Of a stretch of DNA of 64,000 nucleotides, positions 1-64,000 are shown one piece after another; positions within the stretch are counted from its first letter, which is position 1, and the number at the start of each line of letters is the position of its first letter. The stretch comes from Bryopsis sp. KO-2023 (taxonomy: Eukaryota; Chlorophyta; Ulvophyceae; Bryopsidales; Bryopsidaceae). Both the position numbers and the translations under genes were made by a program. The stretch spans positions 310,001-374,000 of the forward strand of contig BSYQ01000003.1 of assembly GCA_030272585.1 (NCBI GenBank). Direction: 5' to 3'. Below the pieces are notes generated by a model. The model was not told where the DNA came from. It saw only the letters and a program-made list of their open reading frames with translations, and did no database searches.

Positions 1-950
1 CCATTGTTCAACGGCCTGCTCCCATCCGCGACTGCGCGAGGTCAAGTGTGAGATTCGGGTGGACCGGTCGCGTATTCCGAGCAAAGCAGGTATTTAAAGA
101 GCTTCTTTTGGCTGAAAGAAAAGTCGGAGACGAGTGCGCCGGCGCGCAGGGAACGAGGTACAGAGAGTGGGAAGGTCAGTACCCCAGCAGGGGCGCTCGT
201 TTCTGGATTGCTCATCCCTGTTTTTGATGTTTCCGACACACTGACTTGCCCAAAACGCATGAACTGGATGATAACGAGCTCGTCCTCGAGGTGACCTGAG
301 ACTTCCATAGGGTAGAAATTGCTACCCTATGAAAATGCTCTGATTGTAGCAAGGAAATTGTTTGCCTTGGTATTGTGAGCTTGCTGATCATTGGTGTTGG
401 GACTCATGTTTTTTTTCTGTTTTTTCCTTGCTGTGCAACAGACCACCCTCTTGGTCACTTGACTACCATTGGGCAATGTTATTTCCAGAGGTGATTCATC
501 GGCTGTGTGTCAAGCTCGCTTCCCAGGAAGATGTAAGTTTGATTTTCAGTTCATCTCTCGCTGGGGAATAGAGATTTTATTCCATGTGTTTGAACAAGAG
601 CAATACGTAAAACAACAGCAAAATTGGCAATCGTTTCTTTTTTTAATCAAGATTATATATGTACTATCAGGATTTTCTTTGGTACTACTTCTGTTAGACC
701 AACTGCTGTTGGCACCAAAGGAAGGGAACGAACAACGGAAGACAGAACCCTGGTGCCTAATTTGTCGATTGAGTTACATGACCCCAAATCCGTTTATAAA
801 CGCCTGCAAGAACAGGGCGAGGAAATCAAGTGAGATGAAATCAATTGTTCTTCCACTGTGCACCAGGTTGGTCCACAAATTTATGGGTTTTGATGTAGAG
901 GAAACGATGGTTGTAGAAGGAGTGTCTGACCCTGCCTGCTTTCTGTAGGC
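1..950 (+). CDS. Possible exons of an unidentified multi-exon gene, 5' end outside the window
   Basis: Several short open stretches on the plus strand look like exons. A frame open from base 2 runs to a GTATTT donor near 70. A stretch near 240-291 ends at GAG|GTGACC. A stretch at about 489-532 follows a pyrimidine-rich TTATTTCCAG and ends at GAT|GTAAGT. A stretch at about 670-830 encodes a polar segment with RTTEDRTLVPNLSIELHDPK and ends in QEQGEEIK. I could not join these with conserved phase, and I do not recognise the protein. The polar, lysine- and glutamate-rich composition of the last piece is protein-like. From 950 to about 2100 I see no convincing gene. This could equally be degenerate or untranslated sequence. 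Confidence 0.25.
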
Positions 951-2144
951 TGTCCTGTTGTGCTTGCCAGGTGGATCAAGAGGAGAGGGCATGGATCATG
1001 CTGATGGAATTGCTGGACTGAAGGATCTGGATGTCAGGGAGCCTAAGTACCATCTTTGTTTGTGGCTTGCTCTGCTCTGGTAAATTACCTCAGTTACATT
1101 TCTTGAAATTCGAAGCAATGCATTGACTATGAGTTTCCACAATCGTTGATTGTGGGTTTTGGGACGAAATGGGATAGTATGGTGGGTACACCCGAGCTCT
1201 GAAAGGGATGGGATGGTATGCATTCAACTGGAGGATTCTGTTCTCCCCATCTTGAAGCTTGGAACTTGAGCCTGGGGTCCTCTTGTGACAAAGCAGTGGA
1301 AACCACACTTTTGCTAGCTTATGGAGGACTATATTAAACTGTTTCACACAATTTTGCCGTCAGTAGTGAACCTTGTTATGTGGGCATTTAGATGTATCAC
1401 CCTCTTTTAAGTGGGCTCAATTTGTTGTCTTGACAGTCACCAAAGAAGTCAGTCGAAGCCCCATCAGTCTGCCCCTCCGAGGGGGGTGTTAAAATTTAAT
1501 GCAGTTTTTCCTCCCCAGTCTGACTCGCCGAATCAACAGTCCAGGCATTGATCCCCCAAGAGCTGTTTTGTCACTTGTTCACTAGAAAATGATATAAGTA
1601 TTGCGGAGTAAGTATTCTCCACAATAGTGGAAATTGATTGTCTGATTGCCTCACCAGGGAAAGAGCAAGAGGAAGTGCTGAGTGAAGACCCACTGGACAT
1701 TCTGTTGGATTTGGCCTGCAAAACACATTCATCAGTTGTGCGCAACAGAGGAAACTTCCACTCAGTTGAATTTTGAGTGGAACATTTTAAAAAGTAGAGG
1801 AGGGGTTTGGAAGTTTTCGCAGTATTTTCGCTTTCTTTCGCTGGTTGTGAGAATAAACTTCCAGAAAGCAAGAATGTGCAGAAGGTGGATCCCAAGTTCG
1901 ATTCTTGGGCACATCGAGCTATTGAAAGGGATTTGCGGTTTTGTCTTTGTTGTAATTTATCATTGTAATGAGAAAAATTGAAATCATGATGATATTCTGT
2001 CCATTATTTTATAATAGTGATAATCACCCATGTGGTGGAGAATGGAATCATCTATAGACATTCATCAATTAAAATTTACAATCAATCGTACCACGACAAG
2101 AATCACAGCCGAGCGTGTGCTTGGGCTTGTGTGATGACACATCA

Positions 2145-2402
2145 ATGACAGAGCTTGTAACAGCTTGTAAGAGCTTGTAACCGCGTGGATCGGGAAAGCT
2201 TGTAACAGCTTGTAACAGCTTGTAAATTCCCACTTTACAAGCATGGAGCTGTTCCACTTTACAAGCTTTTTGCTTGTAACAGCTTGTAACAGCTTGTAAT
2301 CTCCACTTTACAAGCTTGTAAACGATGGGGACAGTGTCAAGTCTTTACAAGCTTGTAATCCACTTTACAAGCACTTTACAAGGTGTTTACAAGCTTGTAA
2401 AA
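2145..2402. repeat. 10-bp AGCTTGTAAC satellite with inverted units
   Basis: The decamer AGCTTGTAAC and its variants recur more than ten times. Runs of direct copies alternate with the reverse complement (CTTTACAAGC and similar), so the core ACAAGCTTGT is palindromic and the array can fold back on itself. No other stretch of the window repeats this word. The array lies just upstream of the degenerate BTB/glycine-rich fragments. Confidence 0.85.
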
Positions 2403-2512
2403 GCGGCGTTTTTTCACTAGTGTTTCATCGGTTTAAAACAGAAGGGTCTTTCCTTGCTTCCAGCATCAATATATAAATAGCAGCAGGGAGAGGTGGGGGC
2501 ATCGGTTGGAAA

Positions 2513-2765
2513 CAGTATGGCGGCAGTCGTAATCTGGATGAAAATGGGGCCGGTGCTGATCCTGAGTGTGTAGGAGGGAAATATAGAGGCAATGGGAGTA
2601 GTAGGAAAAAGAAAAAGGAAGTTCTGGATGGAAAGCTGACCTTCGGCACGAGCGAAGCCAAGGGGTGCTACTGCCAATGACTGTGGTGGCGGAGGAAATA
2701 TCGGTGGTGGAGGGGGAGGCAACTCGGGGGGCAGTTCTGCTTAGTACAATGGTGGGGGACCAATG
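2513..2765 (+). pseudogene. Degenerate fragment of the glycine-rich domain of the BTB-GRD family
   Basis: The plus strand keeps recognisable pieces of the glycine-rich domain found whole at 8645-9907. It starts at a YGG..NLDENG-like stretch, then has VGGKYRGNGS, a KPRGA-like remnant and GGGGN.GGGGGG. The match is broken by stops and frame changes, and no BTB part or start is present nearby. Divergence is clearly greater than between the intact copies, so this is an old relic of a host gene. It is placed by word matches to the intact copies, and its edges are approximate. Confidence 0.65.
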
Positions 2766-3114
2766 CTGACTTGAAAAGTTCTGTGAAGGGGTGATTGGAT
2801 TATGACAGTTGATAATGGTGATCTCACATGTGGAACCCATGCAATGATGCACATGCACCAGTATTGGGCACTGTGTCCGACCACCCGTGCAACGAAACCC
2901 TTCGTTTGCGCAGCGACACGCAACTTTGTTTGTGGATTGCGATCGTTGAGAGTGAATCGGAATCCCTCCAAGAACGGAGCTTGTGCCCATCAATTTGCTT
3001 GTGTTTGTGTTCATTGTATACAATGAACACTTTAAAGTGAGGCACTTTAAAGTGCCTCCAGCAGCACCACTGTAGTTCTTTTTGTATTTGCCGCTTACGA
3101 AGAAGCCTCAACAT

Positions 3115-3232
3115 TCCCCTTGTCATTCCAGCATGTAATTCGAAGGATCCACCAAAATTGCACCCTCCCCGCCCTTTGCCCAATAAATCTGACCAAGCTT
3201 CGCTTGATCAGCAGCCAACCAAGTGCTACACT
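3115..3232 (-). pseudogene. Degenerate fragment of a BTB-GRD gene, opposite strand
   Basis: Read on the minus strand, this piece encodes AADQAKLGQIYWAKGGEGA, which matches the segment just before the glycine-rich core of the 390-residue subfamily (AADQAKLGQVTWSKGGEGA in the copy at 8645-9907). The match stops abruptly on both sides. It lies about 350 bp from the plus-strand fragment at 2513-2765 but points the other way, so the two came from separate events or were rearranged after insertion. Confidence 0.65.
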
Positions 3233-3972
3233 GCTGCTGCAATCCTTTTAAAATGTAACGTCTGCATAGCAAAACAAAAAAGAGTTTACACTTCCAAAAT
3301 TTGAAATACTCAGATGTGTTTTGAATAACCTCAAGGTAAACCACAACAAAAAATGATCTTGGCCCCAAGAGATGATCTTCCCCCGGGAAGATCTCCTTAG
3401 TAGTATAATAGTAAGTTAATACCTTATTAAATACAGTTCATCCATTCCTTAAATTCTCATTCGATCGACCTGTAGGCAACAGCTGCCGATTCGATCCAGT
3501 AGTGCTGCTGGTAGATAATGGGAGAGCGGCATCTCCTACACAATGTAATTTGATGTTTGTTTGCTGTTGGTAGATATGAGCACTCGTCGTATGTGAGTAA
3601 TTTGATCAATGTATTGGAGCGCTTTGTTGAAATAGAGTAGAGAATGAATCAATTCATCAAGGTGCAAACAAAGAAACATCAAATTACATTGTGTAGGAAA
3701 AAAAAGTGCACTGCGGCTGTTGTTGAACGGGAAAAACAATGAAACCCTTGTGATCGTCGGTCCACTGTATCGTTCAACTGCAATCCACCACCACAATAGA
3801 GAAAAGCGAACAAAAATACCATCATAAGAAACAACCCAGACAAATCCAAATTTGAAAATTTGACCAAAAAACAATAGTTTTGCGACAAAAAAAATCAAGA
3901 ATGTGCTTCTCTATCACCTTCCTTTTCATAAAATATTCAAAACCTTGCAGAGAGGAAGTGAAAAAGGTCATT

Positions 3973-5091
3973 TCAGTCCACCACTTCCCAACTCTGCATG
4001 GAATCTTCATTGGTGTGACTAAATGTTTCGTTATTTGAATTTCCAAACTGATCAATCAAAGAAGCCTCCGAAGGGGGCAAATCTTTTCCACCCCAAATGA
4101 GAACTTTTCCACGCCCAAAATTCCCCAATCTTTTCCAAGTGTTTACCGCCTCAGATGCAACGTAGCTCCCACCACCACCTCCAGGGGAGTCGTGGCCAGC
4201 ACCACCACCAGAATAGCCTCCCCCCCCCCACCAACAACGCCCCCTCCACTGCCAAACCCCCCTGTATCATTCACACCAGTAGTCGTCGGCTTTGCCAGCG
4301 CTTCAGGTCCTGCCTTCCATCCCAGACCACCTTCGTCCCCTCCATTGCTTACCCCATTGCCTCCATTCTTTCCACCCACACATTTTGAATTTGGACTACT
4401 TCCATCTTCATCCAAGTTGGCATCAGCACCATAAAACAAGCTATTAGGACCGCCACCACCACCTGCTGCCAGGAGCAAGCTCAGCTCTTTCTTTTTGAGA
4501 GCGACAAACGTACCTCCAGCACCACCTGTATATATCGCAGGTTTATGCCCAGTATACACTCTCGACATCCCTCCTGTCAATATTTGGACAACGTCACCAG
4601 CATTGAATTCAAACGGGCCCCCCACAATGGCACCAACACCACCCTTCGCCTTGTAGTTCTGGGCATTGACGTTGGGTGGATCCGCAGCCTTAGCACCCAT
4701 GGCCACAATGTGGTACCAGCCAGATTGGGGTACTTTCCATTCCTGCCATTTCTCCATGTCACGAGAATACTGAAAGGTGGCGGCAGGCCCTCCTTTGTCC
4801 TGTTTCAGATACTTCATGCAAGCTTTCGACACCCAGTTCATTTCGTACATTCTGGCTGCCACCATTACGTTGATGACATTGTCGTCATTTAAATCGCCAT
4901 CATCAGTGTAGCAGCAGCGCAAAATCCACTTCAGCGCTGCAGGCTCTACATCTTTCGCAGATACGAAATTAGTCGAATCCTTGCCGCATAATTCTCCACC
5001 AACACCTATCGCAGAGAAAACAAACTGAACAGTTGGTGGACGAACAGTGCGAGCAAATATCACTTGTAACATCGTTCTGTCTTCCCACCAT
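3973..5091 (-). pseudogene. BTB-GRD family pseudogene with most of the BTB domain deleted
   Basis: The family layout is present: start codon at 5089-5091 followed at once by an 83-bp intron (5006-5088, TAG acceptor), then exon 2 beginning GTGTTGGTGGAGAATTATGC, and a stop at 3973-3975 after SWEVVD. Compared with the copies at 30267-31524 and 56606-57868, about 150 bp is missing right after the first codons of exon 2, removing the front half of the BTB domain (GHSQNW to the stretch before GKDST). The deletion shifts the frame relative to the start codon. A cytosine run near 4220 has ten C against eight in the copy at 56606, which shifts the frame again inside the glycine-rich domain. The rest is well preserved, so inactivation looks recent. 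About 355 bp of its 5' flank is shared with the copy at 56606-57868. Confidence 0.8.
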
Positions 5092-5447
5092 TGTTCAGCG
5101 CACCAGTGTTCAGCAGCCCTGTCGCAGGAAATCTGCGTACCGGTAGTATTTTGAACGTTTTTTGCTACAACTCACCATTGTGTTGGTAGATGTGCACTCA
5201 CGAGGAAGACTCTATTCCATGACTTCACATCAATCTCGAAGAAGCCACCAGCCTTTCTCTGCTGTTGCAATCAGGGCAGGGGGCTTTCCTGAGGAAGGGG
5301 CGTATGCCATGTCGGCACCTCTACAATTTTCTTTGTTGCAATGCAACACAAATGTGTGTTGCAAACACAAAAACATGTTTGCTGGTAAGTTTGAAACCAC
5401 ATGTATTTTCTTCCGAAGCGGCGGCGCGTTCATTGTAAGCTTGCACG
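5092..5447. repeat. Duplicated 5' flank shared with 57869-58224
   Basis: These roughly 355 bases upstream of the pseudogene start match the 5' flank of the intact copy at 56606-57868 with only scattered differences. The similarity ends sharply at 5447, after AAGCTTGCACG. The block may hold the promoter and 5' untranslated exon of this subfamily. From 5448 to about 6270 I see no gene, apart from a 27-bp BTB fragment at about 5504-5530. Confidence 0.8.
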
Positions 5448-6271
5448 GGGCCTGCCTGAAGCGTCTGTCACCCAGCCCCCTCCCAGGCCCGGGGTGTTGC
5501 AACACGCTCGCAAAATCCATTTCAGCGCTCCATGAGACAATGGAATCTAGCTTGCTTTACGATAAAAAAAAAGAATCAGTCAATCAATCAATGATTTCGT
5601 GTTGCCTGAAAGAAGAAGACACAGCTGGCCAGCCTCCCCATGGGGAGAAAATTTCAAGGACGACGCCTGTTTGTTTGGTTGTTTGTTGTTTGGTCCAGTT
5701 CTTAAGAAAAAAAATTCTTGATTTTCGATTGTCACTGTCATGAAATTCCCAATTTTATCTCTATTGAAAACCAGGGTTCCACTTTAGAAAGCCTTGTGTT
5801 GCTTTTCTTTTGGTAAGTCATTAATTGATCGGTCTCTTACTGTGAGGTTGAAAATTCCGCAATCAGTTTTAAAATATTGTCAATCAAGTGTTTTTCTTGG
5901 ATGGAAAACAATGACGTGGGATGAGTGTAGAGATGTAGCCTTCCTTACATTTACAACGAACTGTCGCTTCCGAAGCTGACACATGGTAGGAGTTCGAGAA
6001 CACTAACGCAACCCCAAATAATTTTAATAGAAAGTACAAAAACACAAAAATATTGAAAACCTTAGATTGAAAACTTCAAGCTCAAATTCTGAAAGAAAAC
6101 AAACAAACAAACAAAATCTTTGAATCATTTCCAAAATGGCTCCCTGCAGATCAACCCAACTTTTCGACAAAAAACATATACTCAACGTCATCACTAGTCG
6201 CATCGAATAACCTCCGTGTAAGTGGTATGGACCACGCCAACGTCGAACTGTGGATAGCGGCCAAAGAACCG

Positions 6272-7072
6272 TCAGTCAACACGAATCCTTGTTGATGGAA
6301 TCAACACAAAAAGTCTCGTGTCGGAACCAGAATCACCCACCCTAACGGCGTCGAAAAATCTTCCCTGGAGCGAGACAAAATACATGCCACCCAAGACTCT
6401 GTTCGTCTTCTGAGTGTAGCCATGCAGGTAGACATATCGATCTCCTGACGAGAAAATCGTCGCGAGGTGCGCTGTCTCTCCAGAACGCACACTAAACCAG
6501 CCGCGTGAATTCCATCCACTGTCCCTACTCTGCACGGCATACACGTTGATAGATGGTTGGCAAGTTACTTCAAAGAACGCTGCTGGATTTCCTATTTTTC
6601 TTTTCACAAACGGAGGCGCTGGCCCTGGGTAGAAGCTGAGGCGCTCAAAGAAGAAACAAGTATTTTAGGGAACTGTGTCACTGCATTGCCAATTCTGAAT
6701 CGGGTGGAAAACCCTCCCCAACCCTCCCGCTTCTGCGCTTTATGGCTGTCGCACCTCCCTGTATCTAATAGCGAAGATCATCATCTCGTCACAGACGTTT
6801 TTTACTTGGAAGCAAGTCCTGTCGAACCCGCACCCACCGCCTGCACAACGAAACTTACGGGTCAGGGTATACTTTCAAAACCTCAGCAGCCGCCAAAACC
6901 CTGCCTCGCTGAAAAACAACTTGCCATCGGAGATGCTCCTGGCCACTCTTCCAGGAGGAGGAGAGGCTGTGGAATATCCTCCAGAAGTTTGGCGGAGTTC
7001 TCGGGCGAATGGGTTACGAGGCGCAGACAAGAGGAAAATGGTTGTCAGAATTGCGATCGGGAGAGCTTTCAT
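6272..7072 (-). CDS. Small secreted protein, DUF1036-like (tentative)
   Basis: Two exons, 6925-7072 and 6272-6624, join in phase 1 across a 300-bp intron with a GC donor (ATG|GCAAGT) and an acceptor TACCCAG. The protein would be about 166 residues. Residues 1-25 (MKALPIAILTTIFLLSAP and following) form a clear signal peptide, so it should be secreted or enter the secretory pathway. After a proline- and serine-rich linker, the second exon encodes one compact domain with DSGWNSRGWFSVRSGE and RYVYLHGYTQ. That pattern resembles the bacterial DUF1036 family (a GW...GWW..PG pattern followed by a YVYA-like strand). Family membership is my inference from memory. A long open frame on the opposite strand (6557-7414) has no recognisable domain and is probably a shadow. 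Confidence 0.5.
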
Positions 7073-7785
7073 CGTTGCGGCCGTTGCTGGGGCTCGTCGA
7101 TTTTTTCCACAACTCACTATTTGTGCGATGGCTTGGTGGTGTCCAATCTGTGCGTCCCGAGGTTAACGGCCACCGAGGAGACTCTCTGGCGTGTCAAACG
7201 GCGAATCTTCCAGATGTCCACACCATATTGTGACTTGTTTGAAGCTGCAACCTTGAGGCCTCAAACAGCCACAGAATTCTCCACAGGGGGCTTCTTGGTG
7301 TGCGAACGTGATTTGACAAAGTTCTCGAGCTTTGAAGGTCGAGAATATGGCCAGCTTGCGAAAGCAGCCCCAAGAAAAGGGGTGGGAGCCATTCATCCAG
7401 CGCCTCTCCTCTGACCGAAAGTTTTCTCGTCGAAAAAAAAGTTGAATTTGAAAGTAAAATTTCCTTTGATTAGTTTCAAGGAAATATAAAATCGTTCCTT
7501 TTAGTTTAACCTGTGTGAGTACACTATGTAATAGGAATTCACTTGTAAAACTTCTATTTGAATACTTGTTGTCAAGCATTCACAGTTGCATAGACTGGGG
7601 GCTTTGCTCCACTTGAACGCTGTGGTGACTCTTTTCGGAAAGAAACAAACAGGTGCAGTAAAGGAGGTGGCACATCAATCAATTTAAACATCTCCATCTC
7701 CTGTGGGGATGTTTTAAGTGAAAATTTTTCAATCGTTCAGTCGATGATATTTTGGGGAGCAATGATCAGCCAATCTTGATGTAGG

Positions 7786-8153
7786 CTTTGGCGAAGTGGA
7801 TGACGACAACGTTGTCAGCGTAATGATGGCAGCCGGAATGTACGAAATGGAATGGGTGGAAAAGGCCTGCATGAAGTACTTGAAAAAGGGCGCTGAGGTT
7901 CCACTGGCTGCCTTTAAATACTCCAAGGAAAATCAGAAATGGCTGGAATGGAAGGTCCCAGAATCCGGATGGTATCATTTGGTTGCCATGGGGGCAAAAG
8001 CTGCCGATCTGGCAAAGCTTGGTCAAGTTACTTGGTCGAAAGGCGGGGAAGGTGCAATGATTGGTGGATCCTTTCAATTGCAGGCTAGTGATGTTATCCA
8101 AATATTGACAGGGGGAATGTCAACGCTCTTGGTGGGGAGCACAAACAAAAATC
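7786..8153 (+). pseudogene. Truncated BTB-GRD copy (end of BTB and start of glycine-rich domain)
   Basis: This segment matches the copies at 8645-9907 and 35922-37183 from the GEVDDDNVVSVM stretch near the end of the BTB domain to the STLLVG stretch that opens the glycine-rich domain. The match begins without a start codon and stops at about 8153, where sequence matching the 5' flank of the next gene begins. STLLVG occurs in the copy at 35922 but not at 8645, so the fragment derives from a gene of the former type. It stays open in frame over the retained part, so it is young. It lies directly ahead of an intact gene of the same family and strand. Confidence 0.8.
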
Positions 8154-8644
8154 AGTCAAGGTCGTGTTTTTCTTTTCTACCCTTGTATCGCACTGCACGA
8201 ACAATCAAAGCCCAGACCGCAACACGCGCACTCACAACCAATAATACCACAGTCACGACACAACCGAACAGGCCAACAGCGCAGGATATGAGCACGCCGT
8301 CAAAACGACCCAGTCAAGGACAAAAAAAGATATTCGGGAACGAGGCTTTGTGCGTATTTGTGCATATATGTGTTCGTACACTATAGTTGCATCACGGGAT
8401 CACCATGGCAACTCCATCGCATGCGCATGCATGGATTCCTTTTCACACTTGTCCACTGCGTTTCGCGAAACAGCTGGCCGGTTTGGGGATTCGATAATCA
8501 CTGTGACGTAAGAGCTCGCTCTCGTCTTGTCCGCACCGGAACATCGCCAGCGGTTTCCCCAGCCCCTGTCCGATCTGAAGTGAGCCAGTGAGCGTTTCAT
8601 TGGTGATCTCGACATTTTGAATTTGCCGCAACCGTTATCGTTCA
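8154..8644. repeat. Duplicated 5' flank shared with 37184-37686 (inverted)
   Basis: About 490 bp ahead of the start codon match, in inverted orientation, the flank of the copy at 35922-37183. The match runs from CAGTCAAGGTCGTG to TATCGTTCAATG. One ATG in the block (at about 8288) is ATA in the other copy, so it is not a conserved start. The block probably contains the promoter and 5' untranslated region. Confidence 0.8.
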
Positions 8645-9907
8645 ATGGTAAGAGAACAACGGCAAGCAAATGTTCTTGACTGTTCAAGTGGCCGCTCGCA
8701 ATTTCGATTGTGTTGACACGAAACGTTTGGACAGGTGTTGTTGGAAAATTATGAAGGCCACCACCAAAACTGGGCGAAATGCTTCGACGACCCGGAAATG
8801 AGCGATGTCGTTTTCGAAGCCAAGGATGGCCAGATCTTTCATTGCGAGAAATTCGTGTTGGAGGTGGCCAGTCCCTATTTCAAGAAGTTGTTCGGTGGAA
8901 AGTGCGGAGGTCCAATAAAGAACCTCGAGGCGAAAGACGTGGACCCTGCGGCGCTGAAATGGATTTTGAGAGCGTGCTACACAGGGGACGGCGAAGTGGA
9001 TGACGACAACGTTGTCAGCGTAATGGTGGCAGCCGAAATGTACGAAATGGAATGGGTGGAGAAGGCCTGCATGAAGTACTTGAAAAAGGGCGCTGAGGTT
9101 CCACTGGCTGCCTTTAAATACTCCAAGGAAAATCAGAAATGGCTGGAATGGAAGGTCCCAGAATCCGGATGGTATCATTTGGTTGCCATGGGGGCAAAAG
9201 CTGCCGATCAAGCAAAGCTTGGTCAAGTTACTTGGTCGAAAGGTGGGGAAGGTGCAATGATTGGTGGATCCTTTGAATTCCAGGCTGGTGATGTTATCCA
9301 AATATTGACAGGGGGAATGTCCAGGCTTTACATGGTAGACAAGGATAAAAATCTCTTTGGTGGGGGGGGTGGTGGGACTTTCGTCGCCTTGAAAACGAAA
9401 GAGCTCTCCTTGATGTTAGCAGCAGGAGGTGGTGGGAGTTTTGACGGTAAGTTATACGGTGGCGATGGTAACTTGGATGAAAATGGAGGTACGTCTGATC
9501 CCACGTATATAGGAGGGAAGAATGGAGGCAACGGGACCGATAGAAACATTAATACCGGAGGTCTCGGATGGAAAGCTGGCCCTGCGGCGCTGGCAAAGCC
9601 AAGGGGTGCTGATGACAAAGATAATGGGGGGTTTGGTGGTGGAGGAAACAGGGATGGTGGAGGAGGAGGCTACTCTGGGGGCAGCGCTGGGTGGTATAAT
9701 GGTGGTGGAGGGGGTGGAAGCTATATTGCACCTCAGGCTGAAAACGTTTGGAAAAAAGTTGGGAGCTTGGGTCATGGAAAGGTTTTTGTTTGGAAAGGAA
9801 AAAATGTTCCCAAAGAAGAAATCTTTTTTCTGAAAGAGGTTGGTGACATTACTGTGCAAAGCCAAAGCAACATGGAATTGATTGATACTTGGGAAATCTT
9901 GGAATGA
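8645..9907 (+). CDS. BTB/POZ protein with ALK/LTK-type glycine-rich domain
   Basis: Exon 1 ends with the start codon (8645-8647), an 87-bp intron (8648-8734, GTAAGA to ACAG) follows, and exon 2 is 8735-9907. The 391-residue product has a BTB/POZ domain at about 14-126 (SDVVFEAKDGQIFHCEKF, then KYLKK). From about 139 to 352 it has a glycine-rich domain in the order WKVPESGWYHL, GGGGGGTFVAL, LMLAAGGGG, GGKNGGNG, GGFGGGG, GGGGGYSGG, GGGGGSYI, GHGKVFVW. That order and spacing follow the glycine-rich domain of ALK and LTK receptor kinases. BTB domains commonly form dimers or recruit cullin-3. No signal peptide or membrane segment is visible, so the protein is probably cytosolic or nuclear. The fusion's function is unknown. 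The copy at 35922-37183 is the closest relative. Confidence 0.9.
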
Positions 9908-10759
9908 GCTTGTGGTCCAAAAAAAAGGCTAGAAAATCCAAAGGGAATGATGCCTAAGTTGGGTAGCCTTGGTCTTTTCAAATTCAAATCCAATATTCAA
10001 GAGAGCAAAACCAGGCCCACCAAGAAAAATAACATGTTGAATGGGCGATGGGACTGCATCCCAAGATGGGAAAAAGTTTGGAAATGACTCAGATTTTTTT
10101 TTTTAACATTTTGGTTGAACCATGAAGAAATTGACAGGAGTTGCACAAGAGGGTGTTACACATTCTTGTTTTAACCCATTGATTGGACATTTATTTGTCG
10201 ATTTAACCCATCTTACAGAACGCATTTGCAATGAGGAGTTTCCATCCTTCCAAGATTTTCTTTTTTTTGGGGGGGGGGAGGGGGAAGGGGTAGAACAGGG
10301 AAAATATCTTAGGCAGGAAAATTCACATTGAAAGAGAATTTGCAAATCATTGTAACAAAAAGAAATTGGAGGAAATAGGAAATGATCCATCCCCGTGCGA
10401 TTGATGCCCAGAACAAATTCCAGGAAAACAAATACACGGAGGAGCACTTCCTCCCTACCCCAATACATTTTCCTGCCTTCCACCAAAAGAGATACAAAAA
10501 AGCTGCCAAAAAAAATGAGTTTTGCATGCAAACAATTCAGATAAAAACTGATGCAAGGGAGATGGCCGTCTTTCAAAATTGGCAAGCAGAGATTGCAAAC
10601 TGGCCCCAATCAGCCAGCAACCCCGAAAGCAATCAGGGCATTTTTAACCCCCAAACTAAATCAACCCCAACTTCATCCCTTCACAAACAAAATCACCTCA
10701 AAAACCAGGAAGGACTAGACCCCCTGATAACACCTATCGAAAGACGAAGGCAGACACTT
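9908..10759. other. Intergenic stretch without recognised genes
   Basis: This interval separates the convergent BTB-GRD gene and PPR-SAP gene. It holds homopolymer runs (T run near 10090, G run near 10271) and weak open stretches on both strands without protein-like composition. I see no tRNA, repeat or conserved family fragment. Confidence 0.6.
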
Positions 10760-13700
10760 CTACTCGGATACCCCTTTGTCATTTTTCCCCTCCTCTGAAA
10801 CTTCGGCCACCAGGTCAATTACAGGAGCCTTTGTTTCGGGACTCTTGTCTGGTTTTCCTCCACCATGCAATTTGAAATCGTCGGCATTTTCCTCTTCATC
10901 GTCCTCCTCCAAGTCTGAGGGCTCACTCAACAAAGGTACGACTGGAAGTTGAGGTTCGGGTGATGCAGAAGCTGCAGAGCTCCTGTATGATGATCTCGAA
11001 CGGTCTCCAGCTCTGGATTGTGACAGAATTGTTTTTTAAATATAAGAAAGTATCTGTTTGTTTTCCAGAATGCATCACATCTAGCCCCATCTGGCTATCC
11101 ACTGAACAAATCATTACGAGCAAATGTAGTCATATGGAGTGGTAAGCCAATTATTTTGTTGATGGGCTTCCTTTCTCTTTAATTGTTTATTTTAGCCTGA
11201 AACTGAGTGAACATAACAGAACAAAACATAACAAACGGCGAGACCACTGAAAGACAGAGCCAGCACTTTTTTCCATAAATTTTCTTCATTATTCCCCCCC
11301 CCCCCTCCAAAAACAAAGAAGGGTGGATACACCACGGATTCGGGAGACCTGTCATGAAAGAAAGCTGTTATCCATTTTTCCAAACAAGCGGGATGAAAGA
11401 ATATTTGGATCACCTGTTTTTGAGAACGGCCTCCTCTAATTCAGGGTCGGGTGAAATTCCGACTTCCTCCATTCTTTCGAGAATTTGGAGGGCTGAATCC
11501 GGGTATCCAGTGTCCAGACATATTCTGCACACCATCAACAAATCCATAAATGCAAAACATCTCGACGGCTGCTTTTGAACATGATTCTTTTATTTTTCAT
11601 TTTTGTGCTCCTACCTTGCGCAAGTGGTGAATGCAGCATACACTCTTTCCTTGTACATGGTTTCCCTTTTTCGTTTGGGCACCCTCTTGGACTCCCACAG
11701 CAAGCTGGAGATGGGGCCAGCAGAATAAGCGCCCCCCAAGAGTTTGGTCAAGGCCAGGGCCGATGCAGGGTCTTGCTCGGCAGTCACGGCATTCACCATG
11801 GTGTCGATATCCTCCAGCGTGCACATTTGGCCCAAGCTCCTCACGACTTCGGAAATGTTCACAGCCACCATTGCACCTGTGGTCACCCGAGTCGATCAGA
11901 AATACGATTTGATTAAAAAAACACCGAAAAATAAACAAAAACAGTGAAAAAAAATATCGAAGAAGAAAAAAAACCCAGTGAAGAGAAAAAAACAACCATT
12001 GATGATAAAAGTGAGATAAAAGTGTGAAACAAACAAACAAACAGGAGAGGTTCCAATTCTCTGTGAGACAAATGAAACTGGAAATTGCCAGAACAATATA
12101 TATTCGTGCGTTTTACTCAAAACATCAGAACATAAACAAAAATATCTTCACTCATATTTAGAACTATTTTGTGTGTACACAAAAATTTCGCACGAAAAAG
12201 TTCCTTAACCACCAATATTGCAACATCACACTCAGCAGGTTTGCTTTGGACTATTTCTAGACCATCATTTCACATCCAGGAAAAAAAACCCACAGGCACC
12301 CACTCACCCGACGTTTGATTGCTGAATTTAGTGGTTTCCACTGCGGAATCCAGCTCCAGAGAGTCTTGCCAGACCTCCTTCAATTCCTCGACCTTTCTTA
12401 CGGACAGCGATTCCAGATCATCGACATCAGCCAAGGGATCAATGGGATCATTTTCAACGGAAACCGTGGGATCTTTGTCCTCATCATCGTCACTGTTTGC
12501 CTCGGTGGTGGTTTCTGCCCCTTCTTGGATGAGGGCCCCATCCTCTTCATCTGGCCCCATGGATGACAGTGAATTCTCTGTCTCAGATCCCTCAGCAGTT
12601 TGATCCACGTTTTCATCATCCGCGTCCTCGTTTTCCTCCACGTCTGCCTCTGATGCTTCTGCTTTTGCAATCGATACATTTTCATTATTGCATTCGTTTC
12701 CATTATCAATGCCAAATAATGACACAAAAAAAACAGAAAGAAAGCTTGGTGTTTCACCTCTGTCTGCAGGTCTAAAAAAAACTCTTCTCAATCAGGTTGC
12801 CCCTGTTTTTTTTTGTTATTTTTTGGTTCAAACGGGAAGTTTTAAGTGTGGAGAATTTTATTGAGAAGCTTGAAAACTATTTCAGCTAGCCATTCATTGT
12901 TCCACTTTTCAGACAGATCCTCCCCCCAACAAAAAGGAAAACAGAAAATGAAAACAGAATAAAGAACGAGTACAGGGGCAGCACTTGCCCAATTTGATCT
13001 GTGACATCGACTACTTTGACAAATTTCAATTCGTAGTGATGGGCCCATGTCACTCAAGTAGTCTGTCTACCTGCTAATGCCTCCTCCATTCTGCGTAACA
13101 TATCCTCTTCAGTGATGGTTTTTCGCCTGACCTCCCGGCCTTTCTCAAAAGTAATCAGTTCTGTGACGACGTTTTTCTCAAAGGTCTCGGTCGGCCCCAG
13201 AATATCCATCAACTGCTGTTCTCTGTTTTCCCTTTCCATTTTTACTTTTTGTCGCTTCAAGGATTGCCTCCTTTTGATCTCATCCTTGATGCCCGGCCAT
13301 GCACTCCTAGAAACCTATGAAACCCCCCACACCCAAAAGACAACTTCTCAGCCCGAACAGATTCTACAGTCTTTTCGGATGTTTGCGTGGTGTTTTCTGC
13401 ATGGTTCTTTTCAAAAATGTGCCTATTTTTTTGCTCAAAAATAGTTTTTTTTTGTGTATCTCTTCTTCCTAAACGAATCTTTTTCCACCTTGACTCTTTG
13501 GTATAGATCTGCCCTGAGCCCATCAGTGGGAAGCCCTCTGGCCTCCAATTCTGCTTTCATTTGGGTGACAGATAATCGGCTGGGTGGAACGATTGTACCA
13601 TCTTCATCCACAGCACAATTGCAAAACCCAATCAAAACGTCATCCTCCCCCACTCTGGAAAAATAAAAACACGCACACACACACGAAAGTTGAAATAAAT

Positions 13701-16700
13701 AAGAGGGAAAAGGAAAAAAATAAATAAAAAAATTGGGGGGGTTCAAAATCAAGAAATCACAAAGAAGAATGAATTTGCCAGAAAATTTCGCTTAAAAAAA
13801 TGATCAGATGGAAGGATCGATGCAGGGGAGCATATATTGAAAGAATTTGATTCTACCTTCGCATTCGGTTTCCCATTTCCATGGGTTCTGCAGATGCGTT
13901 TTCAGACACTGCTGCAACCTGAAGCAAGTTTCAAAACAACGCAAAGAAAGGTTCACTTACAAACTATTTGAAACAAAGCATGCATTGGAAAACCAAAAAA
14001 AGGCTTGGGGGAAAACATAAAACGAAATATAAACACTTTAAAATACTCATCTGGCCATGTGGATGTCTATCGTCATTCTTTTCCAAATTTTAATGGATTT
14101 TGTTTTAATTCTGTGTTTTTCCTTCTGGGGTGAGTTTTTTTCCCTTGGTGGAAACCACCCACATAAACATCCTAGATATGTAAATTTTATTCCAGCAGCA
14201 ACTACTCTTCCAAAAAACTGAGAAATTAAAAAAAAAACTGCCGTCTTTCATATCATGCCAAAGCATTTACCTGCAATTTTGATAAGCGGTGAAACAGCCA
14301 ATCAGAAACAAAAGTGTTTCCTTTGGAGTTTGGTTCCATTACTGTTTCAGGCATTCCATAACCATCCAAAGCAATGGATTGCAACACTCGATACAAATCT
14401 ATTGGCAGTCCTTGTCCACTCAACTCCCCTGGAGCAAAAACAAAACACAGAAAAGGGCTTAAAAAGGGAGTGAAACACACAAACACACACAAATGTAAAA
14501 GTCCTATCGTTTAACTATTTAATTAATTTCAACAGCAAATGGGCTGCACGATGCCTACAGATCTCATTCGAGGAAAACAAAGGTGAAAATCTGTTCGTTC
14601 AACGGCTTTGATCGTGTGTTTCATTCTCTCTTTACACAAAATAAGGGGAAAAGTAGCAATACAAAAAACTGCCCAAAAACAGGAACAGCTTATATCTAAC
14701 CCAGCTAAACAATATGGACGAGGAGCAATACTGTGGCTTTCAAGATGAACTACAAAACTACACAGACAAAAGACACCACCTGATGGAAAAAAAGAAACGA
14801 AACACACACACACTTGGTTGGAACTCCTTGAGCGAGATATGGCCGGCTTGCCCAAATCACTCTGTTGTAAGAATTGCTCCGGACACACACAGACATGCAT
14901 CTTATTTATATATATCTGAGTACATTAATGCATTAATCAGTGGTTCTCACAGAGTAAATCAGGAAGTAGATAGTACACTAATTCTTCTCGAGCCGCCCCC
15001 GTTGCTTGTCCCACATTGTTGTCCAAGAAGATCTTGGTGGTTTCTCGAATTTTCCCCATCCTCAGTTGGGCCCTCAGCAAAAACGTCATGCTCATCGCGC
15101 TCGGCTTGAATTTGTTACTCAGTTGCATCCAGTATTTCATGAAAGTTCCAGATTCGTCGATATCCTCTGTTAAAAAAGCCCACAAACAAAAACAGGGGAA
15201 AGGGGATCTTAGTCATAAAAATAACAATAAAATCCAGTGCAACCACATAAATGATAAATCATCAGAATGTGAATTCAAAAGTGGAGTCGTTGCACTCCTG
15301 AAGCTCCACACTGAACCACTTTTCAATATACCGAGCAACTCACCATCCCAACTCTTCAACTGAGCCCTGAGCAAGGCATTGTAACTGGCCAAATTCGGCT
15401 CATCGATCAGCTCATACAGCTTTTGGAATTCCTCGAAATTCGCATCCGGATCCTTGGACACCATTTCCAGCAAGGGGTTCACATGGCCAGTCTCAATCTT
15501 CACCCCCGACTCAATCACTTCATCCAGCAGCTCAAACATCCAGGCTTTCCTACCGATGGCACCGTATTCTTTCATCAAAGCTGCATACAGATTGCTGTCT
15601 GGAAACCACTTGTGGTCTTTCCCCATTTCCAGATGGAGCATGGCGGCTTCTAGATCTTTGGTGTCCAGCAGGGATCGGACCATCATCAGCCAGCCTTGCC
15701 TTCCGTCGGCCCCAGCTCTCTTCATGGATGCCAGAATGGCCTCGGCTGTTTTCACATTTCCGTCTTTGACGAAAGCGTGGATGAGAACTAGGTAGCTTTC
15801 CGTTATGGGCATCACACCTGTTGTTGGAAAAATAGTGGCAAAAAAGAGTGAGAATTTCTAAAAGCGCAAATCTGGAGAATTAGGAAATAAAATCAGATTT
15901 TTTTTTTATCAGTTATTCTATTTTATTAAATGCTTTTTTTTTGGGGGGGGGGGGGGAGGGGGCAGAGGAAACAGACAAGACATGGAAAGTCAATTTGGCG
16001 TCTTAATTCTTGAAACTCGGTGTAGGATAAAAAAACAAAGAGAGGACAAAATCTATATGAAAATTTTATTGATAGGAATCCACTGGACAAAAAATATGAA
16101 AGGCAATTCACAAATAAAAAAAATTCTAATCATACCAACACAAAAAACAAGTTTTCACAACAGCAGCCCCACCCAGACAAGATATTCCAAAAATAAGCGT
16201 GTTAGTAAACCCCAAACATACCAGCATTGTGAGCCCTTCGAATGGCTTGCAAGGCCCCATTTGAATCCCCCGCTTTTACGTAAGCAAATATCACTCCATG
16301 ATAAGCCCTTGGCCCAGGCATGATTCCATCGGCAAACATATCTTGGATAACAGCCTCCGCCGACTCAGGCTTTCCTTTCTTTGCAGCCGCAAATAATCGC
16401 CTACCAATTGCAATATCATGCTAAATTTATCGAAAGAATTTGAACAAAAAAAAAAGATGAAAAAGGAAAAAAACAAAAAAAAGAGAAAGGATGGAGGATA
16501 GTTGCATAGATTTATATCATCAGAATATACGGTGGGCTAATTTTTCTCATAGTATTGTCAAATCAGGGAAATCAAAAACCAAATAGAGACACAGAGAACC
16601 TTCATTTAAGAAAAGAAAAGGGGGGGGGGTATTTTTCTTGACTTATGAGAGAGTTTTACACACAGGGCGGGGAAAGTTAAAAAAAAAACAAAAAAAAAAA

Positions 16701-18414
16701 CATCAGAGCAAAGAGTCGAAACAGACCAAAAAAAAGATTCGGAGCTACTGAATAATTTTTAATGGTCAATCTGGCCCCATTTTTTGCGTTTCCCTGTTGT
16801 CTTGGTTACGTTTTGTTTTTTAAATTACTATGGAAATAAGAAGTCAATATTCTCATCAGAAATTCTGCAAGTTGAAAAGAAAATGTAATATTAATGATGA
16901 TAATAATATCCTTGTGTGTAATAAAACTACTACCTGTGCGCCTGAGCCCTTTCCTCGTCTTCCTCTTGGATTGGCTCCGTAGCAACGGCTTCTTGATATT
17001 GTTTGAGTTCAGCAACCGATTTCGGAGAACCTTTTGCAGGCAATGCTTGTTTCGTTTTTTTTTGTTTCATCCCAATTGCTTCGGTGGCATCCTCGACATC
17101 CTTTTCCTCCTTCAATTTTTTTTCTGAATAAACAGACCACAATAATAATTTCAGCCTATCTTGGCGAAGGGTTCATCTCTCAAATTCGAAAAAAGCAATA
17201 CTCTGAAAGTAGAAGAAAAAATGCTTCAAAATTTGGGGAGGTGGATTTTTTGTTTTTTTGCAACTAGAATACCTGCACTTACGAGAAAGAGACAGAACAA
17301 AACTGCCAATTTCCACCATCTTTCTTTAACTTTTCTTTTAAAAAAGCCACAAACAAAAATATCAAGAATCTAAGCAATCATAAAAAAAAACTAGCATTTC
17401 GTTCCGTCTTGTCTCATTTTTCCAGAGAGCATTATTATCAACCATTGCCAGAACATCATATTATTAGTCATACCGGCATCATTGACGAAGTCCAGCCCTT
17501 TCTGGAGGCCCTCTAAACCCTTGTCCAGAGCACCTGTCCATTAAAACACAAAAAACTTGAGCAAAAAGCTGAAATTTACCAAATAGAACTTTTTTATAAA
17601 TTATATTCAAAATATTATTTTGTTATCAATCAAACTACATCAAAGCAAGTTTCGATACGCAACTCAAGAAGCAACCAGTGCTTCTTGATCACGATATACC
17701 AGAGGGCGGCTAACAAAAGGTCACCAAAACTAAACGATCAATTCAGTCTTTTGACCTTTATCTGGTGTAACCCTTTGAAAAGATATTCTTAAAGAGTGCA
17801 ACTTTTTTTTATCACTAAAGTAACTCGGACGCTTTGGTCAGTCACTTGTGGATTTCGAGTCTGCACATAAAAGTTTGGAACTAAAAATGCAACTCTTTCT
17901 AAGAAATTGCTGAAAGATCCTATATCTTTTGAGACCAATACAAACTATTCTGGGCTGTGGAACCTTTTCGGTTGATGCCACCTTTTGCAAGCAGTCTGTT
18001 TTTCCCTTTTTTTTATGTTATTTTACTGCTAAAAAGATTTCGATCAGAAAACGATTTGTCTGTGAAAGTTTCAAGGAAAGATTATGTGTTACTTGTTCAA
18101 CTATTTTTTTTTCCAATGGCCCACCTGTCTTGGATTAGCAGTTTTCCTTCAGTTTTTTTTTTTCTAGGTCTTCGAAAAAAATACAGGGTGCAGAGACAAC
18201 CCTTGAAAATATCCACACGATTCCCTTGTTCACCTTGTTCAGTTGTGTCTGCAGTTTTGTCCAATTTCGCCTTCACGAGACAGGGCGACGCCGGAGCGCG
18301 TCGCGCTATTCTCCTCACATTTCTTCCTCCGAAAAGCGCACCGCCACACCGATTCCGAAACAATACTCGCCTGCTGCTGGTGCAAGGGGAAAATCGACAA
18401 TTGCAGGTTTCCAT
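10760..18414 (-). CDS. PPR-SAP protein, resembling plastid PAP1/pTAC3
   Basis: At least 14 exons. Joins worked out: 18234-18414, 17474-17533, 16934-17123, then 16222-16420, 15344-15817, 14951-15166, 14271-14428, 13857-13918, 13489-13654, 13314 to about 13054, an acidic exon ending at 12308, 11615-11876, 11414-11524 and 10760-11012. The joins 16934 to 16420 and 13054 to 12660 are unresolved. The leader (METCNCRFSPCTSSRRVLF and following arginine-, serine- and alanine-rich residues) looks like an organelle transit peptide. Next come pentatricopeptide repeats (GRRLFAAAKKGKPESAEAVI, NLYAALMKEYGAIGRKAWMF, ASYNALLRAQL). Then a SAP nucleic-acid-binding motif (SRLSVTQMKAELEARGLPTD), a basic segment and a long acidic tail. 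PPR plus SAP is the layout of PAP1/pTAC3, a subunit associated with the plastid-encoded RNA polymerase; that assignment is inference. Confidence 0.75.
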
Positions 18415-18638
18415 TCGCAAACGGCAATCCCCACAAGAAGCGTGTATTTCCCGACGAGTCCTGAGCGATGAGACTGAAATGGAGGCACCTGGAAAAAATG
18501 TTCAAAATCGCCTAAAACGTCATCGAATGCCTTGTCGCACTTTTTGTACTCAACAACATACACCAAACAGTAGATTAGGTAGATAGTGATTCCAGAAGCG
18601 TGGCGGCTGTCCTCCTCTTCCTTCATCAACTCGGAATC
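18415..18638. promoter_or_regulatory. Divergent promoter region between PPR-SAP and SDR genes
   Basis: Only 224 bp separate the start codons of two divergently transcribed genes, so both promoters and 5' untranslated regions must lie here or overlap the first exons. I see no TATA box that stands out. The call rests on position alone. Confidence 0.5.
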
Positions 18639-21387
18639 ATGGCGGATGCGCGGTTTGGTCTTCCTGATCGCTGCTGCTTGGTGACAGGGGGCACGAAGGG
18701 AATAGGGAAAGAAGTGGTCGAAGAGCTGGGTGGCTTGGGCGCGAAGGTGATCGAATACATAAAACATCGGGTCCTCGCACGTAGGTTCGCGCCAAAACGG
18801 TCCAGGGAGAGAGATCTTTTCGCGCCCAAACTACAGGTCGCGGTTTCAGGCTTTATTTCGAAGATGCGTTGACGCCTTTTCGGCGCTCTTCCTGTCGCAG
18901 GTGTTCACCTGCGCTCGGACCGAAAAAGATCTGACGGAAGTTCTGGAGAGGTGGAGGTCGTCAGGGTTAGACGTTCAGGTAGAGAGAACCGGCTGCGTTG
19001 AATTCTTGGGCCGTGGATAATATCGTTTAGTGCATAATGCATGATGTTGATCGGCAGGGATGCATCGCTGACGTTTCTGATGAAGAAAGTCGTCAAAATC
19101 TGATGGAGAAGGTACTGATCGGGAAAAAAAATTCCAGCAGGCATTCGATTTTGAGGGAAGAGATTCACATTGTTGATTTTTTTTTCCTTTTTTAAAAGGA
19201 ATGCTTTCGGAATTGCCAACAGACATGTTCCTCTTCTCCCAAAACAAATGGCCAAACAGAAAAAAGACAAAGGAAAAAACAGTCAATAATGCATTTTTAA
19301 ATAAGATTTAAAAAAAGAAAAAAATGTATTTATACATAGATGCATCAAGGAACGGGGGAAGAAATAAGTGTACACTTTACATAGAGTCAATTAGATAGTT
19401 GTGAAAGAAACAAAAGCTCTTTTTTCTTTCTTGATGTGCGGTCCGATATAGCAATTGTTTTGGGGGAATTTTCTGAAGGTTTGAAAATTTTAAATTCTTA
19501 ACTGGACCTTCTCAATGTTTTGTTTGCAACAGGTGAAATCCGCGTTTGATGGAAGGCTGGATATTTTGGGTGGGTCCAACTTATATACAGTCTTTCTTGG
19601 ACATTCCAACTGTCTTACAATTGGAAGATAATTTCGCTGATATATATATATATTATAATTTTTTTGTGAATTTCCTTTGCATTCTGCTGAATCACCCCTA
19701 AAAGCTTCATCGTTTCATGTGCCAATTTCTTTTTCCTTTTGTTTTTGATTTCAGTCAACAACGTTGGATATAACATTCGAAAGACAACATTGGAGTATAC
19801 ATCCGAGGCAAGTGCTGGCGAAAAATCAATTTTCCAAAACAAAAAAACGCACGCAAGGGAAACCACCACTTTTCTTTTATTTCGGTTCCAGTGTTGGGGT
19901 GAAATGCCCGGGTGAATGGGTGCTATTGAACCACAACCAGCTGAGTAATTATCTAGAGTGCAGTTCAGAAGGGCTACATCTGATTCTTGGGATCCTGCCT
20001 TTTGATTCTGCCTTTCACGAGTGTCGTTTTTCTTTTTTTTTTCAGGATTTTGATGCGCTGATGTCCACCAATATCAAATCGGCCTTTGCCTTGTGCCAGG
20101 TGCGCGCGTCTTGAAATGAATTCTATTCATCGACACTACAACAAAAAAAAAGAGCCATACTTCTCCGCACTTTGCTGTTGAAATGCATCCGTCTCGCGGT
20201 CCAAAAATATGACCAAAATGAAATCAATCGAATGGACTGTGCCCTGTTGGTAAAGAAGATTTCACCGCAGAGAAGGGATGGGTGAGTTTTTTCTTTTTGA
20301 ATGTGTTTTCTCAAGAGTGAGAAGCCTTACTCATTCGCTGTGCAGATGAGAGACAGGACGGATCTTTCAATAGTTTCAGTAAAGTGTTAAAACTTTTTTG
20401 GGGGGGTTGGTTTGGGGTGAAAAACAGCTGTGCCATCCCATGCTGAAGCTGAGTGAACATGCTTCCATTGTTTTCTTATCCTCTGCGGTGGCTGCCGCAA
20501 GGGCCTCCAACACTGGAGTTCTTTACTCAATGTCCAAAGCAGCAATGAATCAAATTACGAAAAATCTGGCATGCGAATGGGCGAAGGATGGAATTCGAGT
20601 GAACGCTGTGTCACCATGGTACATCAAAACTGAATTAGCAAATCAGGTAGGCCATGGTTTTTTGGGTTTTTCTTTGCCTCACCCTGCGCATTAAATTTGT
20701 CGACTTTCACTTTTAATTAGTCGTTTTCCCTGGGTTTTTTGGTTTTTATATATTTTTTTAAATCTGGGATGCACTGTATTGTTGAAAGATGAGTTCAAAT
20801 GGCCGAAGGTTGTTTACTGGATTTCTTTTTTCTTTGTCTTTGTTCAATTGCGTATAAACACTGACCTGTTTGTTCCGGGTCCCCCCCTCCCCCTTGAAAA
20901 AATTTTAAAAAATAAATAACAAATAAAAAGAAAGAAAGAAACGACACTGTGGGGAATGTATGTAAAACAAGCATTCATTGAACAATATGAGGAATGTGTA
21001 GCATTGTTGTTGAATAGGTTTTGAGCAAGCCGGGGTACTCAGAAAGTGTCTGCAAGGAAACACCAATGAACCGTGTCGGAGAACCTAATGAGATTTCTGG
21101 TAAGCCCCAGTTCAATCTTTTGTTTGACAGATCAACATCGATTTCCACCGCCTGGCCTCCCTTCTTTCTCTCTATCCATCATGAGTTTTGTTTCTCAATT
21201 GCACATACCAAAAGCGTGAAAATGCCATTCTTGTCCATTTTTTGCAAGAACTCTGGCCCAATAGTTTTTTCTGTTTTCTTGTGACGCAGGTGTGGTGGCA
21301 TTTTTTTGTTCCAAAGCTGCAACTTTTATCACTGGACAGAATCTAAACGTCGATGGGGGCTACTCAGTCAGAGGTCTTAACTATTAA
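18639..21387 (+). CDS. Tropinone-reductase-like short-chain dehydrogenase
   Basis: Nine exons join with conserved phase: 18639-18746, 18901-18978, 19058-19111, 19533-19569, 19755-19807, 20046-20099, 20428-20646, 21018-21099, 21290-21387. They give 260 residues, the usual length of classical SDR enzymes. The N-terminus has the NAD(P)-binding motif TGGTKGIGKE. NNVG follows in the middle, then the catalytic serine in SIVFLSS and the YSMSK motif (YxxxK). The C-terminus has GQNLNVDGGYSV, as in plant tropinone-reductase-like SDRs. Family members reduce ketones with NADPH; the substrate cannot be told here. The fifth intron (19808-20045) has a GC donor, GAG|GCAAGT. The protein carries no targeting leader and is probably cytosolic. 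Confidence 0.9.
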
Positions 21388-22165
21388 ATGGGTCATCAAC
21401 GAGATAAGGGCAGTCTGAAGCAACACAGTGTGTTTCAGATTGGCTTGTGGAGGGATTTCTCGGATCTATCCAAACAGTGTAGATATAAGGATCTTTTGCC
21501 TTCTCTAGTGTCAAAATTTCTGGGGGTGCTTTTTGCTTCTTGTTGTCGTCTCATTTAATTTTTTCTCAACCATTTTCTTGACTTGCAAAACTTTTCTTTT
21601 CGCCCTCGTCACTTCTTGTGGTCAAATCCAAGGGCCCAAACAACCATTCTGTCATTTTGTTAAACCCAGGACAGGGCACGAAATCTTTAGCCTGGGTGTT
21701 GAACTGCTTGTACAACCTTGCAGAACGACCACAATTCTGATTGAGACAATTCTTCTAATAATACTGGGAGAACTCCTGCGAGAGAGGTCAAGATGGGTGC
21801 AATTTTGAACGCATTTCAGAGCATCAAAGGATTGGGTTGTCAGCACATTACAAATACAAGTGCTTCCTACCCAAGTGTACTCAAAGTCCAGAAACCTGCC
21901 GATGGACCAAAGTGTTGAAGAACTCTTTCCATACCAAAGAATCCCCCCTGTTTAACCCTTCCTTTTTCTACCCATGCAGTTTTTTTTGGTTTCCCACTAT
22001 GTGTATATTTTTGCAAATTCCCACCAGAGATGTATTTTCTTTTCCAAATTGGAAACAAGTCCTGAAGTAAAAATGACTGAGAAAAAAAACGCTGGAGCAC
22101 CAAAAATAGTACCAATGTAATATATATAATTGCTTTCCTGTCCATACTACATCCATTCTTCTTTC
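21388..22165. other. Intergenic stretch between convergent genes
   Basis: This interval lies between the 3' end of the SDR gene and the 3' end of the GH32 gene. It contains T-rich stretches and no open frame with protein-like composition. It presumably holds the two 3' untranslated regions. Confidence 0.6.
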
Positions 22166-25298
<3,133 letters not shown>

Positions 25299-26269
25299 CT
25301 ATGTATCCTCCACTTCTGAACGCGTGCGATTGTCTCGATAGTGGCGCTCCAGTTCTGATCGAACGTTGTTTGCTGGAGAGGGATCGCCTTGGAACGAGCT
25401 GTGTTCGTGTGGTCAAATTTGATTCGATCCAAAAAATGTGAAAGAACTCTTCTTATGTGTTGAACACGTAGGTATTCGTGCACAGTGTCCAGGGAAGAGG
25501 TTCCCTCACCCTTGGTAATCACAGAAACGAAATGACCATTCCTCAGTTTAGTTTAACAGTTCCAAACGATGTGCGGACAACTGCCCATTCAACCTGTGTC
25601 AGTCATTCAGAAAAAAAAACTTGGTACACTGTGGTGGGACATGTTATTTCCCCCTCTGGTGTACTTCTGTGTTCGTTCGTCTGAAATGTCTTTGCTCCGT
25701 GCATGATCAACAAAAATACATTCTGCATGATGCCCACCCAAGGTTCAGCGCCAGAACTCAACATTTGAAAGTGATAGAGTATAAAATTGACACCAAAGAA
25801 TCCATTCACAAAACTGACCCATCCTTACAGAATTGTGTGTTGAAAAATCACAGAAATGTGAACCCCCCTCCTATTTTTCCCATCAAAATGCATTACATCA
25901 AGACTGAGACCCCCATGGAACCCATCCATTGTGGAAACGAGTGACATGGCCCCTCGATGCCTTCCTTGCAAGTGGCTCCCCCCCCCCGCATTCCAGCGTT
26001 GCAAACAAAAAAAAAGCAAACATCACAACCACAAAAACATAATTTTTTTTCTTGATATTACAGTGCCCCTCCAGCGGCCTTCCCACCCCCAAAAGCCTGC
26101 CTTCTAGAAAATAGATTTCCAGTTTTCTTTTAAAGCCAGAATTCTACGTCTGTTTTGCATTTGAGATTCCCTGCCATTGACAGAAAATCCATGACCCTTT
26201 CCCCCTTTCCAAATAAAAGAAGACTAAATCAAGGCGCATCTAGTGTACAATGAGCTGCTGATCCCTGGC
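25299..26269. other. Region between GH32 and ATG3; possible upstream GH32 exon or 3' UTR
   Basis: Both neighbouring genes run on the minus strand, so this holds the GH32 promoter and 5' sequences and the ATG3 3' untranslated region. Open stretches on the minus strand at 25299-25520 have no recognisable domain and no convincing signal peptide. I see no other gene. Confidence 0.5.
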
Positions 26270-28836
26270 TTAACCCTGCATGGTGTAATCGTACCTGACA
26301 AGGAGACCAAAAGAAAGCAGATGTCAATTGCTTGTCGAAATTCATTGAGCATTCGCTCCAGGAAAAGATGAAAAACCTTCAGGAAGAGAAAAGCGACCTT
26401 CTGGTTTCTTTGATTTGTTCTGTGAATTATCTGAATGGCTTAAAAAAAAGTCTCCTTCCCGAAAAAATCCCAAGGCGCAGGATAGATTTTTTAAATACAT
26501 ATTTTAAATGTAAATAAAAAGTAATGAGAAAGTCCCCAGAAAGAAACGAAAACAAATGAGCCGACAGGCAGGGCAATTGATCCCGTTAATCACAGGAATA
26601 TTCTCCTTTGGAAATTCCAAAAATACACGATCAACTTACTCGATTGTTGGAATGATGGATTGAATGAACTTCAGGAACAGCAGCAGGTAACTACAGAAAC
26701 GAAAACAAAAACTTGGGTCACTTGGGTTGTTCCGTTCAATTGATAGATTGCAATTCCGATGATCTGCTCATTCGACTAGATTCTGAAACACAACAGAAGG
26801 CTGTCAGTTTCAAAAATTAATGCTGTCACACCCAAGACAAGAAAAGACAACAGACTCAGTTCCTTGTCCGCGTGACTGACTTTCCCATTTCGTACTGCCA
26901 ATACGCTCCACAGATACAATTAGAATAAGCCCAATCTAGATTATGGGGTGGAAATAAATACACAATGAGCAACTGGATAATTCCCTCCCTGTGGGCTACT
27001 CAAATGGCTTGTTCTTGCCAATTCACCCTCCCTGATTATATATTTATGACCCACCCTCTTGAAAAACGCCACGTACAAAAACAAAGAAAAAGGAAACCCA
27101 AAGAAAACCACCCACAACAGACAAACGCTAGGAGCCGATCGATCAAAGACCAACAAACCTATCATTTCCAAACCAGGTCAAGATGGTCGTGGTCACCACA
27201 CCACTAGAGCACCGCAATGTGGTTGAGGGACTTACTGTTCCACTGAGAATTCCCCTCGCTCGGCAACCAGCATGTCCCCGAGCGTTTTCATGGTGCTTGC
27301 ATGCTTGCATGGATGAATGGATGCCGCCATGATGCCTAAATTTGGATGCCGATCCCAAGTGATGGTATCCCCAGCATGGTCCGCAGAAACATCCTCGTAC
27401 ACTTCGCGCATGGACAGCGCCTTGTCCTGGCTGAAACCCACCAGCCAGAATCGAGGGACCCTGTAATACTTGTCCCAAGTGATGTGTAGGTCGTAGTGTC
27501 GTTGGCCGGGAGGGGCAACGTTTGCTGGAACAGCAGCATCATCCTGGCAGCGATTCAGAGTGGTGTCCTTATTTGGTAATATTTTTTCTTCTCCCCCACA
27601 AAAAAAACACACCACGAGTATCGTGGTTTCACAGCTCCATGATGATTTTGTTTTTCTTGTCCCTGCTTACCTCCCCCTCGGAGGCCGATGCAACTTCCGC
27701 CTCGGCGCCCTCTACACCAGATGTGGATGCACCTCCAACAAATTCAGCAGTAACCCACTCCTCCCCCCCATCATCTTGCTCCCCTGCTAAGCCTTTCACC
27801 TCACAACTATCCCCATACTCATTTGCCCTCCGCCTGCTGGGAACTGGACAGACATGGACACCACACCACTGTCGGCATCCCCCCGTATTTTGAATATGAA
27901 AGAATATTCAAGTGGATATTCCCAGGAGGGAAGGGTGTCCACTAAATACTGTTCAACAGAAACTGAAGTTTCTGAATCTCATTCTTGAGATGCGAAAACG
28001 AAAAATGAAAAAAATGTAGTCTCCTTGAAATGGAAATCTCCTGTCTGTTTCCTCATTCAATGGGGATTCAGAAAAAAAAAAAAAAAGATAAATGTGAAAT
28101 TCCTTATAGATCTGGAGTTTGCGCAAATTGTTCAAATTTGTGCAGATTCTGTTGTTTGGGTCTGTTTTTTGGCAGCACCTCTGCGAACAATCAGGAACTG
28201 TTTGTCTTTTGGAAGGTGCGGTTTGGCCTTCTTGGCATCCCCAGCTGACCTGATGACCAAAAACATAAAAAAAAATCATCGACCAGATAAAACTCAAAAG
28301 AATACCAAACAGGAAGCCACCTCACGCAGAATAAGTCGCAGCAAATTTTTATCAAAAGTTTGCAACATGGTATTTTCTCCATCCAGTCTCAATATCGCTC
28401 AAGGTAAAAAGCCAGCATCCAGCAGCTGAGTTTTTGTCAGTATTGCTTAGAAGAGGGCAGAACCCAAAGGGCAGTTTTCCAAGGATAGTGATTTACTGGC
28501 CACAGCATGCACAGGACAACAGATAAGCTGCAGATAACGAGACAGACTTCTGTACCATTGCCAAGCCGGAAATGCTGTCACAAGGTAGTTTCCAGCTCGT
28601 TCGAACTCCACAGGCGTCAGTGTCTGTTCCCCACGAGAAAAGACATCAGCATCAAGATCAACTTTCAACGACAGCGCCCCAATCAAAGCACTCGCCACAG
28701 TGGCAATAAGCCAGGTAGAAGTGCGAACTCTACGTAGTCGTACCCTTTCCTCCTCGAACGTCGACGTTGTGGGCACGCCAGTCAGCTTCTCGACACCACC
28801 CTTGTACACGCTGTGCACAAAATGCCTGATATTCAT
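26270..28836 (-). CDS. ATG3: ATG3, E2-like enzyme of autophagy
   Basis: Seven exons with conserved phase: 28744-28836, 28556-28623, 28179-28249, 27671-27783, 27236-27567, 26640-26690, 26270-26294; about 250 residues. ATG3 transfers ATG8 to phosphatidylethanolamine. The N-terminus has TLTPVEFERAGNYLVTAFP and WQWSAGD, then HLPKDKQFLIVRRG. The catalytic core has YDLHITWDKYYRVPRFWLVG, EDVSADHAGDTITW and the active-site cysteine in SIHPCKHASTMKTL. The C-terminus is YLLLFLKFIQSIIPTIEYDY followed by TMQG. The protein is shorter than the usual 300 or more residues because the flexible region (only GEQDDGGEEWVTAEF and a short acidic stretch) is reduced. Exon 5 could begin 24 bp later at a better acceptor (GCTGCCAG), removing eight residues in frame. 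Confidence 0.93.
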
Positions 28837-30266
28837 CGTTTCAACGACCTAGGATAACCTTTTCGACGCCTCTTGATCGGAATTCTTTCGTCCGTTTCTG
28901 TGAGGACCTACTCTGCCCTGACACAAACGCACCTGCCAGTTTTCTGTTCTCTTTCGAAAAAACATTGGGAAGGTACTTGTCGTACGACACCACAATCAGC
29001 ACGTCAGCCCCACTCTTCTGCCCCGCTTTGGTTCACGGAACGGATCAGCCTGTCCATCCCAAAACTGATGCAAAGGGAAACAGTCTTTTTTTTCAAAATC
29101 TGTAAGCAGACTTTCCAGACTTTGCCCAGCAAACCGCTCCAAAGAGCATTTGGGGCGTTCATGTCCGCAAAATTCAATTTTTTTTTTGGTTGAATTGTAA
29201 ATCAGCCCCACCTTCGTACGTTCTTAAAAAAAATCAATAGGCTCCCCAATCTCTTCCACTCTGATCTTACCTATCGAAAGACTAAAACAGACGACCACAT
29301 GACATCCCATAAATTTCCCAGTGTTATCGAGCCGACAGAGCACAGAGTCAAAATAATTTTTACAAAAGACATTCAAACCAACTGTTGTGGTGAAAAAGGA
29401 GAGTCGAGATTAGATGAGGGAGTTCGAGTGAAGTAAATGAGACGAATTGGGACGCGTGGGTGTTTGCGGCTGAATGGCCGAGTTGTGGTGACGGGAGAAA
29501 ACTTGTGGTGAATCTGTGTTGAGGAGTTGTGGCTGAGAATTAGGGAAGAGAAACAGGAACGATACTTAGAGGAACTGTTGTTGTTGTAAAGACGCCTTAT
29601 TTGTTCTGAGTTTACGGAGTGACTCGTTTGCGAACGTTTTGTTTTACTTTACAACCGTCTCAAGGAAAACTTTATTCCACACTGTTTGTATCCTTCCACA
29701 ACCCAACTCACACAACGTCCCAAACTCATAATTGCCGTAACCCCCATAACTGACACCACGCCTGGTGGACTCACTGTCTAGGGCTCACAACACCAGATCA
29801 TTTTTTTATCTTTTTTCCCAATTTTTCGAAAAGGGAGTGATGACCGTGACACGGAATTCAATGAAGTCGCAAGCGGGTTAAGGACAGAATCACGATGTCT
29901 CCCTAAAACTTGTTCGTCAAACTATCACAACACCCAATGATTCCAGGCCGTTCTTTTAAAACCTGCACGTAGGTCCCGGATAGCTACTATGGCATTGCCA
30001 ATGCTCATCCGGTCAAGAGCTCGATGATCGTCTTACCTCCCTGCATCCAACAGCAGAGACGATCGTAGATATCTTTCAACCTGTTTGCTTCATTGCAATG
30101 CGAATCTCTAATATTACATACAGTGTTTTCGTCGCGGCCATGAATCTCCGAGCATATGATATGGCCAGCATGGGATGACAAAAACACGCTCGGGACAGTG
30201 TACTGGTGAGGGTTCGATTGTTACGGAAATTTTTACGGAAATTTCCTGCAACAGCGCTGCTGACCA
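28837..30266. other. Intergenic region upstream of ATG3 and of a BTB-GRD gene
   Basis: This divergent interval of about 1.4 kb contains no open frame with protein-like composition and no tandem repeat. From about 30134 to 30266 the sequence resembles the 5' flank of the next family copy (32151-32279), which marks the likely promoter and 5' untranslated part of the BTB-GRD gene. Confidence 0.5.
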
Positions 30267-31524
30267 ATGGTGAGAGGAAGGAGCGGCGTTACGACTCGTA
30301 ACTGACGATATAAGTGATATTTGCTTCCACCGAGTGTTCAGTTTGTTTGCACTGCGACAGGTGTTGGTGGAGAACTACGCAGGCCACAGCCAAAACTGGC
30401 AGCAATGCTTCAACGACCCAAAACGGAGCGACGTGGTTTTGGAGGCCAAGGACGGCCAGACATTTCATTGCGAGAAATTTGTTCTGAGGGTGGCAAGTCC
30501 ATACTTCGAAAGGTTGTTTTCTTGCGGCAAGGATTCGACTAAATTCGTATCTGCGAAAGACGTGGAGCCTGCAGCGCTGAAGTGGATTTTGCGCTGCTGC
30601 TACACTGCTGATGGCGATTTAAATGACGACAATGTCATCAACGTAATGGTGGCAGCCAGAATGTACGAAATGAACTGGGTTTCGAAAGCTTGCATGAAGT
30701 ATCTGAAACAGGATAAAGGGAAGCCTGCCGCCACCTTTCAGTATTCTCGTGACATGGAGAAATGGCAGGAATGGAAAGTACCCCAATCTGGCTGGTACCA
30801 CATTGTGGCCATGGGTGCTAAGGCTGCAGATCAAGCCAAGGTCAATGCCCAGCTGTACAAGGCAAAGGGTGGGATTGGTGCCATTGTAGGGGGATCCTTT
30901 CAATTCAATGCCGGTGATATCGTCCAAATATTGACTGGGGGGATGTCAACGCATTACCCTAAGAGTCCAGGTTACACAGGTGGTGCTGGGGGTTCATTTG
31001 TTGCTCTCAAGAAGGAGGACCTCACCCTGCTCCTGGCAGCAGGTGGTGGTGCCAGCATCAATGGCACTTACTATGGTGCTGATGCTAACTTGGGTGAAGG
31101 TGGAGTAGGAAATGCACACTGTGCAGGTGGAAAGAACGGAGGCAATGGGGGAAACAATGGAGTACACAAAGGTGGTCTGGGATGGAAGTCAGGACCTGTG
31201 GCGCTGGCAAAGCAATCAACTACTGGTGTTGATGGTACGGGGGGTTTTGGTGGAGGAGGGGACATTTGTGGTGGAGGGGGAGGTTACTCTGGTGGTGGTG
31301 CTGGCTACAACGCCCCAGCAGGTGGCGGTGGCAGCTACATTGCCTCTGAAGCAGTGAACAGCTGGAAAAGATTGGGGAACTTTGGGCATGGAAAAGTTGT
31401 TATTTTTGGCGGGAAAGACTTGCCGCCTTCGGAGTCCCCTCTTGTTGATCAATATGGAAATCCAAATGATGAGATACTTCCTCAACTCGATGAAGAGTCC
31501 ATGAAATGGGAAATGGTGGACTAA
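30267..31524 (+). CDS. BTB/POZ protein with ALK/LTK-type glycine-rich domain
   Basis: The start codon is 30267-30269, the intron 30270-30360 (91 bp, GTGAGA to GACAG), exon 2 30361-31524; 388 residues. The BTB domain (SDVVLEAKDGQTFHCEKFVL through KACMKYLKQD) fills about residues 14-125. The glycine-rich domain follows with WKVPQSGWYHIVAMGAKAAD, LLLAAGGGA, GGKNGGNGG, GGFGGGGD, GGGGGYSGGGA, GGGGSYI and GHGKVVIF. This copy belongs to the VLVENYAGHSQNW subfamily with 32280-33609, 56606-57868 and the pseudogene at 3973-5091. The next gene is a tandem copy on the same strand about 750 bp downstream, so a local duplication is likely. Confidence 0.9.
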
Positions 31525-32279
31525 ATATAGCTTTTTCACCAGGGTTTCGAGTATTTTTTGATTTTTTGATTACGTTTTTTGGTGGTGGTACTTTCGTGCA
31601 ATACAGTTTTCTATGACAGGCAGTTGTCTGGAGTTGGGTCGGGAACGGAAAAAATGATGTGACCGGTTGTTGGTTCATTAATCTCCTGCTCGACTATATC
31701 CTTGCATGTGTAAAAGAATGAGGCAACTAATCAGAGGGAAAATAATGATGCGACTGCTGAAAAAGAAAGAGAGATGCGAAGACACGAACATAAGAGTGAC
31801 GACTGAGACTGGGGGATGTTTGGGGAAAGGAATGAGGATGAGTCGCTTTTCAGGTGATGAGGGAGAGTTGGTTCGAGTGGTCAGATCATGACATAGCCTG
31901 GTGGTGTGTATCGCTGTTTGAGACTCGTAAGTTTTTTCTCGTGTGTCCTACCTCGTGTGTCCCGACCTGTGACCGTTCCGGTCACTGCAATATTACACAG
32001 TACACGTAGTATTTTCGCAAGGAAAAGCAAGGAAACACTTCAGCGTTCAAGCGCTGCTGTAATACTCACCCAACAGGCCATGTCTGACATCTCTACGATA
32101 AGAGATGTCATCGCTGTGTGACCATGGAGGAATCTAATTATAGAGCCTTCCTCGTGTGCATGAATCTTGAAGCGTGTGGCCAGCACAGGATGATGGGCTG
32201 CAGCAAAAACACGCACGGGACAGTGCCCCAGTGAAGGTTTGATCAGCACGCAAATCTCCTGCGACAGCGCCGCTGAAAG

Positions 32280-33609
32280 ATGGTGAGAGGATAGAGCGAC
32301 GTTACGACTCGTAACTGACGATATAAGTGATATTTCCTTCCACTGAGTGTTCAGTTTGTTTTCTTTGCGACAGGTGTTGGTGGAGAACTACGCAGGCCAC
32401 AGCCAAAACTGGCAGCAATGCTTCAACGACCCGAAGAGAAGCGATGTGGTGTTCGAAGCCAAGGACGGCCAAACCTTTCATTGTCAGAAATTCGTTTTGG
32501 GGTTGGCGAGTCCATACTTCGATAAGCTGTTTTTTTCCTGCAAGGACTCGGCCAAGTTCGTCGCGGCGAAAGAGGTGGACCCTGCGGCGCTGAAGTGGAT
32601 ATTGCGCTCGTGCTACACTGCAGACGGCGAATTGAACGACGATAACGTTATCGGCGTTATGGTGGCAGCGAAGTTGTACAAAATGACCTGGGTGTCCAAA
32701 GCTTGCATGAAATATCTGAAACAAGACAAAGGAGGGCCTGTGGCTACCTTTCAGTATTCCCGAGACATGGAGAAATGGCAGGAATGGAAAGTACCCCAAT
32801 CGGGCTGGTACCACATTGTGGCCATGGGTGCAAAGGCAGCAGACAGGGCCAAGGTCAATGCCCAGTTGTACAAGTCGAAGGGTGGGATTGGTGCCATTGT
32901 GGGTGGATCATTTCAATTCAATGCTGGTGATATGGTCTTAATGTTGACTGGGGGGATGTCGACGCATTACCCTAAGAATCCAGGTTACACAGGTGGTGCT
33001 GGAGGTTCGTTTGTTGCTCTCAAGAAGGAGGACCTGACCCTGCTCCTGGCAGCAGGTGGTGGTGCCAGCATTAATGGCACTTATTATGGTGCTGATGCTA
33101 ATTTGGGTGAAGGTGGAGTAGGAAATGCACACTGTGCAGGTGGAAAAAACGGAGGCAACGGGGGAAACAATGGAGTGCACAAAGGTGGTCTGGGATGGAA
33201 GGCAGGACCTGTGGCGCTGGCAAAGCGATCGACTGCTGGTGTTGACGGTACGGGAGGGTTTGGTGGAGGAGGAGACGTTTGTGGTGGAGGGGGAGGTTAC
33301 TCTGGTGGTGGTGCCGGCCAAAACGCCCCAGCAGGTGGGGGTGGGAGCTATATTGCCTCTGAAGCGGAGAACAGCTGGAAAAGATTGGGGAACTTTGGGC
33401 ATGGAAAAGTTGTTATTTTTGGCGGGAAAGACTTGCCGCCTTCGGAGTTCTCTCACGCTGATCAGTTCGGAAATCCAAATAACGAAACACTCGGTCAAAC
33501 GAATGAAGAGTCCATGCATAGCAGGGAAGTGGTGGACAAAAAACATGTTTTTCACTCCCGGGCCCTTATTGCAACCGTTTCGAGTATTTTTCGAAAAGGA
33601 AGTCGATAG
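32280..33609 (+). CDS. BTB/POZ protein with ALK/LTK-type glycine-rich domain, extended C-terminus
   Basis: The start codon is 32280-32282, the intron 32283-32373 (91 bp), exon 2 32374-33609; 412 residues. The domain order equals its tandem neighbour at 30267-31524, and the glycine-rich part is nearly identical to it. The BTB part differs more (FFSCKDSAKFVAAKEVDPAA against FSCGKDSTKFVSAKDVEPAA). The stop used by the other copies right after VVD or VVE is absent, and translation runs on for 23 residues to a TAG at 33607-33609. This tail has no counterpart in the other copies, so it is probably read from former 3' untranslated sequence. Confidence 0.88.
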
Positions 33610-33703
33610 GGTGGCACATTCTTGAGTTTTTATGCTAAATAAAATGAATAATTATTGCTATGCGTAAAATTTTGTATTTGTTAGGTTCTATGTGGTTGCA
33701 GCT

Positions 33704-33972
33704 TTTTTTCGCTTTGGAGTATGGTGGAACTAACCTGTGCTGAAATTAATTATACGGTGGACCCAAGATTTTGTTCGCTTTCAAGTAGTGCGGAATTGAC
33801 CTGGAATGAAATCAATTATACAGTGGACCCAAGATTTTTTTTCGCTTTTCTAGTATCGCGGAGCTGACTTTTAATGGAATTAACTATACAGTGGACCCAA
33901 GATTTTTTTTTCGCTTTTCTAGTATCGCGGAGCTGACTTTTAATGGAATTAATTTTACGGAGGACCCAATAT
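33704..33972. repeat. Tandem repeat, about 66-bp unit, four copies
   Basis: Four units follow each other, each with a T run plus CGCTTT, an AGTAT or AGTGC step, a GAATTGAC or GAGCTGAC step, and ending TATACAGTGGACCCAAGAT or a variant. Units 3 and 4 are nearly identical, and units 1 and 2 are more diverged. The array lies just downstream of the BTB-GRD gene ending at 33609. Confidence 0.85.
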
Positions 33973-34129
33973 CATAAGGGTTTGAGTTACTGGGACGGGT
34001 TAAGAGGCTGTGGACCAGGTCTTCATGTTGACAAGTTGAAGAATTAATTGTAACAATTATGTTTCACGTTTTAACCCCCACTTTGGTACATTGATTCATG
34101 CGTAATCGACGCCGTTTCAACAAAGCGTT

Positions 34130-35200
34130 CCAGTCACAGGTGCTGCTGGGATGGCGAACTTGGGGGGCCGAATAACATTTTCAGGGGGGCTGCCCAGAAA
34201 AAAAAAATACAAATATGTATCAACTTTGTTAGCGTTTGCAGTGAGCTTTGATTCTCTCCAGTCCCAAGACGGCTGACACCACCACCGTGAAAAATGTGGC
34301 TGGAGGAATCATCACGGCGGTAACACAGCATGGCAACAGGTGTTCCACAGAGGCCTCACTTTGCTCTGATCCAGATGATTTTGTCTCTATTCCTGATGAT
34401 CAGTGGGCCAAAATGCATATGTTAAACCACTCTTGAAAAGCAACAAGCCGGCTGCTTGGCTAGCGATCAACAATGTGTAGCTCATGGGTGTCCCATCACC
34501 ATCATCCCCCCTCAAAAAACAAATACAATTCATCCAATCCCACAGAAAATGGAAACGGAGCTTCTCGGAAGATCTCAGCAATATTCTGCCGAGGAGGTTC
34601 ACCAAGGGTAGGCAGATAATGCAGGGCCGGCTTCAACAAAACTGGAAATGCCATGGAGGAAACAATGTCACTCAGTATTGACACATCAGCCCAACTAAAT
34701 CCACTGGCCTCTGATTTCCATTGGGGGCCCTGGATTAAAAAAACTACAGAACTACACAATCTGCATCCAAAAGAACTGTGAAAGGTTGGCCTGGGAAGCC
34801 CATTGATTGTAGTCATTGCAGTACATTGTGGTCTGGAAGAGAGTCCACCAGGGTCTAGCTTTTCCATTGATCGAACTCATTCATGCACAAAACACCATGC
34901 ATACGATTTTTTTGCGACACCAATGTTCTTGCCGAATGTGATGATTGCACATGGAGTCTTGAACTACAAATCAATGAACCCAGATTTGGTGGTGCAAGGT
35001 CGCACACATGGTCTGGGCCGTGAATCCCAGAATACAACCCCAAGATGAATGACAGATGAAGGAGAAGCGCTGTAGGCACCCCCCATAGTCCCAATACACT
35101 CATCAAAGTACTCGCACACAAATCACTAATTCTTTGAATCCACAGCTGAAGTGGAAATGAAAAAGGGGGTCGCATAATTGGAATCTAAATTCTGGTGCAT
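34130..35200 (-). other. Region with possible membrane-protein exons, unidentified
   Basis: On the minus strand, the stretch after a CTTCAG acceptor near 35140 encodes a hydrophobic run (MSVLGLWGVPTALLLHLSFI) that could span a membrane. Further stretches near 34700 (PVLLKPALHYLPTLGEPP) and 34420 (YTLLIASQAAGLLLFKSG) are also hydrophobic. I could not find joins with conserved phase or recognise a family. It may be a degenerate gene or chance. The stretch 35200-35920 shows nothing I can name. Confidence 0.2.
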
Positions 35201-35921
35201 CCTTTCAGCTTACCCACACACAACAACACTTCTGGGTTTTCTGAAAGAATGGGGCACCTAAGGTGGTTTTCTGCAGAAGTGTGTCTGACGTTTGTTCCCC
35301 CCTCTTTCTCGTTTGTTCTTGCGAGGAGGGATAGAGGATAAGGGCTGAGTTTTTCCTCAGAATGAAGCATATTTTAACCCCCCCCCTACCTTGTCGTGGT
35401 TGGCATGCAGGGAAACTCTTTCTGTTTGTTTGTTTTTTTCCAAGCTGTCAGCATTTGGAACAAATGATTCGGTATTTGGGTTTTCCAGGAACATTGCCAA
35501 ATGTAAAACACATTCCCAGATTTGATTAACAGTCAGACCCATGATAACTCATTCCTTGTTTCTCAGAAACCAGGCGGCACCGAAAAAATGTGTGGAGCTA
35601 CAAAGAACATCCACAAATTGGAAAGAGGAACATTAAAAAAAAAGGAAATAGTAGACGTTGGGAAAACCAAACAAGGAAAAAAGCCAACACAAAAAAGCAA
35701 TCAGTCTGACACAACTCCTTTCAATTTCTCACCACAGATGCAAAAAGACTCCTGCAACACTTTAAAATTTACCTGGGTGGAAACCTTGCACCCCATCTTC
35801 ATAATCGAAGAGCAGATTTTTAGCCGTACCCTAACGGGTTTGGTCTTGATATTGAATTTGAATTTGAATTGAAAAAAATCCTCCTCCTCGCTTGTAGCAA
35901 GATTTCCAGGTCGAATATGCT

Positions 35922-37183
35922 TCACTCCATCATTTCCCAACTGTCAATCGATTCCTCATTGCTTTGGGCCCCTATATTAACGACACCAACCTCTTCAAGA
36001 AAAAGGGTTTCTTTAAGAGGAACATTTTTTCCTTTCCAAACAAAAACCTTTCCATGACCCAAGCTCCCAACTTTTTTCCAACCGTTCTCAGCCTGAGGTG
36101 CAATATAGCTGCCACCCCCTCCAGCACCATTATTACACCCAGCACTGCCCCCTGAGTAGCCGCCTCCTCCACCCCACAAGTTTCCTCCACCACCAAAACC
36201 CCCATTGTCACTATCACCTCCAAGTCTTGGTTTTGCCAGTGCTATGGGGCCAGCTTTCCATCCAAGGCCTCCTATACCAGCTCCATTAGCGGTCCCATTG
36301 TCCCCATTTTTCCCTCCCACACACTTTGCATTGGCACTCGTTCCACTTTTATCCAAACTACCATCGCCACCATAGTGGTTGAGGACTATGCTCCCACCTC
36401 CCCCCGCTGTCAAAAGCAAGGAAAGCTCTTTCTTTCCCAAGGCAACAAAAGTCCCACCACCCCCTCCACTGTATAAATTTTTGTATTTGCCCCCCACCAA
36501 GAGCGTTGACATTCCCCCCGTCAATATTTGGATAACATCACCAGCCTGCAATTGAAAGGATCCACCAATCATTGCACCTTCCCCGCCTTTCGACCAAGTA
36601 ACTTGACCAAGCTTTGCCTGATCGGCAGCTTTTGCCCCCATGGCAACCAAATGATACCATCCGGATTCTGGGACCTTCCATTCTTGCCATTTCTGGTTTT
36701 CCTTGGAGTATTTAAAGGTAGCCAGTGGACCCTCAGCGCCCTTTTTCAAGTACTTCATGCAGGCCTTTTCCACCCATTCCATTTCGTACATTCCGGCTGC
36801 CACCATAACGCTCACAACATTGTCGTCATCCACTTCGCCGTCCCCTGTGTAGCACGCTCGCAAAATCCATTTCAGCGCCGCAGGGTCCACGTCTTTCGCC
36901 TCGACGTACTTTGTTGGACCTCCGCACTTTCCACCAAACAACTTCTTCAAATAGGGACTGGCCACCTCCAACACGAATTTCTGACAATGAAAGGTTTGGC
37001 CGTCTTTGGCTTCGAAAACAACATCGCTCCGTTTCGGGTCGTTGAAGCATTGCTGCCAGTTTTGGGTGTGGCCTTCATAATTTTCTAACAACACCTGTCC
37101 AAACGTTTCGTATCAACACAATCGAATCGCGAGCGGCCACTTGAACAGTCAAGAACATTTGCTTGCCGTTGTCATCTTACCAT
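35922..37183 (-). CDS. BTB/POZ protein with ALK/LTK-type glycine-rich domain
   Basis: The start codon is at 37181-37183, the intron 37095-37180 (86 bp, GTAAGA to ACAG), exon 2 35922-37094; 391 residues. The BTB domain (SDVVFEAKDGQTFHCQKFVL) and glycine-rich domain (WKVPESGWYHLVAMGAKAAD, GGGGGTFVAL, LLLTAGGGGS, GGFGGGGN, GGGGGYSGGSA, GHGKVFVW) match the gene at 8645-9907 closely. Between GGMSTLLVGG and the next glycine run it matches the truncated fragment at 7786-8153 instead, which suggests exchange or separate copying among copies. Its 5' flank repeats that of the 8645 gene in opposite orientation. Confidence 0.9.
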
Positions 37184-37686
37184 TGAACGATAACGGTTGC
37201 GGCAAATTCAAAATATCGAGATTACCGGCCACACAGAGAGAAAAGTGAAACGCTCACTGGCTCACTTCAGATCGGACAGGGGCTGGGGAAACCGCTGGCG
37301 ATGTTCCGGTGCGGACAAGACGAGAGCGAGCTCTTACGTCACAGTGAATATCGGATCCCGAAACCGGCCAGCTGTTTCGCGACACGCAGTGGACAAGTGT
37401 GAAAAGGAATCCATGCATGCGATGGAGTTGCCATGGTGATCCCGTGATGCAAGTATATTGTACGAACACATACATGCACAAATACGCACAAAGCCTCGTT
37501 CCCGGATATCTTTCCTTGTCCTTGACTGGGTCGTTTTGACGGCGTGCTGATATCCTGCGCTGTTGGGCTGTTCGGTTGTGTCGTGACTGTGGTATTATTG
37601 GTTGTGAGTGCGCGTGTTGCGGTCTGGGCTTTGATGGTTCGTGCAGTGCGATACAAGGGTAGAAACGAAAAACACGACCTCGACTG
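37184..37686. repeat. Duplicated 5' flank shared with 8154-8644 (inverted)
   Basis: About 500 bp upstream of the start codon match the flank of the copy at 8645-9907 with scattered substitutions and small indels. The match ends at 37686. The block likely carries the promoter of this subfamily. Nothing else is seen up to the MORN gene at 37844. Confidence 0.8.
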
Positions 37687-37843
37687 ATTAAGGAAGTATA
37701 AAGGCACAAAAGCTGTCAAGAGGAAGCGCCAGAAACGAAAAGAGGATTGCTGCGAAACAGATATCTAGAGACAACCAGAGTTCAACACGAATCAAGGAAG
37801 CGAAGGCAAAAGTTGCAGCTTGCAAGAAAACAACTATCAATGT

Positions 37844-38416
37844 TCATAACTGATCTCCAGGCCCCTCCATCCAGCCATCAACATACTCTTCCTCAGCTGA
37901 GTCGCCCTGATCAAAATTTTCAAAATCTATCGTTCCGAGTTCCATTCCTCGGAAATGGCTCACGACACGAAGAAAGCCTTCGAATTCGATCAGCCCATCC
38001 CTGTTCCGTTCCACCAGCAATTCCCTGATCAGCAACTGAGTTCGTCCGTCCGCCGGGTCCAAACCCACCAGCCGACACAAATCTTGAAGCTGATGGGGAA
38101 TCATTTTGACGTCGATACTATCTCCCCCAACAAGCTTCGTGAAGGAGTGTCGAAGGAGTTCCAACTCGACATGACCCATGGTTCCACCGAAATCTTGTAT
38201 AGACTTGGTCGCAGCGGCATCTCTTGCTCGAATCTTTCATCATCAAACACAACATTCATACACTGGAGATCAACGTCGCAATTCTAGTTTTCAGCACACT
38301 CTCCAACATGTTGCGCTAATGAACTATGAAAACTTAAGTATTTTTTCACACACATACATACATGTATAACTCAGATTTGGGTCTGTATGAACATTTCTGT
38401 AAAACAAACACCCATT

Positions 38417-38452
<36 letters not shown>

Positions 38453-39856
38453 CTATACACTGTACATCTACACTATACAACAACAGTATGTATAAAAACT
38501 TAAGTATCTGAACGAGTACCTTCCTGGCTTCCTCAATCTCTTTGGCTACAACGGCATACGGCTGCTTTAAATCCAGCGGCGGAAGCTGTTTTGGGGCGTC
38601 CCCAAGATCCGTTTGCTTGAGTCTTTGACTTTCTACCATTTTGGACAGGAATCCTTCGAGAGGGCACAGATCCCCATCTGCATGTGTCCAACCAGGCGGT
38701 CACAATTTTTCTCTTTTGTGTTTCTGACTGAATTTTATATTCTTAAGCCAGAACCTCATTTTCACCTTCGATCTCAAGCACACTTCCGCACTTCGGAACG
38801 TCGTCGCAGTACTCAGCCACATACTTTTTGTTCTTCGAAATCTGAGAGCAAGGCACAGGATCTTGGTTAAAACATCAAGGCATTTGGAGATATCCTATCT
38901 CTGATTCGATTGAACGTCGAAAGAACACTTGCCCACCATGTAGAAAGTGCCCATTCCTTCTCGTTTATCCTTCAAGTAGGTACCAAGGAAAACGTCTCCG
39001 TTCTTGTAGTAGTGGCTGCCAACACCGTTCCTTCTGTCACTCTTCCACTGTCCATCGTAGACATCCCCATTCGAATACTCCATTTTCCCCCTTCCACATC
39101 GCACATTGGAAGACCACTCTCCAGAGTATTTTTCGCCGTTGAAATAGTTCCGTACACCAAACCCCGATCGAACTCCATATGCATATTCACCCTCATATTC
39201 AACGTAGTATCCTTCGCCCTGAAATCGATCAAAGCACCACCACCCGTTCAAGATAAGGACATTTCTTTGTGTTGTTTTTGAACTTTCGATTTAAGAATGG
39301 GATTAGGAGGTTCCCAGTTCTTCTTCGATGCTTTCTTACCTTGATCCCAAAAAACTGGCCATGACCGTGAGGTCTGCCCGCCAAAACGTCGCCCATGTAT
39401 CGGCATCCATCTTTGGAGATCAACTCGCCCGTTTTCCCAGCCCTTGCTGATCCTGGAAACACATGTTGAACACCGAATATAGCTTTTTCTGTCAAAATCT
39501 TGCCCAACCTTTAGTATCAGCTCTTCAATTAAAAACTATTAATTGTAATTAATGATGACTAAAGTGATGTTGACTAAATATCTCAGTCAAGCAATTTTCC
39601 TTGACTGGGATTGACTGTTTAATTAACCTGTGACTGTCGATCGCAATGGAAATCGCTCAGTCCTCAAGCATTTCCATGTCCGTGGCGATTGATGTCTGGG
39701 AAGTGTGGGGGATGGTGCAGTTGATGCTCTCTGCAGCGTTATGCGGCTTGGGGGCGCGATTCTTTTGTATTTTGTGGAGGGCCTTTCATGCTCAAAGCAG
39801 ATTCTTTGAGAATGCGTTTGCCCAGAAAACTCATCAAGAGAGTTTGCTTCCTCCAT
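37844..39856 (-). CDS. MORN-repeat protein with EF-hand-like C-terminal region
   Basis: Six exons with conserved phase: 39628-39856, 39340-39452, 38933-39218, 38766-38843, 38520-38677, 37844-38233; 417 residues. After a polar leader (MEEANSLDEFSGQTHSQRI) come at least five MORN repeats, for example YMGDVLAGRPHGHGQF, YSGEWSSNVRCGRGKMEY and YDGQWKSDRRNGVGSHYY. The fourth junction uses a GC donor (GTGG|GCAAGT). A linker with LPPLDLKQPYAVVAKEIEEA and a helical segment follow. The last 130 residues contain ERNRDGLIEFEGF, which resembles a degenerate EF-hand loop, and an acidic tail. MORN repeats bind membranes or scaffolds and are common in cilia and cell-division proteins. The specific role is unknown. 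Confidence 0.85.
38419..38451. repeat. (AT)n microsatellite
   Basis: An uninterrupted AT run of about 16 units lies in the intron between exons 5 and 6 of the MORN gene. Confidence 0.95.
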
Positions 39857-40370
39857 GTACTTTGAAGTTGGTACCGCTGCTACCCTTGAACTCACACCCT
39901 TCCTCTTGTGCTACCCTCGGCTGTGAAATGCGCTTACTTCATCCATCTCAGTCCCCCCAACCCACTTCCCGATTCGCTTTCACTGGTAGTATTGTCGATT
40001 TCTCTTGAACAGTTCCCAAGAGACAATTCACTTGTACAGAGTGTTGTTGATGGCTGTTCGAGGTGCACACATCTGACTCTACACATGTAGGGTATATGTG
40101 GTAGGATTCGAGATATGATCTGTTAGGACTAATTTGTATTGTGGATTCACAGTCAGAAGGAATGGGGGAGTATGATTGGTAAAGAAGGGAGAGAGAGTCT
40201 TTCCTGACCAGTTGGGTTGGGGGTTGTGTTTGGCCCGTTTATGAAAGAATACTAATGTGGCTGCCTTGATCGGAATCTGTACGATCGAAAAGAGGAACGT
40301 GTGGAGACTAATTTGTACATCACAACAGATCCCTTGTTCCCGAGTGCACGAAAAAGTCCAGAAAGCACCC

Positions 40371-40474
40371 AGGGACCAAATGGAATGCATGCTCTGCCTA
40401 TCACTATTGATCGATTCAACCCAGGAACCAAATGGAATGCATTATCTGCCTATCACTATTGATCGATTCCAACC
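40371..40474. repeat. Tandem duplication, 52-bp unit, two copies
   Basis: Two adjacent copies of a 52-bp unit contain ACCAAATGGAATGCAT, CTGCCTATCACTATTG and ATCGATTC, with a few differences. They lie between the MORN gene and the 3' end of the coiled-coil gene. The stretch 39857-40370 shows no gene. Confidence 0.8.
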
Positions 40475-40507
40475 AACGCATACTACCCATCACTTTTTGT
40501 TTATTCT

Positions 40508-43500
40508 CTACTGCTTCTTGCGAGACCTGGGCGACTTTGCGACGCCTGCAAAAATTCTTGCAAAATTCTCCTTCCTTGGTGCAGCGTCTCGCTTCATGAC
40601 AACTCGTGGAAGATTCGAAATGTGGCTGCTTTTTCGAATTAGTTGCGTCCAAGTAATTGGAGGCGAGTCCTCCACGCGTTCTTTTCCAGATATCAAACGA
40701 ACAAACTTGGCTTTGTAGGCATTCCCGGACGTGGTCGATGTTTTGCCTTTCCGTGGTTGCCTCAGTGCTGAAACCGCTGAAAACTCTGGCAACTGTGGCT
40801 CATGTTGACCGTAAGTCATCACGAAGTTCTACAGCGAATGCATCCAACAATCAGTTTTAGGACAGCTTTCGCAAGGACTCCCACACTGACAGCAGGGTCA
40901 TCTTACAGAAGGCATGAAACTTGTGTTTTTCAACGCGTTTCTTGGAGCATGGTCCATTTTCAGAAACAGCTCCGCTGTTCGCCTCAGGTTCGTTGCCAGC
41001 CGTGCCATTTGTGCTAGGTGCTTTTGGCGAGCCCTCTGCGATCGCGCGAACATGGCATAGGGAACTCCCTTTTTCTTTTGCAAATCCGCCGCAACGTATG
41101 TCTCCAGCAGTTGATCTAGAGTATCAAGCCGCCGAATCCTGGAACAACACCACTTCCATAAAGCTCTGTGGTTCTGTCTGAGCGAGAAACGTTGTGATTG
41201 GAAGCAAATCAATGCAACACACAGCTTTGAACCTGGAGTCCATCCCTTCTCCAAGAGAAGCAATAGCCTCTAGTTGCTCTGAAGCGTCAGAAGCATGCTT
41301 TTCCAAGTTCCTCAGCGACTCATCGTCTAATTTACCAGCGTGAACCAGATTGTCACAAAAATCTGCGTCTTGAAGCATTTGTCCATAGGACTCCATTGCG
41401 GCTTCAAAGTGGGGTCGGACCTCCTCAACCTGACACACGGAATAAGCCACATAATAGATCATGGAATATTCAGCAGCAGGAGTGATGGGAAGGCTTTGCA
41501 CCTGAAGTACCTCGTCGTTGGAGCTTTGTGCACGATTTGCATTGTTATGCCCTTGAAATTGCACACCCTTTCTGGGATCGGAGCGATTGTTGTTCCTACT
41601 CTTGTCGTCAGTAAAAGATGGATTTTCCCCGTTGCGATTCGATACCTGTTTGAAACAGAAGTCCACCAGAAAAAGCTGAATTTCCTGGACGCTATTCCTT
41701 CAACTCGCAAAACTAGAGTCTCACGGCCGTCTGTGCGCACTTAACAGGGATAAGACATCAACAGACCTGTTGCTCTTTTTTTTCATATGCGGAATTCGGA
41801 TCCATGGCCGAATCCCTTATCCTGGTTCTGGGACCTGTGCCATGTTTCCTTGGATCATTTGTTCTATGCGTTCCAGCTGGGGAATTTATTGTGGAACCAA
41901 GTGCGCTGTATTGGGGAGCCGCCTGTGTATTTTCCGTATTGGTCATAGATCCTGGAACACTGGTCTCAGTTCCGAGCGATACTTATGCCAACAAGGCAAC
42001 ATCTCATTTACTGCCAACACCTTAAACGAGCACCTGCTAAGTGTTTTTGATTTCGAGCGCACCGTTTGATACTGTTTGGGTTGCGACGGAACAAAGTGTC
42101 GTTGAAACTGGCTTCACCCGGGCTGCAGGCGTGCCCTCTGCTGGGCACAAGACAATCGCATTATTTTGTGTCCATGTGGGCTTTGAGGTCATGTCTCCTC
42201 CAAAGAAAAAGAAAAGTGTGTTTTAGGCAATAATAAATTTAAGTCCTTGTTTCCTGCCACCTACTGGGAGTTGCTGTCGTGGTGCCCATAGAACTGGGGG
42301 GTTCCGCGTCCACTCCAATTGTCCCTGTGTCGGTACCTTGGATGGACGTGGTGGCCTGGTATGGTCCACAATCAATGGATAAGAGCGATGGTGATGAAGT
42401 ATGTCCCTGCGCAAGGTAGCTTTAAAAAGGACACTTGTCTCTTCGTTACACACCTGCAAGTTTGGATTCTCTGGACCAATTCTTTTCAATTGGCGCTTCA
42501 GCTGTTCGTTCTCGTTGGCGGCGTTCTTAAGCGACGTATCCAACACCTGCATTTTCCCACTGAATGTGAAAGATAGGGTCAGTACAAAGTTGAAACAGAA
42601 AAATGTTGGCCAACATTTTTCTTTCCATGGAGAGAACATAGAGTTCCCACAACAGACCTGAGAGTGCCCATGTCTTTCAGAACGACTTCCATTCTGTTCC
42701 GCACATCCTTGCTTTCCGCCCTGGAAGCTCTGAGGTTGTACATTGCCATCGACAATTTTTCTTTCAGGTCATTAACGTCGGAAGTCTGCATCAGCTCCAA
42801 TATATTTTGGGACCCAAGGGAACTTGAAACCTGAAATATATGAGGGAGGAGGTGAGTAGACTATCAAAAAAATTCTAGTTTGCTAAAAGAAAAACGCTGA
42901 TTTGAACTCACAAGACGCAGTAGATTTTCGCTTGCCGCTTCATTATGCAATGGAGTTGGTTCTGCAACCCCATCAATTTCAACTTTGCTGCTTGGTTCAT
43001 CGCCTGGACTTCTGTAGCTTTCACTGACGGAAGATTCCTCAATAATCGCCGCCAGCATTTGTCTCTCCTCGTCCTGGAGAATTGAATGGAACGCCCTGTC
43101 GAGGCATACAACTGAGAGAATTTGAGGGAAAACAAGTCCTTACCTCGACCAGCAGAAAGAGCAAAAGGGTACCTGAGAAGGAGGGTTCTGTCCTCAATAC
43201 TATCATTGCTGAACATAAAGTCGAGAGCAATGCCAGCAAACTGATCACAATAGTCCGTCGCATCTGTTGCCTTGATCATACATCTCCCTTTTCTCTGCAA
43301 ATGCTTCTTTTTGGAGTTGAAGTTTCGTCCATAGTCACCCACCATGGCGCTCTCCGCTTCTTCCAAGAAGCCTTCGAAGTCCCGGGGAACATCTACCTAA
43401 GCGAACAATAAACAGGGAGGGGTCTCATACGAATATATCCCCCTCAGGAGAAAAAACTCAGCAATGGGGCAACGTGCCTGCAGTTTCACTCTCTTTCCTT

Positions 43501-46500
43501 TGCTCGGCTCCTTCTTCTTGTCGGTTTTTACTGGTCCGTTGTGTTTCTGAATCGATGTGCTTTGAGGCAAATCTTTCTCATCGCACTGTGCCAACGAAAG
43601 TTAGGTTCGTTTTGTGTTTGCAAACAAAAAAGCAAACAAAAGAAGCATCTAAATCGATTCTGCTTACCTGAAGCGGAACGGTGCCTGGTTTTTCAACACC
43701 GTCAATGTCAGAGAGAGCCTCCGTTTCTTGTTCCGTGTGCCTCGCTTCGCATTCAGTATCAACTTCTTTGGTGGATTCACTCGATCTCCGGTCTTTGCGA
43801 ACGTCTTGCATGAAGTGCTGCAATCGATCCTGAAAGCATAGAATTTTACCTTTAAAGAAACCCAGCCTCTTGCTGGGGCTTTGTAATAAAAAGTAGGCTG
43901 GAGCGAAGCCTGGATGGTCACGGACAAGAAAATGCTTTGGCATTATCAGCTGGCATCAAGAAATTCCCACCTGACCAGAAGGAGTGGCAAGATCAGTTTG
44001 GGCGTCTGTCAGTACACGCCGAGCCTCCCTGTCCTCATCAGAACTTGAGAGAGCGTCTTGAAGCGACCCAACAATACCTAGAAAAGCAAGGCAGATCGCG
44101 ACTTCAAGCATTGTGTTCAGGGTGGTGGAATACCCCAGCTACATCCGGTCGAAGGGATGGCTGGACAAATCTCGCCTCTCCTCCCCGCAAAAACATTATC
44201 CTGGTAACCTGCATCGTATCATTTTGGAGTGTCACATGCGACAGACCTGCAAAGGCGAGCTTTACTCCTTGAATTTCTTCGTCCGACTTCTCAATGATTG
44301 CTTTGACAGCCTCCTCAAAAGTTGTTTTGGCTTCGTTGTGTGTGCTCTGAAGGACCGAATGGAACTGGTTGCCAACGTTTCCTTGTACAATTTCGTTCTC
44401 CTGCAATTCAAGGGCACAAGCGTAAGCATCAACCCAGTATCATGACGCTTGTTCTACCACCAAGCTCTTGTGTCCAGCTTCCCATCCCACCTCAAGCTTC
44501 ATCTGTGTTTGACTTATTTCTTCACGGACTTTGTTTCGGGCAGCTTCGGATGATTGAGATTGTTCCATATCGATTTCAAGCTTCTTCATGGTTTCAATTA
44601 AATCCTGTCGTTCCTGCAACGCGACTTGGCGTTCTCTCGACAGCTGCTTGTAGTTCTGTAGCACGAGAAACTCCAAATATCACGGCAGAGTTCCCACACA
44701 AAAACTTCGACATTACTGAGGATGCACGACGTGTAATCATGTACCTCCAGCTGATTTCGAAGCAGCGTGTACTTTTCCCTCGAACCGTCTGGTGTTGTAT
44801 CTTGCTGAAGGTCGAGAATCTCAAGCTTCAAAGCATTGACCTCAGCTTGAAGCTGAGCTCGATCCTATCAAAACAACAAACACAGGGTGTCAGTCTGGTA
44901 GAATTGTTATTGCCAATGAGGATACATAACTGAATTTCAACCCAGAACAGGAGATACATGCAGTGTATAATTTATTGTCTGGGAATCAGTCGCTAGCGGA
45001 CCTCCTTGATTTCTTGAACCCTCACTGCCACCCTCGTTAAGGCCTCCAACTGCTGCTCAAGAATAGAAATTTGAGACTGAAGCTCAGTGTTTTCATTGCA
45101 CTTCAATTCAAGATGGCCTTGCAGGTCCAAGATTTTCGTCTCCAGCTCGAGAATATTCGAATCCAAAAGATTCTCCAGGGCGATCTATTGTGCAAAATGG
45201 GGAGCTCAGTTCAACAGTTTCATGCCATCTCTCTGTGTTGTCATCTTCCATAGCCATTTGTTCCAACCTCTTGCACCAACCTTTTCTTGGCATTTGTTTT
45301 CATAGTCACTCTCCATTTGTAACAGGCGTTGCTGAAGAATATCGTTCATCTTTCGCTGGTTATTGTACATCTTCTGAAGCTTTTCGCGTTGTTCCTGGTA
45401 TTTGAAAATGGGAGAAGTGCGGCTGTCTAGCGCAGCCGCCGCCTCATCAATGGTGTGCACCTATCTGAACATGTCGAATACTAAATGGGACTGGAAGAAT
45501 TTTTTAGTTACGATTGAGTGACTCTTTTTGCTGTCTCCTACCATTCTAGTCATGGCTTCTACTTGATATTCGAGAGCAGCCTTTGCATGCTTGGTCTCAA
45601 TTCCTCCGTCAAAATCCTCCATGACAATGTACTCTACTTTGTTCAGCAAATTGAAAGATGCTCTCGCTGCGCTTTCTTGAAGACTTCCCACTTTGTTTAC
45701 CAGGTACGCAATCTCTTTTCGCCTGTTCACCAGGGGCCCTTCCGCCCAGCTGGCTTCCTGGTCTAGAGAAGGTACTTGCCCTGGATTCCATCAAAGGAAT
45801 GCAACGCTTGCAATCGCTATAGCTATGACAAGTTGGTTTCGTGGCTGTGTACTGAATGTGCTCAATCTCATCTTTTTGAAGCGGGGGGTCCTTCTGTGAT
45901 GCTTTCACCATTTTTTTTTTTCAAGCGAGGTGCATTGAGGACTAAGGCCTTCCCTACGAACCTTCATTCAGCGCCTCCAGGGTTTTTTGTGGTAGCTCGA
46001 TGAGGCCGGTAGCTACATGCAGCCAGTCCAGAACACTTTCGACTGTGCTCCTCTCTGCTAGTGATAATGCGTTAAAGTCTGCAACCATATAACCAAGCAG
46101 AGGCCTTCGAGTTGCGCGCCCTGCACCTTCTTGGCCCTTGAACGCCTTTGCAACCGAAGCTTTGACAAGAATCTAAGGAAAGTTTTCAAACCAGAATCAA
46201 GAAAGTCTTATAAAAGTCTGTATAAATATACAAGTGGCGGCGGTGTATCGAGCCGTCCTCTTGCGAATTGCAAAATCGCGAGAAATTCTTGCAACACATG
46301 GCCACATCTCGTCCACTGAATCAATCAATCGAAACTACATGCACAGGATATTACTCGCTTTTCACCTTTTTGATGGCATCTTTCCATCGACGGGCTTTGC
46401 TTAAATCCATCTCAGACAAGAGGGACAGCGAAGCAGTTCGAATGATGGCATGATCTCCATATAAAAACGACTCCAGCTGATTTAGGCCAAAATGAATGTT

Positions 46501-46851
46501 GAGAATATGTGTGTTCATGTCCTTTTTTAACTCTTCCTCCACCGCCTTAATGTCAACATCGCTTATAACTTGGGTGGCAGGCGGAGCCTGCCTAACATGA
46601 CCATGTCCCACTCGTTAATTAAAAATGAACCCGGGTGGTTTCACCAAACAAGTATCCAGAGGCCAGAAATGCAGAATATGGATATCCGACTACCTTTTGT
46701 TCCTAGGTGAAGGAATCTCTGCCCTCGATCCTACCGTCGGGGCGGTTTGTGGAGGTTTATACGAACGCATGACACCGCAGCCCTTTTTACGAGAGGGGCT
46801 GGGGGGATCATCGTTCGCATCTTTGCTGAGTTTTTTGTGAGTAGATGCCAT
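40508..46851 (-). CDS. Long coiled-coil protein, unidentified
   Basis: About 20 exons. The start MASTHKKLSKDANDDPPSPS is at 46851. Joined exons: 46694-46851, 46366-46591, 45962-46172, 45853-45901, 45542-45749, 45281-45460, 45002-45184, 44745-44864, 44491-44655, 44247-44400, 43971-44077, 43668-43829, about 43478-43585, 43173-43396. Further exons near 42.9-43.1, 42.7-42.8, 42.5, 41.8-41.9, 41.1-41.7, 40.9-41.1 and 40.5-40.8 kb are approximate, and the stop at 40508 (after PRSRKKQ) is provisional. A globular head (VADFNALSLAERSTVESVLD) is followed by heptad-rich helices such as REKLQKMYNNQRKMNDILQQ and DRAQLQAEVNALKLEILDLQ, an acidic linker and a basic C-terminus. I do not recognise the family. 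A tether or cytoskeletal role would be typical for such proteins. The 3' half could be a separate gene. Confidence 0.6.
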
Positions 46852-47675
46852 CAACACAGATATGGCTCTCTCCTACAAACGATCTGTTGCAAGGAATCAG
46901 TCGGGCAGAGGATTGGTTGGGGGACATTTTAGGCTGAGTTGTGAAGCTGGTTTCTGTGGGGGGGTGGGTTGGTCGCATGGATCTGCAGTCATGTGTTGGT
47001 GGCGTGGGTGGGACCGAGCTTGAACAACACTCGTTGTGTTAAGGAGCAGAATTATTTTTTCCCTCCGCGAGGTAACAGTCTTTCGAGTTGAACGGAGGCG
47101 GCGTATAAAAACGATTCAAAACAGCACAACCGACCAACACTGTTGACTAACGGGCGCCAACCGCCCACAACCGAAACTCACCAGTGACGATCACGACTGC
47201 GTTCCCCCTATATACATATATACGTGTTCCACTGGGTCGCTTGACAGGAGCAGACACTAGTCTAGCGATGTTTTCGTGAAAGAACGACCGAAAAGGAAGT
47301 GTACACACAGGAGCGTTGACTTTGACCAAAACAACGCCGCCATCTTGATGTTCGACTCCATGCCGAGTTTCTCGAGGGCTGCGTTCGTGGAGTCGACGAT
47401 AAATCGGGCCTTGCAAGATGTTTGTCACAGCCGCACAATCCAAACGAAGAGCAGAAAGACAGGAAAAGCGAAAAACACCAAAGCATGATACCGCCGCCGT
47501 TCGTGGCGGCGGAACTCCGCCGAGGAACTTTATTCAGCCAGCCGCTGGTAAGCGGGCCCCTTCTATCCGACAACAACAGCACACGCAAGAGTCTGGAGCC
47601 TAGTTTGCGTGAAACTCCCTGAAATCTGAAATGGGCGAAATGGCCAACCTTACAAGAACCGACCCCCCCCCCCCA
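46852..47675. other. Spacer between two minus-strand genes
   Basis: This holds the promoter and 5' region of the coiled-coil gene and the 3' untranslated region of the helicase gene. Open stretches exist on both strands around 47150-47600, but none shows a domain or convincing splice signals. Confidence 0.5.
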
Positions 47676-50600
47676 TCACAGGCTTCCAGTCTTTCTCGTT
47701 TGCTCCCAAGAAGCTGGAGGAATTCGACTGGATTCAATGAAACACCCTCCTTTCCTGACCCACTGCAGCCATGCCTTCCAATCATTGCTGGAAGCGAGCG
47801 TTTTGGGATCACCTAACACCACCAAACCCCTGAAAACATAACATGATATCTGTCAGACTAGTCTGCCGACGTCACGAGTTGTGAACGGGGCAGGATATTG
47901 CCGCCGCCAGGTTCACAGACATCTATCTAAAATCTTGCACAGAGGCAACACCAGGAGAAAACTGGTCCCTTTTCACGTGAAAGAAAGGTTCAGCCTTGGT
48001 TTGATTCATCCACCTTCTTGGTCTCGTGATAGCCACGTTCAAACGGCGAGCGTCCGACACGAATCCCAGTTTTCGACGAGGATTGCATCGAACAGCGCTG
48101 ACAATCACCACATCTGCTTCCCGACCTTGGTAGGCATCCACAGACGAAATCGCAATTTTCGCGCTCTTGGGAAAATGGTGCCTGCACCGTTTCAACGCTT
48201 TCTCCAGATGAGTCATCTGGCCACGATATGGTGTGAGAATAGCAACATCCGTGACATCCCCTGCACACAGGAAACTCCATGTCAAACATAAGTTAAACAC
48301 AAATAAGAATGCACTCAAGGAGGGCCATGATACCAACCTGGTGCCAGTACATGGGAAAGAACGCGCAAAGCCATGGCTGCCTCCATTTCATTCTTGTAGG
48401 AAGGAGCGGATTGCATTTCATTAACCAACTTCTCTTTTCCTTGGCAAACCACCAACAGCACCGGCTGCTCAGGATTCGGCCACATGATGCCTTTTGGAAC
48501 GGGCCTGTGCGCTCCATCGATGCCGGTCTTCAATTTTCCTCCGTAGAACCACTGGCTTGCAAAAGCGCTGATCTCTGGATGCATTCGATATTGGGTGTCC
48601 AGAAGTCGTGGCTTCAAACCTGAACCACCCCCAAAAAAAGCGTAAGAAATCAGGACTGAAAAGAGAAAAGAACACCACCGGGGTGGAGCAGCCTGCTGGA
48701 TCTTACCCCTCATCACTAAACGATCGAAGAGAGTGACCTCCAGTCCAGCATCGACCGCTGTCTGAGAAATGACTGTTGGGGGCAACTGCCGTGGATCACC
48801 AGCCATCACCAAGCACTCTACCCCTTGAACGAGAGGCACCAGGGTTGCTGGCTCGGTGGATTGCGTCGCTTCATCGACTATTACCATCCGAAAATGCATG
48901 TTGTTCAGATCTCTACCGCCGGCTCCGTTGCATGTACAAGCCACAACCTACAACTTCATCAGATCAATTTCTTAGTTGGAGAACAGGCAACCATCTGGGG
49001 TACGCGTTTACATAAGCCCAGTCTATTTTCATAGAATTTTTTGAACCTCCAAACAAGAAAAATTCTGCGGGACATTCAAAACCACAGCTATTTGAGTGAA
49101 CCCATCAGCACTAGTGGTAGAAGCCCTCAGCACCCAGCCACGCAAATAACCTCACTATTGAGACAGAAACACATTGATGCATTCTTGGACATGGATTAAG
49201 CAGGAAATGTGTTTTGGCATGAGTATACCTCGCAGGTTTTCAGAACTTCTTGATACGCCTTTTTCATTAAACTGCTGGCTTCTTTTCTGCACTGTCGAGC
49301 TCGATGCTTCAATTCTTTTCTCTCCTTTTGGCTGCCTGCCTAAACACTCGAACGTCAGATAAAAGAATCCACACAAGGGGAACACTGTTGTTGTTTTTTT
49401 CTGCTCCAAGTTTCCTGCCATGTGGCACCCCTCCCAAGAAAAGTTAGTTTCCCACCTTTCGCGACAGCGAAAGCCTGTCCAATTCTTCAGCTTCCTTTTG
49501 CATTTGTCCAGACCATTGCCCCCATTGGGTTTCCATGGCTCTACCATCCAATGTAGCATGCATGAGACTGTCCCTGACCTTTGCAGGGTTCCCCACCCTG
49601 ACGACTCTCAGGTTCTTTTTGACAAGACCCTCCACTATATTATCGACGGCTGCATTGGTGTCAGCACATGCCAGAACGGGTCCAGTGGAAGCCTCCGGGA
49701 CAGCTCGATTTGCCAAGCAAACCACTGTCAATAGAGTCAGCAAAGTCCACGTCTTGCCGGAGCCTGAAATAAGCGAATAACAAACAATCATATGCCTGTA
49801 TGTATAAGTGTGAACAACACCTAGGCCGAGTGGAAATGATAGGATTGTGCTATTGGCTCGGAAACCTACATGTAAATCTAAAAGTCCCTGTTCAAGGGAA
49901 AAACATGCATATCGGATGTGCGGTGGGGGTTGAAAAGAGCAGGCGATGGACAAGGGCAAGCACACCACCATCAATAGACAGTCTGTGAAGGGGTCGATCG
50001 ATGCACAGAACCTCACCTGGGGGTCCTTGCCACAATGTCAAAATCTGTTTCTGTGAAAGAGCCACAGCAAGTTTCTGGCTGTGGTTTAAATTCGTCAAGC
50101 TTCGGAGGTGTTTCCCCGATTCTTTCCGCCATCGCTCGTTTTCAACCCAAGGGGGACAGTTGTTTTGGACCAGACTGGTGGGGTAATCTAATCCAATGAT
50201 GAAAGCATGGATGACTGCCATCGGGAGGGTGCCTGTGCAAGTTCCTATCTGGTCCAAAGCTTCCAGCTGTCGTTTCTCTGTGGCGCTCCGTAAGCTGGTA
50301 TCCAGCCGCCATTTTGACTCTACAGCCAATTGTATGTAAAAAATTAGAGATCCAGGGAATGAGAAGATGTTCATCCAAAAACCACACTTGCAGCACCCCA
50401 GTCTTGGAAGCAGGATTCCAGCCCCCAAAAGAGATCCGCTTGATTTTTGAATGGATAGTCTAATATTAAATCTCTCCTGATTTGGTTAAGAAACAAGAAT
50501 TTTAGGTGACTAAGCAGTGGGCACAATAGTTCTAAGGCTTACTTTTGAGATCCAGCATATTTAGACGATCTGCACATTCAGCATCCAGCACAACAGTGAT

Positions 50601-51745
50601 CGAGCCCTGACTGACATCCACTACAGTGCCTGAAATGACTCCTTTTTCTGCGCTTTCCCCATCGGCAATAGAATAATCCATCCGGGTCAAAAGGACAGGG
50701 TCCCTCTTAGCGAATCTATGGAAGGGGAGGTCGGAATTTGACAGAGACAATCTTTTCCAGGGGAAAAAAAAACAAAACAGAAATAAAGAACAGGGCAAAA
50801 ATCAAACGAAATATTTGTATTGTACATCTCATCCCTCAACAGCTGAGGCTTTTTAAGAAAATCTACAGAAAACAGCACCCAGATACTGTTCATATTTTTT
50901 CGCGGAAAAGGAGAACACCATCACATGAGCAGGCATGCACCTTTTTGTTTCTGAACGATTTTTCTGATCGACTCACTTGTATTTCGAACTGGTGAAGAGG
51001 TTCCCCCCAAAGGAAATGGACAGATCGGTGATGGTGTTGCCACTTTCCTTCAACTTCGCAACGCTGGACTTCGTGTACAGATCCACTATTGCACTGTACT
51101 GCCCCTGTTGCTCCGCTTTAACAGCAACTCTCAGCCTCTGTTTCATATCATCTATGATTGCCTGAGAATCTGGGGAAAACAAAGCAGTGCACTCATGCAT
51201 TCAACCGATCACCCACGAGTCATTGTCTCAACTGAGCAACCAGAAATCTCTGCACCAGGGATGTTACATCTCACTTTCCCCAAATTAACTGTTTTTCGAG
51301 AAAGGTTTGGCTCGACACACTCACACACACATCTTGTTACCTTTCCTGGTCTCTTTGCCGTTTGTTTCCAGCTCTGCCTCTACTTCTGTTTCATTAATGG
51401 ACTCAAACAAGTCGACGGCCTGTTCACTTTCAGTAGCTTCATCTAAGAATCGACCCAATGGTGGCAAGGAGCAGCATCGCCGCAATCCTTGGGAGGGACT
51501 GCCAATTCTGGTGCATGTGAGGTTCTAGATAAACACATTCATGATGTGAATTTCAGTTAGCATGGATCTTTCCTTCCTGTGCATTAAAAAAGGGGACAAA
51601 AGATAGGGGAGCTGACGCTGATGTGATGGAGTCTCTTTTTTTTCTACTAGCGAAAGAGGGAAACCGCCACCTTTATGGGGAACGCTCTGCGAGAAATTCC
51701 TGAGCATTGCAAAGGGAATGCATGTCTCGGGTTCGAGGAAATCAT
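47676..51745 (-). CDS. SMUBP2/IGHMBP2-like superfamily 1B helicase
   Basis: Eleven exons with conserved phase: 51671-51745, 51341-51524, 50977-51169, 50543-50715, 50017-50319, 49456-49763, 49229-49339, 48707-48947, 48338-48619, 48014-48260, 47676-47829; 756 residues. All helicase motifs of the UPF1/SMUBP2 group are present: a Q-motif region LNHSQKLAVALSQ, Walker A GPPGSGKTWT (split by an intron), ADTNAAVDN, Walker B VDEATQSTEP, GDPRQLPPTV, DTQYRMHPEI, SSVDAYQGREADVVIVSAVR and RRLNVAITRPRRGLVVLGD. These enzymes unwind RNA or DNA 5' to 3' using ATP. The N-terminus (MISSNPRHAFPLQCSGISRR and following basic, acid-free residues) looks like an organelle transit peptide. It lacks the R3H and zinc-finger tail of animal IGHMBP2 and ends shortly after the helicase core. 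Confidence 0.93.
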
Positions 51746-51961
51746 TCGTTCAAGGGGGCATGCGCCGACAAGCAGCAGATGCAAAATCTCGGCCCCCACC
51801 TCGAAAATTAAAAATGAACTGCGCTGCTGCCAGAATCTCGTAATCTTGTACGCAATCGCACCGCTGGGCCCAACGGGACCTGCGTCAGTCCTCACCCACT
51901 GCGAGCCAACCCCAGTGGAATAAAGCGTCAATAGACTGCCTCAACAGATTGTTTGGTATAC
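51746..51961. promoter_or_regulatory. Divergent promoter region between helicase and thiolase genes
   Basis: The two start codons lie 216 bp apart on opposite strands, so the control regions of both genes must be here or overlap their leaders. Both encoded proteins carry presumed organelle-targeting leaders. No motif stands out. Confidence 0.5.
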
Positions 51962-54027
<2,066 letters not shown>

Positions 54028-54244
54028 CTTTGTACAGCAAGAGGCAGCAAAACTCTATCCATGAGTTTGAGTTTCGTCGGGCCTCGTGTTTTATTATCGA
54101 ATGTAAATCATATTTTAGCAGTGATTGTAACAAAATGGATGGGGGATTCTGCTCTTGGTGGGTTTTTTGGTCCGATGTGTTGGTTCTGTCATCCAGATAA
54201 AAGAAAATGCTTGCTGTATTGAGGAGGATCATCATCCCCCCTAG

Positions 54245-54336
54245 TTATTGGTTCAAATATCGCCTCGAGGTGCTGTGTGCAATTTTTGTCTTATTGGTTC
54301 AAATATCGCCTCGAGGTGCTGTGTGGAATTTTTGTC
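54245..54336. repeat. Tandem duplication, 46-bp unit, two copies
   Basis: Two adjacent 46-bp copies carry GGTTCAAATATCGCCTCGAG and GTGCTGTGTG, with a single-base change (GCAATT against GGAATT). They lie between the thiolase stop and the DUF4246 gene. Confidence 0.9.
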
Positions 54337-54679
54337 TTGTTGGCAGGGTCACAGAACCCCAAAACACCAAGAAAGAAAACCCAACACTTATTTGAAAAAA
54401 TACAGACTTGCGCGCGCAACACGTCCCCTGTTGCAGTGAATGCACGATCAAAAAGATCAAAAGATCTGAACACGACATGCGGGCCTAAGCCGAACGAATC
54501 TCGTCTTCTTGAGCGATATTTGCTGACGGCATCGCCAATCTCCCAACTTTGGTCTCGTTGGTCGGACTCGATGGGTGCGCCAGCCAGAAGCTGGGATGAA
54601 GGAATGCGCGCGCGCGCAGCCCTCAATCTCTTCTGGTGCGAGAGGTTGATCAAACAACCCACCCCCAACCGACTTGCTC

Positions 54680-56086
54680 ATGCTGGACTTTGTCTTCGAG
54701 ATCATGGGATGGTCGATAGAACATGAGTTCAGCAGAGCGGTTCCTGGTGATCGCTTCACGCCCAACAATCGTTTCGGTTCATGCGACTTCGACGTCCTGG
54801 ATATCACAGCAAGGAGAAACCCAAACGATCCAGATCGTCCTATACTCGTTCATCGTTTGAGGGTGCCTTTGGCTTCCCACTCGCTGCGGGTGATCGATGG
54901 GAACCAAGTGGGAGTGCGATTAAACACGGGGGCGGAGATCGAGGGAAGGATATTGTCGGCAACGTCATGCCACAGGGACGTCGAAGCGATTGATGAAACA
55001 GGCGACTATTGGAAATGGAACCTGATAGGGTCCGACGAAATCGATGCGATTTGGGATCAATGCCAGGAAGAGAGGGCGCGGCGGAGAGTTTATTCGGCAG
55101 GGGAGGTTCCAGTTGCCCTGAGAGAGTCCTTACAGAATGGAATCAACCAGCTTGCCCAAAACGAGTTGCCAGATTACCACCCCAACACTCGGCAGGTGGT
55201 CAGAGACTATGTCCATCCATCCTTGTACCCATACATCAGAGGAGTCAGCCGTGTGACTGGGGCGGCACCGGCCGGAGCTGAGAGTTTGGAGGACTTCTGG
55301 GGTAGACCGTACGAGGATTCGATATATCAATGGCTGCCTGCACAGTTTTTTGCGGATGAAAATGGGAATTGCAGCATCAGATCGTACATAAACAATCTCC
55401 CTCAGGAAAAGTATCCTCAACTGTACACAGATCTCAAACGTCTGTTTGACGTTTTCCTGCCCCGGTTTGAAAGGGTCTGCGAAAGGATGGAGTCCACAAA
55501 AGAAGGGTGCGAGCTGCCTGGGCTCAGAAACAGGGAACTGCAAGTGGTGGTGAAAATCGTGGATTACGAGTTTGCTCCTGGGAAATTGTTCGAAGGGGTT
55601 TGGCATGTTGAAGGCATGTCCCACGAGAATATCATTGCCACCGGGTTGTACGTGATAGAGCGAGCTGGATGTATTGAGGGGGGGGATCTGCTGTTCAAGA
55701 GGCCTTGTGGGTTGTTGGACATTCATGTATTGGAACAAGACATGCCCCCATCTAGACACAACATAGTTGATAAAATCCTCGACGGCGGCTTATTCCCAGC
55801 TGGAAAATTGGGGACTCAAGAAGGAGCGATGTTCGTCTTTCCAAATTCCCTCGTGCACAAGGTCGATGCGATGTACAATTCTGGAAAGCAGTTTGGGCGG
55901 AGGAGGATCATTGTTTTCTTTTTGGTCAATCCCCTGACGAATATCATTTCGTCCAGGGATGTGGCCCCACAGCAGAGCCTGATTTCCAGACAGGATGCCA
56001 TGCAGCACAGGTTGCGATTGATGGAGGAAAGGAAAAGGCACAAGCAAACCTGGAATATTCGAAAAGTCGAGCTGTGTGAGCATTGA
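54680..56086 (+). CDS. DUF4246 family protein, putative iron- and 2-oxoglutarate-dependent fold
   Basis: A single uninterrupted frame of 468 residues from the ATG at 54680 (MLDFVFEIMGWSIEHEFSRA), with another possible start at 54704. The C-terminal half contains LQVVVKIVDYEFAPGK, then WHVEGMSHENIIATGLYVIE, which is typical of the DUF4246 family (common in fungi, scattered in protists and bacteria). It also has FPNSLVHKVDAM and RRIIVFFLVNP. The pattern H.E followed by a later H and an R is consistent with a double-stranded beta-helix oxygenase site (inference). The substrate is unknown. No introns occur, whereas most other genes here have four to twenty exons, which suggests recent gain by retroposition or transfer. 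There is no targeting leader. Confidence 0.85.
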   Translation: MLDFVFEIMGWSIEHEFSRAVPGDRFTPNNRFGSCDFDVLDITARRNPNDPDRPILVHRLRVPLASHSLRVIDGNQVGVRLNTGAEIEGRILSATSCHRDVEAIDETGDYWKWNLIGSDEIDAIWDQCQEERARRRVYSAGEVPVALRESLQNGINQLAQNELPDYHPNTRQVVRDYVHPSLYPYIRGVSRVTGAAPAGAESLEDFWGRPYEDSIYQWLPAQFFADENGNCSIRSYINNLPQEKYPQLYTDLKRLFDVFLPRFERVCERMESTKEGCELPGLRNRELQVVVKIVDYEFAPGKLFEGVWHVEGMSHENIIATGLYVIERAGCIEGGDLLFKRPCGLLDIHVLEQDMPPSRHNIVDKILDGGLFPAGKLGTQEGAMFVFPNSLVHKVDAMYNSGKQFGRRRIIVFFLVNPLTNIISSRDVAPQQSLISRQDAMQHRLRLMEERKRHKQTWNIRKVELCEH

Positions 56087-56605
56087 TATGGGGTTATGTG
56101 TGCTGTTTTGGGGACAGTTTTTGTTCTGCAAGGTGAGGGGTGAGGAGTTCCCCTCGATAGTACTCTGTCTATGTTTGGTATGTGGTGCGTAGAGGTGTTG
56201 CATTAACAGGTGGCATGCTGGTTTCTAGTCAGTTATTTTCTAGTCAGATTCTCGCGAGGGGATGGAGTGATACAAAGACATCAGGGAAATTAAAGGTTAG
56301 AAATAAATAGCTTCACATTTTGACAATTTCACTCAAGTGCAGCTCACAGTTTTTTTTGGAGCAGCATTTCAGAGTACAATCGAAATTCTCAGAAGTGGGC
56401 AATCAGTCCAAGTGTTTTTTTTTCCAGAGAACATGCCACACACAAAGCATTAGTATCTTTTATGTGGATTATAACAGAGCTTTTCTTTGAAAAACCAGTC
56501 CAACCGTTGGATGGCAAAATTGGAGCAAAGTACAGACAAGGTTCAGTACAGGTCCAGCTCAAAATTCAAAACCTTGCAACGAGAGAGGAGGTGAAAAAGG
56601 TCATT
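56087..56605. other. Spacer between convergent genes
   Basis: This holds the 3' ends of the DUF4246 gene and of the BTB-GRD gene at 56606. Nothing else is recognised. Confidence 0.6.
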
Positions 56606-57868
56606 TCACTCCACCACTTCCCAACTCTGCATGGACTCTTCATCGAGTTGAGAAAGTATCTCGTCATTTGGATTTCCATATTGATCTACAAGAGGGGACT
56701 CCGAAGGGGGCAAGTCTTTCCCGCCGAAAATAAGAACTTTTCCATGCCCAAAGTTCCCCAATCTTTTCCAGCTGTTCTCCGCCTCAGATGCAATGTAGCT
56801 CCCACCACCACCTCCAGGGGAGTTGTGGCCAGCACCACCACCAGAATAGCCTCCCCCCCCACCAACAACGCCCCCTCCACCGCCAAACCCCCCTGTATCA
56901 TTCACACCAGCAGTCGTCGGCTTTGCCAGCGCTGCAGGTCCTGCCTTCCATCCCAGGCCACCTTTGTGCTCTCCATTGTTTCCCCCATTGCCTCCATTCT
57001 TTCCACCCACAAATTTTGAATTTGCACTACTTCCATCTTCATCCAAATTGGCATCAGCACCATAAAACAAGCCATTAGGACCGCCACCACCACCTGCTGC
57101 CAGGAGCAAGCTCAGCTCTTTCTTTTTGAGAGCGACAAACGTACCTCCAGCACCACCAGTACAATGTTTATCCTCGGTATACACTCTCGACATCCCCCCA
57201 GTCAATATTTGGACAACATCACCAGCACCAAATTCAAAGGATCCCCCTACAATGGCACCAATCCCACCCTTCGCCTTGTAGTTCTGGGCATTGGCCTTGG
57301 GTTGATCCGCAGCCTTAGCACCCATGGCCACAATGTGGTACCAGCTGGATTGGGGTACCTTCCATTCCTGCCATTTCTCCATGTCATGAGAATACTGAAA
57401 GGTGGCCACAGGCTTCCCTTTATCCTGTTTAAGATACTTCATGCAAGCTTTCGACACCCAGTTCATTTCGTACATTTTCGCTGCCACCATTACGCCGATA
57501 ACGTTATCGTCATTCAAATCGCCATCAGCAGTGTAGCACGCTCGCAAAATCCATTTCAGCGCCGCAGGTTCCACGTCTTTCGCCGACACGAAATTGGTCG
57601 AATCCTTGCCATGAGAAAACAGCCTTTCGAAGTATGGGCTTGCCACCCCCAAAACAAATTTCTCGCAATGAAAGGTCTGGCCGTCCTTGGCTTCCAAAAC
57701 CACATCGCTCCGTTTCGGGTCGTTGAAGCATTGCTGCCAGTTTTGGCTATGGCCAGCGTAGTTCTCCACCAACACCTGTCGCAGAGAAAACAAACTGAAC
57801 GCTCGGTGGACGAACAGAACAGTTCAAGCAAGCATATCACTTGTAGCGTCATTCTCTCCTCCCACCAT
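56606..57868 (-). CDS. BTB/POZ protein with ALK/LTK-type glycine-rich domain
   Basis: The start codon is at 57866-57868, the intron 57776-57865 (90 bp, GTGGGA to GACAG), exon 2 56606-57775; 390 residues. BTB domain with SDVVLEAKDGQTFHCEKFVL and KACMKYLKQD. The glycine-rich domain has WKVPQSSWYHIVAMGAKAAD, AGGTFVALKKKELSLLLAAG, GGKNGGNGGN, GGFGGGGGVVGGGGGYSGGG, GGGGGSYI and GHGKVLIF. It is the intact sister of the pseudogene at 3973-5091, and the two share 5' flank. One tryptophan-adjacent position differs from the other copies (QSSWYH instead of QSGWYH). Confidence 0.9.
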
Positions 57869-58224
57869 CGTTCAGTGCACCGTTGCTCAGCAGCGCTGTC
57901 GCAGGAAATCTACGTACCAACAGTATTTTGAGCGTTTTTTGCAACAACTCACCATTGTGTTGGTAGATGTACACTCACGAGGAAGACTCTATTCCATAAC
58001 TTCACATCAAACTCGAAGAAGCCACCAGCCTTTCTCTGCTGTTGCAATCAGGTCAGGGAGCTTTCCTGAGGAAGGGGCGTATGCCATGTTGACACCTCTA
58101 CAATTTTCTTTCGTTTGCGATGCAACACATGTCCGTTGCAAACACAAAAACATGTTTGCTGGTAAGTTTGAAACCACTTGTATTTTCTTCCGAAGCGGCG
58201 GCGCGTCCATCGTAAGCTTGCACG
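57869..58224. repeat. Duplicated 5' flank shared with 5092-5447
   Basis: This block upstream of the start codon matches the flank of the pseudogene at 3973-5091. Similarity ends at 58224. From there to 59123 no gene is recognised. A GTT run near 58790 and an adjacent inverted GAAAGTGTG/CACACTTTC pair near 58805-58830 are the only notable features. Confidence 0.8.
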
Positions 58225-59123
58225 TTCACAATTGTGTATGTTCGTCACACGTTTTTGGAATCATGGCGTTCGTTTTCCCTGGTGGTTGAAAATAGTTCGA
58301 AAACGGCCAAGCAATCAATCAGGGGTCACTGGAGCTCCGCTGGAGCATGTGTATATATGTGCATCTTGCAGATATATGTAAATGTAGCAAAACCTTTCTC
58401 AATTCGAACAGCCACATAGCAATTATCCAGCAACTTTGCTTTGAAAGCAGGCGTTTGAATTCGTTTCGCAACAGAGAGCTTGCCATAGGATTGGGTTCCA
58501 TGATCCAGGTAATCTTGAGTGTGCGCTACACTCCCCCCTCGCTGGAAGTGTGATCCGAGCAGCGTATTCATAGACGCCTAAATTTCCCTCTTACTGAGTT
58601 GGGCCTGACATCTCTCCTCCCTCATGCACGAATGCACGTGTTGTCCAGGTACGAAGTGATAGACTTTCATTGCTCCTCTTCATTTTGCTTTGTCAACGAT
58701 CTCGATCATTCCCCTTCTTCTCTGAGAGCGTGAAAGTGTGTGAATGGTTGTGCAATAGATGCCGGGCGGCATCTTCGCATGTAATTATGTTGTTGTTGTT
58801 GTTGAAAGTGTGTGTTTTCTTTCACACTTTCTGAAAGAGTGTGGTGTTGCCCACAGAGTTGGCGTCGCGATTGTACGACAATGGCAAGGATAAAACTATG
58901 CACATTGTGCGTTGTTCACCCTTTCGAAGGTCACTGTTGTAAGAGTTTCAACGGTACAACAGTGGGGTGGGTAGTTGTGAACCCTAAATCTCATTACATA
59001 AGTGCCCCCCCTTCATCCACTCAACAATTGAACCACCCCTCTCTACACTGAAGCCCCGTAATCTCAGGAACAGCAAACCCACGTCCAACCATTCCCCAAA
59101 CACAGTAAATCTCCTGCAATTTT

Positions 59124-62100
59124 CTAAAACCTCTTGATCTCTTTGGGCGGGCGGAAATTGACGGGATGCGTTTCTGGAGTAGCGTCTGGATCTTCTTTCC
59201 ACATTTTGATGGTTTTGTCAGCTTCGCATGTCACCAAACGAGAACCTGTTTGATCGAAGGCCATGGCAAACACACCGGCTTCGCTGTCGAGAGATCCTGG
59301 TTGAACCGTCACGTTTTCTTGCTGGAAACAATTCCCACTTCGCCAGTCCCAAAACCTGCATGGAAGAGAGAGAGAGACAGCAAAATGTGAAATTTATGCA
59401 GTGGTCTACATGTGCACGTGTGAAATGAAATCGAAGAATTTTAACAAGTTTCCTCCGCTTTGAGGGGAAAAATTTGGGCAATATCCTTGTTGATGTAAGT
59501 TATCGTGTTTCCTTACCAGAGAGATCCACTGTCGCCTCCACTTGCAACCACACCATCTTCATTCACAGCCAGGGCATTGACAATTGTTTTCTGTTGCTGC
59601 ATCATGTTGTGCAGGAATTCCCCCTGAACGAAAAAAACACACGCTCAAAATGATTATATTCTCTGGAAACAAAATACGAAAAGGTAACCAAATAAATGCA
59701 CCACAACGCAAATTCGAAAAGTGGAAGAAAAAAAACCACCAACTAAATACAAATCATGAATATCGGCCGTTGCTGTTCAGTTTTTTCCGCAGGAAAAATA
59801 ACCAAAAATAACCCCCGAACATAACAACTAAGCGACTGGAACAAGAAAAAAAAGCGGAAAACAGAATCCAGACATTTTTGCCCCCACCCTTGGAAGTTTG
59901 AATTTCTTGATGTTGTCTGCAGAAGCCGAACAAAACGCAGTTTCGGTGGGATGCATGGCCATTCCTCTCACGGACTTCTTGTGGTAAGTTAATGTGCTCA
60001 TGGTTGTGCTCTTCCTCAAATCCCAAAGCTTGATCGTGGAATCATGGCTGCCTGTGATGACCTACAAAATCGTCCAGACTTTTCCATCATTCACAATGAA
60101 CAGGTGCAGCCCATTGACAATAGACTCCAATCCAACCACAAGATTTTTTGCCCAGATTGTTCGAATCACCTGAGGGTCGGTCGGCTGTGAAAGGATGGAG
60201 CAGACGGTGTTGTCATGGCCTGACAAGCAATGGATCTGGAGCTTCGTCCGCATGTCCCACACTCGGCAAACGGAGTCTCTTCCACCAGACATCAGCACAT
60301 CCAAAGTAGGGTGAAGTCCCAATGAATACACTCCGGAGAGGTGACCGTGATAGTTTCTTATAACCTGGCGAAAAAAAACAAAAAGAGAATTCAACATGGA
60401 AATCAGGAATTAACCGGCAGTCCCTACGGAAATATTTTGGGAAAAAAATGGCTGATCCTGTCGCATATGGATAAAGAAAGTTTTGTCCATAGGTCCGGTT
60501 TAAGTAGTAAAATTTGGGAGGAGTGGGGGGGGATGCATGCAGAAACAGTACAACCAAAAAGAAAACTAAGAACAGGACGAAAAATGGAAAGAAATTTAAA
60601 TGGAAAAAAGAGAGGCATTACCTTGTTGTACTCCAAATCCCAGCACATGACTTTCTTGTCCAATCCACAGGAAAACATGTAGGGGTGCCTCGGACTCACA
60701 ACCACCCCCATCACTTGCTCGATGTGTCCCATCAAAGTCAGCTTAAGCTTTCCTGTTGCTGTTTCCCAGATCTTGACGGTTCTATCGGCCGATCCAGTCA
60801 CAAACCATTCATTGGCTGGTTCAAAACCAACAGATCGAACCCACCTAAAAAAAACAAACAAGCAACACATAAACAGTTTTAGTCCAAGCTCATTTGTAAA
60901 AGGGGCGACGGGTTCTCAACCAAAGCTTTCATTCTGGATGAAACACATTTTGAGAATTTGGAAAAGATATGCCAGGTCCTCCCAGAGGTTGCCATTCTTG
61001 GGCTGTCCGAAAAGCAAGTTTTTCAGACAACCCCAAGCTGTGATTTCTCAGAGAGTACGGGGGAAATTCATGCACTGATATGAATACATCCATGCCCAGA
61101 CATACCCCCCCCCCCCCCGTTTTTCTTTTCAACTTCCATTTTGTTTCAGCTCTTAACGATTGGTTTTTCGTTTTTTCCTCAGGCTTACCCCAAATGACTG
61201 GATATCACACGGTAATTCTTCCAGGGTGCATGCCAGACTGGTTTCGGCCATTTGGAGGCCAACCGACGAGACACTGATGCACTGGTTTTGGTTTCGGACA
61301 CCACACCCACAGCATTCGACACACCTTTCGAAACCACCATCTGCCCAGCTTTGGTTGATTTCTCAGTCGCACTGCAAGTGAAAATGTAAGAATCCAGAAA
61401 TTGGTTTGGAAAGAATACCCAAAAAAAAAGCTCTGAAAAATTACTACTGCGAAGGTTTCGACATAAACTGGCAGAAAAACGTTGACCCAGCTTGGGATGG
61501 GATGGCGAATGTAGTATTCTTTACCTGTTTTTTGTAGAACCAACCTAAATCTGATTTAGGTTTGGCCATGCAGTGCAGACAATAAATATCCAACAAAATA
61601 CGACAAAAGAAATCTGGAAGGAAATCAACACCATGGCCAGACTCGGTGATTGAATCACAAAAAAACGCCTCAATCCTCTCCAACATACACATAACAAATA
61701 CTGGGTTGCACCAAGTTTATATAACCCACTGATAGGCCGAAGCAGAATTCATTTGCTTGGCAAGATGGAGGTTTTGGATAGCTATCAAGATTCACCTGTC
61801 GGCTGGTTCAGGCATCGAATTGATTAATTTTGAGGTTGTGCTTCGAGATTCAGTCTGACTGGAGGTTCCTGGGGCATCCCCTTGCGGGCCGTCGGCCCCT
61901 GAAGGTCCTGGAGCAGCAGTCCCCACCTGTGCTGCAGCAGGCCTGCTGGGTTTCGGCAAATCTCGGACCGCAGCATATTCATCCCTCACCTGGATTTATT
62001 AACAAATCAAGCATCAGGGGCTGATCGTCTGTAGATTGATCCCCCCCTCCCAAGAAAAATTGTCCAGCTCTCAATTGAACGATGGGTGATTCTTTCCGGC

Positions 62101-62498
62101 TGTTTTTCTTTTTTTTAAACAGAATTAATTCAACAATCGAAATAAAAAATGCTAGATTTTGCTGGGAATTCCCAAAGCTCAATTGGCATTGCTGTTGAAT
62201 GCAACAATTTTTAACACAATGAAGGCCTACCTTACAAGCAATCTTGGCACGCTGACTGAGACACAACCAAATGTCAGGCAAAATCATCATAAATATTTGA
62301 TTTCATTATTTAAAAAACACAAGACAGGAGAAAAGAAAACAACACGCTTCACTCCACCCCCGACCTTTCTTCGTCTAAGGAGATCCTGTCCCCGTGGCTT
62401 CCAGCGAACATATCCCGCGTACGCTTCACTGATAGCAAAGTTAGCGCACGCACAGTTTTCCCCTCGATGGGGAGATCCTGAGCCTTGGACCCAACCAT
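59124..62498 (-). CDS. PRL1: PRL1/PLRG1, WD40 protein of the spliceosomal NineTeen complex
   Basis: Nine exons with conserved phase: 62365-62498, 62231-62255, 61796-61989, 61189-61371, 60622-60844, 60170-60364, 59888-60061, 59517-59623, 59124-59355; 488 residues, close to plant PRL1 (486). The N-terminal part has [13 protein letters not shown] and [14 protein letters not shown], then a low-complexity linker. [20 protein letters not shown] leads into seven WD40 blades, for example [42 protein letters not shown] and [10 protein letters not shown]. It ends with [11 protein letters not shown]. The protein acts in the nucleus in pre-mRNA splicing with the Prp19/CDC5 complex. It is conserved across eukaryotes. 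The start at 62498 ([10 protein letters not shown]) is the ATG nearest the conserved N-terminal block. Confidence 0.95.
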
Positions 62499-62899
62499 TG
62501 TCCCTCGATTATCCTCCAAGCCGAACCGTTTTCCACAAGGACGGGCCAACCTGTGTGTTCGTACATTTGTCGAAAAGAACAATCAAAGCTCGAGCTCGTA
62601 CGGGTGGGAGTGTGATATTACGTAAGTGTCATGCTGGTCGAACAAAAAATTACTTCAAATGCGTTCGAGGGAAACTTGTTTGTTGAGGGACCAGCCCCTG
62701 CCCCCCAACCCACACATGGATCGATGCTACATAATTCGACCAACTGCCCCTCTTTTCAAACCAGCTCCCATTAAATTTCACAGGTGTCGTTGATGCCCTG
62801 TGCTGTTCAAGAAAAAGTGTCCATTGTTGATTTGAAAATTATCAAAGCCTACAAGGTTATTATTATTGTTATTATTATTATTATTATCTTGAAGGCTGA
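62499..62899. other. Region between divergent PRL1 and mTERF-like genes, with (ATT)n run
   Basis: The stretch holds the PRL1 promoter and upstream exons or the promoter of the next gene. An imperfect ATT run occupies about 62857-62887. The first exons of the mTERF-like gene may lie here, but I could not identify a start codon with a good donor. Confidence 0.5.
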
Positions 62900-64000
62900 A
62901 GAGTGAGGGCCCAGCTGGTTCCAGTTCAAAATCATCCACCGAGGAGAAAAGCCAGAAAGAAACATTTCAACCCCCATGGGCTTTCACGTTCGATCTGAGG
63001 GAAAGAGAAACGATTTGGACGGATGCAAACCAGGTCAGACAAACATTTGTCGATGTTTTTCGCTTAATTTTCTTTTTAAAAGGAGGATAGGGGCTATCAG
63101 GAGAATCACTGAAACGTATGTGAGTGTGTTTTAGGGTCGGTTGGTGAAAGGCATTGCAAGAGAACAGCTGGACATCGATAATGAGGAATTGGAAAGGAGG
63201 CTCCAGAAGCTGCTGGTGTTGGTGCCTGACTTAGGTATGCAGAAAATATCACCAATCAACCGTATTCACATTCAAAACCAAAATCAATATAGAGCTGAAT
63301 CCCTATGCAACGGTGTTTTCACACTCCAGAACAGTGCATCCCATAATCACAGTCGTGGAGTTTCGATTTCCATTACCAAATCAAAAGGAGGGAGAGTATC
63401 ACACATATCACTCTTTTTTTTTGGACCGTTAATACAAAGGATGAGGGAAACGATGGAACGACTCTGTGTGTTTTGTGAGGGCCGAAGATTCACACCATTA
63501 AAGTAGCTCTGCTGGGGAACCTGTTGAAAGAGGTGGACCTCATGGCTGAACACATAATCAAGCTGAAGGAATTATTCCCAGATGCCGATATCGGCCGAAT
63601 GACTGCTAAAACACCCACCCTGTTGCTGCAAAAGCCAGAACACCTGGGGATAGAAGCTCAAAAGGTCGCAATAACAAGGCTATGTGTGTGTGTGGATGAT
63701 TGGTTCAAACTGTTTGGTGTGTCCGTGTCTAACTTTTTGCAACTAAGTCGAAAATTGCTGCAAAAGAAAATCCAGCGTGGAAAATATGGTATCTGAGATG
63801 GACCAAGTGTTACATGTGGTTTTTTTGGATATCTCGCAGGTGCGGGATTTGCTGGGAATTGACAGCTTGAGGTTGGATGCTCTTGTGGTGGAGCATCCTG
63901 GGTTTCTGGATTCGGATGTGGTGGCTGAGGTTTTGGATCACCTCAGGCAATTGATGCCAACTAAAAACGTCGAATCCTACTTGGTGCAGAACCCAACGAC
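62900..64000 (+). CDS. mTERF-like organelle protein, partial (continues past the window)
   Basis: Four exons can be joined: about 62900-63033, 63135-63234, 63504-63664 and 63840 to the end of the window. They encode TEEKSQKETFQPPWAFTFDL, then helical repeats of roughly 30-35 residues such as LFPDADIGRMTAKTPTLLLQ, LVVEHPGFLDSDVVAEVLDH and LRQLMPTKNVESYLVQNPT. The recurring leucines with a proline near the end of each unit match mTERF repeats, which wrap nucleic acid in mitochondria or plastids and affect transcription and translation there. The start and any transit peptide lie upstream of the first exon found, and the 3' end is missing. Assignment rests on pattern, so another alpha-solenoid family is possible. 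Confidence 0.65.

Follow-up and report, generated by a model that had tools for sequence, protein, structure and literature searches.

A local family of BTB proteins carrying a glycine-rich domain related to that of ALK in the green alga Bryopsis sp. KO-2023

Introduction

The glycine-rich domain (GRD) of ALK is usually met as part of an animal receptor. In a 64,000-nucleotide stretch of the Bryopsis sp. KO-2023 genome (contig BSYQ01000003.1, positions 310,001 to 374,000; hereafter the window, meaning this whole stretch, whose coordinates are used below), a domain of this kind instead follows a BTB domain, with no kinase and no membrane part. The locus raises the questions of whether the likeness to ALK is homology or only shared glycine richness, to which wider group of proteins such a domain belongs, and what a duplicated family of BTB proteins could be doing with it.

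Results

Five intact genes of the family were found in the window, here called g1 to g5 by position. The first, g1 (8645–9907, plus strand), consists of an ATG at 8645–8647, an intron at 8648–8734 (GT...AG) and a second exon at 8735–9907, and its protein ends in WEILE. The same arrangement is found in g2 (30267–31524, plus strand; ATG 30267–30269, intron 30270–30360, exon 2 30361–31524), which ends in WEMVD, g3 (32280–33609, plus strand; ATG 32280–32282, intron 32283–32373, exon 2 32374–33609) with the tail SREVVD, g4 (35922–37183, minus strand; ATG 37183–37181, intron 37180–37095, exon 2 37094–35922), which ends in WEMME, and g5 (56606–57868, minus strand; ATG 57868–57866, intron 57865–57776, exon 2 57775–56606), which ends in WEVVE. 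Common to all five is a layout of ATG, a GT...AG intron of 86–91 nt and an exon opening with GTGTTG, and because this layout recurs in every intact copy we infer the intron and a first exon that very likely contributes the ATG alone. The exon-2 protein of g1 is made up of a BTB domain (residues 17–118), a GRD (residues about 136–353; 9140–9790, plus strand) with a predicted TNF-like strand region and glycine stem-loops, and a C-terminal tail to residue 390. In g3, positions 33539–33609 (plus strand) read on beyond the stop position of the other copies and the tail tryptophan is lost.

A first-pass annotation of the window had described a multigene family fusing BTB to a glycine-rich domain, with five intact genes and one pseudogene. 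The five open exons bear out the fusion, the family and the number of intact genes, but the broken copies number two. One of these (about 3973–5005, minus strand, with the BTB-bearing frame at 4146–5072) lacks BTB up to about its midpoint, and its frame breaks at a run of G inside the GRD; the remaining 3' piece ends in SWEVVD. The other (7790–8152, plus strand) holds the end of BTB and the start of the GRD, is 96% like 36477–36839 and is truncated inside the GRD, where it is joined to a block (8150–8424, plus strand) that is 96% like 37415–37689, the upstream region of g4. The motif series running from WKVP to GHGKV, also described at first pass, holds in its order, with letters that vary from copy to copy: GGAGG[ST]FVAL is found in three of the five intact copies, LLLAAGGGA in two, and LLLTAGGGG and GGKNGDNG in one each. 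GHGKV is present in all five, and the broken copy at 3973–5005 reads GRGKV.

The intact proteins are 59–79% identical to g1 and fall into two types, g1 and g4 forming one and g2, g3 and g5 the other. The dN/dS was 0.08–0.41 in all 10 pairs of intact copies, the BTB and GRD halves alike, and the intact copies are therefore under purifying selection. Segments seem to have been exchanged between copies, including the neighbors g2 and g3, since the dS of this pair drops from 0.89 in the BTB half to 0.25 in the GRD half, and since g4 begins like a copy of the other type (g2, g3, g5).

Elsewhere in the window we observed a SAP-domain exon (13438–13791, minus strand), a PPR exon (15216–15815, minus strand), short-chain dehydrogenase exons (18579–20691, plus strand), exons of a GH32 (invertase-like) enzyme (22169–24798, minus strand), a UPF1-like helicase exon (AAA_11/AAA_12; 48318–48944, minus strand), a thiolase exon (51953–52594, plus strand) and a large single-exon DUF4246 protein (54674–56083, plus strand; E 1.6e-51). 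Introns and genes such as the helicase, the GH32 enzyme and ATG3 (see below) mark the window as eukaryotic. No Rfam family and no tRNA were found within the 64 kb.

The BTB/POZ domain (PF00651) was identified in all five intact copies with 70.7–76.6 bits against a Pfam cutoff of 20.5 (E 2e-21 to 1.5e-19). Among the seven sequences scanned, six were above the cutoff, namely the five intact copies and the broken frame 4146–5072, and the short fragment was below. The Pfam scan of the copies gave no BACK domain and no kinase domain, and an NCBIfam search with two of the proteins gave no match. The copies are taken to be cytosolic because the protein begins directly with BTB.

The GRD was harder to place. 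In PF12810, the Pfam family of the ALK/LTK domain, none of the five copies reached the cutoff of 24.5 bits; g1 was best with 21.8, followed by 15.4, 10.9 and 6.6 with g5 unlisted, so that four of the five were listed at E ≤ 10 and two at E < 0.05. A profile of the five window GRDs searched against PDB matched seven distinct sequences at E ≤ 10, all of them ALK, although weakly (best E 0.045). With a joint profile, built from three phage proteins and the five GRDs of the window and not including ALK, all nine PDB matches at E ≤ 10 were ALK, LTK or scd-2 and the best reached 3.8e-13. The ALK/LTK profile match predicted at first pass thus failed for single copies at the Pfam cutoff and held for the joint profile.

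Mere glycine richness was ruled out as the source of this likeness by controls in which every glycine was held in place and the other residues were shuffled: none of nine shuffles of the g1 GRD matched any Pfam family at E ≤ 10, none of seven GRD shuffles matched the phage families phrog_22713 and phrog_7388 (two gave unrelated matches, E 3.4 and 2), and the score of the window profile against two pieces of human ALK taken together was reached by none of 2000. Taken singly, piece 1, which is not glycine-rich, gave a score that was again reached by none of 2000 shuffles, and the score of the glycine-rich piece 2 was equalled by 5 of 2000. We also used a profile of 45 prokaryotic and viral rows, without ALK or window rows, which was aligned through the window profile and in which the ALK pieces took no part. 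It scored the human ALK pieces at 50.9 and 42.3 bits, neither of which was reached in 1000 glycine-fixed shuffles per piece (maxima 10.7 and 24.0), and the window copies at 173–185 bits, a range that is inflated because the rows were aligned through the window profile. As judged from sequence profiles and shuffle controls, the likeness of the GRD to the ALK domain is homology, and on this point the first-pass annotation was right.

The window GRD shares with ALK/LTK (PF12810; PDB 7lrz, 7n00, 7nx0, 7lir) the co-linear strands W.VP and G.F...D...IL.G and the glycine blocks, with GG[FY]GGGG and GGGGY.GG in the same order. Unlike the ALK domain, which lies on the secreted side of a receptor tyrosine kinase, it comes after BTB in proteins where no signal peptide was seen, is without the N-terminal FT..GPTQ stretch and passes the PF12810 cutoff in no copy.

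ALK is, however, not the nearest match found for the window GRD, since phage families match it better by profile score. Both phrog_22713 (best 2e-15) and phrog_7388 (best 8.9e-14) were matched by all five GRDs; in the phage library these families, with GRD matches of 2e-12 to 2e-15, are annotated as function unknown. A 54-residue piece of human ALK matched the same two at 5.7e-7 and 4.4e-6, respectively. The cyanophage S-CREM1 protein SCREM1_65, at first a mere lead at E 4, was then recovered as a member of phrog_22713 (1.6e-26). Its hhalign alignment with the window GRD had a probability of 97.5 and E 7e-12, with 36% identity over 185 columns, against 73.0 (E 3.1e-5) and 85.8 (E 5.3e-6) for the two human ALK pieces, an unequal contest because these are only pieces. 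In PDB, 9 of the 11 matches of the S-CREM1 protein were ALK, LTK or scd-2 (best 3.9e-7) and the other two were STK11, and a Pfam scan of this protein gave no family. The members of the two phage families (such as S-CREM1 SCREM1_65 and S-SZBM1 gp050) gave the closest matches found, as ranked by profile score, with glycine blocks that align end-to-end, but they are phage proteins without BTB and with the upstream FT... stretch present. The S-SZBM1 gene lies in a tail-fibre cluster, adjoining tail-fibre and tail-fibre-assembly genes.

By tblastn against phages and plasmids, where the low-complexity filter of BLAST masks glycine runs, the window GRD gave nothing at E ≤ 10. The full g5 protein hit six phage records at E 0.7–4, all inside the BTB part, an ALK piece had no match in phages, and scans for close relatives with narrow sequence patterns confirmed none.

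The link between phage proteins and the ALK domain is already known in print: the tail fibre gp24 of the myocyanophage Pam3 has been solved, and its authors noted a likeness to C. elegans ALK with an RMSD of 2.6 Å over 125 Cα (PMC9608196). Compared by its published description, gp24 combines a TNF-like with a glycine-rich domain in which the stems are conserved and the tips vary, as proposed here for the window GRD, but belongs to a trimeric fibre with an alpha-helical shaft (PMC9608196). It was absent from our PDB profile matches and from the Foldseek matches listed.

Relatives were widespread in prokaryotic and viral sequences, in searches whose alignment contained the window GRDs themselves. 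At least 91 were confirmed in prokaryotic genome contigs, with titles mostly of Bacteroidota and a few of archaea and others, and at least 136 in IMG/VR, and 79 loci were kept from each. Three of the loci (L007, L017 and L022) come from metagenome bins titled Klebsiella pneumoniae, a label by title only, and on one viral contig (L004, 3958–5569, plus strand) the GRD gene is followed by two more glycine-rich proteins with the pattern TWTKP...VQGGGGGG. Among 10 relatives scanned with PF12810, 6 passed the cutoff, 2 matched below it and 2 had no match. Partner domains were found in 6 of the 10, comprising PKD, fn3, Ig-like, lectin-like (Laminin_G_3) and secretion-tail (Por_Secre_tail) domains, and for this reason we regard these relatives as probable surface or secreted proteins. 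The bacterial PF12810 surface proteins (such as those of loci L012, L008 and L041) share the domain with the window proteins, but join it to PKD, fn3, Ig-like or Por_Secre_tail domains and are apparently exported. The strict pattern FT..[TS]G.GPTQ precedes W.VP in 50 of the 101 prokaryotic and viral W.VP sites having 75 residues upstream, and no window copy has it between BTB and WKVP. No BTB was found in the 4455 mechanical ORFs of 162 loci, all on prokaryotic or viral contigs.

Glycine-rich domains of eukaryotes have been described before. A 2010 study reports a common glycine-rich domain in Trichomonas BspA proteins, Flavobacteria, and Clostridium difficile and its phages (PMC2843621), and PF12810 has been reported in three proteins of a fungus (PMC4859500). 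By description, the Trichomonas vaginalis case resembles ours in a glycine-rich domain that spans a eukaryote, Flavobacteria and phages and in locally duplicated genes, and differs in that the domain is fused to leucine-rich repeats and in that some of the proteins have a signal peptide (PMC2843621). In the open-licence PMC literature, we found no report of a BTB domain and such a glycine-rich domain fused, whether in connection with ALK, algae or protists. Within this literature and the prokaryotic and viral contigs searched, the combination of BTB and GRD looks new; the novelty lies in BTB as the platform and in the local array, the module itself being already known. On its sequence distribution, this module is a widespread and mobile one, apparently for recognition, of which ALK is one user. 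Because phage and bacterial relatives match and the likeness of phage proteins to ALK is in print, the module on BTB is not a transplant of an animal receptor domain. The first-pass view of it as specifically a signalling-receptor domain found no support, as matches to phage and bacterial proteins are stronger than those to human ALK and phages use it in tail fibres.

Structure prediction was of low confidence. AlphaFold2 with the five sequences gave a mean pLDDT of 39.9 for the GRD (below 50 in the glycine region) and 34.3 for the whole protein. The low-confidence GRD model has strands at 2–5, 10–17, 40–47, 52–57, 79–85, 90–96, 204–210 and 215–220, and at its pLDDT of 39.9 the glycine helices did not resolve. 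When this model was compared with PDB by Foldseek, ranks 1–9 were all ALK chains (E 2.2e-3 to 0.19, none ≤ 0.001) and the matches listed after rank 9 were mostly TNF-family chains. The model agrees with a TNF-like sandwich, short of proof. Since the FT..GPTQ stretch is absent before W.VP, the sandwich of the window GRD may lack one or two strands, or may be completed by the linker or a neighbor. In BFVD, the top match of the same poor model was a protein of Pyramimonas orientalis virus (E 2.1e-3, none ≤ 0.001), and the matches include giant-virus and phage glycine-rich proteins. The best 50 BFVD rows also contain five phage proteins named 'receptor protein-tyrosine kinase', likely a misannotation that apparently stems from the ALK-like glycine-rich domain alone.

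Variation among the copies is not evenly spread. In the GRD, variable residues gather between the glycine blocks, with 51 adjacent pairs of them observed against 37.1 expected, a number reached in 0 of 5000 permutations, whereas variable sites in BTB cluster mildly (19 against 14.4 expected, 211 of 5000 permutations). The dN/dS of the stem-loops was 0.36–0.38 against 0.08–0.21 for BTB in three of the six pairs examined, and 0.12, 0.20 and 0.15, with no clear excess, in the other three. It exceeded 1 in none of the six; positive selection is thus unproven, given this ceiling and the three pairs with no clear excess. Tips that change faster are what a stem-and-tip binder would show, and the GRD may well be one.

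Discussion

What might a BTB protein do with such a module? The explanation that we favor as a whole, with roughly even confidence, is that of a family of cytosolic recognition proteins, in which BTB provides pairing, the tips of the GRD provide binding and the bound material is handed over to degradation. By homology, BTB would pair two chains, and the beta-strand part would carry a rigid stem, rich in glycine, with loop tips that bind a specific target. Binding by tips is likewise suggested by homology, as it has been proposed for the tips of a cyanophage tail fibre and as the ALK domain binds cytokines. Because the copies are duplicated and their tips diverse, different copies may recognize different or varying targets. 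In the weakest of these steps, the bound target would be passed on either to autophagy through the WxxL-like tail or to a ubiquitin ligase through BTB.

The ubiquitin route can be stated more narrowly, as a cullin-3 adaptor family in which the GRD binds a substrate, BTB binds Cul3 and the substrate is ubiquitinated; we regard it as unlikely. It draws on the PDB relatives of the BTB part by sequence, which include ZBTB17, Keap1, BTBD6, KLHL and KBTBD2. Several of these, among Keap1, KLHL and KBTBD2, are known Cul3 adaptors, and BTB adaptors contact Cul3 through a phi-x-E motif. In the window copies, however, the loop after the LF motif offers a possible phi-x-E in only one of five (YVE in g4, in an approximate register), the alignment with Keap1 places K, D, S, T and K where Keap1 reads QGMEV, and no copy has a BACK domain by Pfam. 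The recruitment of cullin-3 suggested at first pass therefore found no support, with phi-x-E not conserved and BACK missing from the Pfam scan.

The other route would make the proteins selective-autophagy adaptors, in which BTB multimerizes, the GRD binds cargo and a C-terminal W-E-x-[LIV] binds ATG8; we judge this reading improbable. Three of the five intact copies end in a WxxL/I/V core after acidic residues (WEIL, WEMV and WEVV), the 3' piece of the broken copy at 3973–5005 has WEVV, and this motif recurs while the tail as a whole changes fast. W[DE].[LIV] occurs in the last eight residues of only 1 of 890 ORFs of the relatives' loci, and the looser W..[LIV] in 25 of 890, although these background ORFs are mechanical and prokaryotic or viral. 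The window also encodes an ATG3 active-site domain (27235–27666, minus strand; PF03987, E 1.3e-30), the E2 of ATG8 conjugation. The human BTB proteins KBTBD6 and KBTBD7 have LIR cores of the W type, WVRV and WVQV, at residues 668–671 (PMC7297954). Given the length of these proteins, the cores lie near the C-terminus; the two proteins resemble the window family in this C-terminal core and differ in having Kelch repeats in place of the GRD. Nevertheless, the motif is short and the paralogues are not independent, one intact copy reads WEMM and another has lost the tryptophan (REVV in g3). The tail can alternatively be read as an EEVD-like end of the TPR-binding type. Given the cores WEIL, WEMV and WEVV and the precedent of KBTBD6/7, the link to ATG8 is a testable but unproven option within the recognition family that we favor.

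Similarly improbable in our estimation is a structural or scaffolding glycine-rich protein without specific recognition, the tips of which would vary because they are unconstrained. This would fit a dN/dS below 1 everywhere tested and glycine-rich runs prone to length change. The strong purifying selection on strands and non-glycine positions and the homology to recognition modules of ALK and phage fibres argue against it.

The most far-reaching version, to which we attach little probability, is that of diversified intracellular receptors. A module of the tail-fibre/ALK type would have come from bacteria or viruses and been arrayed with interchange between copies; its tips would sense intruding viral, bacterial or damaged material, and BTB together with the ATG8 motif would lead this material to degradation. 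If this were true, the family would supply a receptor, immune-like or for quality control, made from the type of module that phages use on their hosts.

In sum, if the tips of the recognition family bind targets inside the cell, the window would offer naturally duplicated variants from which to read how the tip of a glycine stem determines specificity, and the non-animal sequences open the question of the origin of the ligand-binding domain of ALK.
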